Origin: an uncultured Rhodobacterales bacterium
Lineage (GTDB): Bacteria > Pseudomonadota > Alphaproteobacteria > Rhodobacterales > Rhodobacteraceae
Direction: 5' to 3'
Assembly: GCA_903873585.1 (NCBI GenBank)
Contig: CAIQOV010000010.1
Span: forward strand, 1-50,380
DNA: 50,380 nt
Shown: positions 1-50,380 of the stretch, in pieces
How the letters are laid out: each line of letters begins with the position of its first letter
Numbering within the stretch: position 1 is the stretch's first letter
Notes under the pieces: generated by a model
What the model was told of the DNA's origin: nothing
Database searches by the model: none
The model's input: the letters and a program-made list of their open reading frames with translations, nothing else
Made by a program: the position numbers and the translations under genes

Positions 1-70
1 AGAATCAACCATCCGCCGCGTTTGCCCCCGCCGTCGCAGCCAGGGCAGTTCCGGCATAGGAGTATGCGAC
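1..70 (+). promoter_or_regulatory. Leader and ribosome binding site of rplO
   Basis: No gene is identifiable in these first 70 bases. They are the spacer between the preceding spc-operon gene, which lies outside the window, and rplO. An AGGAG Shine-Dalgarno sequence around 58-62 is followed after a short spacer by the rplO ATG at 71. Confidence 0.5.
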
Positions 71-574
71 ATGAAACTGAATGAACTGCACGACAACGCC
101 GGTGCCTCGAAAAAGAAAAAGCGCGTCGCGCGTGGCCCGGGTTCGGGCAAGGGTAAAACCGCTGGCCGTGGCGTTAAGGGCCAAAAATCCCGTTCCGGCG
201 TGGCTTTGGGCGGCTATGAAGGCGGCCAAATGCCGCTGTATCGCCGTTTGCCGAAGCGCGGCTTTACCAAGCCGAACCAAAAAGAATTCGCCGTCGTCAA
301 CTTGGGCCTCATCGAGAAATTCATCGGTCTGGGCAAGCTCGACGCGTCGGTCACGATCACCGAAGACGCGCTGGTTGCGGCTGGCCTGACCAAAGCCAAG
401 CATGACGGCATTCGCGTGCTGGCAAAGGGTGTGATCACCACGAAAGTGACGCTGGAAGTCACCGGTGCCTCGGCTTCGGCGATCGAAGCTGTCGCTGCGG
501 CTGGTGGCACGCTGAAAGTGGCTGATCCGCTGCCCGTGTTCGGCAAGTCGGTTCGCAAGGTTCCGCTTGCATAA
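71..574 (+). CDS. rplO: 50S ribosomal protein L15
   Basis: L15 is a late-assembly protein of the large ribosomal subunit that contacts 23S rRNA. The 167-aa product starts [12 protein letters not shown] and has the family's basic, glycine-rich N-terminal extension (residues about 14-50, with [13 protein letters not shown] and KGQKSRSG), then the compact C-terminal domain. It is a little longer than the E. coli protein (144 aa), as is usual in alphaproteobacteria. It is followed by secY after about 110 bp in the conserved rplO-secY order of the spc operon. The ATG has a clear AGGAG upstream. Confidence 0.97.
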
Positions 575-686
575 CGACTTGTGAGCGGCGCTAAGACCGC
601 TTACATCTGCGTTGATTTCCCGCGCCGCCGTCCGGAAATACCGGGTCGGCGGCGCAACACCAATAACCAACAAAGAAGGTCCGACC

Positions 687-2048
<1,362 letters not shown>

Positions 2049-2081
2049 GCTTAGGGTAGAACCACGCAGAAAGGCCGTACC

Positions 2082-2735
2082 ATGACAAACATCATCCTTC
2101 TTGGGCCCCCCGGTGCTGGCAAAGGCACGCAGGCCAAGCGTCTGGTGGATGAACGCGGCATGGTGCAGCTTTCGACGGGCGATATGCTGCGCGAAGCGCG
2201 CACATCTGGCACCGAGATGGGCCGAAAAGTGGCCGCCGTGATGGATGCGGGCCACCTTGTGACCGATGATATCGTGGTGGGGCTGATCGAAGAAAAGCTG
2301 AAAGCTGGCGGCGCTGCTGGCGGCTACATTTTTGATGGCTTTCCCCGCACGCTGAAGCAGGCCGATGCTTTGGGCGCGCTTATGGCGCGAATCGGCCAGC
2401 CGTTGGATGCCGTGATCGAACTGCGCGTGGATGACGAGGCGTTGAAGCAGCGCATCGTTGGCCGCTATACCTGCGGCGATTGTGGCGCGGTTTACCATGA
2501 CACCAACCATCCGCCAAAAGTTGCAGGCACCTGCGACGCTTGCGGTGGCACAACCATGAAGCGCCGCGCCGACGACACCGAAGAGGCGCTGCGCACCCGT
2601 ATGCTGGCCTACTACCGCGACACCTCGCCGCTGATTGGCTATTACTACGCCAAGGGCCAGCTTTCGACCGTCGATGGCTTGGCCGAGATGGACGCCGTGG
2701 CCGCTGCCGTGGCGAAAGTTCTTGACACGAAGTGA
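2082..2735 (+). CDS. adk: Adenylate kinase
   Basis: Catalyses ATP + AMP = 2 ADP in the cytosol. The 217-aa product has the P-loop GPPGAGKGT (residues 8-16), the AMP-binding stretch STGDMLR (31-37), DGFPRT (85-90) and a long LID. The LID carries four cysteines (C131, C134, C151, C154) spaced CxxC-N16-CxxC, which predicts a structural zinc site as in the zinc-containing adenylate kinases. It lies between secY and rpsM, the normal alphaproteobacterial position; no map, infA or rpmJ is present here. Confidence 0.97.
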
Positions 2736-2737
2736 TT

Positions 2738-2753
2738 AGGCCCTAGCGGGCCT
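2738..2753 (+). terminator. Short hairpin after adk
   Basis: A 6-bp perfect stem, AGGCCC (2738-2743) and GGGCCT (2748-2753), with a TAGC loop sits just after the adk stop. There is no T-run behind it, so it is at best a weak terminator, pause or processing site inside the operon. Confidence 0.35.
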
Positions 2754-2781
2754 TGACGCCTGTTAGAAAAGCCCATATTGC
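2753..2781 (+). promoter_or_regulatory. Possible sigma-70 promoter for rpsM
   Basis: The adk-rpsM gap is about 160 bp, unusually long for this operon. It contains TTGACG at 2753-2758, then 17 bp, then TATTGC at 2776-2781. This could be an internal promoter for the rpsM-rpsK-rpoA-rplQ part. The -10 match is only moderate, so this is a proposal from sequence alone. Confidence 0.35.
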
Positions 2782-2894
2782 ACGGCGTCCTGCTGCGGAA
2801 TCACGCGGCAGGTAATCGTTTCTGGCGGGCTTGCCCGCTGGGTTGTGAAAAAAGGTTCTGGTACCACGGAACCGCAACATAAAGGAAAACACGT

Positions 2895-3263
2895 TTGGCA
2901 CGTATTGCTGGCGTAAACATCCCCACCGCAAAGCGCGTTCCGATTGCGCTTCAATACATCACCGGCATCGGCGCACATAACGCCGAGACGATCTGCGAAT
3001 CGCTGAAGATTGACCGCGCACGCCGCGTCAACCAGCTGACAGACGCCGAAGTGTTGGCGATCCGCGAATTTATCGATGCGAACTTCACCGTGGAAGGCGA
3101 CCTGCGTCGCGAAACCTCGATGAACATCAAGCGTCTGATGGACCTTGGCTGCTACCGTGGCCTGCGTCACCGCAAAGGTCTGCCGGTTCGTGGCCAGCGC
3201 ACGCATACCAATGCGCGCACCCGCAAGGGCCCGGCCAAAGCCATCGCCGGCAAGAAGAAATAA
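2895..3263 (+). CDS. rpsM: 30S ribosomal protein S13
   Basis: S13 sits in the head of the small subunit and contacts 16S rRNA and the P-site tRNA. The 122-aa product reads (M)[14 protein letters not shown] and contains the [11 protein letters not shown] helix-hairpin-helix region and the basic tail [17 protein letters not shown]. The start is a TTG at 2895; AAAGGA at 2881-2886 is well placed for it, and the family N-terminus begins exactly here. rpsK follows after 15 bp. Confidence 0.97.
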
Positions 3264-3278
3264 GAGGGGCACAGATAA

Positions 3279-3680
3279 ATGGCACGTGATACCAGCAAAA
3301 CTGCTGCCCGCACCAAGAAGAAAGAACGTAAGAACATCGCCGCTGGCGTGGCGCATGTGAATTCTTCCTTCAACAACACCAAAATCCTGATCTCTGACGT
3401 GCAAGGCAATGCGATTGCTTGGTCGTCGGCGGGCACGATGGGCTTTAAGGGGTCGCGCAAATCGACCCCCTATGCCGCCCAGATGGCCGCAGAAGATGCC
3501 GGCAAGAAAGCCCAAGAACACGGCGTGAAAACGCTGGAAGTCGAAGTGCAAGGTCCGGGTTCGGGCCGTGAATCGGCTTTGCGCGCCTTGGCGGCTGTTG
3601 GCTTCAACATCACCTCGATCCGCGATGTGACGCCCTTGGCCCACAACGGCTGCCGTCCGCCCAAGCGCCGTCGCGTCTAA
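3279..3680 (+). CDS. rpsK: 30S ribosomal protein S11
   Basis: S11 forms part of the platform of the small subunit next to the 3' end of 16S rRNA. The 133-aa product shows the S11 core: [18 protein letters not shown], the [20 protein letters not shown] segment, [16 protein letters not shown], and the ending [17 protein letters not shown]. It directly follows rpsM with an AGGGG ribosome binding site. Confidence 0.97.
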
Positions 3681-3696
3681 TCGGATTTCTATCTCG

Positions 3697-3722
3697 TCGG
3701 GCCGTGCTTTCGCGCGGCCCGA
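3697..3722 (+). terminator. Hairpin between rpsK and rpoA
   Basis: TCGGGCCG (3697-3704) pairs perfectly with CGGCCCGA (3715-3722) around a 10-nt loop, followed by a moderately T-rich stretch. It lies in the 127-bp rpsK-rpoA gap and could cause partial termination or RNA processing that tunes rpoA relative to the ribosomal genes. Confidence 0.4.
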
Positions 3723-3807
3723 TGTCGTTGTTTGAACTTGAATGAAGATCCTCGGGCGTCTGCTGTCATTCGGACCATAGGCAGCGGGCAAGTATGGAGG
3801 CTATAGC

Positions 3808-4824
3808 ATGATCCACAAGAACTGGCTGGAACTGATTAAACCGCAACAACTGGCTGTCAAAGCCGGTGCGGATGCACAGCGCAGCGCGACCTTGGTCGCC
3901 GAACCGCTAGAGCGTGGCTTTGGCCTGACGCTGGGCAACGCGCTGCGCCGCGTTCTGCTGGGCTCGTTGCAAGGGGCGGCCATCACCTCGGTGCAAATTG
4001 ACAATGTGCTGCACGAATTCTCTAGCGTGGCTGGCGTGCGCGAAGATGTCACTGACATCGTGCTGAACCTGAAAGGCGTGCGCCTGAAGATGGATGTCGA
4101 AGGGCCAAAGCGCCTGTCGATCTCTGCCAAAGGCCCGGGCGTTGTGACCGCTGGCGATATTTCGGAATCCGCAGGGATCGAGATTTTGAACCGCGAGCAT
4201 ATCGTTTGCCACTTGGATGATGGCGCTGACGTGTTCATGGAACTGACGGTAAACACCGGCAAGGGCTATGTTTCGGCTGATAAGAACCGCCCCGAAGATG
4301 CGCCGATTGGCTTGATTCCGATCGATGCGATTTTCTCGCCGGTTAAGAAAGTGTCCTACGAAGTCACGCCGACCCGCGAAGGTCAGGTGCTGGACTATGA
4401 CAAGCTGACGTTGAAAGTTGAAACCGACGGTTCGCTGACGCCGGATGACGCCGTGGCCTATGCTGCGCGCATCTTGCAAGACCAACTGGCCGTGTTCGTC
4501 AACTTCGACGAGCCGGAATCGTCGAACAAAGGCATCGAAGACGCAGGGCTGGAGTTCAACCCGCTGCTTTTGAAGAAAGTCGACGAGTTGGAACTGTCGG
4601 TCCGTTCGGCCAACTGCCTGAAGAACGACAATATCGTGTACATCGGCGATCTGATCCAGAAAACCGAAGCCGAAATGCTGCGCACGCCGAACTTTGGCCG
4701 CAAGTCCTTGAACGAAATCAAGGAAGTGCTGTCGGGCATGGGGCTGCACTTGGGCATGGAAGTCGAAGATTGGCCGCCAGAGAATATCGAAGATCTGGCC
4801 AAGCGCTTCGAAGACCAGTTCTAA
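3808..4824 (+). CDS. rpoA: DNA-directed RNA polymerase alpha subunit
   Basis: The alpha subunit dimerises to nucleate RNA polymerase assembly; its C-terminal domain contacts UP elements and activators. The 338-aa product has the N-terminal domain with [20 protein letters not shown] (residues about 32-51) and the C-terminal domain with [22 protein letters not shown] and [14 protein letters not shown]. Its length is normal. An AGG-rich site precedes the ATG at 3808. Confidence 0.97.
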
Positions 4825-4832
4825 ACCAATAA

Positions 4833-4854
4833 GGGTGCGTGCTAGCACGCACCC
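4833..4854 (+). repeat. Perfect palindrome after rpoA
   Basis: GGGTGCGTGC (4833-4842) and its exact complement GCACGCACCC (4845-4854) are separated by TA, which gives a very stable hairpin directly behind the rpoA stop. There is no T-run, so a processing, stabilising or pausing role is more likely than full termination, since rplQ still follows 108 bp later. Confidence 0.5.
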
Positions 4855-4962
4855 TACGAAATGCCCGTGTAGGCGGGGAAGATTGGGTCGCAAGACCCCA
4901 AGGAGAGTGGGACCGCACGTAGGGCCCGCCAGACAAAGCAAAACACGTTCTAGGAGAACATC

Positions 4963-5382
4963 ATGAACCACGGCTCCGGCTACCGCCGCCTAAACCGCAC
5001 CCACGAACACCGCAAAGCGATGTTCGCCAACATGTGCGGTTCGCTCATCGAGCATGAGCAGATCAAGACCACTTTGCCCAAGGCAAAAGAACTGCGTCCG
5101 ATCATCGAAAAGCTGGTCACTTTGGCCAAGCGCGGCGATCTGCACGCCCGCCGTCAGGCTTCGTCGCAACTGAAGCAAGAGCAGTATGTGGCCCGCCTGT
5201 TTGAAATTCTGGGCCCGCGCTACAAAGAGCGTCAGGGCGGCTATGTGCGCGTTCTGAAGGCAGGCTTCCGCTACGGCGACATGGCCCCGATGGCGATCAT
5301 CGAATTCGTTGACCGTGACCCGTCTGCAAAAGGCGCTGCCGACAAGGCGCGCGTTGCGGCTGAAGACAACTACGAAAGCTAA
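4963..5382 (+). CDS. rplQ: 50S ribosomal protein L17
   Basis: L17 lies near the tunnel exit of the large subunit. The 139-aa product starts [20 protein letters not shown] and contains the family segments [19 protein letters not shown] and [27 protein letters not shown]. It is the last gene of the operon; AGGAG precedes the ATG and a strong terminator follows. Confidence 0.97.
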
Positions 5383-5405
5383 TCTGCGCTTATAGCGCGA
5401 TTTCA

Positions 5406-5438
5406 AGGGCCTGCACCGATGGTGCGGGCCCTTTGCTT
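5406..5438 (+). terminator. Rho-independent terminator of the ribosomal operon
   Basis: A 12-bp stem (5406-5417 with 5421-5432, one G-T wobble) with a GAT loop is followed by a T-rich run TTTGCTT. It lies 24 bp after rplQ and before rarA. Confidence 0.8.
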
Positions 5439-5460
5439 ATGGCGGCTTCCGGCGTAACCT

Positions 5461-6774
5461 ATGCCCATGTCTGATCTGTTCGACACCCCCAAATCTGCCA
5501 TCCCAGCGCCCCGCCCGCTGGCCGACCGTTTGCGCCCGCAAACCTTGGCCGAGGTGATCGGCCAATCGCACGTGCTATCGCCCCAAGGCCCGCTTGGGTC
5601 GATGATCGGCGCGCATTCGCTGTCGTCGTTGATCTTGTGGGGCCCGCCCGGGGTGGGCAAAACCACCATCGCGCGGCTGTTGGCGCAGCAGACTGACCTA
5701 GCCTTTGTGCAAATCTCGGCCATTTTCACCGGTGTGCCCGATCTGCGCAAAGTGTTTGAAACCGCCAAAATCCGCCGCCAGAACGGGCAAGGTACGTTGC
5801 TGTTTGTCGACGAAATCCACCGTTTCAACAAAGCGCAGCAAGACGGCTTTTTGCCCTATATGGAAGATGGCACGATCCTTTTGGTGGGCGCCACCACCGA
5901 AAACCCCAGTTTTGAACTGAACGCCGCGCTTTTGTCGCGCGCGCAAGTGATCGTGCTAGAACGCCTGTCGCCCGTCGATCTAGAGCGTTTGGCGCAACGC
6001 GCTGAACAAGACTTGCAGCGCGCCCTGCCGCTGGATGGCTTTGCGCGTGAAACGCTGATCGAGATGGCCGATGGCGATGGCCGCACCTTGTTGAACCTGA
6101 TCGAACAGGTCGCGGCTTGGTCGCTGACCCAGCCCTTAACCTCTGACCAGCTTTCCATCCGCCTGATGCGGCGTGCTAGCAAGTATGACAAATCGGGGGA
6201 CGAGCATTACAACCTGATCTCGGCCCTGCACAAATCTGTGCGCGGGTCTGACCCTGATGCTGCGCTGTATTGGTTTGCCCGTATGTTGGAAGGCGGCGAA
6301 GACCCGCGCTTTTTAGCCCGCCGCATCACCCGCATGGCGGTGGAGGACATCGGCCTTGCCGACCCGCAGGCGCAAGAGGTGTGCCTTGCCTCGTGGCAAA
6401 CCTATGAACGGTTGGGGTCGCCCGAAGGTGAGTTGGCCCTAGCCCAAGCCGTGGTTTACCTAGCGCTCGCCCCCAAATCGAACGGGGTTTATGCGGCCTA
6501 TAAGGCGGCGCGCGAAGCGGCGCGGCAAACGGGGTCGCTGCCGCCGCCGTTGCACATACGCCCCGCGCCGACCAAGCTGATGAAAGAATTGGGCTACGGT
6601 GCAACCTATGCTTATGATCACGACGCCGAAGATGCTTTTTCGGGCCAGAACTATTTCCCCGATGCCATGAAGCGCCCCATCTATTACGCCCCGCCTGAGC
6701 GTGGCTTTGAACGTGATCTGAACAAGCGCATCGAATACTTCGCCAAACTGCGGGCCAAACGCCAAGCTGACTAA
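5461..6774 (+). CDS. rarA: Replication-associated recombination protein RarA (MgsA), AAA+ ATPase
   Basis: RarA acts at stalled replication forks and is related to clamp-loader ATPases and eukaryotic WRNIP1. The 437-aa product has the Walker A motif GPPGVGKTT, Walker B LLFVDEIHRF, sensor 1 GATTENPSFE, and the C-terminal segments YDKSGDEHYNLISALHKSVRGSDPDAALYW, GGEDPRFLARR and NYFPD that mark the family. Two candidate starts lie 6 bp apart (5461 and 5467); neither has a strong Shine-Dalgarno, and the second gives the more family-like MSDLFD. It stands alone after the ribosomal operon. Confidence 0.95.
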   Translation: MPMSDLFDTPKSAIPAPRPLADRLRPQTLAEVIGQSHVLSPQGPLGSMIGAHSLSSLILWGPPGVGKTTIARLLAQQTDLAFVQISAIFTGVPDLRKVFETAKIRRQNGQGTLLFVDEIHRFNKAQQDGFLPYMEDGTILLVGATTENPSFELNAALLSRAQVIVLERLSPVDLERLAQRAEQDLQRALPLDGFARETLIEMADGDGRTLLNLIEQVAAWSLTQPLTSDQLSIRLMRRASKYDKSGDEHYNLISALHKSVRGSDPDAALYWFARMLEGGEDPRFLARRITRMAVEDIGLADPQAQEVCLASWQTYERLGSPEGELALAQAVVYLALAPKSNGVYAAYKAAREAARQTGSLPPPLHIRPAPTKLMKELGYGATYAYDHDAEDAFSGQNYFPDAMKRPIYYAPPERGFERDLNKRIEYFAKLRAKRQAD

Positions 6775-6827
6775 GCGGCCCGTGGCGAAAGGTTGACAAT
6801 TTCCTCAGACACGCCCAAGGAACGCTG

Positions 6828-7181
6828 ATGATCTGGACCCTTTCACAAGTCGCCCTTGGCGGCGCGCTCGGCTCTGTGCTGCGCTATCTCACGATTTCGT
6901 GGATCGGCGCGCCCTTGGCCACGCTGGCGGTGAATGTTCTGGGCAGCTTTGTCATGGGGGTTTTGTTTGTGGCTTTGTCTGGCCGCACGCACCTATCCCC
7001 CCTTCTGATGACCGGTATCTTGGGCGGTTTCACCACATTTTCCGCCTTTTCGCTGGATGCGTGGAAACTGTGGCAAGCGGGCCAAAGTGGCAACGCGCTT
7101 GGCTATATCGCGGCCTCGGTCGGTCTTTCCCTTATTGCTGTAGCTTTGGGCGCTACCCTCACCGAAAGGGTCCTCGCATGA
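6828..7181 (+). CDS. crcB: Fluoride ion channel CrcB/FluC
   Basis: Exports fluoride as a dual-topology dimer in the inner membrane. The 117-aa product has four hydrophobic segments and the family motifs GGALGSVLRY, NVLGSF (residues about 35-40) and GGFTTFSAFSLD, which line the fluoride pores. AAGGAA precedes the ATG. Its TGA overlaps the ATG of rluC (ATGA), so the two are translationally coupled. I see no fluoride riboswitch upstream. Confidence 0.93.
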   Translation: MIWTLSQVALGGALGSVLRYLTISWIGAPLATLAVNVLGSFVMGVLFVALSGRTHLSPLLMTGILGGFTTFSAFSLDAWKLWQAGQSGNALGYIAASVGLSLIAVALGATLTERVLA

Positions 7182-8215
7182 GCGCCGTTCAACTGATCAC
7201 CGTGACCGAGGATGAAGGCGAACAGCGCCTTGATCGTTGGATCAAACGCAAATTCCCTCAGATCACCCAAGGGGCCATCGAAAAGATGTGCCGCACAGGG
7301 CAATTGCGGGTAGAATCGGGGCGGGTGAAGGCCTCTGACCACGTTCTGCCCGGCCAAGTCGTGCGCATCCCGCCCTTGCCCGATACGCCGGCACCGGAAC
7401 CCGTGTCAGATGGCAAGATCAGTGCCGCCGATACCAAGATGATCCAAAACGCCGTACTGTGGAAGGATGAGCATATGATCATCCTGAACAAGCCCGCTGG
7501 CCTTGCTTCCCAAGGCGGTTCCGGCATGGGCGAACGCCATGTCGACGGTTTGGCCGAGGCTTTGAAGTTTGGCTACAAAGACAAGCCCAAACTGGTGCAC
7601 CGGCTTGATAAAGACACCTCTGGCCTGTTGATGCTGGCGCGCACCGACCGTGTGGCGCGCAGGCTTTCAGAAGCGCTTCGCCACCGCAACACGCGCAAGA
7701 TTTATTGGGCTTTGGTCGCCGGTGTGCCTAACCCCAAGCAAGGCTCGATCAAATACGGGTTGATGAAAGCGCCGGGGGGCCGTGGTGAGGGCGAAAAGAT
7801 GCTGTGCATCCATCCCGCCAAGATGGCCGAATATCCCGATGCCAAACGCGCGCAGACCGATTTCTTCACGCTGTGGTTCTTGGGCGCGCGGATGTCTTGG
7901 ATGGCGCTGGAACCTGTCACAGGCCGCACCCACCAGTTGCGCGCGCATATGGCCGAGATGGGCCACCCGATTGCGGGCGATGGCAAATATGGCGGCAACA
8001 CCGCCGATAACATGGGCGACGGCTGGGGCGCATCTATCGGCGGCGACGTGTCGCGCAAGCTGCACCTGCACGCGCGGTCGTTGACGGTAGAGCACCCCGT
8101 GACGGGAGAGATGATGACCTTCACCGCCCCCTTGCCCGACCACATGGCCAAGACGTGGAAAATGCTGGACTGGAACGAAAAGGACGTTCCCGCCGACCCG
8201 TTCGGGGGCAGGTAA
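7178..8215 (+). CDS. rluC: 23S rRNA pseudouridine synthase, RluC family
   Basis: Isomerises specific uridines in 23S rRNA. The 345-aa product has an N-terminal S4 RNA-binding domain (about residues 10-70, QRLDRWIKRKFPQ), then the RluA-family catalytic domain with the motif LVHRLDKDTSGLL holding the catalytic Asp, and HQLRAHMAEMGHPIAGDGKYGG. The frame is open upstream inside crcB, but the ATG at 7178, overlapping the crcB stop, gives the normal N-terminus. It overlaps the next gene by one base. Confidence 0.92.
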   Translation: MSAVQLITVTEDEGEQRLDRWIKRKFPQITQGAIEKMCRTGQLRVESGRVKASDHVLPGQVVRIPPLPDTPAPEPVSDGKISAADTKMIQNAVLWKDEHMIILNKPAGLASQGGSGMGERHVDGLAEALKFGYKDKPKLVHRLDKDTSGLLMLARTDRVARRLSEALRHRNTRKIYWALVAGVPNPKQGSIKYGLMKAPGGRGEGEKMLCIHPAKMAEYPDAKRAQTDFFTLWFLGARMSWMALEPVTGRTHQLRAHMAEMGHPIAGDGKYGGNTADNMGDGWGASIGGDVSRKLHLHARSLTVEHPVTGEMMTFTAPLPDHMAKTWKMLDWNEKDVPADPFGGR

Positions 8216-8922
8216 TGTCAAACTGGCGTCCCAAGCGGTTCTGGAAAGCGGCCAGCGTCGTGGTCGAAGAGGGCGGCTTTGCGGTGCTCCTTGATGACCG
8301 CCCTGTCAAAACCCCCGCCAAACAGCCGCTGCTGTTGCCGACCCAAGCGCTGGCAGCGCTGGTCGCGGCGGAATGGGATGCGCAAAGCGGTCTTGTGAAC
8401 CCCGAAACCATGCCCATCACCCGCATGGCCAATTCCGCCATCGACAAGGTCGTGCCGCAATATCACGAAGTCGCAACCTTGCTGACCGCTTACGGCGAAA
8501 CCGATCACCTGTGCTACCGCGCCACCCATCCGCCCGCCCTTGCCGCACAGCAAGCTTTGGCGTGGGACCCGCTGCTGGATTGGGCCTCTACCGCCCTGCA
8601 AGCGCCGCTGCACACCACCGCAGGCATTGTGCCAATCGCGCAAGACCCCGCCGTTCTGGCGCGTCTGAAAGATCAAGTTCTTGCCCTTGGCAATTTCAAA
8701 CTGGCGGCGTTTCATGATCTGGTGTCGATCTCGGGGTCTTTGGTGCTGGCCTTTGCCGTGGGGCAGGGGCGTTTGACGGCGCAAGAGGGGTGGAAATTGT
8801 CACGCCTTGATGAAGATTGGCAAATTGCTCTGTGGGGCGAAGATGAAGATGCCGCCGTCGCCGCTGCGCTAAAGCAAGACGCCTTTCACTTGGCGGCGCG
8901 CTTTTTTGCCCTGTGCGGCTAG
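8215..8922 (+). CDS. ATP12 family F1-ATPase assembly chaperone
   Basis: The ATP12 family (in mitochondria it protects the F1 alpha subunit during ATP synthase assembly) is widespread in alphaproteobacteria. The 235-aa product has the typical N-terminal pattern RFWKAASVVVEEGGFAVLLDDRPVKTPAKQPL, the central EWDAQ and MPITRMANSAIDKV, and the C-terminal ALxxDEDWQIALWGEDEDA-like region. The ATG at 8215 overlaps the rluC stop (TAATG), with GGGGGCAGG just upstream. The role in F1 assembly is inferred from the family. Confidence 0.88.
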   Translation: MSNWRPKRFWKAASVVVEEGGFAVLLDDRPVKTPAKQPLLLPTQALAALVAAEWDAQSGLVNPETMPITRMANSAIDKVVPQYHEVATLLTAYGETDHLCYRATHPPALAAQQALAWDPLLDWASTALQAPLHTTAGIVPIAQDPAVLARLKDQVLALGNFKLAAFHDLVSISGSLVLAFAVGQGRLTAQEGWKLSRLDEDWQIALWGEDEDAAVAAALKQDAFHLAARFFALCG

Positions 8923-9050
8923 GGCACGGTCGGCTTGCCATTGGTGGGAACGCGCTACGCCTTGACCTTCCCGCCGCATCGCGGAAGATGCGGGTGGGGT
9001 TCAAGAATGGGCCCGCTTGCAATGCCCAAGGGATATCAGGAAGAAACCGC

Positions 9051-10067
9051 ATGATAAAATCCCTTACGCTCGGCGCAATCGCCGCTTTGTGCCTGATGGC
9101 AAGCATGGCCGTTGCAGGCACGCTAGAGGATGTCAAAGCGCGGGGTACCCTGACTTGCGGCGTTAACACCGGCCTGACCGGCTTTGGCGCGCCCGATGCC
9201 AAGGGGGCTTACCAAGGGTTTGACGCCGCCCTGTGCAAAGCCGTTGCCGCCGCCGTTCTGGGCGATGCCACCAAGGTGCGCTACGTGCCCAACACCGTGC
9301 AAGACGCCTTCGCCGCCCTATCCTCGGGCGAGGTGGATCTTTTGGCGCGTAATGTCACATGGACGTTTTCGCGCGACACTGACCTGAAATTCGACTTTCC
9401 CGTTGTCAGCTATTTCGATGGCCAAGGGTTCTTGGTGCAAAAAACCCTCGGCGTGTCTTCGGCCCGCGAACTGGACGGTGCGCGGATTTGTGTGCAATCG
9501 GGATCGGCGGCGGAAGCGAACCTGACCGATTACTTCAAGGCCAACGGTATCAAATACATCGCGGTCTTTGTGGCAGACGACGGCGAAGCGCAGCGCCAGT
9601 TTCTGGCGGGTGCCTGCGATACGATCACGGCGGATGTGTCGGTGCTGTCGGCCCAACGGGCAACGATGATTGGATCGGATGCCTATGTGATCTTGCCGGA
9701 AGTCATCTCGAAAGAGCCTTTGGGCCCTGTGGTGCGCCACGGCGACAACGCATGGGGCGATATTGTGCGCTGGACCTATTATGCCCTTTTGACGGCCGAA
9801 GAAAAAGGCATCACCAAGGCCAATATCGACGAGGTTGCCACCGCCACCCAAGACCCCGAAGTGCGCCGCCTGCTGGGGCTAGAGGGCGACATGGGCCTGA
9901 TGCTGGGCCTTGACCCCGATTGGGCCAAACGTGCCATCGCCGCTTCAGGCAATTACGGCGAGATATTTGAGGCCAATATCGGCATCACCACCCCCGTCAA
10001 ACTGGCGCGTGGCCTGAACGCGTTGTGGACCCAAGGCGGCCTCCAATACGCCCCGCCCTTCCGCTAA
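9051..10067 (+). CDS. aapJ: General L-amino-acid ABC transporter, periplasmic binding protein (AapJ/BztA type)
   Basis: Binds amino acids in the periplasm for an ABC importer. The 338-aa product begins with a signal peptide ([23 protein letters not shown], cleavage probably after AVA) and continues [23 protein letters not shown], characteristic of AapJ/BztA. Later family segments include [16 protein letters not shown] and [18 protein letters not shown] precedes the ATG at 9051. The ATPase gene follows after 14 bp. In the usual aapJQMP/bztABCD operons two permease genes lie between; here they are absent. Confidence 0.9.
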
Positions 10068-10081
10068 CCGTCAGAACTGTG

Positions 10082-10840
10082 ATGCGTGACCATCCCCCCC
10101 TTGACCGCTCTGCCGTGCAGATCACGGGCATGAACAAATGGTTCGGCCCGTTTCACGTGCTGCGCGATATCAATCTGACCGTGCAAAAGGGCGAAAAGAT
10201 CGTGATTTGCGGCCCGTCAGGGTCGGGCAAATCAACCCTGATCCGCTGCATCAATCGGCTGGAAGAGCATCAGACGGGCCAGATCATCGTCGACGGCACA
10301 GAGCTGACATCCGACCTGAAGAACATCGACAAAGTGCGATCCGAGGTGGGGATGGTCTTTCAACAGTTCAACCTGTTCCCGCATCTGACCATTCTCGAAA
10401 ACCTAACGCTTGCGCCCATGGCGGTGCGAAAAGTGGCCAAGAAAGACGCCGAAGAGACGGCGATGTATTTTCTGACCAAGGTCAAAATCCCTGAACAGGC
10501 GCACAAATACCCCAGCCAATTGTCGGGCGGCCAGCAACAGCGCGTGGCCATCGCGCGGTCTTTGTGCATGAAGCCGCGTATCATGCTGTTTGATGAGCCG
10601 ACTTCGGCCCTTGATCCTGAAATGATCAAAGAAGTGCTCGATACCATCATCGACTTGGCAAAAGAGGGTATGACGATGCTGTGCGTCACCCACGAGATGG
10701 GCTTTGCCCAAGCGGTGGCCGATCGGGTGATCTTTATGGATCAAGGCCAGATTGTTGAACAGAACGATCCAAAGACCTTCTTCACCCAGCCGAAATCTGA
10801 CCGCACCAAGCTGTTTCTAAGCCAGATATTAGGCCACTAG
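10082..10840 (+). CDS. aapP: General L-amino-acid ABC transporter, ATP-binding protein (AapP/BztD type)
   Basis: Cytoplasmic ATPase that energises amino-acid import. The 252-aa product has Walker [10 protein letters not shown], the Q-loop [12 protein letters not shown], the signature LSGGQQQR, Walker [15 protein letters not shown] and the H-loop [23 protein letters not shown] near the start is typical of polar amino-acid transporter ATPases. It follows the binding-protein gene directly and is closed by a strong hairpin. The permeases it would need are not in this window. Confidence 0.9.
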
Positions 10841-10843
10841 GGC

Positions 10844-10866
10844 GGATGGGCGCATAGCGCCCATCC
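10844..10866. terminator. Bidirectional terminator between aapP and the sixA-like gene
   Basis: GGATGGGCGC (10844-10853) pairs perfectly with GCGCCCATCC (10857-10866) around an ATA loop. It lies between two convergent genes, 4 bp after the plus-strand stop and 7 bp from the minus-strand stop, so it probably ends both transcripts. Confidence 0.7.
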
Positions 10867-10873
10867 AACTCCT

Positions 10874-11377
10874 TTAGGCGATCACTTCGGCGGGAACAAC
10901 AAAGTCCACCGCCGTGGCCCCGCCAAAGCTGACATCTTCCCACCGATCCGCAATGAAATCGCACACCAATGTGGCCCCCGTGGGATAACGGGCGAAGTCT
11001 TCGTGCAGCGGCGCATGGGCCACCAAACGCGCGGCGAATTCGGATATGCCCGGATTGTGGCCGATCATCATCACGCAATCTTGCGTGGCGTGGCGCAGCA
11101 CGGCCAGCATGACATCGGGGCCGGCGTGATACAGCGCCGGCTTCAGATGCAAAATCGGCGTGCCGGGCAAGGCAGGGGCCAGCCCCGACCATGTGCCGCG
11201 CGTGCGAATCGCGTCTGAACATAGCACTTCGCCGGGCACATAGCCGCGCGAGGCCAGCCACACGCCCAGCTCTGCCGCCGCAGCTTTGCCGCGTTCGTTC
11301 AGGGGCCGGTCATGGTCGGGGGTGGCTGGATCGTCCCAGCTAGACTTGGCATGGCGTGTCAGGATTAGACGCTTCAT
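10874..11377 (-). CDS. SixA-like histidine phosphatase
   Basis: Histidine phosphatase superfamily (phosphoglycerate-mutase fold). The 167-aa product starts MKRLILTRHAKSSWDDP, with the catalytic RHxKS motif, then DHDRPLNERGK and the second active-site motif MMIGHNPGISEFA. E. coli SixA removes phosphate from phosphohistidine in phosphotransfer proteins; the substrate here is not known. I chose the ATG at 11377, which overlaps the stop of the upstream Fe-S protein gene (ATGA), rather than an upstream in-frame codon at 11479. Confidence 0.85.
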   Translation of the reverse strand: MKRLILTRHAKSSWDDPATPDHDRPLNERGKAAAAELGVWLASRGYVPGEVLCSDAIRTRGTWSGLAPALPGTPILHLKPALYHAGPDVMLAVLRHATQDCVMMIGHNPGISEFAARLVAHAPLHEDFARYPTGATLVCDFIADRWEDVSFGGATAVDFVVPAEVIA

Positions 11378-12015
11378 GGGTGAAACTGCCTCATATGATA
11401 GGCGGACTGAGAGGGCATCCTTGCATAGCCTGCCCCTGCGGGGCAAGTGCTGCGCACAAGACAGCCGCCATTCAGGCACGCAGCCCCTGCGGGGTCATCT
11501 AGATGGGCGTGGCAACGCGGCACATCATAGCCTGCGCCCGTCAGTGCCGTTGCAGGGCAGGCGGTCAGGCAGGGCTTGGCACAGGTGCCACAGGGCTGCA
11601 CGGCGGGGGCGGGCAGGGGCAGCGTCTGCGGCAGCGCCAAGGCCCCGCGAAAGCTGACCATCAGGCCCTGCGTGGCGTGCACCAACAGCTTGACCGGGCT
11701 GTCCCACACCCGCCCCGTGCGCAAAGCCCAAGAGTAGAACGGCTGATAAGGCGGCCCGCCAAATGGAAACAGCGCCTTCGCCCCCAAATCGCACGCAACC
11801 CGCCCGATCACGCGGCGCGACCAGCGGTCTACCGGATGCGCCTCGCCCCATTCGGGTTGGGTTTGAAGATGCGGCCAAAAACCGGGTTCTTTCGGGCCAA
11901 TCATCAAAAGCGTGCGGGTTCCTGCGGGAAAGCCCGCTTCGCCCGGTTCGACAGCAAAGCCGCCCAGCACCTCTAGATAATGCGGGTCAAGGGCGGCTTG
12001 AACCTGCTCTGCCAT
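11374..12015 (-). CDS. Ferredoxin-like 4Fe-4S protein
   Basis: The 213-aa protein has a C-terminal cysteine cluster: CGTCAKPCLTACP (CxxCxxxCxxxCP, about residues 140-153), another Cys in PRCHAH, and CLNGGCLVRSTCP. The order resembles the ferredoxin part of QueG-type epoxyqueuosine reductases, but the catalytic cobalamin-binding half of QueG is not evident in the first 130 residues. It is stacked between argB and the phosphatase gene with overlaps of 1 and 4 bases, so it belongs to one operon. The function is unknown; an electron-transfer or maturation role is inference. Confidence 0.7.
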   Translation of the reverse strand: MAEQVQAALDPHYLEVLGGFAVEPGEAGFPAGTRTLLMIGPKEPGFWPHLQTQPEWGEAHPVDRWSRRVIGRVACDLGAKALFPFGGPPYQPFYSWALRTGRVWDSPVKLLVHATQGLMVSFRGALALPQTLPLPAPAVQPCGTCAKPCLTACPATALTGAGYDVPRCHAHLDDPAGAACLNGGCLVRSTCPAGAGYARMPSQSAYHMRQFHP

Positions 12016-12914
12016 CAGCGCCGCACGCGCGGTTTGACGCGTGGTTCGGTCGAGCGGATCTGGCTGCCAGCGCCGTGATCGGTGAACAGTTCCAACAGCG
12101 CCGCATTTGGCAAGCGCCCGTCAAGAATTGTCACCGCCCGCACGCCCTGATCCAAGGCCATAAGCGCCGTTTCCGTCTTGGGAATCATTCCCCCCGCAAT
12201 CGTGCCATCGGCAATCATGGCGCGGATTTCATCGGGGGTGATGTTGGTCATCACCTCGCCCGCAGCGTTTTTCACGCCTGCGACATCGGTCAACAACAGC
12301 AAACGGTCGGCCTGCAAAGCCCCTGCGATGGCCCCCGCCGCCGTATCGCCGTTGACGTTGAAGGTTTCGTTATCGGCCATGCCGGTGGCCACGGGGGCGA
12401 CGACCGGAATGATGCCAGCGTTGTAAAGATCGCGCAGCACTTGCACATTCATCTCGACCGGTCGCCCGACATAGCCCAGTTCAGGGTCATCGGCGACGCA
12501 GACCATCAGGTCGTCGTCCTTGCCCGAAATGCCCACAGCCCGCCCGCCCGCATCCATAATCGCCTGAACGATGCGTTTGTTCACAAGCCCCGACAGGATC
12601 ATTTCAACCACCTGCACCGTGGCCTTGTCGGTCACGCGCTTGCCGCGCACGAATTCAGATTTGATGCCCAGTTTATTGAGCATTTCGTTAATCATCGGCC
12701 CGCCGCCATGCACGACCACCGGATTGACACCAACCTGCCGCATCAAAACAATGTCGCGCGCGAATTCTGCCATGGCGGCATCGTCGCCCATGGCATTTCC
12801 GCCGAATTTTACCACCACCACAGCACCCGAAAAGCGCAGCAGGTGGGGCAGGGTTTCTGACAAAAGACGGGCGGTGGTAAGGGCTTCTTCGCGGCTAACG
12901 GTTTGGGCTTTCAT
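12015..12914 (-). CDS. argB: Acetylglutamate kinase
   Basis: Second step of arginine synthesis: phosphorylates N-acetylglutamate with ATP in the cytosol. The 299-aa product shows the amino-acid kinase fold motifs [13 protein letters not shown] (residues about 32-44), [13 protein letters not shown], and the C-terminal [14 protein letters not shown] with DGRLPNALLLEL-like ending. Family members of this length are often arginine-sensitive hexamers. GGAGATC precedes the ATG. It is divergent from the SDR gene, so its promoter lies in 12915-13000. Confidence 0.95.
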
Positions 12915-13009
12915 CGGGAGATCTCCGGGTTCTGACCTCTCAATTACGGCAGAAGCGTTGCCCTGCCAAGCACCTTGCCCTTTGGTGCGGCTTGGATACT
13001 ATGGTCACC

Positions 13010-13741
13010 ATGACATATCAAAAAACCCTAGTTCTGACAGGTGCCTCGCGCGGCATCGGGCACGCCACCGTCAAGCGCTTTTCAGCCGAAGGCTGGCGCG
13101 TGCTGACCTGTTCGCGCCAACCCTTTGACCCGCGCTGCCCTTGGCCGGGCGGGGAAGAGAATCATATCCAAATTGACCTTGCCAGCCCTGACAAGACGAT
13201 AGCAGCCCTTGAGGTGATCAAGGCCAAGGTCAATGGTCGGTTGGATGCGTTGGTGAACAATGCGGGCATCAGCCCCAAAGGTCCGGGCGGCGCGCGTCTG
13301 TCGACGCTGACAACCGATTTGCGCACGTGGGGGCAGGTGTTCCATGTGAACTTTTTCGCGTCGATCGTCTTGGCGCGGGGTTTGATGAACGAATTGTCGG
13401 CGGCTAAGGGATCAGTGGTCAATGTGACTTCTATCGCGGGCAGTCGGGTACACCCGTTTGCAGGGGCGGCCTATGCAACGTCAAAAGCGGCGCTTGCTGC
13501 TTTGACCCGCGAGATGGCGCATGATTTTGGCCCCTTGGGCGTGCGGGTTAATGCGATTGCACCCGGAGAGATTGAAACCGCGATTCTGTCACCGGGAACC
13601 GACAAGATCGTCGAAAAACTGCCGATGAACCGGCTTGGCCAACCGCGCGAAGTGGCGGATGCGATTTGGTTTTTGTGTTCAGACCAGTCGAGCTATATTT
13701 CAGGGTCTGAGCTGCAAGTTAACGGCGCGCAGCACGTTTGA
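13010..13741 (+). CDS. SDR family oxidoreductase
   Basis: Short-chain dehydrogenase/reductase. From the ATG at 13010 the product is 243 aa and has the nucleotide-binding TGASRGIG near the N-terminus, the NNAG motif, catalytic Ser in NVTSIAGS, and YATSK (YxxxK). It ends NGAQHV, the usual SDR C-terminal pattern. Alternative starts are ATG 13001 and TTG 12992; none has a convincing Shine-Dalgarno. Substrate unknown. It lies between the divergent argB and the convergent engB. Confidence 0.82.
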   Translation: MTYQKTLVLTGASRGIGHATVKRFSAEGWRVLTCSRQPFDPRCPWPGGEENHIQIDLASPDKTIAALEVIKAKVNGRLDALVNNAGISPKGPGGARLSTLTTDLRTWGQVFHVNFFASIVLARGLMNELSAAKGSVVNVTSIAGSRVHPFAGAAYATSKAALAALTREMAHDFGPLGVRVNAIAPGEIETAILSPGTDKIVEKLPMNRLGQPREVADAIWFLCSDQSSYISGSELQVNGAQHV

Positions 13742-13746
13742 GCCAC

Positions 13747-13818
13747 GATTTTTCTGCGAAAAATCTAAACTCGAATTTTCGTCGAAAATTCGTTTTCTTG
13801 ATTTTTCGCAGAAAAATT
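13747..13818. repeat. Triple nested palindrome between convergent genes
   Basis: Three hairpins in a row: GATTTTTC-TGC-GAAAAATC (13747-13765), CGAATTTTC-GTC-GAAAATTCG (13772-13792) and GATTTTTC-GCA-GAAAAATT (13800-13818). The first and third are reverse complements of each other except for one base, so the whole 72 bp can also fold as one long inverted repeat. It separates the SDR stop (13741) from the engB stop (13836) and could be a two-way terminator or an intergenic repeat element. Confidence 0.75.
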
Positions 13819-13835
13819 GGGTCAGCCATGTAAGT

Positions 13836-14486
13836 TTATTCCAAGCCAGCGATGATCGCGCGCAGAGATTCAATCCCCTCCCCCTTTTCGGATGAGGTGA
13901 GAACAATCTCAGGGTATGCCGCCGGATGTTTCTTCAACGCGGCCTGCACTTGGGCGATGTTCGCCTCGCGCGTGGCGGCGTTGACTTTGTCGGCCTTGGT
14001 CATCACCACCTGAAACGTCACGGCGGATTTGTCCAACAGTGTTAAGATTTCCTCGTCCACATCTTTCACACCGTGCCGTGTGTCAATCAGCACAAAGGCC
14101 CGGCGCAGGGTTTGGCGGCCCGCAAGGTACTGTTTCAACAGCGCTTGCCATTTGGCCACCACAGCCACCGGCGCTTCGGCATAGCCATAGCCTGGAAGGT
14201 CAACCAGATAGCGTTCTTCGCCCAAGGTGAAGAAGTTGATCTCTTGCGTCCGCCCCGGCGTGTTGGATGCACGCGCCAAGTTTTTGCGCCCGGTCAAAGC
14301 GTTGATCAGGCTAGACTTGCCCACGTTGGATCGGCCTGCAAAGCACACCTCTAACCGATCGGCGGGCGGCATGTGCACCATCGCGACAACGCCCTTAAGG
14401 AAATCTACCGGCCCCGCAAACAGCAGACGGCCCTTTTCCTTCGGCTCAAACTCTGGCTCTTCGGCCAAGGGGAAAGTCAGGCTCAT
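13836..14486 (-). CDS. engB: Ribosome biogenesis GTPase EngB (YsxC/YihA)
   Basis: Essential GTPase for large-subunit assembly. The 216-aa product has G1 AGRSNVGKSSL (residues about 49-59), G2 SNTPGRTQEINFF, G3 VDLPGYGYAEAP, G4 MTKADKV and G5 LTSSEKGEG. Length and order match the family. It sits downstream of yidC, from which it is separated by a terminator, in the usual alphaproteobacterial yidC-engB neighbourhood. Confidence 0.95.
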   Translation of the reverse strand: MSLTFPLAEEPEFEPKEKGRLLFAGPVDFLKGVVAMVHMPPADRLEVCFAGRSNVGKSSLINALTGRKNLARASNTPGRTQEINFFTLGEERYLVDLPGYGYAEAPVAVVAKWQALLKQYLAGRQTLRRAFVLIDTRHGVKDVDEEILTLLDKSAVTFQVVMTKADKVNAATREANIAQVQAALKKHPAAYPEIVLTSSEKGEGIESLRAIIAGLE

Positions 14487-14527
14487 CTCTCATTCCATCC
14501 GTCAAATAGGGGCCCCGCGCAAAACGC

Positions 14528-14554
14528 AACGGACGCGAGAACCTCGCGTCCGTT
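14528..14554 (-). terminator. Terminator downstream of yidC
   Basis: A 12-bp perfect stem (14528-14539 with 14543-14554) and a 3-nt loop lies 42 bp beyond the yidC stop. Read on the minus strand it is followed by a short T-rich stretch (GCGTTTTGCG). It ends or attenuates yidC transcription before engB. Confidence 0.6.
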
Positions 14555-14595
14555 GTCTTGGGTTTGGGACCGCATGGTTTGGGCTGTATGCCCTG

Positions 14596-16473
14596 TCATT
14601 TTTTCGGCGCTTTGGGGCTATTGGCCGCTTTGGGCGCAGGTTTTTTCACCGCCGCTTTGATATTGCCAAAAATATCCGGCCGCCGCCCATGGCTCCACAT
14701 GATGATATACTGTTGGGCGAAGGTGATTGTGTTGTTGGTGATCCAGTACAGCACCAGACCAGACGCAAAGCGGCCCAGCATGAACATGAAGATCCACGGC
14801 ATCCACGCCATGATCTGCGCCTGCGATTGATCGGCGGGGGCGGGGTTTAGCTTTTGCTGCAACCACATTGAAATACCCAACAAGATCGGCAACAGGCCAA
14901 TAAACACGGTGTGCAGCATGCTAGTTGCATCTGGCACCGCCCATGGCAGCAACCCGAAGAAGTTGAACAGTGACGAGGTGTCGGGCATCGACAGGTCGTT
15001 GATCCAGCCCACGAACGGCGATTGGCGCAGTTCGATGGTGACGTAGATCACTTTGTACAGGCTAAAGAAGATTGGAATCTGGAAAAACACTGGCAAGCAA
15101 CCTGCTGCCGGATTGACCTTTTTCACCTTATACAGCGCCATCATGTCTTTTTGCAGCTTGGCCTTATCCTCGCCGGCTTTTTCCTTCAGCGCTTCGATCT
15201 CGGGCTGAAGTTCTTTCATGCGCGCCATTGAGACGTAGCTTTTGTACGCCAAAGGCAGAACCAGCAGCTTTAAGATGAAGGTCAGGCCGATGATCGCCAG
15301 CCCCATATTGCCCAAGGCTTGGTGCATCAGGTGCAGCACGAAGAAAATCGGTTTGGTCAAGAAGAAGAACCAGCCCCAGTCGATTGAATCGATGAATCCC
15401 GGGATCGCGATTTGGTCTGGGTTGATCTTGGCCCCGAACAGGCGTGACAGCCAACCGGGGTTGTTTTCGTAGTTGGAAATCGTCTCCCACTCTTTTGCAC
15501 CAGCAAACAATCGGATAGTGGATTGCGCCGTTGCCCCGGGGGCGACTGTCATCAGGGGTTGGCGCACCTCGGCCTGATAGATGTCGGCGGTGGGGGTGTA
15601 TTTGGTGACGGCCGTAAAGGGCTTGCCCTGTTCTGGGATCAGGGTGGTCATCCAGTAATGGTCGGTAAAGCCGATCCAGCCATCGCCCTTAGACTCGACC
15701 GCTTCGCCCTTGGCGCCTTCAAAGTCGGCCAGTTTCACCATGCCGTTGTATTTTGATTCTTCCAGATCGCCGTCAATCCGGCGAACCGGGCCTTCGTGCA
15801 CAACGTAGACGCCTTCCATCTTAGGCAGGCCGTGGCGGGCGATGATGCCGTAGGGGGCCAAGCGCGCCTCGACCGTGCCAGCGTTGGCGACTTGATCGGT
15901 GACGGTGAACAGGAAATCCTTATCCACCGAAATTGTGCGGGTGAAGGTCAGGCCCTTGCCATTGTTCCACGTCAGCGTCACGGGCTGGTCAGGCGACAGC
16001 GTGCCGCCTTTGGTCAGGGCCCACTGCGTCTTTGCGCCGGGCACATCAGCCTCGGTCAGGCCGTTGCCGGGGGCAAAGCCGAAGACAGCATAATAGGGCT
16101 TGTCCTTGCCCACCGGCGACAGCAGCTGCACCGTGGGCGAGGTCGGGTCGACCGTTTCATGATAGGTCTTAAGCGCCAGATCGTCGATCCGCCCGCCCAG
16201 CATCGAGATAGAGCCCGACAGTTTGGGCGTATCCACCGTCAGGCGCGGGGCTTGGGGTTCAGCGGTTGCCGTCAGCGCGGGGGCGGTGGTGGCACCATCG
16301 GCCACGGTGGGCGTCGCGGCGGTGGTTGCCGTTTCGGCAGGAAGCGCTGTCAGCGCCGGTTTGTCGCTGGGGAACCACGTTGGGAACAGCATCGGTCCGG
16401 CCACGAACCAGATCAGGATGACCACGGCCGACAACACGGTTGCAAGGAGAAGATTCTTGTTCTGATCGTCCAT
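14596..16473 (-). CDS. yidC: Membrane protein insertase YidC
   Basis: Inserts and folds inner-membrane proteins, alone or with SecYEG. The 625-aa product starts MDDQNKNLLLATVLSAVVILIWF (first membrane segment), then a periplasmic domain with a low-complexity Ala/Thr stretch (about residues 40-70), then the conserved insertase core with the TM helices around GWFFFLTKPIFFVLH, FFSLYKVIYVTIELR and WLQQKLNP, and ends in a lysine-rich tail. The frame is open 75 bases further up, but the ATG at 16473 gives the standard MDDQNKN start. Neighbours rnpA, yidD and engB fit the classical arrangement. Confidence 0.94.
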   Translation of the reverse strand: MDDQNKNLLLATVLSAVVILIWFVAGPMLFPTWFPSDKPALTALPAETATTAATPTVADGATTAPALTATAEPQAPRLTVDTPKLSGSISMLGGRIDDLALKTYHETVDPTSPTVQLLSPVGKDKPYYAVFGFAPGNGLTEADVPGAKTQWALTKGGTLSPDQPVTLTWNNGKGLTFTRTISVDKDFLFTVTDQVANAGTVEARLAPYGIIARHGLPKMEGVYVVHEGPVRRIDGDLEESKYNGMVKLADFEGAKGEAVESKGDGWIGFTDHYWMTTLIPEQGKPFTAVTKYTPTADIYQAEVRQPLMTVAPGATAQSTIRLFAGAKEWETISNYENNPGWLSRLFGAKINPDQIAIPGFIDSIDWGWFFFLTKPIFFVLHLMHQALGNMGLAIIGLTFILKLLVLPLAYKSYVSMARMKELQPEIEALKEKAGEDKAKLQKDMMALYKVKKVNPAAGCLPVFFQIPIFFSLYKVIYVTIELRQSPFVGWINDLSMPDTSSLFNFFGLLPWAVPDATSMLHTVFIGLLPILLGISMWLQQKLNPAPADQSQAQIMAWMPWIFMFMLGRFASGLVLYWITNNTITFAQQYIIMWSHGRRPDIFGNIKAAVKKPAPKAANSPKAPKK

Positions 16474-16633
16474 CGGGACATCCGCCATTTCTAAGCTGTT
16501 TAGGGCGACCTTCAACGACAGGGGGGATGAAAGGTCAAGCGGTTTCACAGCATTTGGCCCTGCGCTGGCACAAGTCGGGCTGCTTGAATGGTATCAAGGC
16601 ACATGATTGGGGAAAAACGGAGGAAATGGCGGC

Positions 16634-17476
16634 TTAGCCTGTCATGCCAAGACAGGGGGATGGGGCAAAATTCTGGGCCACCCACCGCGCCATGGCGTTT
16701 GCTGACATGGGCGGGGCGATGTGAAACCCTTGCAAGGCGTCACAGCCCAAAGCTGCCAGCGTTGCGCGTTCTGCGGGCGTTTCCACCCCTTCGGCCACGG
16801 TTTGCATCGCCTTTGCTTTAGCCATTGCGACAATCGCTGCGACATCCCTTTGCAGGTAGGGGTCGCGGTTTATACCGGCGACAAAGCGGCGATCCAGCTT
16901 TATGCGGCCAATGGCGAAACGCTGAAGAGCTGCGCTTGTGGCATGGCCTGTGCCAAAATCATCCAGATCAACGCCGCATCCCATACGGGCGAGGGCCGCG
17001 ACTGTGGCAACCACCCCGTCTTGCGCCAGCCCGTGGGGGACAGTTTCCAAAATCTCGACCGTCAGGCGGGCGGGGGGCAGGGCGAAGCGGTCAAGCTCCC
17101 ACGCCAAAATTCTGGCCAAATGCGGGCGGGTCAGGTCGGCTTGGGTGAAGTTCACCGCCACCATGGGCAGATGAACCCCCGCCCTGTCCCAATCGCGCAG
17201 GGCGGTGAGGGCGTTTTGCACCATCACTTCGCCCAAGCGGCGGGTCAGGCCGCAGGCGTCAAACTGCGGCAGAAAGGCGGCGGGTGACAGCAGGCCGCGC
17301 GTGGGGTGGTGCCAGCGCGCAAGCGCCTCACACCCCGTAAGCGCGCCGGTTTGGGCCGAGATTTGCGGCTGAAAATGCGCGCGGATCTGGCCAAGGCGCA
17401 GGGCCTGTTCCAAAGTGCTGTGCTGGGCCTTAACGCTGCGCGCAAGGTCAGTGTTCCAAGCGGAAAGGGGGGGCAT
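16634..17476 (-). CDS. EAL-domain protein, probable cyclic-di-GMP phosphodiesterase
   Basis: Stand-alone EAL domain, 280 aa, with no GGDEF, sensory or membrane segment. The catalytic set looks complete: EALARW (50-55), Asn109, Glu141, DDFGTG (172-177), Lys193, EGVET (229-233) and Gln249. It should therefore hydrolyse c-di-GMP to pGpG, which is inference from the residues. I chose the ATG at 17476 because GGAG lies 6 bases upstream; a GTG at 17512 is the only longer alternative and has no ribosome binding site. It lies between yidC and ttcA on the same strand. Confidence 0.85.
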   Translation of the reverse strand: MPPLSAWNTDLARSVKAQHSTLEQALRLGQIRAHFQPQISAQTGALTGCEALARWHHPTRGLLSPAAFLPQFDACGLTRRLGEVMVQNALTALRDWDRAGVHLPMVAVNFTQADLTRPHLARILAWELDRFALPPARLTVEILETVPHGLAQDGVVATVAALARMGCGVDLDDFGTGHATSAALQRFAIGRIKLDRRFVAGINRDPYLQRDVAAIVAMAKAKAMQTVAEGVETPAERATLAALGCDALQGFHIAPPMSANAMARWVAQNFAPSPCLGMTG

Positions 17477-17546
17477 CGCAAACTCCAACCAAGGCGCGTG
17501 GCAGATCGTCACGGGCCAAGGCTAGGGGTAGGGTGCGAAGCGAAGC

Positions 17547-18449
17547 TTAATCTACCTGCCCTAAATGCGGAGGATTTTCGGCAAATTCGCCCAAACTCCG
17601 CGTAAGCCCGGCGAAGTCGAACAGGGCAGGGTCAGCAAGGTGCGACGGGCGCACGTTCATCAAAGCGCGAAACATGATCTGGCGGCGACCGGGGCTGCGG
17701 AGTTCCCAGTCATCCAGCAATTTCTTGACCTGCGCGCGCTGCAAACCTTCTTGGCTGCCGCAAAGATCGCAGGGGATGATGGGGTAATTCAGCGCCCGCG
17801 CAAAGGCGTCGCAATCGGCCTCGGCGACAAAGGCCAAGGGGCGGCACAGGTGCAAATCGCCTTCTTCATTCAACAGCTTGGGCGGCATTGTCGCCAGCCT
17901 GCCGCCGTGAAACAGGTTCATAAAGAAGGTTTCCAGAATGTCATCGCGGTGGTGGCCCAAGATCACCGCCGAGCACCCCTCTTCGCGGGCCACGCGGTAC
18001 AGATTGCCGCGCCGCAAGCGCGAGCACATGGTGCACATCGTGCCGCCCGGCTTGGTTTTGGCGGTGACGATGGAATAGGTGTCTTGATATTCGATCCGGT
18101 GCGGCACGCCCTTGGCGGTTAGAAACTGCGGCAAGACGGTGGCGGGAAAGCCGGGTTGGCCCTGATCAAGGTTGCAGGCCAACAGATCCACCGGCAAAAG
18201 CCCGCGCCATTGCAATTCGGTCAGGATGGCCAGCAACGTGTAACTGTCTTTGCCACCCGACAGGCAGACCAACCAGCGCGCCCCGCGTTCGGCCATGGCG
18301 TAAGTGTCAATCGCCGCGCGCACATCGCGCACCAAACGCTTGCGCAGTTTGCGAAATTCACCCGTTTGCGGCGCGCCTTCGAAAAGCGCGTGGATTTCTT
18401 GACCCACATCATCGTTAGCGTCGTCTAAATCGGTTAAATCATCGCGCAT
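17547..18449 (-). CDS. ttcA: tRNA 2-thiocytidine(32) synthetase TtcA
   Basis: Thiolates cytidine 32 of certain tRNAs using ATP and a [4Fe-4S] cluster. The 300-aa product has the PP-loop SGGKDS (64-69), the CxxC pair C139/C142 ([12 protein letters not shown]), the [16 protein letters not shown] segment and a third cluster-type cysteine region CDLCGSQ. The length is typical. It is divergent from the DUF3833 gene, which leaves about 150 bp for two promoters. Confidence 0.93.
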
Positions 18450-18599
18450 GGGGCACCTCTGGCCCTTGGTTTTGCCAGAAGGTTTGGGGCTTGCCTAGGG
18501 GCTGGCGTTGCTGCCTCCGGCGGGGATATTTGGGCAAGTATGAAAACGCATCCAAAGGGCTTTGGCCTGCGTATCAGATCAAAACACAAGGAGTTTGCC

Positions 18600-19169
18600 A
18601 TGCGTGCCACCCGATTGACCCTTGGCCTTGGTTTGGCCACCGCCTTGTCGCTGAGTTTGGCGTTTTTGGCGTCTTGCACGGGGCATCCGTCGTTCAAGGA
18701 TGCCAGCCTGTCGAACCGCCAGTTTCAGCTAGAAAAGTTCTTTGACGGCAATTTCATCGCCCACGGCCAGTTCCAAGACCGCTTCGGCACGGTACGCCGC
18801 CAGTTTGAGGTGAAGATTGCCGGCAAGTGGGATGGCAAAGAGCTAAAGCTGGTGGAAGATTTCGTCTATGAGGACGGATCGACCGAGCAGCGGGTTTGGA
18901 CCTTGCACAAGACCGGCGAGACGACATGGGAGGGCACGGCCCCCGGTGTGATCGGTGTCGCCAAGGGCGAGGTGCGCGGGGATCGGTTCAATTGGAAGTA
19001 CACGATTGACTTGCCCGTCACCAAGGCGGGCGGGCCGACCACCACGACCCGTGTGAGCTTTGACGACTGGATTTGGCTGTTGTCAGACACCCGCGCCTAC
19101 AACCGCGCTTATATGATGAAATACGGCATCACCTTGGGCGATGTCAGCATCACTTTCGAGAAGCTTTAA
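18600..19169 (+). CDS. DUF3833 family lipoprotein
   Basis: The 189-aa product has a lipoprotein signal peptide ending LAFLASC (lipobox, Cys about residue 25) and then a lipocalin-like beta-rich body with [25 protein letters not shown] and [20 protein letters not shown], which I recognise as DUF3833. Function unknown; location in an envelope membrane is predicted. AAGGAG at 18588-18593 fixes the ATG at 18600. Its last 20 bases overlap the 3' end of the convergent yidD. Confidence 0.85.
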
Positions 19170-19407
19170 CGTCATACTCTGGGTCAGCACCCGGTACAGG
19201 ATCATAGCCGCTGCCGCCCAAGGGATGGCAGCGGCCTATGCGCTTGATCGCCAGCCACCCCCCTTTCAGCGCGCCGTGGCGGCCCAACGCATCTAGCGCA
19301 TAGACCGAACAGGTGGGCTGATAGCGGCAGCCGTGGCCGACATAGGGGCTTAGCACCAAGCGGTAGGCGCGCACGGGCAGCGACAAGATGTAAGCGGCGG
19401 GGGTCAT
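19150..19407 (-). CDS. yidD: Membrane protein insertion efficiency factor YidD
   Basis: Small membrane-associated protein that aids YidC-dependent insertion. The 85-aa product contains [29 protein letters not shown] and [15 protein letters not shown], the conserved core of the family with its cysteines. It overlaps the end of rnpA by 4 bases (19404-19407), as in the standard rpmH-rnpA-yidD operon. Confidence 0.94.
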
Positions 19408-19814
19408 GTGCGGTCTTTGTGCACCAAGGCTATGGCGCTGCGCAGATCGGCTTGCAGCAGGCTATAGTCGCGGCTGACCGTGGCGTTGGGTTTGGCCACC
19501 AGCACATAATCCCAACCGGGGCGGGCATCAGGCGCCAGCACTTCCCGCGCGAGCGCCCGCAAGCGGCGCTTGGCGCGGTTGCGAAACACCGCGTTGCCGA
19601 TTTTCTTGCTGGCGGTAAAGCCGACCCTTGCACTGGGGTCGGTATCGTCTCGCGGGCGCGCTTGCAGCAAAAACCCGCCGGTGCCTGCCTTGCGCCCTTG
19701 GGCGGCGCGCAGATAATCGGCGCGCACACGCAGCACGATCAGACATGACAAAACCGCCGCAGACAGCTCGGTTTCAGGACTATCCCTGAGTTCCGATTGC
19801 CCCGGCGGTGTCAT
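19404..19814 (-). CDS. rnpA: Ribonuclease P protein component
   Basis: Protein subunit of RNase P, which matures tRNA 5' ends. The product is 136 aa from the ATG at 19814, with [30 protein letters not shown], the RNR-type RNA-binding motif, and [10 protein letters not shown]. The frame is open further upstream to 19895, but that would overlap rpmH; the start [11 protein letters not shown] matches related proteins. It lies 40 bp downstream of rpmH. Confidence 0.92.
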
Positions 19815-19854
19815 ATCAGCCTGCACCAGCCGACCCTGATGGGCCGGCACGATC

Positions 19855-19989
19855 TTAGGCCGACAGCTTTTTGCGGCCACGTGCGCGGCGGGCATTCAGC
19901 ACCAGACGGCCACCTTTGGTGGCCATACGTGCGCGGAAGCCGTGGCGGCGGGCCCGAACCAGGTTCGACGGTTGGAACGTGCGCTTCAT
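19855..19989 (-). CDS. rpmH: 50S ribosomal protein L34
   Basis: A 44-aa gene found by translating the minus strand: it reads [20 protein letters not shown] and ends [12 protein letters not shown], the unmistakable L34 sequence. It is the first gene of the rpmH-rnpA-yidD operon. A purine-rich AAGGAAGATCGCG lies before its ATG. Confidence 0.97.
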
Positions 19990-20056
19990 CGCGATCTTCC
20001 TTAGACTACGCCGCGAACCCCAACGGATTCGTCAGACGGTGACACATGAGAGCCGT

Positions 20057-20085
20057 CCTTTACGGAGGCTTGGCCCACAAGTCAA
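20057..20085 (-). promoter_or_regulatory. Probable promoter of rpmH-rnpA-yidD
   Basis: On the minus strand TTGACT (20085-20080), a 17-bp spacer, then TAAAGG (20062-20057), about 70 bp ahead of the rpmH ATG. The -35 element, preceded by C-G-T, fits alphaproteobacterial housekeeping promoters. The rest of 19990-20221 holds no gene; it must also carry the start signal for the divergent TVP38 gene, which I cannot pinpoint. Confidence 0.5.
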
Positions 20086-20221
20086 CGACAGGCCGCAATA
20101 TTTCTGTCATCAAGTGCAGGCAATGGGTGCTTTGCGCGCTGACCTGTGCCTGTGGCCGCGAAGGCTCTGGCCATTGGCGGCTAATGGCCCCAAACTGCGC
20201 CTCAAACAAGTGACAAGGCCC

Positions 20222-20947
20222 ATGACCCTACCCCAGACCCTTTCTGCCCGCCTGATGCGCCGCGCGCCGATCTTGCTGATCGCCCTTGCTGCGGTGCTGG
20301 CCTTTATCTTCTTTCGCCATTTGGTCAGCCTGCAAGGGCTAGAGCAGCACAGCCACGATCTTTTGGCACTGCGTGACCAGCATTATCTGGCGACGGCGGT
20401 GGGGTTTATTGTGATTTACACCGCTTTGGTCGTGATCTCGATCCCAGGGTCGGCGGTGATCGCGATGGCGGGGGGCTTTTTGTTTGGGCTGTTTCCGGGG
20501 GTTGTTTATAATGTGATCGCTGCCACCACGGGGGCGGTGATCGTCTTTTCGGCGGCGCGCAGCGGGTTTGGGCATGAACTGGCCGAGCGGATCGAAACGC
20601 GCGGCGGGTCGGTGGCGCGGATGCAACAAGCGCTCAAAGAGCATCAGGTGACGGTGCTGTTGTCGATGCGCCTTATTCCGGTGCTGCCTTTGCTGGTGTC
20701 AAACATCGTGCCCGCCTTGGTGGGCGTGCGGTTTTGGACCTTTGCCATCACCACCTTTGTCGGCATCATTCCGGCAGATATCATTTATACCCAGTTGGGC
20801 GCGGGCTTGGGCGCTGTCTTTGCGCGCGGCGAGCATCCCAATTTGCATATTCTGTTCACGCCAGAGTTTGGCTTGCCCTTGCTGGGCTTGGCTGCGCTGT
20901 CGCTGGCGCCTTTGTTGATCAAAGTTTACTCCAAACGGCGGGGCTAA
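20222..20947 (+). CDS. TVP38/TMEM64 family membrane protein
   Basis: DedA/VTT-superfamily integral membrane protein of 241 aa with about five hydrophobic segments. The conserved core is seen as GFLFGLFPGVVYNVIAATTGAVIVFSAAR and the RLIPVLPLLVSNIVPALVGVRFWTF segment. Function is not settled in bacteria; envelope or lipid-related transport is suspected. It is followed after 1 bp by a flavin disulfide oxidoreductase, a common pairing, so the two probably form an operon. The ATG at 20222 is preferred over a longer frame that would run through the rpmH promoter. Confidence 0.85.
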   Translation: MTLPQTLSARLMRRAPILLIALAAVLAFIFFRHLVSLQGLEQHSHDLLALRDQHYLATAVGFIVIYTALVVISIPGSAVIAMAGGFLFGLFPGVVYNVIAATTGAVIVFSAARSGFGHELAERIETRGGSVARMQQALKEHQVTVLLSMRLIPVLPLLVSNIVPALVGVRFWTFAITTFVGIIPADIIYTQLGAGLGAVFARGEHPNLHILFTPEFGLPLLGLAALSLAPLLIKVYSKRRG

Positions 20948-20948
20948 G

Positions 20949-22361
20949 ATGGCGCGCTATTCCACAGACCTGTGTATCATCGGGGCAGGATCTGGCGGGT
21001 TGGTGCTGGCATCTGGCGCTGTGCAACTGGGCGCAAGGGTCACGCTGATCGAAGGCGCGTTGATGGGCGGCGATTGCCTGAATTATGGCTGCGTGCCGTC
21101 AAAGGCGCTGCTGGCGGCAGCCAAGCGTGTGCAGGCAGTGCGGCAGGGCGGGGCGGGGGTTGGCGGCGTTGAACCTGCCGTTGATTTTCCAGCCGTCATG
21201 GCGCGGGTGCACGAGGCCATAGCCCAGATCGCCCCGCATGACAGCCAAGAACGCTTTGAAGCCTTGGGCGTGCGTGTGCTGCGCGCTTTTGCGCGCTTCA
21301 CTGGCCCTGACAGGGTTGAGGCGGGGGCCGAAACCATCACCGCCCGACGCTTTGTGATTGCCACGGGTGCCCATGCCATCGTGCCCGATCTGCCCGGACT
21401 GGATCAGGTGCCCTTTTACACCAACGAGACGATCTTCACCCTGACCGCCCGCCCGCAAGCCTTGGTCATTTTAGGCGCTGGTCCTGTGGCGGTGGAAATG
21501 GCGCAGGCTTTCGTTAGGCTTGGGTCCAAGGTCACGATGGTCGCGCGCAGCCGTGTGATGGGGCAGGATGACCCCCAAGCTGTGGCGGTTGTGACCGACC
21601 GTTTGCGCGCCGAGGGGGTGACGATCCTTGAAGGCTGCCCTGCCATTGCCGTCGCGCGTGACGGCGAAGGGGTTGGTGTGACATTGTCTGACGGCTCACG
21701 GCTTGCCGCCTCGCATCTGCTGGTCGCCATGGGGCGTGCGCCTGCGATCAAACGATTGAACCTTGCGGCGGCGGGGGTGCAGGTGAAAGACGGCGGCGTT
21801 GTGGTAGATGCCTCACTTCGCACCACCAACCGCAAGGTCTTTGCCATTGGCGACGTGGCAGGTGGCCCGCAATTCACCCATCTTGCCGCCTATCACGCGG
21901 GGCTGGTGCTGCGCCAAGCGGTTCTGGGCCTGCCCGCCCGTTCCAAAGCCGCCCTGCCGCGCGTCACCTACACCGAACCCGAACTGGCGCAGATCGGCGC
22001 GACCGAAGCCGAAGCCCGCGCCACCCACGGCACAGCTTTAACCGTGTTGCGCGAGGACTTCAGCCATATGGACCGCGCGATTACCGATCAGACGACTGCG
22101 GGCTTTATCAAGCTGATGATCGTCAAGGGCAGACCCATCGGCGTCACATTGGTGGGCGCGCACGCGGGCGAGCAGATCAGCCTTTGGGCCTTGGCACTGG
22201 CTGGCAAAGTCAAGCTTTCGACGATCGCGGGCATGGTCGCGCCTTATCCAACGCTCAATGAAATCTCTAAACGCGCCGCTGGGGCCTATTTTTCCCCGCG
22301 TCTCTTTGGTAGCGCTTGGATCAAGACCTTGGTCAGGGCCGCCCAAAGGCTGCTGGCCTAA
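20949..22361 (+). CDS. FAD-dependent pyridine nucleotide-disulfide oxidoreductase (mercuric-reductase-like)
   Basis: The 470-aa product has the N-terminal FAD site IIGAGSGGLVLASGA, the redox-active disulfide CLNYGCVPSK (C43, C48), the NAD(P) site LGAGPVAVEMAQAFVRLG, and the second FAD motif FAIGDVAG. At the C-terminus the usual catalytic HPT-E segment reads PYPTLNE, with Tyr in place of His. No N-terminal heavy-metal domain and no vicinal C-terminal cysteines are present, so mercury reduction is unlikely. It starts 1 bp after the TVP38 gene. The substrate is unknown. Confidence 0.85.
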   Translation: MARYSTDLCIIGAGSGGLVLASGAVQLGARVTLIEGALMGGDCLNYGCVPSKALLAAAKRVQAVRQGGAGVGGVEPAVDFPAVMARVHEAIAQIAPHDSQERFEALGVRVLRAFARFTGPDRVEAGAETITARRFVIATGAHAIVPDLPGLDQVPFYTNETIFTLTARPQALVILGAGPVAVEMAQAFVRLGSKVTMVARSRVMGQDDPQAVAVVTDRLRAEGVTILEGCPAIAVARDGEGVGVTLSDGSRLAASHLLVAMGRAPAIKRLNLAAAGVQVKDGGVVVDASLRTTNRKVFAIGDVAGGPQFTHLAAYHAGLVLRQAVLGLPARSKAALPRVTYTEPELAQIGATEAEARATHGTALTVLREDFSHMDRAITDQTTAGFIKLMIVKGRPIGVTLVGAHAGEQISLWALALAGKVKLSTIAGMVAPYPTLNEISKRAAGAYFSPRLFGSAWIKTLVRAAQRLLA

Positions 22362-22378
22362 CCAAAGCTTGGGATCGC

Positions 22379-23800
22379 ATGCGCATCTGGCGTAAAGATG
22401 GTTTTTTAAACACCCTGTCCGGCAGGTTTTTCCTGCTAACCGTCGCCTTTGTGCTGTTGGCAGAGGTGATGATCTTTGTGCCCTCAATGGCGCGCTTTCG
22501 GGCTGATTTTCTGCTGGTGCGCCTGAAAGAGGCGCAGATTGCCTCTTTGGCGCAGATGGCAGCACCTGACATGGTATCCCCGGCGCTAGAGGAAGAACTG
22601 CTCAAAAACGCCGAGGTCTTTAACGTGGTGCTGCGGCGCGACCAGATCAGGCAACTGGCGCTGTCATCCCCCATCCCCTCGCCCATCGTGGCAACCTACG
22701 ATTTGCGCATGGCAGGGCCTTGGACCTTGATCCGCGATGCAGCACTGGCCTTTGTGCAGCCTGAAAGCGATGTGATCCGCGTGATTGGCTATCCGGTGCA
22801 AGACGGCGGGATCTTGATTGAAATCACCCTGCTGTCGGGGCCGCTAAAGGTGGCGATGATCGACTATGGGTTGCGAATCCTTAGCCTTTCGGTGCTGATC
22901 TCGGCGGTGACGGCGATTTTGCTGTTCACGGCGGTGCGGCGCTTGATGGTGCTGCCCATCAGCCGCGTGGTGCGCCATATGCAGGCCTATGCCCAAGCCC
23001 CCGAAGACGCCCGCCGCGTGATTGACCCGACCGCCACCGTGGTCGAACTGCGCGTGGCTGAAGAGGCGCTCAAAAGCATGCAAACCCAACTGACGGGCGC
23101 GCTGCGCCAAAAAGAACGGTTGGCCCAGTTGGGCAGTGCTGTGGCCAAGATCGCCCATGATCTGCGCAACATCCTGACCACGGCGCAATTGTTCGCCGAC
23201 CGAATCGAAGCCAGCGCCGACCCCGCCGTGGCAAGGGCAGCGCCCAAGCTGGTGAACTCGATCAGTCGGGCGGTGAACCTGTGCGAAGCGACACTGGCCT
23301 TTGGCAAGGCCGAAGAGGCCCCACCCCGCCTGACCCGCTTTGCGCTGCTGCCTTTCTTGGAAGATCTGGTCGACGGCGAAGGCCTCACCGCCGCAGGTCG
23401 TGTCAGCTGCGTGATCCAAGCCAGCCCGGGCTTGATGATTCGCGCTGACGGCGAACAGCTTTACCGCGTCTTGGGCAACCTGATCCGCAACGCCCGTCAG
23501 GCGATTGACCAGACAGGCCAAGACGGCACGATCACGCTGGAAGGTGGCGAGACAGAGGCCGATTGGTGGATCAGCGTGGCCGATACAGGCCCCGGCCTGC
23601 CCCCCAAAGCGCGCGAGCATCTGTTTGCGGCCTTTCAAGGCGGCACTCGGGCGGGTGGCACGGGCCTTGGCCTTGCCATCGCCGCCGAACTGGTGCGCGG
23701 CCACGGCGGGCGGTTAGACCTGATGCGCAGCGATTCTGCCGGTACAGAATTCGTGATCCGCCTGCCCAAATCGCTTGGGTTGGCCGAAGCCGCAGATTGA
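22379..23800 (+). CDS. Sensor histidine kinase
   Basis: Membrane-bound two-component kinase of 473 aa: TM1 about 17-35, periplasmic sensor about 36-160, TM2 about 165-187, HAMP-like linker, phospho-acceptor His260 in KIAHDLRNILTTAQ, and a HATPase domain with the N-box NLIRNARQAI (Asn371), DTGPGLP (402-408) and GGTGLGLAIA (426-435). No response regulator gene is next to it, so its partner is elsewhere. The ATG at 22379 is 17 bp after the oxidoreductase stop; a longer frame overlapping that gene is less likely. A tRNA gene follows. Confidence 0.88.
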   Translation: MRIWRKDGFLNTLSGRFFLLTVAFVLLAEVMIFVPSMARFRADFLLVRLKEAQIASLAQMAAPDMVSPALEEELLKNAEVFNVVLRRDQIRQLALSSPIPSPIVATYDLRMAGPWTLIRDAALAFVQPESDVIRVIGYPVQDGGILIEITLLSGPLKVAMIDYGLRILSLSVLISAVTAILLFTAVRRLMVLPISRVVRHMQAYAQAPEDARRVIDPTATVVELRVAEEALKSMQTQLTGALRQKERLAQLGSAVAKIAHDLRNILTTAQLFADRIEASADPAVARAAPKLVNSISRAVNLCEATLAFGKAEEAPPRLTRFALLPFLEDLVDGEGLTAAGRVSCVIQASPGLMIRADGEQLYRVLGNLIRNARQAIDQTGQDGTITLEGGETEADWWISVADTGPGLPPKAREHLFAAFQGGTRAGGTGLGLAIAAELVRGHGGRLDLMRSDSAGTEFVIRLPKSLGLAEAAD

Positions 23801-23853
23801 TGCGCTTTCGCCCTTGCAATGGCGCGCCGCTAAGTCTAAATCCGCCGCATAGT

Positions 23854-23930
23854 GGACTCGTAGCTCAGCTGGATAGAGCATTAGACTACGAATCTAAGGG
23901 TCGGGCGTTCGAATCGCTCCGGGTCCACCA
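23854..23930 (+). tRNA. tRNA-Arg (anticodon ACG)
   Basis: A 77-nt cloverleaf with acceptor stem GGACTCG/CGGGTCC, D-arm TAGCTCAGCTGGATAGAGCA, anticodon stem TTAGA/TCTAA with loop CTACGAA (anticodon ACG, to be read with inosine), T-arm with GTTCGAATC, and an encoded CCA at 23928-23930. Its 3' part, from 23883 onward, is the left end of an 86-bp repeat duplicated at 32268: the gene is the insertion site of the neighbouring mobile element and remains intact. Confidence 0.96.
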
Positions 23931-23968
23931 TGAAATTCAAGGGCTTAGGCAGAAATGCCTAGGCCCTT
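23883..23968. repeat. attL: left 86-bp attachment repeat
   Basis: Identical base for base to 32268-32353. It covers the tRNA-Arg 3' half from the anticodon stem, the CCA, an 11-nt spacer and a hairpin (AAGGGCTTAGGC with GCCTAGGCCCTT). In this copy the hairpin is followed by AAATTTT, the beginning of element sequence, not by its original T-run. Confidence 0.93.
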
Positions 23969-23978
23969 AAATTTTCCC

Positions 23979-24000
23979 GGCTACCACCGGGCTACCACCG
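23979..24000. repeat. Left arm-type sites: two tandem 11-bp repeats
   Basis: GGCTACCACCG occurs at 23979-23989 and 23990-24000, only 10 bp inside attL. Four more copies lie at 32109-32151 near the right end. Repeats at both ends of a tyrosine-integrase element suggest binding sites for the integrase N-terminal arm-binding domain or for the excisionase. Confidence 0.6.
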
Positions 24001-24247
24001 CAATACGTGCTGCGTGAAAGACGGGCCGTGGCCCAGCGCACAGAAAATCGCTTCGAAACCGCTTTGGATCGCTGCAAGACGATTTATCGGGGCACCGGCT
24101 TAAGGCTTGGGCCGTGGCGGTTCTGGGGCCGGGGCTTGGGCACTGGCAGGCCAAGCGCCCTCAATGCGCAAGCCTTAGGATCGGGGCGGGGTGTGCCCAG
24201 CGCTTCCCAAGGCCCGATACTTATGCTGCGAGCAAATTTTTGACCGG
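24001..24247. other. Gene-free left margin of the element
   Basis: I see no convincing gene here. The stretch 24102-24176 is rich in nested complementarity: AAGGCTTG (24102-24109) with CAAGCCTT (24169-24176), and inside it GCTTGG (24134-24139) with CCAAGC (24151-24156). It lies downstream of the leftward small genes and could be a terminator-like or structured RNA region; there is no T-run to confirm this. Confidence 0.35.
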
Positions 24248-24496
24248 TTACGCCAGCGCTTCGGCTTTGGCCTCAGGCTTGCCCCGGTTCAAGAGCGCAA
24301 CCTCTTCCTCAAATTGTCTTGCCAAGCCGGAACCGTCACGCACTGCCGCCATGATTACATGGCAAAGCGCCCTGACCTTACGGACCTCTAAACGATCAAA
24401 GTCGCTGTATTGAATGACACTATCTGCCAGAACCTCGGCGGCTGTTATTAAGCCCAACAGGTCATGCAGCCGGATTTCTGTCTCTTTCATCGGCAT
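24248..24496 (-). CDS. Small protein of unknown function
   Basis: 82 aa from the ATG at 24496 (MPMKETEIRLHDLLGL), with GAGG seven bases upstream; a second in-frame ATG is at 24490. The product is helical in character (LLGLITAAEVLADSVIQYSDFDRLEVRKVRALCHVIMAA) without membrane segments or known motifs. It follows the 102-aa gene by 19 bp, so the two are one leftward transcript, divergent from the XRE regulator and therefore probably under its control. No function assigned. Confidence 0.6.
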   Translation of the reverse strand: MPMKETEIRLHDLLGLITAAEVLADSVIQYSDFDRLEVRKVRALCHVIMAAVRDGSGLARQFEEEVALLNRGKPEAKAEALA

Positions 24497-24515
24497 AGGG
24501 TTTCCTCTTCTGTCA

Positions 24516-24824
24516 TTAACTTGAAAGGGCGCGGCGCTGGGCGTCTGACAAAGCGCGGTGAAGGTCGGCAAGGTCCCGCAATCCTGCATGGCCAAGACGA
24601 TCTGCGCCTTCGGTCATGGTTAGTGCGGTGCGCAGTTGATCTAAGCTCATAGACGCGAACCGGGCAAATCGAGCAGTCGTCTGCCGCGCAACCAAGGCTT
24701 GCTCTTTCGCGTCTTGCCACGCATTGCGCAAGGCATGTGAAAGGCGCACCCTTAGGGCCTCACGGGTGCCAGCGCGGCGCACCATCTTCCAAGCAGCTTG
24801 CATGATCTTGGCGCGGTCAAACAT
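24516..24824 (-). CDS. Small basic protein of unknown function
   Basis: 102 aa, starting MFDRAKIMQAAWKMVRRAGTR, arginine- and alanine-rich and predicted all-helical. GGGAAAAAG precedes the ATG. The beginning resembles small proteins I associate with Rhodobacteraceae prophages and islands, but no domain can be named. It is the first gene of the leftward pair opposite the XRE regulator, with the palindromic operators at 24846-24894 between the two start codons. Confidence 0.6.
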   Translation of the reverse strand: MFDRAKIMQAAWKMVRRAGTREALRVRLSHALRNAWQDAKEQALVARQTTARFARFASMSLDQLRTALTMTEGADRLGHAGLRDLADLHRALSDAQRRALSS

Positions 24825-24845
24825 TGCTTTTTCCCATCGGTTTCG

Positions 24846-24894
24846 ATAGAAAATCTATACAGTGGGATAGGCCGTCTATCAATAGATAATCTAT
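24846..24894. promoter_or_regulatory. Divergent promoter region with palindromic operators
   Basis: Two perfect 13-bp palindromes of the form ATAGA-N3-TCTAT lie at 24846-24858 and 24882-24894, with centres 36 bp apart, and a related TCTAT-CA-ATAGA at 24875-24886 overlaps the second. They sit between a leftward and a rightward gene start; the rightward gene is an XRE-type regulator, so these are probably its own operators in a small genetic switch. Confidence 0.6.
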
Positions 24895-24928
24895 CATTGG
24901 CGCAAGATTTTCTTTCAAAGGGGTGCAA

Positions 24929-25171
24929 ATGAACGGCGAACAAATCAGGGCGGGGCGCGCTCTTGTCGGCTGGTCTGCGGCTGATCTGGCAGACAAAGCC
25001 GGTATCAGCTATCCAACCATCCAGCGGATTGACGCGACACGCGGGCCGGTATCAGGCCGGTTTGAAACCATAGAGGCTATCCGCAAGGCGCTTGAAACGG
25101 CAGGGGTGCAGTTCCTTGCGTCCGGTCAGACGGCGCTGGGCGCAGGCGTGGCCTTCACCCCGAAGGCATAG
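24929..25171 (+). CDS. XRE-type helix-turn-helix regulator
   Basis: 80 aa with a helix-turn-helix spanning about residues 4-50 (IRAGRALVGWSAADLADKAGISYPTIQRID), typical of the lambda-Cro/XRE group. It has no additional sensor domain. Two starts are possible; ATG 24929 is favoured over GTG 24923 because AAAGGGG lies at the right distance. It is the only clear plus-strand gene in the element and sits opposite the leftward pair, so it probably governs the element's quiescent state. Confidence 0.82.
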   Translation: MNGEQIRAGRALVGWSAADLADKAGISYPTIQRIDATRGPVSGRFETIEAIRKALETAGVQFLASGQTALGAGVAFTPKA

Positions 25172-25199
25172 CCCTACATCAGTTTGAAGCGCGGCAGGA

Positions 25200-25463
25200 T
25201 CACCCGTTGGGGCGCTTTGGCAAGGCCAAGCCATGGGCCTTGAAGGCGCTGGCCTCAGCTTGGGCGCGGGTCAAGCCGCCGTCATGTTCCATGATTGCCG
25301 CCCGTTCCTCTGCCAGATCAAGGCGTGTTGCCAGATCATCGCCCAGCGCAGCGCAATCGGGCGCGGCAGGGGGCGCAACCGGCCCGCGCGAGGCGGTAAA
25401 GCGAGGCAGGCCAGCATAGGCCCGCCGCAGCTCTTCCCAAGGTCCGCCTCCATCCTCAACCAT
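25200..25463 (-). CDS. Small protein, last gene of the replication operon
   Basis: 87 aa, MVEDGGGPWEELRRAYAGLPRF and so on, with an acidic middle part and a helical DLATRLDLAEERAAIMEHDGGLTRAQAEASAF. The segment ERAAIMEHDGGLTRAQAE recalls a motif common in small proteins next to phage or plasmid primases, but I cannot name a family. It overlaps the end of the DUF927 gene by 8 bases, so it is translationally coupled to it. The 28 bp to the convergent XRE gene contain nothing notable. Confidence 0.65.
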   Translation of the reverse strand: MVEDGGGPWEELRRAYAGLPRFTASRGPVAPPAAPDCAALGDDLATRLDLAEERAAIMEHDGGLTRAQAEASAFKAHGLALPKRPNG

Positions 25464-27312
25464 CGACTTGCCCCCCAGCGGCTTGCAGGGCCTTTAGATC
25501 AATCTGATAGAGGCGGTACTTCTCGCCCGCGTTCGGCACATGAAAGACGGCGTTGGGCTTGCCTTCCGGCCCCTGTGGCACAATCCCGCTGCCAGTCAGC
25601 AACTTGACAACGCCACGATAGTCCAGCCCCTTGAGAATCTCTTTCAGCGCCGGGGCGAGGATGTAGAATTGAAAGGCCTCTAGGGTTTCATCGCCTTCCG
25701 CATGGGTCTTAACGAAGCCCCAGCGGGGCGAATATACAGCCCGATCTGCATTGGCGTGCCATTTCTGAAACCGCGCCGCGCCATAGGTTTCAATCGCCTC
25801 GCCAATCGCCCGCCGCGCTTGAGCTTCTTCCCCAGACCCAGCCCCGCCGCGCTCTTTCAGCCAATCCGCAAAGCACCGCAACGCGGCTTTGCCGGAAGCT
25901 CCAACCGGCCAGCCGGTCACGCCCCAAGCCGATGCAAGATCACCCGCCGCAGCCACTAGGGCGAAGCGATCAGCCACCCGCCGCACTTGACCATCGGCAC
26001 CGGCAGGCAAGGCGGCTTGCGTGAAAGCGCGCCGCAACTCGCCCAGCTCCAGCCGCACCGCGTCCAGATCGGCGGCAACATGGCGCAGGAAGGCCCGCGC
26101 CGCCGTGCCAAAATAACGCCCTGACGCCGCCCTCTGGGCTTGCGCGAAGGTCGCGGCATCAGCGGCCCCGTGCAAGTCTTCAAAGAGGCCCAGCCCGGCC
26201 CCGGCATCGGCCCGCAAGTCGATAACGCGCACTTCCATGCCCGCCGCGATCTGGCCACCGCCTTCCCTGATCTTGTCAGCAAGGGCGATTTCACCGGTCG
26301 ACAAGAAGATCAATCGCCACTCAAGCGCCCGGCGGGCCTGCCCATCTTTCCCCGATCTGGCCTTGCCCTTGCCGTTTGCCAGCATATAGGCTGCAGCGCC
26401 TGCCGCCTTGGGTTCCACCTGCGAGAGTTCGTCTAGGCACAGAAGGGCGTCGTTATGAAGCCCGGAGATGGACTCAAGCGCGTTGTCTGTTGCGCGCCAG
26501 TTCTTGACATAACCCCCTGCACCACCGCCGCCCCACACCGACCCGGCCACGTAAAGCGCAGTTGATTTCCCCATAGAAGAGCTGCCGCGAAGGTGGAAGC
26601 CGCCGCCTTCCTCGCCTGTCAGGCCCAACAGAGGCGCGGCAAATGCGGCCGCTATGGCGATCATCAGGCGGGAATTGCCCAGCGCGGGGGCGGCAATGTG
26701 AGTTTTCCAGTCCTCAAGCGTGCTTGAAGTGTGGAAGGCGTGATCAAGGGGTGTGGAAGTCTGCAATATCACCTGTTCCGCGCCCGCGCCTGCCCCAATA
26801 GTTTCATTCGGCAGAACGAAGGCAGTTCCGTGCCATCCGATATTGAGGACGCAGCGCGCCCGGGCTTTAGGCTTCGAGGTCAGCAGGTATTCGAACAACC
26901 AATCCCGCCACTTCCCGCCAACACCGGCCACCGGCTCAAACCCAAGCCGTAACAACTCCGCCCTTAAGGCTTCGCCGGAACCGGCAAAGAGCGCGTTGGG
27001 CATGGCCCACATATGTCGTTGCCCGTCACAGTCCAAAACCTCAAGCAAACGCCCGTGATCCTCACCCTCTGCCGTTCTTGTGCGCGCCAAGATTCTTACT
27101 TCCGAACCGAACACGACCCATTTTTTGCGAGTTTCGCCGCCCTCGCCTTCGGTTTCCACTTCGCGCCAAATCCTGTCGTCTTCCACCTTGAACGGGAAGT
27201 ATTCCTTCGGGGCGCGCTGGGCCTTCCCGGTCTGCGCAGCGCCAGCCCTCTTGGCCTTGGCTTCAGCCTCAGCTTTTGCCACTTGCGCGGCAATCTCATC
27301 TTCTCCGCTCAT
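25456..27312 (-). CDS. DUF927 domain ATPase (probable replicative helicase of the element)
   Basis: 618 aa. After a charged, alanine-rich N-terminus comes the DUF927 region (about 130-420) with Walker A RGSSSMGKST (242-251), Walker B LLCLDE (290-295) and a sensor-like LIFLSTGE. WRATDNALESISGLHNDALLCLDELSQ is typical of DUF927 proteins of phages, plasmids and islands, thought to act as helicases together with a primase. The C-terminal 200 residues may bind DNA. It overlaps the primase gene by 4 bases, so primase and helicase are made as separate but coupled polypeptides. Helicase activity is inference. Confidence 0.85.
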   Translation of the reverse strand: MSGEDEIAAQVAKAEAEAKAKRAGAAQTGKAQRAPKEYFPFKVEDDRIWREVETEGEGGETRKKWVVFGSEVRILARTRTAEGEDHGRLLEVLDCDGQRHMWAMPNALFAGSGEALRAELLRLGFEPVAGVGGKWRDWLFEYLLTSKPKARARCVLNIGWHGTAFVLPNETIGAGAGAEQVILQTSTPLDHAFHTSSTLEDWKTHIAAPALGNSRLMIAIAAAFAAPLLGLTGEEGGGFHLRGSSSMGKSTALYVAGSVWGGGGAGGYVKNWRATDNALESISGLHNDALLCLDELSQVEPKAAGAAAYMLANGKGKARSGKDGQARRALEWRLIFLSTGEIALADKIREGGGQIAAGMEVRVIDLRADAGAGLGLFEDLHGAADAATFAQAQRAASGRYFGTAARAFLRHVAADLDAVRLELGELRRAFTQAALPAGADGQVRRVADRFALVAAAGDLASAWGVTGWPVGASGKAALRCFADWLKERGGAGSGEEAQARRAIGEAIETYGAARFQKWHANADRAVYSPRWGFVKTHAEGDETLEAFQFYILAPALKEILKGLDYRGVVKLLTGSGIVPQGPEGKPNAVFHVPNAGEKYRLYQIDLKALQAAGGQVDG

Positions 27313-28208
27313 GCGTCACCTCGCAGAACGTCATTGAAGTCAGCGCCCGGCTTGAGCGGGTGAACGATGGAAACCGCCCGGCCTTCCGCCTCAAGCCGCC
27401 CCGCCGCAACCTCTGCCGCAGCAAGCCCCGCGTCGTCATGGTCTGTGGCAATGATCACCACTTCCGCAACAGGCGGCTTGGGTAAGATCAAGCCTTTAAG
27501 GCCGGAAGTCGAAAGGGTAGCCCAGACAGTCAGGCGCGAAGCAAGCGACACAGAAAGCGCGGTTTCAATTCCTTCCGCTAAGGCGATTACCTGCGCATCC
27601 GGCCCAAAACGAACCGCCCCACCAGAAGACGGCCCCAGCATCATCTTGGCTGGCGATACGTCCGCCTTGCCGCCTCCATCAGGGCGCAGGAAGGTGCGAT
27701 GCACCCCCAGCGCCTCGCCATTGGGGCCTCTGATCTGCGCCACTATGGCGGGCAGATGCAGTCCACTTGGAGAGTGCAGGGCGGCAGGATGAAAGCGCAG
27801 AGTGTTGCGCATTTTGGCGAATCGCAGCCCGACAATCCCGCGCCCCTCAAGGTAGGTTTGCGCGGGCGTTCCTTCGCAACTCACAGAAGCCGCGAAAAGA
27901 TCATGGGCAGAATTCAGGCGCTGGGCTTCGCGCCGCTCCTCTTCCGCCCGCTTGCGCTTGGCCTCTTTGGGGTCAGGCGGCACCACCGGCCCGCCCCGGC
28001 CCGCAACCAAACCCCGTGCCTGCAATTCTGCCAACACGGCGCAACCGGCCTTGTGGCAATGCACCAACAGCCGCCCGTCCCTTTCAGACAACGAAAGCGC
28101 CCTCTGATCCTTGCGCCCCTCAGGTTGGCAGACAGGGCAGGGCGCAAGGCCAGACCCCGCCCGCCATTCACCGCCCAGCGCCAGCGTGATGTCTTGTGCG
28201 GCGCTCAT
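27309..28208 (-). CDS. Toprim-domain primase-like protein
   Basis: 299 aa. N-terminal zinc-binding motif C24-x2-C27 ... C51-x4-C56 of the DnaG/P4 primase type, a charged linker (about 78-100), then a Toprim-like domain with EGIETALS (212-219) and ATDHDDAG (254-261), the acidic metal site. It is likely to make primers for replication of the element, working with the DUF927 ATPase whose gene overlaps by 4 bases. In phage P4 the corresponding activities are fused in one alpha protein; here they are split. Confidence 0.83.
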   Translation of the reverse strand: MSAAQDITLALGGEWRAGSGLAPCPVCQPEGRKDQRALSLSERDGRLLVHCHKAGCAVLAELQARGLVAGRGGPVVPPDPKEAKRKRAEEERREAQRLNSAHDLFAASVSCEGTPAQTYLEGRGIVGLRFAKMRNTLRFHPAALHSPSGLHLPAIVAQIRGPNGEALGVHRTFLRPDGGGKADVSPAKMMLGPSSGGAVRFGPDAQVIALAEGIETALSVSLASRLTVWATLSTSGLKGLILPKPPVAEVVIIATDHDDAGLAAAEVAAGRLEAEGRAVSIVHPLKPGADFNDVLRGDA

Positions 28209-28390
28209 AGATCGTAATCCACGGCGACCGGCAGGCCAACGGCGCGCCGCAGCTCTGCTATCTCGTCCCGCAGAACCTCCAATTCGGTGCAGGCCGTTTG
28301 CGCAACATCAAGCGCGTCCGCCGCCGTGTTTTGCGCGTCTTCGATATGTTGTTTCAGGCTAAAGCCGTCCCAGCCTTCCGCTTGCCTCAT
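28205..28390 (-). CDS. Small coiled-coil protein
   Basis: 61 aa, with heptad-like IEDAQNTAADALDVAQTACTELEVLRDEIAELRRAVGLP predicting a coiled coil over most of its length. It overlaps both neighbours by 4 bases (the AlpA-like gene upstream and the primase gene downstream), so it is firmly part of the operon in spite of its size. No family recognised. Confidence 0.6.
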   Translation of the reverse strand: MRQAEGWDGFSLKQHIEDAQNTAADALDVAQTACTELEVLRDEIAELRRAVGLPVAVDYDL

Positions 28391-28605
28391 GCTGCGGCCC
28401 CCTTGTCAGAGGTCGAATTGACGCGACGGGCTTCAATCCAAGTGCGCAGATCGGCGACCAGATAGCGCACAGAGCGCCCAATCTTAACCATCGGCGGGCC
28501 GTCCCCGCGCACCGCAGCCACCTCAAGAAAACGTTGGGTTAGGCCAAAGGCGGTATGAACCTCAGACCGGGTAAGTAGCCGGTCGGGGTTGAGAGTTTCT
28601 TGCAT
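28387..28605 (-). CDS. AlpA-like helix-turn-helix protein
   Basis: 72 aa, with LLTRSEVHTAFGLTQRFLEVAAVRGDGPPMVKIGRSVRYLVADLRTWIEARR, a winged-helix of the AlpA/excisionase (MerR-like) group, including the G-R-S-V-R-Y turn. Such proteins act as excisionases or activate integrase genes. It is the first gene of the replication operon. The AGGAG ribosome binding site 7 bases before the ATG lies at the foot of an inverted repeat (28616-28639). Confidence 0.8.
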   Translation of the reverse strand: MQETLNPDRLLTRSEVHTAFGLTQRFLEVAAVRGDGPPMVKIGRSVRYLVADLRTWIEARRVNSTSDKGAAA

Positions 28606-28615
28606 TGATATGCTC

Positions 28616-28639
28616 CTAGCCGTTTGAATGTGCGGCTAG
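28616..28639 (-). promoter_or_regulatory. Inverted repeat in the leader of the replication operon
   Basis: CTAGCCG (28616-28622) and CGGCTAG (28633-28639) flank a 10-nt spacer. In the minus-strand mRNA the end of the stem runs directly into the AGGAG of the AlpA-like gene, so folding could hide the ribosome binding site; as DNA it could be an operator. CCTAGCCG recurs at 29735-29742 ahead of the 319-aa gene. Confidence 0.45.
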
Positions 28640-28695
28640 ATTGACCAAGCAAGAGCGCCGCAAATAGACGGCCCGATTCCAAAAACTGAGGGGGT

Positions 28696-29655
28696 TTAAT
28701 TAAACTTGCACGCTAACACTTGCTTCAATTCATCAATCGAAATTCGCTCAACTCCTGCTGCAACGCGCCCGCTTTGCTTCCATTCATCTGGCGCGCCTCT
28801 ATCCCAAATTCGATTTTGTGCATTCTTTCCAAAACCTACCCATTCCAAGGCAACGCATGCGTCAGTCTTGGTCAAGCGGGCCTTTGGTCGATCATGGTGT
28901 AAACCTCCCAGAGCCTTTTGCGCCCTCACTTCTTTTCCAACCTTGTCACGCCCCCTAGGGCCGCCGGTATTGTTTTGGCCTGCCACGAATTGCTCAAGAT
29001 CGCGTGACAGAGCAAACCAAAGACAATCCGCCCCAGTGCTGGTGGTTGCCGTTCCGCTCAGATCAACTAAGGCCCCCGCATATGGCAAGGCAATCGAGCC
29101 ATCATCCGACAGCGCGGCAAATCGGTCAGGGGGCACCCAAGCGAAAATTCCACCATCACCGCGCGCGCGGTCATATTCGGCAACACATATCGCCCAACCT
29201 TCACGAACGCCGCGCCAACCGATTTGATCCAGACAGAAGTGAAGAAAGCTGCGAGGGTCAAAGTCTGGTGCAAAATCGGTCAACACTTCTTTCGTTTCAT
29301 ATGCAGGAAAAACTCTGTCAACCATGTCCATCGATAGGGGAGGGCGAAAGACGAAATCCGCTCCTAGTTCCCCGAGACTGGTAAAGAACCGGGGTAATGA
29401 AGACTGCAAATTCGGTTTCCGTGAAATAGCAAAGTCTGCCAAGTTGCGCAGGTCTTGATGCGTTCTATCTTGACCAAATGCCTTGACAACTTCGGGCAAG
29501 ATAAGGCTATCAACCTTGCCTTTCATACCTTCCAGCCAGCCAGTCTGCGCCCGGTGATTTCTCGCGCTTTCACTGTGCCAGCCCATTGATGCGCCCGCTC
29601 GAATCGGCGGGAAAACAAAGGGTGCGCCCTTTGGCGTCTCTTTATCAATTGCCAT
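28696..29655 (-). CDS. Protein of unknown function, possible cargo of the element
   Basis: 319 aa from the ATG at 29655 (MAIDKETPKGAPFVFPP), preceded by GAGGGG. An in-frame TTG at 29694 is the only longer alternative. Soluble, mixed alpha/beta character, rich in Trp, Phe and Asp (RFFTSLGELGADFVFRPPLSMDMVDRVFPAYETKEVL; PDFDPRSFLHFCLDQIGWRGVREGWAICVAEYDRARGDGGIFAWVPPDRF). No signal peptide, membrane segment or motif I recognise. It has its own promoter region and lies between replication genes and the integrase, the position where satellites often carry accessory genes. I assign no function. Confidence 0.7.
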   Translation of the reverse strand: MAIDKETPKGAPFVFPPIRAGASMGWHSESARNHRAQTGWLEGMKGKVDSLILPEVVKAFGQDRTHQDLRNLADFAISRKPNLQSSLPRFFTSLGELGADFVFRPPLSMDMVDRVFPAYETKEVLTDFAPDFDPRSFLHFCLDQIGWRGVREGWAICVAEYDRARGDGGIFAWVPPDRFAALSDDGSIALPYAGALVDLSGTATTSTGADCLWFALSRDLEQFVAGQNNTGGPRGRDKVGKEVRAQKALGGLHHDRPKARLTKTDACVALEWVGFGKNAQNRIWDRGAPDEWKQSGRVAAGVERISIDELKQVLACKFN

Positions 29656-29926
29656 AACTGCGCCCCTCGCAAGGCACTCGCACAAGATCGACACGCGGCA
29701 ACGGGGTGCGAGGTCGCCCGCTTTCGGGGATCAGCCTAGCCGCGCCCGGTTACGCTAGGCACAAGGCCACTTTAATTCAAGCCTGCCACTACATCTGGTG
29801 TTTGCGAAATGCTGCAAAACGAACGATTTTGGTCTGCTTTTGCCTTCAAAACTCTGCCGCCTGCCCCAACCTCCAACACCATCGCGCGCCACCAGATTGC
29901 ATGGCCGCGCATCCGTGACCATGAAA

Positions 29927-30050
29927 AGGTAACAGGTAACAAACTGGCCTTCACATGGGTGCAAATTCTGTTACCGACATTTTGTTTTATCTTCATGGAC
30001 TTACAGGACAGGTAACAGAAGTAACAAAAGTAACAGCTTTTTTGGATAAC
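29927..30050. repeat. GGTAACA iteron cluster 1
   Basis: Copies of the heptamer GGTAACA or its close variants: tandem at 29928-29934 and 29935-29941, inverted (TGTTACC) at 29969-29975, forward at 30011-30017, then shorter GTAACA at 30021-30026 and 30030-30035, and GATAACA at 30044-30050. Spacing is irregular (7 to 36 bp). Confidence 0.7.
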
Positions 30051-30352
30051 AGAGAATGTGAAAGGCCCATAAAGGCATTGCTTAGCCCCCTACATCTTGT
30101 GCTCAGCGCTGGTCGCAATCTTTCATGGCATTGGCCACCAAACCTGCTTGTCGCGTTGGGCCAGTGAACCGGCGCGAGTCCGAAGAGAGAAAAATCAGCA
30201 CCCCCGCGCCGGGGCCGGGGCGGAAAATCTTCGCGTTTTTTGCCCTATTTCAGTGCATTTTGAAGGGTGCGGTTGGGCGGCAACCTCTTGAAATACTTAG
30301 ACTTGTGCCGTGTTTGACGGGATTTTCCCAAAAGGGAATGCTTCATTTTATC

Positions 30353-30461
30353 TGTTACCTTTGTTACTTTGTTACCTTTCTTGTAACCTATTGAATAGGT
30401 GCTCTTTTTTGTGGGGTATCAGGTAACAAAACAGGTAACAGACAGTTTTGATTTTGTTACC
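30353..30461. repeat. GGTAACA iteron cluster 2
   Basis: TGTTACC at 30353-30359 and 30370-30376, TGTTAC at 30362-30367, GGTAACA at 30422-30428 and 30434-30440, and TGTTACC at 30455-30461. The cluster is about 300 bp from cluster 1 and lies in A+T-rich DNA, with copies in both orientations. Confidence 0.7.
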
Positions 30462-30819
30462 TTTCAACCGACTCCCGCTCAAGGCGATCTGCCGGGCACG
30501 GCTGGCCCTTTGAGTGCGCCATTGCACTAAACCCCCAAGCGCCGAAAGGTTAGGGCAAGTTTAGGCTTTTGGTATAGTTAACCACCGCCCAACATATGCC
30601 CCTTGCCGCCCGTATACACTGGGGGGCCGTGGAAGGACCCAATAGGGGGGGGGCCTCAACCCCAAGACGCCTGCCTAAACCCGATAAGCCCAGCGCTAAG
30701 CCTTCCCAGCCCTTGCTTTCGTGGCCCGGCCAGCACCGCTGCGCCAACGCGACAGGCCCTTGCCCTATGCGGGGCGCGGGGTTTGTACTTTCGAGCGCAG
30801 CTTGGCTTTGAGCGCGGCA

Positions 30820-32091
30820 CTATCCCTTGCGCTTGATCTGCACCACGTCCGCGCCGCCCGTGGGGGCCTTCATCGCCTCAGAAATCCGCCCGGCAATAAG
30901 CCCTGCCGCCGCCTTCAACGGGTCATTTGACAAGTGGGCATAGCGTTGCGTTGTCTTGGCTTCCGTATGTCCAAGAAGCGCACCGATTACCGGCAAGGAA
31001 GCCCCGCCCGAAGCCGCAACAGAGGCAAAGGCGTGGCGCAGATCATGGGGGCGCACGTCTGCCAGACCGGCCACCACGCGCACCGCGTTCCAAGACTTCG
31101 CGATATTGACCAAGGGCGTTTCCGCGTCTTTTGTTCTGCCGCCCCGGATCACAAAGCCCTTGCCATTTTCGGGCCGTTCAGCCCCTGCGATCACCTCAAG
31201 TGCGGGCGCGGGAAGTTGCACGATCTTTTTGCCGGTCTTGGAATCAGGGAGGTTTGCAACGCCCGCTTCTATGTCCAGATATTCCCAGCGCAGGCCCAAG
31301 ACTTCGCCACTGCGCATCCCCGTGAAAATTGCCAGCCGCAGGGCCCGAATGGCCTCTGCATTGGCCCTAACCTTCTGCACTTTCCCGCGCTTGTCCGTGA
31401 AGGTCAGGGCCTGATGTTCTGCGCGGATAAGCACCTCGCCCAAGACGGCAAATTCTTTGGCTGATAAGAAGCGTTCGCGCGAGGTTTCTTTGAACCGCTC
31501 AACCCGAATGCACGGATTCGAATGGCCGGGCCGATAACCCCAAACTTCCGCCAAGCTGCAAGCCTTTGAAAGTGCGGCAAGCGCCCGGTTTGCCGTGGTT
31601 GGGCTTTCCGATAGGCCCGAATGAAAGCGGGCAACGTCGGTTCGCGCCAGCTCTGCCGCCTTAAGCTTGCCCAGCGCTGGGCGAATAACCCGTTCCACCA
31701 GATCGGTCACTGCCGCTTGGGTGCTGGGCTTGTTTCGAACCTTAACGTGGTCCTTAAGGTATTTGTCCAACAGTTCTGAAACCGTGGGAGCCTTGCGCTG
31801 ATCTTCCCGCACCCCTGCCGGATCACCACCTTGCGCAACGTCAGCCGCCCAGCGCCGGGCAATATCACGCGCTTGGTCCGGGGTAAGACTGCCATGGTTG
31901 CCGATAAGCGCCCAACGAACACGCCCGCTTCGCCCGCCGCCAACCCGATACTTCAACAGATAGACCTTTCGGCCCTGCGGATACACGCGAACCCCAAAGC
32001 CGGGAACCTCCGTGTCCCATGCAACAAAGCGCTCAGCCTTGGGCTTAAGCGCGTCAACCATCACCTTCCCGATTCTCTTCTTTTCGGCCAT
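30820..32091 (-). CDS. P4-type tyrosine integrase
   Basis: Site-specific recombinase of 423 aa: N-terminal arm-binding domain of the DUF4102 type (about 1-100, VDALKPKAERFVAWDTEVPGFGVRVYPQGRKVYLLKYR), core-binding domain (about 105-200), catalytic domain with a complete active site: R260 (FTGMRSGE), K285, H349-x2-R352 (PHDLRH), H375 (LLGH) and nucleophile Tyr384. ATG 32091 is preferred to a TTG three bases upstream. It lies at the right end of the element, 177 bp inside attR, and is transcribed away from it. The 11-bp arm-type repeats lie 18-60 bp ahead of its start, so it may regulate its own expression. Confidence 0.92.
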   Translation of the reverse strand: MAEKKRIGKVMVDALKPKAERFVAWDTEVPGFGVRVYPQGRKVYLLKYRVGGGRSGRVRWALIGNHGSLTPDQARDIARRWAADVAQGGDPAGVREDQRKAPTVSELLDKYLKDHVKVRNKPSTQAAVTDLVERVIRPALGKLKAAELARTDVARFHSGLSESPTTANRALAALSKACSLAEVWGYRPGHSNPCIRVERFKETSRERFLSAKEFAVLGEVLIRAEHQALTFTDKRGKVQKVRANAEAIRALRLAIFTGMRSGEVLGLRWEYLDIEAGVANLPDSKTGKKIVQLPAPALEVIAGAERPENGKGFVIRGGRTKDAETPLVNIAKSWNAVRVVAGLADVRPHDLRHAFASVAASGGASLPVIGALLGHTEAKTTQRYAHLSNDPLKAAAGLIAGRISEAMKAPTGGADVVQIKRKG

Positions 32092-32108
32092 CAAAAGCCC
32101 CCATTTGT

Positions 32109-32151
32109 GGCTACCACCGGGCTACCACCGGCTACCACCGGGCTACCACCG
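32109..32151. repeat. Right arm-type sites: four 11-bp repeats
   Basis: GGCTACCACCG at 32109-32119, 32120-32130, 32130-32140 and 32141-32151, on the same strand as the two copies at the left end. Starts are 11, 10 and 11 bp apart, about one helical turn, so bound proteins would line up on one face of the DNA. The array covers the upstream region of the integrase gene. Confidence 0.65.
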
Positions 32152-32267
32152 AAGCCGAAACTTGGTGCAACCCGGTGCAACTAAAGTTGTGCGTTATCCC
32201 TCAGTAAATCAAGGGAAAAAGTAACTCTATGCAAGCCCGCGCAACGCAAGGAAAACAACGAAATATC

Positions 32268-32353
32268 AGACTACGAATCTAAGGGTCGGGCGTTCGAATC
32301 GCTCCGGGTCCACCATGAAATTCAAGGGCTTAGGCAGAAATGCCTAGGCCCTT
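32268..32353. repeat. attR: right 86-bp attachment repeat
   Basis: Exact copy of 23883-23968: 3' part of tRNA-Arg, CCA, and the terminator stem. Here the stem is followed by TTGCTTT, which looks like the original T-run of the tRNA terminator, so this end marks the native chromosome downstream of the tRNA. Confidence 0.93.
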
Positions 32354-32580
32354 TTGCTTTGGCTGTGATCCCCGCTGTCGGTTTTACGCCAAGCCCTGTC
32401 AGGCCGCTGATTTGCGCTTAGCGGGGTGAGGTGCTGAACAGATAGGCAGGTTTGTCGTTGTTGCGCGCTGTGTCTTAACTTTTTATTCGTAACACTTGCG
32501 CGAAAGTTAATTCTAAGGTTTGTTAACCATAATCTTGTTGATTCGTTTTCCTCGCCTTTTCTCAAATCGTAGATTTACAC
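32354..32580 (+). promoter_or_regulatory. Upstream region of the RND efflux operon
   Basis: 227 bp with no gene. A separated inverted repeat TTAACTTT (32475-32482) and AAAGTTAA (32503-32510) lies in A+T-rich DNA about 75-105 bp ahead of the first adaptor gene and could be an operator. No regulator gene lies beside the operon in this window. Confidence 0.4.
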
Positions 32581-33633
32581 ATGCGCAGCATCCTTTTCGC
32601 CTTGGCCTTTGCAGTTTGTGCCCCCGCAGCCTTGGCAGAGCCACTTTCGGTTCACACTGTCACCGCCCGTTTGACCAGCCTGCCGTCAGAGGTGGCGCTG
32701 ACCGGCACGTTGCAAGCCGTCAACGCCTTTCCCGTGGCCTTCCCCCAAGGTGGGCGCGTGATTTCTATTGTCGTGCAAGAGGGTGACGTGGTGGTGGCAG
32801 GCCAAGACCTTGCGCGGGTTGATCCGACGCAGGCCGACGCCGCGTTGCGCGCGGCCTTGGCGGGGCTTGACGGCGCAGACGCCGCCCTGCGTGAGGCGCT
32901 GCAGGCCAATGACCGCGCCACAGGTTTGCTGAAAAGCGGGGCGGGCACGCGGGCCGATGTTGACACCACCACCAAGACCCTATTCGCCGCCCAAGCCAGC
33001 CACGACCAAGCCGCAGCGCAGGTTGCCAAGGCGCGTACGGTGCAAGACAACACCGTGCTGCGCGCGCCCACCGATGGCACGGTCACGGCGCGCTGGGCCG
33101 ATCCGGGCGATGTCGCCAATCCGGGGCAAAGGGTTTTAACCATCGCCGCCAGTGGCGGGCTGAAAGGCGTGTTCAACGCACCCGACGGTGTGGACCTTGA
33201 GGTTCTCTTGGGCCACCCCGTGACCATGACGCCGATTGACCAGCCCGACCTGACCCTGACCGGCACGATCACCGAGGTTTCGCCTCTCGTTGATCCTCAT
33301 ACCGGCGCGGTTGTGGTCAAGGCCAAGCTGGATGCCGATGCGCCCGCAGGCGTGGTGTTTGGCACGGCCGTTGTGGGCCGCCTGAACGTGCCTCAACCGC
33401 CCGCCATCACCTTGCCATGGGCCGCGCTAAGTTCGGCAGCAGGCCAGCCTGCGGTTTGGAAGGTAGACCCAGCGGCGCTGCGCGTTGCCCAAGTGCCCGT
33501 CACCGTCAGCGCCTATGGCGGCGATACGATCACGCTGTCGGGCGGGGTGACGGAGGGGGATATTGTGGTCACCGATGGCTCGCAGCTTTTGTTTCCCGGC
33601 CGCAGCGTGGCCTTGATGGAAAAGGGTGAGTGA
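32581..33633 (+). CDS. RND efflux system periplasmic adaptor subunit (first)
   Basis: Membrane-fusion protein of the HlyD/AcrA type, 350 aa. Signal peptide (MRSILFALAFAVCAPAALA), lipoyl-like half-motif FPQGGRVISIVVQEGDVVVAGQDLARVDPTQ, a short alpha-helical hairpin (about 80-150), the second lipoyl half VLRAPTDGTVTARWADPGDVANPGQRV, and beta-barrel domains. It links the inner-membrane pump to an outer-membrane channel. Its TGA overlaps the ATG of a second adaptor gene. Confidence 0.9.
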   Translation: MRSILFALAFAVCAPAALAEPLSVHTVTARLTSLPSEVALTGTLQAVNAFPVAFPQGGRVISIVVQEGDVVVAGQDLARVDPTQADAALRAALAGLDGADAALREALQANDRATGLLKSGAGTRADVDTTTKTLFAAQASHDQAAAQVAKARTVQDNTVLRAPTDGTVTARWADPGDVANPGQRVLTIAASGGLKGVFNAPDGVDLEVLLGHPVTMTPIDQPDLTLTGTITEVSPLVDPHTGAVVVKAKLDADAPAGVVFGTAVVGRLNVPQPPAITLPWAALSSAAGQPAVWKVDPAALRVAQVPVTVSAYGGDTITLSGGVTEGDIVVTDGSQLLFPGRSVALMEKGE

Positions 33634-34706
33634 TGCGCTTTCTTAGCTTGATCTTCGCCCTGCTCGCCCATCCCGCCTTTGGGCAAACCCAAACGCCCGT
33701 GGTCGATGCGCCGCGCCCTGTCGTGTCGCAGATCGTCACCCTAGGGGCGGCCCAAACCCGCAGCTTCACCGGCACGGTGGAAGCGCAAGTGACCAGCACG
33801 CTGGCTTTTCTGACCCTTGGGCGCGTTGCGACCTTGGCGGTGGCCACGGGTGACACGGTGGCGAAAGGCGCGGTTCTGGCGACATTAGACCAAGTCACCC
33901 TAGATGAGGATTTGTCCGCCGCCCAAGCCGCCCTGCAAGGCGCTACCGCGCGGGGGCTGTTTGCCCAGCAAAGCTTTGATCGCGTGCAAGAATTGGCCAA
34001 ACGCGGTGTGGCTTCGTCGGCACAGCAAGAACAAGCGCTTGCAGCGTTAGATACGGCCAAGGCGGGCGTTGTTGCCGCACAGGCCGATCTGGCCCGCGCC
34101 ACGGATGCCGCCAGCTACAGCGCCCTCATCGCGCCGATGGATGGGGTGGTGACGGCGACCTTGGTCGATCCGGGCACGGTTGTGTCCGTTGGCACCCCGA
34201 TCTTAACGCTTGCGGGGCTAAAAGGCCGCGAGGCGGTGTTGGATGTGCCGCCCGAATCCCTGTCGCTGATGCACTTGGGCGATGGGTTTGCGGTGACAGG
34301 CCGTGGCAGCGCGGCCATCAGCGGCCAACTGGTGCGCATTGATCCTTCGGCAGGTACCGGCACCCGCAGTCGGCGCATTCACCTAAGCTTGGCTGATCCA
34401 CCGCCCACCTACCGTCTGGGCAGCCTGATTTCGGCGCGCTTGGCAGCGCAAAGCCTGTCGGTGATCACAGTGCCGCAAACGGCCCTGACGGGCGCGCAAG
34501 ACGCCCCGCAGGTCTGGCGCGTGGGCGAGGGGCGCAAGGTTGCCCGTGTGTCTGTGACCCTAGGTGCCGCTTTAGATGACCGCGTGGTCGTGACCAGCGG
34601 CCTAAGTGCGGGCGATGAAATCGTGGTGCGCGGGGTGAACGCGCTAACCGAAGGGCAAACAGTCGGGGCCGCTATAAGCCTCATTGGCGACGAGGGGGCA
34701 AACTGA
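33633..34706 (+). CDS. RND efflux system periplasmic adaptor subunit (second)
   Basis: A second membrane-fusion protein, 357 aa from the ATG at 33633, with signal peptide (MRFLSLIFALLAHPAFGQ), SFTGTVEAQVTSTLAFLTLGRVATLAVATGDTVAKGAVLATLDQ, hairpin domain, and ALIAPMDGVVTATLVDPGTVVSVGTPILTLAGL. It is clearly diverged from the first one, so this is an old duplication or a hetero-adaptor pair. AAAGGGTGAG precedes the start; it overlaps both neighbours by one base, so all three genes are coupled. Confidence 0.9.
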   Translation: MRFLSLIFALLAHPAFGQTQTPVVDAPRPVVSQIVTLGAAQTRSFTGTVEAQVTSTLAFLTLGRVATLAVATGDTVAKGAVLATLDQVTLDEDLSAAQAALQGATARGLFAQQSFDRVQELAKRGVASSAQQEQALAALDTAKAGVVAAQADLARATDAASYSALIAPMDGVVTATLVDPGTVVSVGTPILTLAGLKGREAVLDVPPESLSLMHLGDGFAVTGRGSAAISGQLVRIDPSAGTGTRSRRIHLSLADPPPTYRLGSLISARLAAQSLSVITVPQTALTGAQDAPQVWRVGEGRKVARVSVTLGAALDDRVVVTSGLSAGDEIVVRGVNALTEGQTVGAAISLIGDEGAN

Positions 34707-37700
34707 TGCGCTTTAACCTGTCAGACTGGGCGCTGCGCCATAAGTCGATGATCTGGTATCTGATGCTTGTTTCGGTCGTTGCAGGGGCCTTTGCCTATAC
34801 ACAAATGGGCCGCGAGGAAGACCCCTCTTTCACTGTCAAAACCATGATCATCCAAGCCGCCCTTCCGGGGGCCACGGCGCAAGAAACCGTCACCCAAGTC
34901 ACCGAGCGCATCGAAAAGAAGCTGCAAGAGCTTGAGAACCTGAAATTCACCCGCTCGGAAACCGCGCCCGGTGTGGCAACGGTTTATGTGGAACTGACCG
35001 CCGAAACCAAAGCCCCCGCCGTGGCGGCCACATGGCAGCGCGTGCGCAATATGATGGGCGACATCAGCCACGACTTTCCTAAAGAGTTCAAAGGCTTCGC
35101 CTTTAACGACAACTTCGGCGATGTCTTTGGCAATATCTACGCCTTCACCTATGACGGCTTCACCCCATCCGAGGCGAAGCGTTGGGCCGAAACCGTGCAA
35201 GACGCCGTGTTGCAACTGGGCGATACGGGCAAGGCTGATCTGGTCGGCACGCAAGACCCTGTGATCTATCTGGAGTTTTCCGCCCGCAAGCTGGCCTCGC
35301 TGGGCTTAGATGCGGCGGCGGTGCTGAACACCCTGTCCAGCCAGAACGCCATTGTGCCGTCTGGCGTGATCCGCACGGCGGGCGAAAAGGTGACGGTGCG
35401 GGTGTCGGGCAGCTTTACGGGGGCCAAGGAACTGGCGGCCACCACATTGCGGGTGGGTGATACGTTCTTTGTCTTGTCTGATGTGGCAACGGTGACGGCG
35501 GGCTATGTAGACCCCGCCAAGGCGCTGTATCGCTACAACGGCAAACCCGCCATCGCGCTGATCGTGGGGATGCGGGCCGGTGCGAATATTTTGCACTTCG
35601 GGGCAGCTTTGGACCATGTGATGGAACAGATGGCCCCGACCCTGCCCGTTGGCATTGACCTGCACAAAGTGGCCGATCAACCCACCGTGGTGGAAGAATC
35701 GGTCAACCACTTCTTGCGCGCTTTGGTCGAGGCGGTGGTGATCGTTCTGGGCGTCAGCTTTGTATCGCTTGGCGTGCGGGCGGGCTTGGTGGTGACCATG
35801 ACGATCCCCTTGGTTCTGGCCCTGACCTTTGTGGTGCTGGATATGATGGGCATCACCCTTCAGCGCATTTCGCTGGGTGCCTTGATCATCGCCTTGGGGC
35901 TGTTGGTGGATGACGCGATGATCTCGATTGAAACCATGATCTCACGGCTGGAAGTGGGCGAAAGCCTGCAAAAGGCGGCGAGTGCGGCGTGGTCGTCGAT
36001 CGCCTTTCCCATGCTGACAGGCACTTTGGTGACGATGGCAGGGTTTATTCCGATTGGCCTGAACACCTCTTCGGCGGGGGAATATACGATCTCGCTGTTT
36101 TATGTGATCGTGATCGCGCTGCTGTTGTCTTGGGTTGTTGCGGTGCTGTTCGCGCCGATCTTGGGCTATACTTTCCTGCCCAAAACCATGAAACACCACG
36201 CCGCCGAACCGGGCTGGGTGCGCCGCGTTTTCCACGCGCTGTTGCGCGGGGTGATGCGGGCAAAGTGGCTGACCGTGGCGGTGACGGTGGCGATGTTTGC
36301 AGGCTCGCTTTACGGGCTGCGCTTTGTGGAAAGCCAGTTCTTCCCCACATCTGACCGGCCTGAGCTGATCATCGACATCACCCTGCGCAAGAACGCCAGC
36401 TTTCAAGCCACGGATGACGTGATGACCAATCTGGACACATGGCTGACCACCCGCAAAGAGGCGTCTTATTGGAGCACCTATGTCGGCCGCCCCGCCCCGC
36501 GCTTTATCTTGGCGTTTGACTCCGTCACCCCGTCTGACAATTTCGGCCAAATCGTCGTGATGACGCCCGATTTGGCGGCGCGTGATTCTTTGAAGGCGGC
36601 GGTCGGCGATTATGCCAAAACCCTGCCGGGGGTCGATCTTTACGCGAAGTTTCTGGAACTGGGGCCGCCGGTTGGCAAGCCGGTGCAGTACCGCCTGTCA
36701 GGGCCTGATGTGAACAAGGTCAGCGATCTGGGCCGCGACCTGTCAGCCGTGCTGGCCAGCGATGCGCGGTTGGGCATGATTACCCAAAATTACAACGAAC
36801 CCGCCCGTGTCGCGCGCGTGGTGTTAGACCAAGACAAGCTGCGCCAATTGGGTGTCACGCAAACCGATGTGGCGCAGGCGTTGTATACGTTGTTTGACGG
36901 CGTGACTGTCACCGAACTGCGCGATGGCAAAACGCTGATCGACGTGGTGGCGCGGGGCAGTGCGGGGGATAGGTCATCCATCACCTCGTTGCAGAACCTG
37001 CAATTGGGCAATGCGGCGGGGCAACCCATCCCGCTCACCTCTTTCGCCAGTCTGGAATGGACGCTGGAACAACCCCTGATCCAGCAACGCAACCGCGTGC
37101 CAACCGTGACGGTGAAAGCCGCCGTGGTGACCAAAGACCAACCCGCCACCATCACCAAAGACCTGCAACCCGCGATTGACGCTTTCGCCGCCACCCTGCC
37201 GCAAGGCTATAGCATCGAGGTGGCAGGCTCTGCCGAAAGCAGTGCCGAAAGCCAAGCGCCGATCATCGCGGTCGTGCCGATCATGCTGTTGATTATGGTC
37301 ACACTTGTCATGGCCCAAATGCAAAGCTTCCGGCGCAGCTTTATCGTGCTGGCGGTAGCCCCCTTGGGGATGATCGGCGTGGTGGGGGCTTTGCTTTTAT
37401 CCGGCGCGCCTTTGGGGTTTGTGGCCATTCTGGGCGTGCTGGCCTTGGTGGGCATTTTGATTCGCAATTCGATCATCTTGGTGCACGAGATTGAAGAACT
37501 GCGCCATAAAGGCTTGGCGGTGTGGAATGCGGTGTTTGACGCCACCGACAGCCGTGCCCGCCCGATCTTGCTAACGGCGGCCGCGGCCAGCTTGGCGCTG
37601 ATCCCGATCTCACGGCAAGTGTTCTGGGGGCCGATGGCCTATGCGATGATCGGCGGCATTATTGTGGGCACTTTGCTGACCTTGCTGTTCGTGCCCGCGC

Positions 37701-37735
37701 TCTATTGCTTGGTGTTTGGGGTGAAGCGGCCCTAG
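34706..37735 (+). CDS. RND efflux transporter, inner-membrane pump subunit
   Basis: AcrB-superfamily proton antiporter of 1009 aa. N-terminal TM1 (KSMIWYLMLVSVVAGAFAYTQMGREEDPSF), two large periplasmic domains, and the transmembrane bundles around 330-480 and 860-1000 with GLLVDDAMISIETMISRLE (proton-relay Asp pair), and GILIRNSIILVHEIEE in the second half. It is closer to the GREEDP group of shorter RND pumps than to classical drug pump AcrB; substrate unknown. No outer-membrane channel gene is in the operon, so a TolC-type protein encoded elsewhere is presumably used. Confidence 0.92.
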   Translation: MRFNLSDWALRHKSMIWYLMLVSVVAGAFAYTQMGREEDPSFTVKTMIIQAALPGATAQETVTQVTERIEKKLQELENLKFTRSETAPGVATVYVELTAETKAPAVAATWQRVRNMMGDISHDFPKEFKGFAFNDNFGDVFGNIYAFTYDGFTPSEAKRWAETVQDAVLQLGDTGKADLVGTQDPVIYLEFSARKLASLGLDAAAVLNTLSSQNAIVPSGVIRTAGEKVTVRVSGSFTGAKELAATTLRVGDTFFVLSDVATVTAGYVDPAKALYRYNGKPAIALIVGMRAGANILHFGAALDHVMEQMAPTLPVGIDLHKVADQPTVVEESVNHFLRALVEAVVIVLGVSFVSLGVRAGLVVTMTIPLVLALTFVVLDMMGITLQRISLGALIIALGLLVDDAMISIETMISRLEVGESLQKAASAAWSSIAFPMLTGTLVTMAGFIPIGLNTSSAGEYTISLFYVIVIALLLSWVVAVLFAPILGYTFLPKTMKHHAAEPGWVRRVFHALLRGVMRAKWLTVAVTVAMFAGSLYGLRFVESQFFPTSDRPELIIDITLRKNASFQATDDVMTNLDTWLTTRKEASYWSTYVGRPAPRFILAFDSVTPSDNFGQIVVMTPDLAARDSLKAAVGDYAKTLPGVDLYAKFLELGPPVGKPVQYRLSGPDVNKVSDLGRDLSAVLASDARLGMITQNYNEPARVARVVLDQDKLRQLGVTQTDVAQALYTLFDGVTVTELRDGKTLIDVVARGSAGDRSSITSLQNLQLGNAAGQPIPLTSFASLEWTLEQPLIQQRNRVPTVTVKAAVVTKDQPATITKDLQPAIDAFAATLPQGYSIEVAGSAESSAESQAPIIAVVPIMLLIMVTLVMAQMQSFRRSFIVLAVAPLGMIGVVGALLLSGAPLGFVAILGVLALVGILIRNSIILVHEIEELRHKGLAVWNAVFDATDSRARPILLTAAAASLALIPISRQVFWGPMAYAMIGGIIVGTLLTLLFVPALYCLVFGVKRP

Positions 37736-37765
37736 GTCGGTGCCGCTTCCCCCCAACGCCATCCC

Positions 37766-40105
37766 TTAGCCCAATATCGCGTCAACACTTGGCAGGGTGT
37801 GACGTGCCGCGCGCCATTCGGCGGGTTTTAGCAGATGCTGGATCAACCGCTGTTCCAGCGTCTTATACACCTCTTGCATGATTGGGTCGTTGGTTAGCCC
37901 TGTGGTGGAAGGCTTGGCCATAGTCATCGCGGCATTTGCCTCAAAGAAGGTGAATTTGCCGTCTGCGACTCCGATGTCTGCACCGAAAAAGTCCAAAGGC
38001 ACCCGCGCCCCGATCTCATCGAGCATGGATTTAAAGGCGCTGTTGTCCAAAAGGGCATCGACGTTGCGTTTGATGCTGGCATGGCGTTCTGGCGTTAGCG
38101 ATCCGACCGTGCCAGTGATCAGCCAATCCGGTTCATCGCGAAAGGCGCGAATGGCCCACTCACCGCCAACAAAGCTGGCGCGCACCTTGCAAAAGCGCCC
38201 GTTGGCAGAGCGGGTGTCATGAAACTGCGTCATGAAATGCCATTTGCCATAGCCATTTGACAAGGCCAACCGCGCCCAATCTTGCGGCCCGTCAATCTTG
38301 TGCAAACCCTGACCGGTTTGCGAGCCTTCGGGGCGCACCAGAACCGGATAGGCAAAGCCGTGGGCGGCAAAGGTGGCGGCAAAGCTGTCGGGGCTGTCGG
38401 CCTTAAAGCGCACGCAGCGCGGCACGGTCAGGTTTTGCACGCCCTGCAAAAGCTGCGCCATCAGATCGCGGCGTGACATGGCAACAGCGCGAGGGTGGTT
38501 GAAAATCGGGCTGGTCGCACCGAAAGCCTGATCCAGACTGCGCAGGGCTTTGCGATATTCGTCGGCGTCGGCGCAAAAGTTCACCACCCACGCCACATTG
38601 TCATGCGTGACCGGTTTGGTCGGTGGAAACCAAACCGTGCGGGCCACTTCTTCCATCCGTTTCATCAGACGGTCGGGCAGGATCATCGTGTTGGGCACAT
38701 GAAATTGCGGCGTACCACTATCGCCCACCGTTGTGGTGATCTGCCCATTGTCGGGAATGGCGCAAAAGATAAGGCCCTTGCGGGTTTCAGAAACAGAGGA
38801 GATCACGGTGCGTCCTTGCAACAAAGGTGTCGGGGGCAGGCGGGGTGTAAAGGCGACGGGAAGGCTTTTGTAGCCGGAAACGAAGTTCGACCGCAGGCGA
38901 ACAGGGTCGCCCGCAACATGGATATCGGGCAGATGATCCAGAAGTTCCGTCAAGATCAAGGCCACCTCGGCCTCGCTATAGCGCCAGCCAAGGCAGTGGT
39001 GCGCCCCTGCGCTAAAGGCCAAATGCGCCGGGCAGCCACCGGCTTGAAAACGATCAACCCGGAATTTGTCGGCGTCAGGCCAAATGGCGGTGTCGCGGTT
39101 GGCGGCTTCGAACCAGACCACGACTTTATCACCAGCGGCAATCTTTTGCCCACCCAGAACCGTGTCGACCACTGCCGTGCGGCGAAAATGCTTTACAGGG
39201 CTAGACCAGCGCAGAATTTCTTTGACAGCAGAGGGGATCAACTGGCGGTTCTGGCGAAGTTTTTCAAATTCGTCTGGGTGATTGCTCAGCGTTATCAGCA
39301 TGGTAGATAGGGCGTGCTGCGTGGTTTCGATGGTTGCGACCAGAAAGATCCCCACATTGGCCAGTACTGTGGCATCATCAATCGGCGCGCTTTCGAACGT
39401 TACCTGCCTTAGACGGCGCAAAATGCCATCTTGGCCAGAGGCTGCATCCCGATCAAGCAGGGCCAGAAAGTAGCGGTCAAATTCCTCCATTTGAAGGCGG
39501 CGTTCGGCGGGGGGCAGTTGCAGATCGGGGTCGTCATCGCCCATCATGATCTTGACCCACTCGGCCAGCATGCTGCCGTCACTTGCCGGAACATCCAGCA
39601 TGTCGGTCAACAGGCCTACGGTGAAGGGCAAGGCCACCTCGGCCACGAAATCGGCCCGCCCTTTGGGCGCAATCGCGCCAATCAGGCTGGATGCGCGCGC
39701 GCGCAAACGCGGCATGGCGCGGTGCACGGCATCGGCTTCAAACAGACTGCGCATAGAGCGGCGAAACTCGGTGTGGTCGGGCGCATCCATGCTAAGGAAC
39801 AAGGGGCGCGGGTTGGCGCTGACGTCTTGCGCATCAAAGATCCGAAAGCCGCCGCGACGAAAATCTGACGAGAAGATGGCAGGGTTTTTCACCACCTCTG
39901 ACACCAGATCATAGTCTAGAACTGACCAGAACCCGCGCCCGTCCACCTCGGCGTTCCATTGCACCGGCGCGTCTTGCCGTAGCTTTTGGTAAATGGCCGC
40001 AAGATCGCCGCGCAAATGCAGGTCGGGGTCTTTCAGGTCAGTGGCAAGGTCACGGTTCGCCACTGATCTGCGGCGCAGGGTTGAAGGGGCGTTCTCGTCA
40101 ACCAT
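37766..40105 (-). CDS. Cytochrome P450 fused to an ATP-grasp domain
   Basis: 779 aa with two enzymes in one chain. Residues about 20-420 are a cytochrome P450: SMDAPDHTEFRR (105-116), I-helix ATIETT (257-262), EILR (296-299), and the haem loop FSAGAHHCLG with ligand Cys371. After a proline-rich linker (about 420-440), residues about 441-765 form an ATP-grasp-like domain: HPRAVAMSRRDLMAQLL (537-553), the ATP-loop-like YPVLVRPEGSQTGQGL (586-601) and the metal-site FFEANAA (720-726; E722, N724). There is no reductase domain. ATG 40105 overlaps the upstream gene's stop by 8 bases. The predicted chemistry is oxidation plus ATP-dependent ligation or phosphorylation; the substrate is unknown. Confidence 0.88.
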   Translation of the reverse strand: MVDENAPSTLRRRSVANRDLATDLKDPDLHLRGDLAAIYQKLRQDAPVQWNAEVDGRGFWSVLDYDLVSEVVKNPAIFSSDFRRGGFRIFDAQDVSANPRPLFLSMDAPDHTEFRRSMRSLFEADAVHRAMPRLRARASSLIGAIAPKGRADFVAEVALPFTVGLLTDMLDVPASDGSMLAEWVKIMMGDDDPDLQLPPAERRLQMEEFDRYFLALLDRDAASGQDGILRRLRQVTFESAPIDDATVLANVGIFLVATIETTQHALSTMLITLSNHPDEFEKLRQNRQLIPSAVKEILRWSSPVKHFRRTAVVDTVLGGQKIAAGDKVVVWFEAANRDTAIWPDADKFRVDRFQAGGCPAHLAFSAGAHHCLGWRYSEAEVALILTELLDHLPDIHVAGDPVRLRSNFVSGYKSLPVAFTPRLPPTPLLQGRTVISSVSETRKGLIFCAIPDNGQITTTVGDSGTPQFHVPNTMILPDRLMKRMEEVARTVWFPPTKPVTHDNVAWVVNFCADADEYRKALRSLDQAFGATSPIFNHPRAVAMSRRDLMAQLLQGVQNLTVPRCVRFKADSPDSFAATFAAHGFAYPVLVRPEGSQTGQGLHKIDGPQDWARLALSNGYGKWHFMTQFHDTRSANGRFCKVRASFVGGEWAIRAFRDEPDWLITGTVGSLTPERHASIKRNVDALLDNSAFKSMLDEIGARVPLDFFGADIGVADGKFTFFEANAAMTMAKPSTTGLTNDPIMQEVYKTLEQRLIQHLLKPAEWRAARHTLPSVDAILG

Positions 40106-40685
40106 GGCTTGGCTCCTGTGGAAGGGCAAACAGGCTGACGGTGCCGTAACTTGCCCCGTCCAAGCCAAAGCGCAGGGTGACCAATGGCCCACGGGTGCGC
40201 AAGATTTCCAGCGACAGGATGCGCCCTGCTAAGGCGTCGGGCAAGGGCCAGCGCGTCAACCCAAGGGCCGCGACCTGCCAGCGCCGTCCGGGGTAGACCG
40301 AAGCACCGCCGCAGCGGATGATGGCGATCAACTGATCCCAAAAGCCCACACCGTTGACCAGCGGGCACAAGAACTGCCCGTCACGCAGCACGGCAGAGGA
40401 GATAAACTCTTCCTCGGCCACCTCTTGCAGCACTTGCAGCGAGCCAACCTGCGGGTCGGGCACAAAAACCCAAGTTTGCGGCCCAGAGGGGGCGGAAAGT
40501 TTCAGCTCTGCCAAGATGTCGTCGTTTGCGAAACTGTCGGCTTGCCGCCAATATCCGGCCTGCGTGATCAGCTTGCGAAACCTGACTTCGAACGAGGTGG
40601 CTGTGGGCGGTACGGGGGCCACGGCCAGCATATCGGCGGCACGAAGATAGCTGCGCGATCCGCGTGTGAAGTTGACGGTGGTCAT
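40098..40685 (-). CDS. Protein of unknown function in the P450 cassette
   Basis: 195 aa from the ATG at 40685 (MTTVNFTRGSRSYLRAADM), with GAGG seven bases upstream. Mixed alpha/beta, no signal peptide, no membrane segments; it contains RFRKLITQAGYWRQADSF, QTWVFVPDPQVGSLQVLQEVAEEEFISS and two beta-rich C-terminal stretches (GRILSLEILRTRGPLVTLRFGLDGASYGTVSLFALPQ). I do not recognise a family. It follows the GNAT-like gene by 2 bp and overlaps the P450-ATP-grasp gene by 8, so it is an integral part of the operon. Confidence 0.7.
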   Translation of the reverse strand: MTTVNFTRGSRSYLRAADMLAVAPVPPTATSFEVRFRKLITQAGYWRQADSFANDDILAELKLSAPSGPQTWVFVPDPQVGSLQVLQEVAEEEFISSAVLRDGQFLCPLVNGVGFWDQLIAIIRCGGASVYPGRRWQVAALGLTRWPLPDALAGRILSLEILRTRGPLVTLRFGLDGASYGTVSLFALPQEPSHG

Positions 40686-40687
40686 GG

Positions 40688-41389
40688 TCAAACCTCGCTC
40701 AGGGTTGTGCCAAGATGGCCAAAGGCCGCAACAAAGGGAAAGAAGGCCAAAACATGATCCTCGCCGCTGCGGCGCAGGCCGGTCGCGGCCCAGCCCTGCG
40801 CAAACAAGTGGCGCTGTGCGTCAAGGTCGCCAACCGGCACGTCGGTGCCCGCCCCCTCGGCGCGCTTGCCTTGTACCCAAACCCCGCCATAGCCCACATA
40901 ATTCATAGAGGTCGCATCGCGACGCGTGCCCACCAGCACACCGCCGCTGCGCAACACATTGGCCACCGACGCCAGATTGGCCGTGTCGATCAAGCCCACC
41001 ACATGCGCGCCGCCCTTTGTCGTCTCTATCTGCCCGCGCAGGGCCAGCATGCGCGCCATGATCAACCGACCGCTGATCTGCGGGGCAATCGCTGACCCCA
41101 TGCCTTCAAATGCCGTCCCTGAGGCAAAGCCAAAGGCGCGGCTTAACGGATGGTCTGCCGCCATCAGCCGCGAAAACGAATAGCCCTGCAATTGCCCGCC
41201 CACAAAGGCCCCCACCGCCACACCCGGTGTTTGGCCTGCCAAGACCTGCGCAAAGTCTGCGGGCTGGCGTTGGGCCAAAAACCCGTGCGGGGTGGCTGCC
41301 TGAACCTGCCGATACAGCGCCCACACGGCATCGGCGTGATCCGGCCCTAGGGCCACAATCGTGCTGTCTTTGTCGCCAAGCGCTGTCAT
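40688..41389 (-). CDS. GNAT-like acyltransferase
   Basis: 233 aa. The N-terminal part reads VALGPDHADAVWALYRQVQAATPHGF, and the centre AIAPQISGRLIMARMLALRGQIETTKGGAHVVGLIDTANLASVANVLRSGGVLVGTR follows the GNAT motif A/B pattern (acetyl-CoA loop, then the N-x-x-S helix). The glycine loop is not classical, so acetyl-CoA use is probable but not certain. It overlaps the TPR-sulfotransferase gene by 4 bases (ATGA) and is followed by the unknown 195-aa gene. Confidence 0.65.
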   Translation of the reverse strand: MTALGDKDSTIVALGPDHADAVWALYRQVQAATPHGFLAQRQPADFAQVLAGQTPGVAVGAFVGGQLQGYSFSRLMAADHPLSRAFGFASGTAFEGMGSAIAPQISGRLIMARMLALRGQIETTKGGAHVVGLIDTANLASVANVLRSGGVLVGTRRDATSMNYVGYGGVWVQGKRAEGAGTDVPVGDLDAQRHLFAQGWAATGLRRSGEDHVLAFFPFVAAFGHLGTTLSEV

Positions 41390-43473
41390 GACGCTTGCAC
41401 CAATGGCCCCAGCGTTTGCAGCAACGGGGTTAGGTGGCGTTCATACTTGCGCCACTTCTGGACCGAGGTGGTGTAAACCGCCTCACGCACCTGCGTTACA
41501 CTGGCCGTGCGCACGCGGCGCTTTTGATCTTGAAAGCGCAGGCAGGCATCTGTCCATTCCAGCCCGCAGGCGGCCAGCATCTTGCGGGCGTTGCCTTCGG
41601 TATCATCGACAAGATCTTCGTAGCGCACATGGTGGATCGCATCGCTTGGCAAAACCTGCGCCCAATGGTCCATCACGCGCTGATAGGCGCGGTAGTAGCG
41701 GCCCAGTTCGACCAGATCATAGCTGTGGTATTGGCTGCGATCAAACAGGCGGGTGAAGTTTGACAGGCAGGTATCAACCGGATCTCGCATAACATGGATG
41801 ATGCGGGCATTCGGCAATAAGGCGTGGATCAGACCCGCATATTGAAAATTGCAGGGCATTTTGTCGGTAAAGTGCGGATGCGTGGCGGTGTTTTCAGCAC
41901 TGGCGGAAAGATAAGCGACAAAGCGGCGCGCCACTTCGGCGGGAGCCCCCTTGATCAGGCCATGCACGGGGGGCGATGTGTCAGTGGCCATCATGGGCAG
42001 CAAGCGGGGCAGGAAGGGCAACTCTCCTGCGCCGACCACATCAGGGTGGCTGGCCAGAATGGATTCGGTCATCGTCGTGCCAGAGCGCGGCATCCCGATC
42101 ACAAAAATCGCACGCTGATCGGGCAGCGCTTCGCCGCGCAGCCGGTCAAGTGCGCTGCGGTCAAAGGTTGCGATCACCTGATCAATCGCCGCATCATAGG
42201 CGTCAGCGCTATACTTGACCTTGGCGCGCTTTAGCGCCGCCCCCTGCGCAAAGGCGGCAAAAGCGGCGTCATAGCGCCCCAGATCGTCGTAGCATTTGCC
42301 CAAGGCATATAGCATGGCACAGGCTTTATCGGGCAAAACATTGCCCATCTGAGCGATGTGCTGTTCTAGCTCTGCCAAGTCAGGATCTTCGGGCTTGACC
42401 TTGCGCAGTTTCAATTCGGCCAGCAAAGCGCCGACAAAGTCGGGCTTGGCCAAACGCGCTGCGGCAAAGTCAGCGTTGGCGGCGTCGGTGTCGCCCATTT
42501 CCATCGCCAAATGCCCACGCGCGATCAGCGCGCCGATGCCCTTCGGCTCCATCGCAATCGCGCGGTCAAACAAGGCCCGTGCTGTGTCGATGCGGCCTAG
42601 ATCAGCCTCGCATTGGCCCACCTGATACAGGGCGGCGGCACTGTTTGGGTCAAGCTCTTGCGCGCGCTTGGCTTCGAGCAAGCTAAGCTCGGACTGGTTT
42701 TTCTTATACAACACCTCTGCCAGCCCCAAATGGGATGCGGCAACACCCGGTTTAAGCACCATGGCGGTGCGAAAGCCGATTTCGGCAGGGTCAAGATTGT
42801 CGAGCGCCAGCCAAGCCCGTGCCATAGCGCGGTGCCATTCGGGGTTGTTGCGGCATTGCGCTTCGCGCGGGCGCAACAGGTCAAGCGCCTCTTGCGGCTT
42901 TTCGCGGTCAACCAAGACGGTGGCCAGATTGCACAGGCCCTCGGTATAGGTCGCGTCGGCGGCCACGGCACGGCGGTAAAAGGTTTCCGACAGGGCCAGA
43001 TCTTCGCGCTTCAAAGCGATGCTGCCAAGATTGTTCAAAGCGCGCGCGGCGTTAGGGTCGACAGCGATGGCGCGCAACTGAGAGGCTTCGGCCTCGTCGT
43101 AGTTCTTTTGGTCATATAGGGCGATGCCCAGATTACAATGCGCAGCCACCAAGCCGGGTGCATGCAGCGCCGCGCGTCGCCCGCAGGCCACGGCCTGATC
43201 CAACTGCCCGCTCTGCCGCAACATTTCGCACAGGTTTGACAAGTATAGCCCATTGCGCGGCGCAAGGGTTGACGCGCGGCGCAGCGCTTTGATGGCCCCG
43301 TCCACATCCGCTTTGTGATGCAAGACGATGGCCATCAGATGATGCGCCGCGTGGGCGCGCGGTTCGGCCTTTAGAATGGCAAGCGCGAACTTCGCCGTGG
43401 CGGCATAATCTCCCCGCGCCTGCGCTGCATATGCCTCTTTCAGGGCTTGGGCCAACGAAAGCTGCACGTTCAT
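41386..43473 (-). CDS. TPR-repeat sulfotransferase
   Basis: 695 aa. Residues about 1-420 are tetratricopeptide repeats, about ten of them (GDYAATAKFALAILKAEP, KNYDEAEASQLRAIAVDP, GRIDTARALFDRAIAMEP and others). Residues 450-690 are a PAPS-dependent sulfotransferase with the 5'-phosphosulfate loop VIGMPRSGTTMTESIL (PRSGTT 462-467) and the 3'-phosphate motif VMRDPVDTCLSNF (R563, S571), similar to tyrosylprotein sulfotransferases. The TPR part would bind a protein partner or substrate. It starts 42 bp after the IalB-family gene and is the first gene of the overlapping four-gene cassette. Sulfation target unknown. Confidence 0.88.
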   Translation of the reverse strand: MNVQLSLAQALKEAYAAQARGDYAATAKFALAILKAEPRAHAAHHLMAIVLHHKADVDGAIKALRRASTLAPRNGLYLSNLCEMLRQSGQLDQAVACGRRAALHAPGLVAAHCNLGIALYDQKNYDEAEASQLRAIAVDPNAARALNNLGSIALKREDLALSETFYRRAVAADATYTEGLCNLATVLVDREKPQEALDLLRPREAQCRNNPEWHRAMARAWLALDNLDPAEIGFRTAMVLKPGVAASHLGLAEVLYKKNQSELSLLEAKRAQELDPNSAAALYQVGQCEADLGRIDTARALFDRAIAMEPKGIGALIARGHLAMEMGDTDAANADFAAARLAKPDFVGALLAELKLRKVKPEDPDLAELEQHIAQMGNVLPDKACAMLYALGKCYDDLGRYDAAFAAFAQGAALKRAKVKYSADAYDAAIDQVIATFDRSALDRLRGEALPDQRAIFVIGMPRSGTTMTESILASHPDVVGAGELPFLPRLLPMMATDTSPPVHGLIKGAPAEVARRFVAYLSASAENTATHPHFTDKMPCNFQYAGLIHALLPNARIIHVMRDPVDTCLSNFTRLFDRSQYHSYDLVELGRYYRAYQRVMDHWAQVLPSDAIHHVRYEDLVDDTEGNARKMLAACGLEWTDACLRFQDQKRRVRTASVTQVREAVYTTSVQKWRKYERHLTPLLQTLGPLVQAS

Positions 43474-43515
43474 CGCTACATTCCTGTCAGGCGTGGAGAG
43501 GCAAGGCCAGTGGCC

Positions 43516-44013
43516 TCACCAAGCAGCGGCGGTCAAGGCGTCGTTGAGACCTTCCAGCTTCATGCCCGCGGTGACGGTCTTGCCGGCAATGTCAAATTGC
43601 AGCGACAAGTCGGTGCCCGCCCGCAACGCCACCACGGTGGCATCGTCAAGTTCCATCGAGGCGACACAGCCCTTGGCAAAGCAAGCGCGCAGCGGCACGT
43701 CAATCGGGTCAGCGCCGTCAACCGATGTCTTGACGCCGGCTTGGATGTTCAAGCCCAAGGGCAACATGGCCGACATCATAAAGGGCGCATCCGCCTTGGG
43801 GCGCGAAATGCGCAGGTCAACCACGACACGCTTTTTGTCCGACGACATAACGGTCGTTCCAAAAGCGCAAAGCGTTTTGTCTTGGCCCACAGCGTTGCAC
43901 TGAAACACCCAACCGCCAAAGGCTTGGCCAACTTGCAGGTCGGCCGTTTGGGCACTTGCTGCACCTGCTGATGCCGCTGCCAGCACAAAAGCCAAAGCAA
44001 ACTTGCTGATCAT
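43516..44013 (-). CDS. Invasion-associated locus B (IalB) family secreted protein
   Basis: 165 aa with a signal peptide (MISKFALAFVLAAASAGAASAQ, cleavage after ASA) and an IalB-like body: VGQAFGGWVFQCNAVGQDKTLCAF, RVVVDLRISR, the central MLPLGLNIQAGVKTSVDG and VPLRACFAKGCVASMELD. Two cysteine pairs probably form disulfides in the periplasm. Many alphaproteobacteria have several such proteins; the molecular role is unclear. AAGGA precedes the ATG. It lies between the autotransporter and the sulfotransferase cassette on the same strand. Confidence 0.85.
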   Translation of the reverse strand: MISKFALAFVLAAASAGAASAQTADLQVGQAFGGWVFQCNAVGQDKTLCAFGTTVMSSDKKRVVVDLRISRPKADAPFMMSAMLPLGLNIQAGVKTSVDGADPIDVPLRACFAKGCVASMELDDATVVALRAGTDLSLQFDIAGKTVTAGMKLEGLNDALTAAAW

Positions 44014-44063
44014 TGTCTTAGTCCTTTTCGTGCGGAGCAGCCAAGCGGCCCCGAATTTATGAT

Positions 44064-44092
44064 AAACGGCCCCCCGATGCGGGAGGCCGTTT
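44064..44092 (-). terminator. Hairpin downstream of the autotransporter
   Basis: AAACGGCC (44064-44071) pairs with GGCCGTTT (44085-44092), and further inner pairing is possible (CCCG/CGGG). It lies 24 bp beyond the autotransporter stop and 50 bp before the IalB gene, so it probably limits read-through from the autotransporter. Confidence 0.6.
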
Positions 44093-44115
44093 CAACCTTC
44101 AACCAACGCGCCAGA

Positions 44116-47100
44116 TTAGAACGCGAGTTGCAGACCACCGCCAACCGTGGTGCCGGACACATCATCCGACCCGATCGGGCGCGAGGCTTCGATACTCAGG
44201 CTCAACCCTGTCGAAAGGCTGGCGCTATAGCCGATGGACAGTGTCTTAGTCGTGGTGTCAGCGGTAAAGCCAGACACATTTTCTTGATCACCAACCATCG
44301 TGACATCCACGCTGTCAGAGCTGCTCAGCGCGCGCTTTGTCACCGACAGGTTGGCATTCAAGCTGCCCATCCCCAACGACTTCTCCACATTCAGATCGAA
44401 CTGGCTTTCCATGATCCCGAACGACTGTTCTGCCACCGATGCCAAAGCTGCCGTTTCATCGCCGGTTTCGCTGTAAGCGTCAATCCGGCCATTGGTGTAG
44501 CGCAATGTCACACCCGGAGAGACAGTTACCCCAAAGCCCAGCTTGAAGTGGCCCGATGCCGCGGCTTGCGCCGTGATATAGCGGCTGGTGTAGTCGCCCG
44601 ATGCTTGATCAATGCCGCCCACAACTAGGTTGTTGTTGGCCCAACGATCATACGAATTGCTCATCGTACCCGCCGTCAACCCGCCGCCGAAGGTAAAGGA
44701 CTTCGACTGCCCAGCAACGCTGACACCGGCATAAGCCCCGTCATAAGTTGTGTCAGACGAGGTCATGTAGAAGCTTGACATCGTCGCTTCACCCGACTGC
44801 CCGCCGATGCCAAAGCCCACAGCCAAACCGCCGTCGGTCTTCATCGTGCCGCCCGCGCTGAGGGTCGAGGTCGTCACAGAGCGATCCAGCGTGCCGCCGC
44901 TGATGTTCGAGTAAGCGCCAATATCAGTCAAACCGTCGCCGTAAATCCCCATAAACAGGCCAACAGGGTCCGCAGTGATCGGTGATTCTCCAGTGCCGCT
45001 GTAGGTCATGTTCGAATGGGTCGCGATACCGTAAGCCTTGAACTTGTCCGAGGCCAAAGCAGCTTCGGTCTGGCTTGCCTGAACCGAAGAACTTTGGTCG
45101 CTGGCATCCAGCATGCTTTCACGCTGCGCCGCAAACTGCGACGAATCGATGGTGGTGAACTGCCAAATCGCCGACTCTGCTTCGTGACCCATGAACACGG
45201 TCGTGCCGAACTGGTTGTCGGCATAGTACAGACCATCGACATTGTCGAAATAATAATCCGACCCGTTGGCGTCTTCGCCATAGACAGTCCAGTTGATCGA
45301 CGATCCCGCCGTTCCAAGCACGTCAAGATGCGTCAGCGCTTCGTAATCGCCGTTTGCTTCGCCAGACACGATGATCTCACCTTCGATGAAACCGCCGCTG
45401 GCCAACACAACTTGGCTGAATTCGTCATTTTCACCGTCAAGATGGGTTTGCGCGTAAACCGCGATGCCCTCAGGATGGCCTTCATTGTCAGAATTGTTCG
45501 TCGCAACAATTTTGCCGGTATTAAAGAATATACCAGGGGTGTAGGAAGTCGCACCATCCACAAACACGCCAATGGCCTGCCCATCGTCGCCATACGCATC
45601 AGCTTGAATTGTGCCGCTGTTCAGCACCAAGCCCGAATTGCCCGCCACAGCAATGCCCGCAGCCACCACATTGGTTGCGCTGGCGTTGATTGTGCCAGTG
45701 TTGGCAACCAGACCCATCACGTTCGCCATAACACCAATGCCGGCTGCGCCGTAAAGACCGGTCAGATCAGACGTCGTCTCAACATTGGCGCTGACATTGA
45801 TCTCGCCAGTGTTCACGATTGCGCTGTAGTAATTGACGTAAGCGCCCATGCCAACAGCGCCGTTCAGGTTCGTGTCGAAGGAGCCCGTACCGTCATGCGG
45901 CCCAACCGTCTCGGGTGCCCAAGCGTATGCGGTTGCGTTAATCGTGCCGCTGTTTGTGGTCAGTGTTCCAAAGTTAAAATAGGACAGCGACCCAACAGCC
46001 AAAGCACCTGCGCCCGACGCATCAACCGAAATCGTGCCACTCAGGGTGGTTTCCCTGAAAGTGGGGTTCTCCTGATTCACATTGAACATCGTCAAGACGC
46101 CGTCAGCATGGGCCACGCCGCCATCTTGCGCATCTGCGCTTACAGTGATCGTACCTGTGGCTTTAAACACAGCACCTGAGTCGCTTACAATGGTCAACAC
46201 ACCGTCTGCCAAAGCATCGCCACCGGACTCGCCGTTAATATGGGATGTGGTGGCGCTTACGTTGATGTCACCGCCCAAAGTCACCGTGCCGTCGCTTAGG
46301 CCCAAGAATACGCCATCTGCCCAAGCATTTGCTCCGCCGTCGGCTGAAGCAATCGCACTCAACGTGGCGGTGTCAGTGGTTTCGATCACAGATCCACCCG
46401 GCGCATACATAACGTAAACGCCATCAGCCGCCGCAGTGCCGCCGTAGATTTCTGGCGTGGTGACCAAAGCAGTGGCCGTCACATCGCCGCCAATCGTCAG
46501 CGTGCCATCCAGCAAGCTCGCGCCAGAACCGGCATACCAGCCTAGCCCGTCATTATAAATCCCAGTGTTATCGTACCCACCGTAAATTCCATCCGAACTG
46601 CCAATTTCGATGCCGTAAGCAACAGCATCGCCGCCATCCGAACCAATTGCGGTAACATCAATCGAACCGGTCGTGCTGATGGTTGAAGCGTCGTCCACAA
46701 TACCTTCGACCCAGATACCATGCGCAAGGGCGAAGCCGCTTGTGCCATCCGCGCCGTGCAAGGTTGCGCGAACGGTCAAATCGCCGGTGCTGGTGTTGTC
46801 GATCGAGCCGTTGCTCATCGTGGTCGCGTAAATGCCGGTCGCGTAAGCATAGGCATCGGGGCCTTCAAACACCCCATAAGCCGTCGCGGTCGCGCTGATG
46901 TCGCCAGAGTTGAGGATGTCGCCAGCGGTTTCGCCATAGAAGGCAAGGTAGTCGTTACTTTCAGAGGTGTAGGTTGACGTATACCCTTCTTTAATGCCCG
47001 TTGCATAAACACTGGCCGCCGTGCCGGTGCCAGAGACCGAAATCGTGCCTGAGTTCGAGATGACCGCATCATCGTCGCTGCCCAAATTCGACAAGATGCC

Positions 47101-47706
47101 GGCAACTTGAACGCTTTCAAAAGCCGACCCATGAGCCGTCACGGTGATCGTGCCTGCGTTCGTGATCTGGCTGTCTGCGAGCATTCCGCCAGACTCCCCG
47201 CCGTACACAAGGATACCGAAGCCTTCCATCGTGTGAGCGTCTTCGCCGGTGTAATCGGTGTTGTCAGACAGGTCGACGGTGATCGTTCCACCCACCGCGT
47301 TGGTTATCACCCCCGCATCGTAAGCGTCGCCCGAAGTATCGCCGAGATAGTCTGCTGTAACGATACCTGCGCCGAAGGTGTCACCCAAACCACTCGTCGT
47401 CGTAACGTTCAGCTCGCCCGAGTTTTCGACAGTGCCTGTGTAATATGTAGCCAAATAGACGTCCGATGTGTCCGGGTTCGTCCCGAAGTCATCCACAATT
47501 ATGTGTCCGGAATTTGTAATCGTCAGGTCAACTGACGATCCCACATCCCAACGATAGCTGGTCCCGTGGTTCAACACATCCGCCGTCGCCATCGCCCCCG
47601 AAGCAACCAAAGCCACCACGGAAACCGACGCCAAGTTCGGGGCCACGCTTGCCACGCGGCCTTTCCATTTCGTCATCCGTCCGCCCAAGGCAAAATATTT
47701 CTTCAC
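44116..47706 (-). CDS. Autotransporter (type Va secretion) with beta-helix passenger
   Basis: 1196 aa. N-terminal extended signal sequence (MKKYFALGGRMTKWKGRVASVAPNLASVSVVALVASGAMA), a long passenger (about 41-900) made of repeated N/S-G-T-I-x-V-x-A strands interrupted by glycine- and aspartate-rich turns, as in beta-helices, then a C-terminal autotransporter beta-barrel (about the last 270 residues) ending in GGGLQLAF with a terminal Phe for outer-membrane insertion. I chose the GTG at 47706 because GGAG lies 8 bases upstream; ATG 47676 would shorten the signal, and the frame is open up to 47781. Passenger function is unknown; adhesion is a guess. Confidence 0.88.
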   Translation of the reverse strand: MKKYFALGGRMTKWKGRVASVAPNLASVSVVALVASGAMATADVLNHGTSYRWDVGSSVDLTITNSGHIIVDDFGTNPDTSDVYLATYYTGTVENSGELNVTTTSGLGDTFGAGIVTADYLGDTSGDAYDAGVITNAVGGTITVDLSDNTDYTGEDAHTMEGFGILVYGGESGGMLADSQITNAGTITVTAHGSAFESVQVAGILSNLGSDDDAVISNSGTISVSGTGTAASVYATGIKEGYTSTYTSESNDYLAFYGETAGDILNSGDISATATAYGVFEGPDAYAYATGIYATTMSNGSIDNTSTGDLTVRATLHGADGTSGFALAHGIWVEGIVDDASTISTTGSIDVTAIGSDGGDAVAYGIEIGSSDGIYGGYDNTGIYNDGLGWYAGSGASLLDGTLTIGGDVTATALVTTPEIYGGTAAADGVYVMYAPGGSVIETTDTATLSAIASADGGANAWADGVFLGLSDGTVTLGGDINVSATTSHINGESGGDALADGVLTIVSDSGAVFKATGTITVSADAQDGGVAHADGVLTMFNVNQENPTFRETTLSGTISVDASGAGALAVGSLSYFNFGTLTTNSGTINATAYAWAPETVGPHDGTGSFDTNLNGAVGMGAYVNYYSAIVNTGEINVSANVETTSDLTGLYGAAGIGVMANVMGLVANTGTINASATNVVAAGIAVAGNSGLVLNSGTIQADAYGDDGQAIGVFVDGATSYTPGIFFNTGKIVATNNSDNEGHPEGIAVYAQTHLDGENDEFSQVVLASGGFIEGEIIVSGEANGDYEALTHLDVLGTAGSSINWTVYGEDANGSDYYFDNVDGLYYADNQFGTTVFMGHEAESAIWQFTTIDSSQFAAQRESMLDASDQSSSVQASQTEAALASDKFKAYGIATHSNMTYSGTGESPITADPVGLFMGIYGDGLTDIGAYSNISGGTLDRSVTTSTLSAGGTMKTDGGLAVGFGIGGQSGEATMSSFYMTSSDTTYDGAYAGVSVAGQSKSFTFGGGLTAGTMSNSYDRWANNNLVVGGIDQASGDYTSRYITAQAAASGHFKLGFGVTVSPGVTLRYTNGRIDAYSETGDETAALASVAEQSFGIMESQFDLNVEKSLGMGSLNANLSVTKRALSSSDSVDVTMVGDQENVSGFTADTTTKTLSIGYSASLSTGLSLSIEASRPIGSDDVSGTTVGGGLQLAF

Positions 47707-48031
47707 AGGGATTCTCCGACCATTCAAACTAAGGGCGCTAACATGCGCATCACTTTTTCGTTTAGGGCACTCGACCAACACCTGTCTATAGGGGTTGCCG
47801 ATTTCAATTATTTGCAGCTATGGGTGCGATAAAAGCGCAACACTTAAAAAAATGGATATAAAACAACGAATTGGGAATTTTCTTTCGACAGAAGTCGCGA
47901 TTTTCCGAGGCGATATATCCCAAAGATAATAATCGCAACCAATAGTGTACTCTTTAGAATCTACTTAAGTCAAATGAGGACTTACGGCCCCTGCATCAGC
48001 ACCGGAGTTTTCATTAAGCGGCGTCTCTATT
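47707..48031. promoter_or_regulatory. A+T-rich region upstream of the autotransporter
   Basis: 325 bp without a gene, clearly richer in A+T than its surroundings, particularly 47830-48030. It must hold the minus-strand promoter of the autotransporter. I cannot fix a single best -10/-35 pair. It separates the autotransporter from the dapE-linked genes. Confidence 0.4.
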
Positions 48032-48454
48032 CTACAGGTCTAAAATCATATCCCGATGCGCAATGCCTGCATCGTCATAAATATCGCCCACAGCGCGAAA
48101 GCCCAGCGCTTCGTAAAACCCCAGCGCGTGCGTCTGCGCGCCCAGTTTCACGCGTGTCACTCCCGCTTCAGCGGCAAAGCGCTGCACCGCGTGGCGGATC
48201 AGCGCCGCGCCAATCCCGCGCCCGCGCACCGATGCCAGCACACACACACGCCCGATCTTGCCCAGATCGCCCAGCACCAGCAGGCGGGCAGACCCGATGG
48301 CTAGCCCATCGTCGCTGGCCAAAAGGTGTATCGCCACCTCGTCCAGATCGTCCAACTCGTCGGCTTCTGAAACGCCTTGTTCGTCGATAAACACCCTGCG
48401 GCGCAGCGCGCGGCAAGTGGTAATGTCGCGGGTTTCTGCAATCAAAACCGTCAC
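48032..48454 (-). CDS. GNAT family N-acetyltransferase
   Basis: 140 aa. Complete GNAT signature: [39 protein letters not shown] (motif A with RGRGIG for acetyl-CoA) and [25 protein letters not shown] at the end. The start [24 protein letters not shown] pattern ([16 protein letters not shown]) resembles the ElaA/YjcF group. Substrate unknown. Its ATG overlaps the dapE stop by 4 bases, so it is transcribed with dapE. Confidence 0.87.
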
Positions 48455-49596
48455 GCGAAATAGTCCTGCAAGATGCGGGTATAGATCGCCTTTAGCCGCA
48501 CAATCTGCGCCACTTCGACCCGCTCGTCGACCTGATGCATCGTTTGGCCGACCAGCCCGAATTCCACCACAGGGCAGTGATCCTTAACAAACCGCGCATC
48601 CGACGTGCCGCCCGAGGTTGAGGCTTCGGGCATAACCCCCGTTTCAGCCTGCACCGCTTTTGCCACAAGATCGGTAAACACCCCCGGCGGGGTTAGGAAG
48701 CTTTCCCCCGAAACCGACACCCGCAGATCAAAGCGAACACCCGTTTCCAAAGCCACGGCATCGGCCTTTTCTTGCAACCACGCCGTCAGGCTTGCGCCAG
48801 AGTGGCAGTCGTTGAAGCGGATGTTTACCGTGGCATTGCCCTTCGCGGGGATCACGTTGGTGGCCGGATTGCCGCAATCAATCGTCGTGATCGCAAGGGT
48901 TGACGCATCAAAATGCGCTGTCCCTTGGTCAAGCGGTTCCGCCTCAAGTGCTGCAAGCAGACGCACCAATGCGCTCATCGGGTTGCGCGCGCGGTGCGGA
49001 TAGGCCGAATGGCCCTGCACGCCGTAAGCCGTGATCCAAGCGGTCAAAGACCCGCGCCTGCCGATTTTCATCATGTCGCCCAAAGTCTTGGGGCAGGTGG
49101 GTTCGCCCACCAAACAGGCCGTCATCCGCTCGCCGTTGCGCGCCATCCAATCTAGCAGCGCCACGGTGCCATCCACCGAAGGGCCTTCTTCATCGCCCGT
49201 GATCGTCAATATCACCGCGCCATCGGGGGGCGTGTCTTGCACAAAATCCACCGCCGCCGCCGCAAAGGCCGCAACTCCCGATTTCATATCGGTTGCCCCG
49301 CGCCCGAACATCCACCCGTCCACCACGGCCGCGCCGAACGGGTCTTGTGTCCAAGCCGCCAAGTCGCCCACCGGCACCACATCGACATGGCCGTTAAAGC
49401 CAAAGCTGCGGTTGGCCCCCTTTTTGCCCCAGCGCGCAAACAGGTTTGCCACGCCGCCGCGATCAGCGCGGTGGCATTCAAACCCCGCAGCGCCCAGCAG
49501 TGCTTCCAAAATCGCCATCGTCCCGCCTTCAACCGGCGTGACAGAAGGGCAGCGGATCAGCGCCGCTGTTAGGGCAACAGGATCAGTGGTGGGCAT
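48451..49596 (-). CDS. dapE: Succinyl-diaminopimelate desuccinylase
   Basis: Lysine/diaminopimelate pathway: hydrolyses N-succinyl-LL-diaminopimelate. The 381-aa metallopeptidase (M20 family) has [12 protein letters not shown] (metal ligand His and catalytic Asp), [27 protein letters not shown] (catalytic Glu pair), [23 protein letters not shown] (lid domain) and [16 protein letters not shown] at the C-terminus. Its neighbour is dapD, in the order dapD, small protein, dapE and GNAT on one strand, consistent with a lysine operon. Confidence 0.95.
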
Positions 49597-49617
49597 GGCG
49601 GCTTCGCTTTCAAAGGG

Positions 49618-49980
49618 TCAGTCGAAAAACGGCGTCATCTGCGCCACGATGACCGAGTTTTCTTTCAAAGCCCGCTCCATCAGCGCCAGTTCGGCGGGGT
49701 CAATCTCATCCCCGCCGGCTTTGCGTTCATCCATCGTACCGTAGCCTGACACATCCAGCGGGGCCAGATCGGCCTGTTTCAGGATGGAAACGGTTTCGCG
49801 CACCGCCTCTGCCTCGTCCACGCCGCTGGCATAGATCACAAGGCCAGCGCCTGTGGCTTTGTCAGGCAAGCCGTCACCGGTTTTGCGGCCAACCTCGACC
49901 AACAAGGTGAACACTTGCTGCGGGCGTTTGGATTTGCCCGCACCGCTTTCATCGCTGCCCGTGTCTTCGTTCTCGGTCAT
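49618..49980 (-). CDS. Small conserved protein between dapD and dapE
   Basis: 120 aa from the ATG at 49980 (MTENEDTGSDESGAGKSKRPQQVF); the frame is open to 50094, but that would overlap dapD. Very acidic start, then a compact alpha/beta stretch (FTLLVEVGRKTGDGLPDKATGAGLVIYASGVDEAEAVRETVSILKQADLAPLDVSGYGT) and MERALKENSVIVAQMTPFFD. No known motif; I have the impression that it accompanies dap genes in Rhodobacteraceae. It starts 38 bp after dapD and ends 21 bp before dapE. Confidence 0.72.
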   Translation of the reverse strand: MTENEDTGSDESGAGKSKRPQQVFTLLVEVGRKTGDGLPDKATGAGLVIYASGVDEAEAVRETVSILKQADLAPLDVSGYGTMDERKAGGDEIDPAELALMERALKENSVIVAQMTPFFD

Positions 49981-50018
49981 TCCGGCCCCTTTCGGCCACA
50001 GAGTCTGTGGCGGGTATG

Positions 50019-50380
50019 TCAGTCGCGCAGCAATTCGTTGATCGAGGTTTTGGACCGTGTCTGCGCATCGACCTTCTTCACGATGACCGCGCAATACAGG
50101 TTGATCCCGCCTTTTGACGGCATCGAGCCTGCGACCACGACCGACCCTGCCGGAACCTCGCCGTACATGACAGCGCCGGTTTCGCGGTCAACGATTTTGG
50201 TGGATTGGCCGATGAAAACCCCCATGCCCAGAACCGAGCCTTGGCGCACAATACAGCCCTCCACCACTTCGGACCGCGCGCCGATAAAGCAATCGTCTTC
50301 AATGATCGTGGGGCCCGCCTGCATCGGCTCTAGCACGCCGCCAATGCCCACACCGCCTGACAGATGCACATTCTAGATCG
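50019..50380 (-). CDS. dapD: Tetrahydrodipicolinate N-succinyltransferase (3' part)
   Basis: C-terminal 120 residues or so of DapD, the succinyl-CoA-dependent step of diaminopimelate synthesis. The left-handed beta-helix hexapeptide repeats are seen in [41 protein letters not shown] and the [21 protein letters not shown] segment, followed by [17 protein letters not shown]. The 5' part lies beyond the window. In the last bases the frame reads ATC-TAG-AAT-GTG, so a stop codon appears at 50375-50373 where the family has Gly-Lys; this may be an end-of-sequence artefact. Confidence 0.88.

Follow-up and report, generated by a model that had tools for sequence, protein, structure and literature searches.

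A conserved Rhodobacteraceae gene block with an autotransporter and a TPR-sulfotransferase, a candidate system for decorating a surface protein

What do a TPR-sulfotransferase, a GNAT-like protein, a cytochrome P450 and an ATP-grasp ligase act on when their genes are packed into a single run? The question is raised by a 50,380-nucleotide stretch of DNA (the window) that makes up one whole contig (C10) of the 3.2-Mb, 55-contig genome of an uncultured Rhodobacterales bacterium. An earlier note on this DNA had described four coupled minus-strand genes as a coordinated cassette outside the usual NRPS and PKS classes, had seen no recognisable precursor peptide, and had guessed at a target protein bound by the TPR domain. 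The four genes are present as described. However, because genes for an IalB-like protein and an autotransporter lie upstream on the same strand, the run comprises six frames rather than four, or seven genes when P450 and ATP-grasp are counted apart:

44116..47706 (frame opens at 47781), minus strand: autotransporter, with a PF03797 match on the last 300 residues; candidate substrate
43516..44013, minus strand: IalB-like protein, 165 aa; PF06776, 8.3e-23
41386..43473, minus strand: TPR-sulfotransferase, 695 aa; PF13469 (Sulfotransfer_3), 2.1e-49, plus TPR families
40688..41389, minus strand: predicted GNAT-fold acyltransferase-like protein, 233 aa; from an AF2 model and Foldseek
40098..40685 (ATG 40685), minus strand: 195-aa protein with no family match; present in the relatives L011 and L012
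38810..40105 (ATG 40105), minus strand: cytochrome P450; PF00067, 2.5e-28; heme-binding stretch FSAGAHHCLG
37766..38806, minus strand: RimK-like ATP-grasp ligase, continuing the P450 frame here; 3vpd by profile, 1.4e-6

Layout and conservation of the gene block

The genes of the run are tightly spaced. The autotransporter and IalB-like genes are separated by 102 bases and the IalB-like and sulfotransferase genes by 42, followed by junctions of −4 (an overlap of 4 bases; sulfotransferase/GNAT-like), +2 (a gap; GNAT-like/195-aa protein) and −8 (an overlap; 195-aa protein/P450–ATP-grasp). The autotransporter frame spans 1,221 aa, with GTG 47706 (preceded by GGAG) and ATG 47676 as alternative starts. 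Its last 300 residues match PF03797, the beta-barrel of classical (type Va) autotransporters, over the cut-off (1.3e-15); the protein searched as a whole had no Pfam match at 0.1. By sequence reading, a putative N-terminal export region precedes what appears to be a repetitive passenger, rich in Gly, Thr, Ala and Ser and poor in Lys and Arg. Tyrosines with at least three acidic neighbors number five in the window autotransporter (one of them in the barrel region) and five in the L012 piece, with none in L011. The IalB-like protein carries a putative signal peptide, as judged by eye.

A pattern scan of an 84,980-species collection with the P450–ATP-grasp protein—a search that reaches close relatives only—returned two other loci, L011 and L012, both titled Rhodobacteraceae MAGs. 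L012 is the same locus as in G208, a member of the window's genus, and L065 is its duplicate. The order autotransporter, IalB, sulfotransferase, GNAT-like, 195-aa protein, P450, ATP-grasp is kept, with strand, at all three loci; L011 additionally holds an FkbM-type methyltransferase gene after the sulfotransferase gene and an alpha/beta hydrolase gene before the P450 gene, and the autotransporter and P450 frames of L012 are broken. When the ORFs were compared, no gene outside the block matched between loci at E 1e-3, L011 being comparable on the downstream side only because its stretch ends at its autotransporter. The recurrence of the block in L011 and L012, between flanks with no detectable match, is more than chance. 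The earlier note had reasoned that genes scattered among relatives and never found together would make a joint pathway unlikely; both relatives keep them together, and the coordinated cassette it proposed holds at three of three loci.

The full gene set is very rare. It was seen in three genomes only (two of one genus; two titled MAG; the window's in 55 contigs). Within the window's genus, the 195-aa gene occurs in 2 of 16 genomes, several of the 16 being incomplete, and the autotransporter is found in exactly those two. A 195-aa profile at a limit of 0.001 detected, among 394 sampled family genomes, the window's own only.

The single P450–ATP-grasp protein of the earlier note does not extend to the relatives. 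The two genes are set apart in both L011 and L012 by a stop codon plus about 30 bases, and the fusion is therefore peculiar to the window assembly, where the frame that opens at ATG 40105 and ends at 37766 runs from P450 into ATP-grasp through a length change and loss of the stop. The ATP-grasp start (GTG 38806, with AAGGA upstream) is still kept there, and the joined frame may reflect either a true fusion or an error in the assembly.

The sulfotransferase and its linkage to autotransporters

The sulfotransferase consists of a TPR region (about residues 1–440) and a PAPS-type sulfotransferase domain (about 440–695). The seven best sequence matches of this domain in the PDB are protein-tyrosine sulfotransferases (2e-13 to 8e-9), with polyketide-linked and heparan enzymes ranking behind (heparan, 0.002). 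The PAPS-binding P-loop and the catalytic Glu align with 8w5z, 9wwe and 3ap1; the aligned Glu, whose column we take to be that of the catalytic Glu of the protein-tyrosine sulfotransferases, is present in 28 of 28 relatives and the P-loop in nearly all. TPST1 and TPST2, the closest solved relatives of the domain, share this Glu column; however, two positions past it the window enzyme has Pro where they have Arg, and the eukaryotic proteins are Golgi enzymes without TPRs. The window genome encodes a second TPR-sulfotransferase (on contig C37), with type I secretion genes about 3 kb away; we gave this adjacency no weight because the secretion locus of a congener has no such gene beside it.

We searched 191 sampled Rhodobacterales genomes with the TPR-sulfotransferase and checked the surroundings of all 25 places outside the window's own. 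An autotransporter barrel lay 0.2–1.8 kb away at each of the four places (in three genomes) with 42–45% identity over at least 663 residues, and at none of the 21 places with 29–39% identity, for which the fetched stretch usually covered about 9 kb per side and less at contig ends. The distance is 272 bases in L188 (genome G797), where HlyD and ABC transporter genes stand beside the pair, 219 bases in L189 (G858), and 0.3–0.4 kb in L191 (G800), whose autotransporter frame is broken. In L190 (also G858), it is about 1.7 kb and includes another frame; the fetched stretch has a second barrel at its edge. A profile built from the window-type barrels matched the isolated barrels of L188–L191 and of the Pacificitalea plasmid described below (1e-16 to 1e-22); the whole long ORFs of L188–L190 and the barrel of an Enterobacter plasmid were not matched by it. 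At the other end of the protein, the autotransporters of the window, L011, L188, L189 and L190 have an N-terminal GGRxxKWKGxVAS in common, and the Pacificitalea one starts with MTKWKGRAAS.

The same pairing occurs on plasmids. Of 29 matching records, ten had a query cover of 80% or more; we looked at these ten and found an annotated autotransporter near the sulfotransferase gene on five (Pacificitalea, Thalassospira and three Enterobacteriaceae). Plasmid pDY25-E of Pacificitalea manganoxidans carries autotransporter, IalB, autotransporter and sulfotransferase genes consecutively—with IalB thus standing between two autotransporters—and on the Thalassospira plasmid an autotransporter gene is followed by the sulfotransferase gene. 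On the plasmids of Lelliottia and Enterobacter sp. 638, the sulfotransferase gene is followed directly by a GT8 glycosyltransferase gene and then by the autotransporter gene; that of Kluyvera has sulfotransferase, GT8, a small hypothetical gene and the autotransporter, plus another autotransporter upstream of an insertion sequence. On the other five (Methylovirgula, two Komagataeibacter, Cereibacter and Novosphingobium), no autotransporter was annotated near the gene and no barrel was present among the frames. The Enterobacter gene found no match in 20,395 E. coli records searched in a distant DNA mode.

When 28 sulfotransferases were placed in one tree, the autotransporter-linked enzymes, 12 in all, fell into two clades of eight and four rows, each at 100/100. 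Autotransporter linkage requires two changes on this tree, against a mean of 9.3 after shuffling and with none of 500 shuffles as low, a result that near-copies (Lelliottia/Enterobacter; the two Komagataeibacter) inflate somewhat. The tree includes 10 of the 21 distant Rhodobacterales places, the remainder having been checked for barrels only; L198, one of the loci left out of it, showed none. This recurrent linkage of one sulfotransferase clade and its sister-like second clade to autotransporters across two bacterial classes, together with the protein-type sulfotransferase domain, makes the adjoining autotransporter the most likely substrate. The guess of a protein held by the TPR domain thus gains a concrete candidate, and the view that the locus lacks a recognisable substrate gene gives way.

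A protein substrate leaves room for a different acceptor: the enzyme might sulfate a sugar, whether in a glycan attached to the autotransporter or in a polysaccharide of the cell surface. On the Kluyvera, Lelliottia and Enterobacter plasmids, the GT8 and sulfotransferase genes share 4 bases and an autotransporter gene follows, which favors a sugar as acceptor on these three enterobacterial plasmids, and the Komagataeibacter relatives adjoin genes for a glycosyltransferase, a nodulation-type methyltransferase and a PIG-L deacetylase. However, the window block has no glycosyltransferase over threshold (a sub-threshold PF11316 match, 0.044, falls in the ATP-grasp part), neither of the two extra L011 genes matches one, and none was seen by eye beside the sulfotransferase genes of L188–L191. 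The best solved relatives, moreover, act on protein tyrosine, with the heparan sulfotransferases scoring far worse. We regard sugar sulfation as rather unlikely.

The remaining proteins of the block

With E values up to 0.1 allowed, Pfam and NCBIfam gave no match for either the GNAT-like or the 195-aa protein. An AF2 model of the former was modest overall (mean pLDDT 58) and good for residues 8–130. In a Foldseek search with it, 45 of the 50 listed rows were titled acetyltransferase, AAC or GNAT (best 2.7e-6), and the confident part of the model has a GNAT fold. The 195-aa protein is 57% identical in L011 and 73% identical in L012. Its profile returned chance-level matches in the PDB (the best, at 0.03, a ribosomal protein), and an AF2 model built from the three sequences was poor (pLDDT 46); a hotdog-like fold suggested by eye found no support. 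As a single query it matched in four family genomes (E 0.005–0.009), and these would-be distant homologues disappeared with the profile at the 0.001 limit. Among the solved relatives of the P450, CYP125 and CYP153 lead the PDB matches, and the leading entries are named as alkane and steroid hydroxylases rather than as protein-acting enzymes.

Might these enzymes, then, build a sulfated, acylated and oxidised small molecule, such as a lipid or amino-acid conjugate, next to an autotransporter that is unrelated or merely co-regulated? GNAT, ATP-grasp and P450 proteins are usual in small-molecule pathways, and the hydroxylase-like P450 and the hydrolase and methyltransferase genes inserted in L011 would fit such a product. 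In addition, none of the four other proteins (GNAT-like, 195-aa, P450, ATP-grasp) was seen within the examined stretch at nine of the 12 autotransporter-linked loci, so that these four may serve another purpose. Yet the autotransporter and IalB genes lie inside the conserved block at all three loci, the sulfotransferase clade tracks autotransporter genes even where the remaining block genes are missing, and its catalytic domain resembles protein-tyrosine sulfotransferases. Furthermore, Pfam and NCBIfam matched no carrier, NRPS or PKS domain in the block proteins or in the two extra L011 genes. A small-molecule product appears unlikely to us.

By profile, the ATP-grasp protein is similar to RimK/LysX and graspetide ligases: after 3vpd (RimK/LysX) come 5k2m (2e-4), 7drm (0.009), 5ig9 (0.23) and 7m4s (0.64), the last three presumably graspetide ligases. 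An E-x-N near the C terminus is present in the window protein and absent from a paralogue on contig C3 (P0014). The protein belongs to a distinct alphaproteobacterial family, found in 26 of the 385 genomes sampled from that class (E 1e-10) and in 24 of 390 genomes of the order (E 1e-6), the window's own included in both counts. Unlike RimK/LysX and the graspetide ligases, some members are fused to a TPR, TauD or PLP decarboxylase-like domain. TPR proteins also stand near some graspetide ATP-grasps, in a role described as unclear (PMC8939145).

Partners vary across 52 loci of this family: TPR fusions, PLP decarboxylase-like proteins (six, paired or fused), methyltransferases (five) and TauD (four). 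Three of the four TauD cases have a neighbour of interest, be it type I secretion genes, an RTX/cadherin protein or a frame of very large size. L055 and L058 each encode one protein that reads TauD–TPR–ATP-grasp; L058 adjoins a type I secretion ABC transporter and HlyD, and L055 has no secretion system or giant secreted protein nearby. Unfused TauD/ATP-grasp pairs stand beside a cadherin/FG-GAP/RTX protein in L059 and beside a frame of more than 2,310 aa with no Pfam match in L096. The genome of L058 (G302) holds three type I secretion ABC transporters over the curated cut-off, that of L059 (G334) six RTX repeat matches and that of L096 142, so the adjacency in L096 means little. A rule by which this family adjoins giant secreted proteins was discarded, as our queries found none at most of the 52 loci. 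The window's ingredients—oxygenase, TPR, ATP-grasp and large secreted protein—do recur together in a few cases elsewhere, and since some of these genomes are rich in RTX repeats, we treat the TauD subset as no more than a lead.

A proposed decorated autotransporter and known systems

Taken as a whole, the island probably makes and decorates one cell-surface protein: an autotransporter that would be sulfated by the TPR-sulfotransferase as the core step, with the further enzymes working on the same passenger. The autotransporter would be synthesised in the cytoplasm, where the TPR domain of the sulfotransferase would grip the unfolded passenger and the catalytic domain would move sulfate from PAPS onto its side chains. 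The acceptor would most likely be a tyrosine hydroxyl, or else a hydroxyl or sugar added by another enzyme. For the other proteins, it is the conserved, coupled gene order that suggests an action on the autotransporter. In the window's lineage, the P450 may oxidise the passenger, the RimK-like ATP-grasp may make an amide bond on it, and the GNAT-like protein may acylate it with the 195-aa protein assisting. Export would proceed via Sec, perhaps with help from IalB in the periplasm, and the modified passenger would be displayed.

Such a system would work like two known ones while being a member of neither. The genes for Aah and TibC sit next to those of their autotransporters, and the gene of the proposed modifying enzyme likewise adjoins an autotransporter gene in the window, L011, L012 and nine further loci. 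AIDA-I/Aah and TibA/TibC are described as autotransporters with dedicated heptosyltransferases of the BAHT family (PMC4358343). The window's enzyme is instead a TPR-sulfotransferase accompanied by P450, GNAT and ATP-grasp genes, and no glycosyltransferase match exceeded threshold among the block proteins. In the RaxST–RaxX–RaxABC system of Xanthomonas, a bacterial tyrosine sulfotransferase is reported to be encoded with an exported polypeptide and export genes; RaxX is a precursor of 60 residues associated with a putative type I system (PMC6637879, PMC4216712). The window shares the pairing of a sulfotransferase gene with that of an exported polypeptide. However, its partner is an autotransporter of more than 1,200 aa, its enzyme has a TPR region of roughly 440 residues, and our queries matched no type I-like export genes among the window block proteins or the L011 and L012 frames.

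A literature search found no report of a sulfotransferase/autotransporter pairing. A 2010 genome paper on Enterobacter sp. 638 places the TPR genes Ent638_4265–4266 of pENT638-1 beside the hemagglutinin-like autotransporter Ent638_4267 and suggests that they may assemble the adhesin (PMC2869309). From the plasmid and the arrangement (an autotransporter flanked by RelB genes), rather than from locus tags, it follows that this pairing is our locus L206; the word sulfotransferase does not appear in the main text of that paper, and the annotation of the locus includes neither a P450 nor an ATP-grasp gene. The reading of such TPR proteins as assembly factors would make the window's protein mainly an autotransporter chaperone with a vestigial sulfotransferase domain, which is highly improbable with PRSGT[TS] and the catalytic Glu kept in 12 of 12 autotransporter-linked enzymes, along with the later R[DN]P motif (RNP in L190, L191, Lelliottia and Enterobacter).

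More broadly, and at somewhat less than an even chance in our estimation, sulfated autotransporters might be a new type of cargo in type V secretion, modified in the cytoplasm by TPR-sulfotransferases across Alpha- and Gammaproteobacteria. The Rhodobacteraceae branch would add P450 oxidation, ATP-grasp amide ligation and acylation, as part of a wider alphaproteobacterial habit of equipping giant secreted proteins with an oxygenase, a RimK-like ligase and a TPR scaffold. To our knowledge, bacterial protein sulfation is known mainly from RaxST/RaxX and autotransporter modification from heptosylation, and we know of no multi-enzyme tailoring of a full-size surface protein elsewhere. If the proposal is true, sulfation would join the modifications of bacterial surface proteins, through an enzyme clade that spans two proteobacterial classes and is encoded in part on enterobacterial plasmids. 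Part of a vaguely annotated enzyme family would gain a function and a testable enzyme–substrate pair, and the P450/ATP-grasp extension would amount to multi-enzyme tailoring of a full-size surface protein.

Flanks of the island and a damaged relative

A few kilobases downstream of the island lies a stretch (window 25456-32094) that is, by the look of it, an integrated element, and a putative efflux pair converges on the island end:

25456-27312, DUF927 protein
30820-32094, phage-type integrase
33630-37735, putative RND-type efflux pair (assigned by eye)

In L012, the Rhodobacteraceae MAG locus with the full island block, the autotransporter (2582-6056) and the P450 (10089-11405) are damaged by an in-frame stop and frame breaks, reflecting either decay or MAG error.

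Partners of related ATP-grasp proteins

The window's own genome holds a second ATP-grasp cluster (contig C3 of G000), with two ATP-grasps in tandem—one with a degenerate metal site—together with a methyltransferase and a CAT-like acyltransferase; an RTX-repeat protein lies nearby on the opposite strand. Methyltransferases related to the one in this cluster adjoin ATP-grasps at four further loci. Elsewhere, the neighbor of an ATP-grasp from this family is a putative PLP-dependent decarboxylase-like protein, named by eye (L057, L062, L064, L093, and L118), which in L051 is fused to the ATP-grasp.

Second cluster:
L013 9494-15275
ATP-grasp adjoining methyltransferase:
L111 7745-9627
L112 6064-7921
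L114 8340-10173
L115 8386-10444
TauD dioxygenase with RimK-like ATP-grasp:
L055 8713-11025
L058 8671-14300
L059 7776-14707
L096 1-9465

Two of the four TauD loci (L055 and L058) encode a single TauD-TPR-ATP-grasp protein. L058 lies next to genes for type I secretion, L059 next to one for a cadherin/FG-GAP/RTX protein, and L096 next to a very large frame.

TPR-sulfotransferases on plasmids

On three enterobacterial plasmids, the TPR-sulfotransferase is accompanied by an autotransporter and a GT8 glycosyltransferase, whose gene overlaps that of the sulfotransferase by 4 bases:

L205 7890-13938
L206 7950-14163 (Enterobacter sp. 638)
L210 7950-14130

On Komagataeibacter plasmids (L208/L211, 6284-13798), the TPR-sulfotransferase has as neighbors a glycosyltransferase, a nodulation-type methyltransferase, a PIG-L deacetylase, an acyl-CoA dehydrogenase, a thioesterase, and a GNAT; this looks like a cluster for a sulfated glycan or glycolipid.
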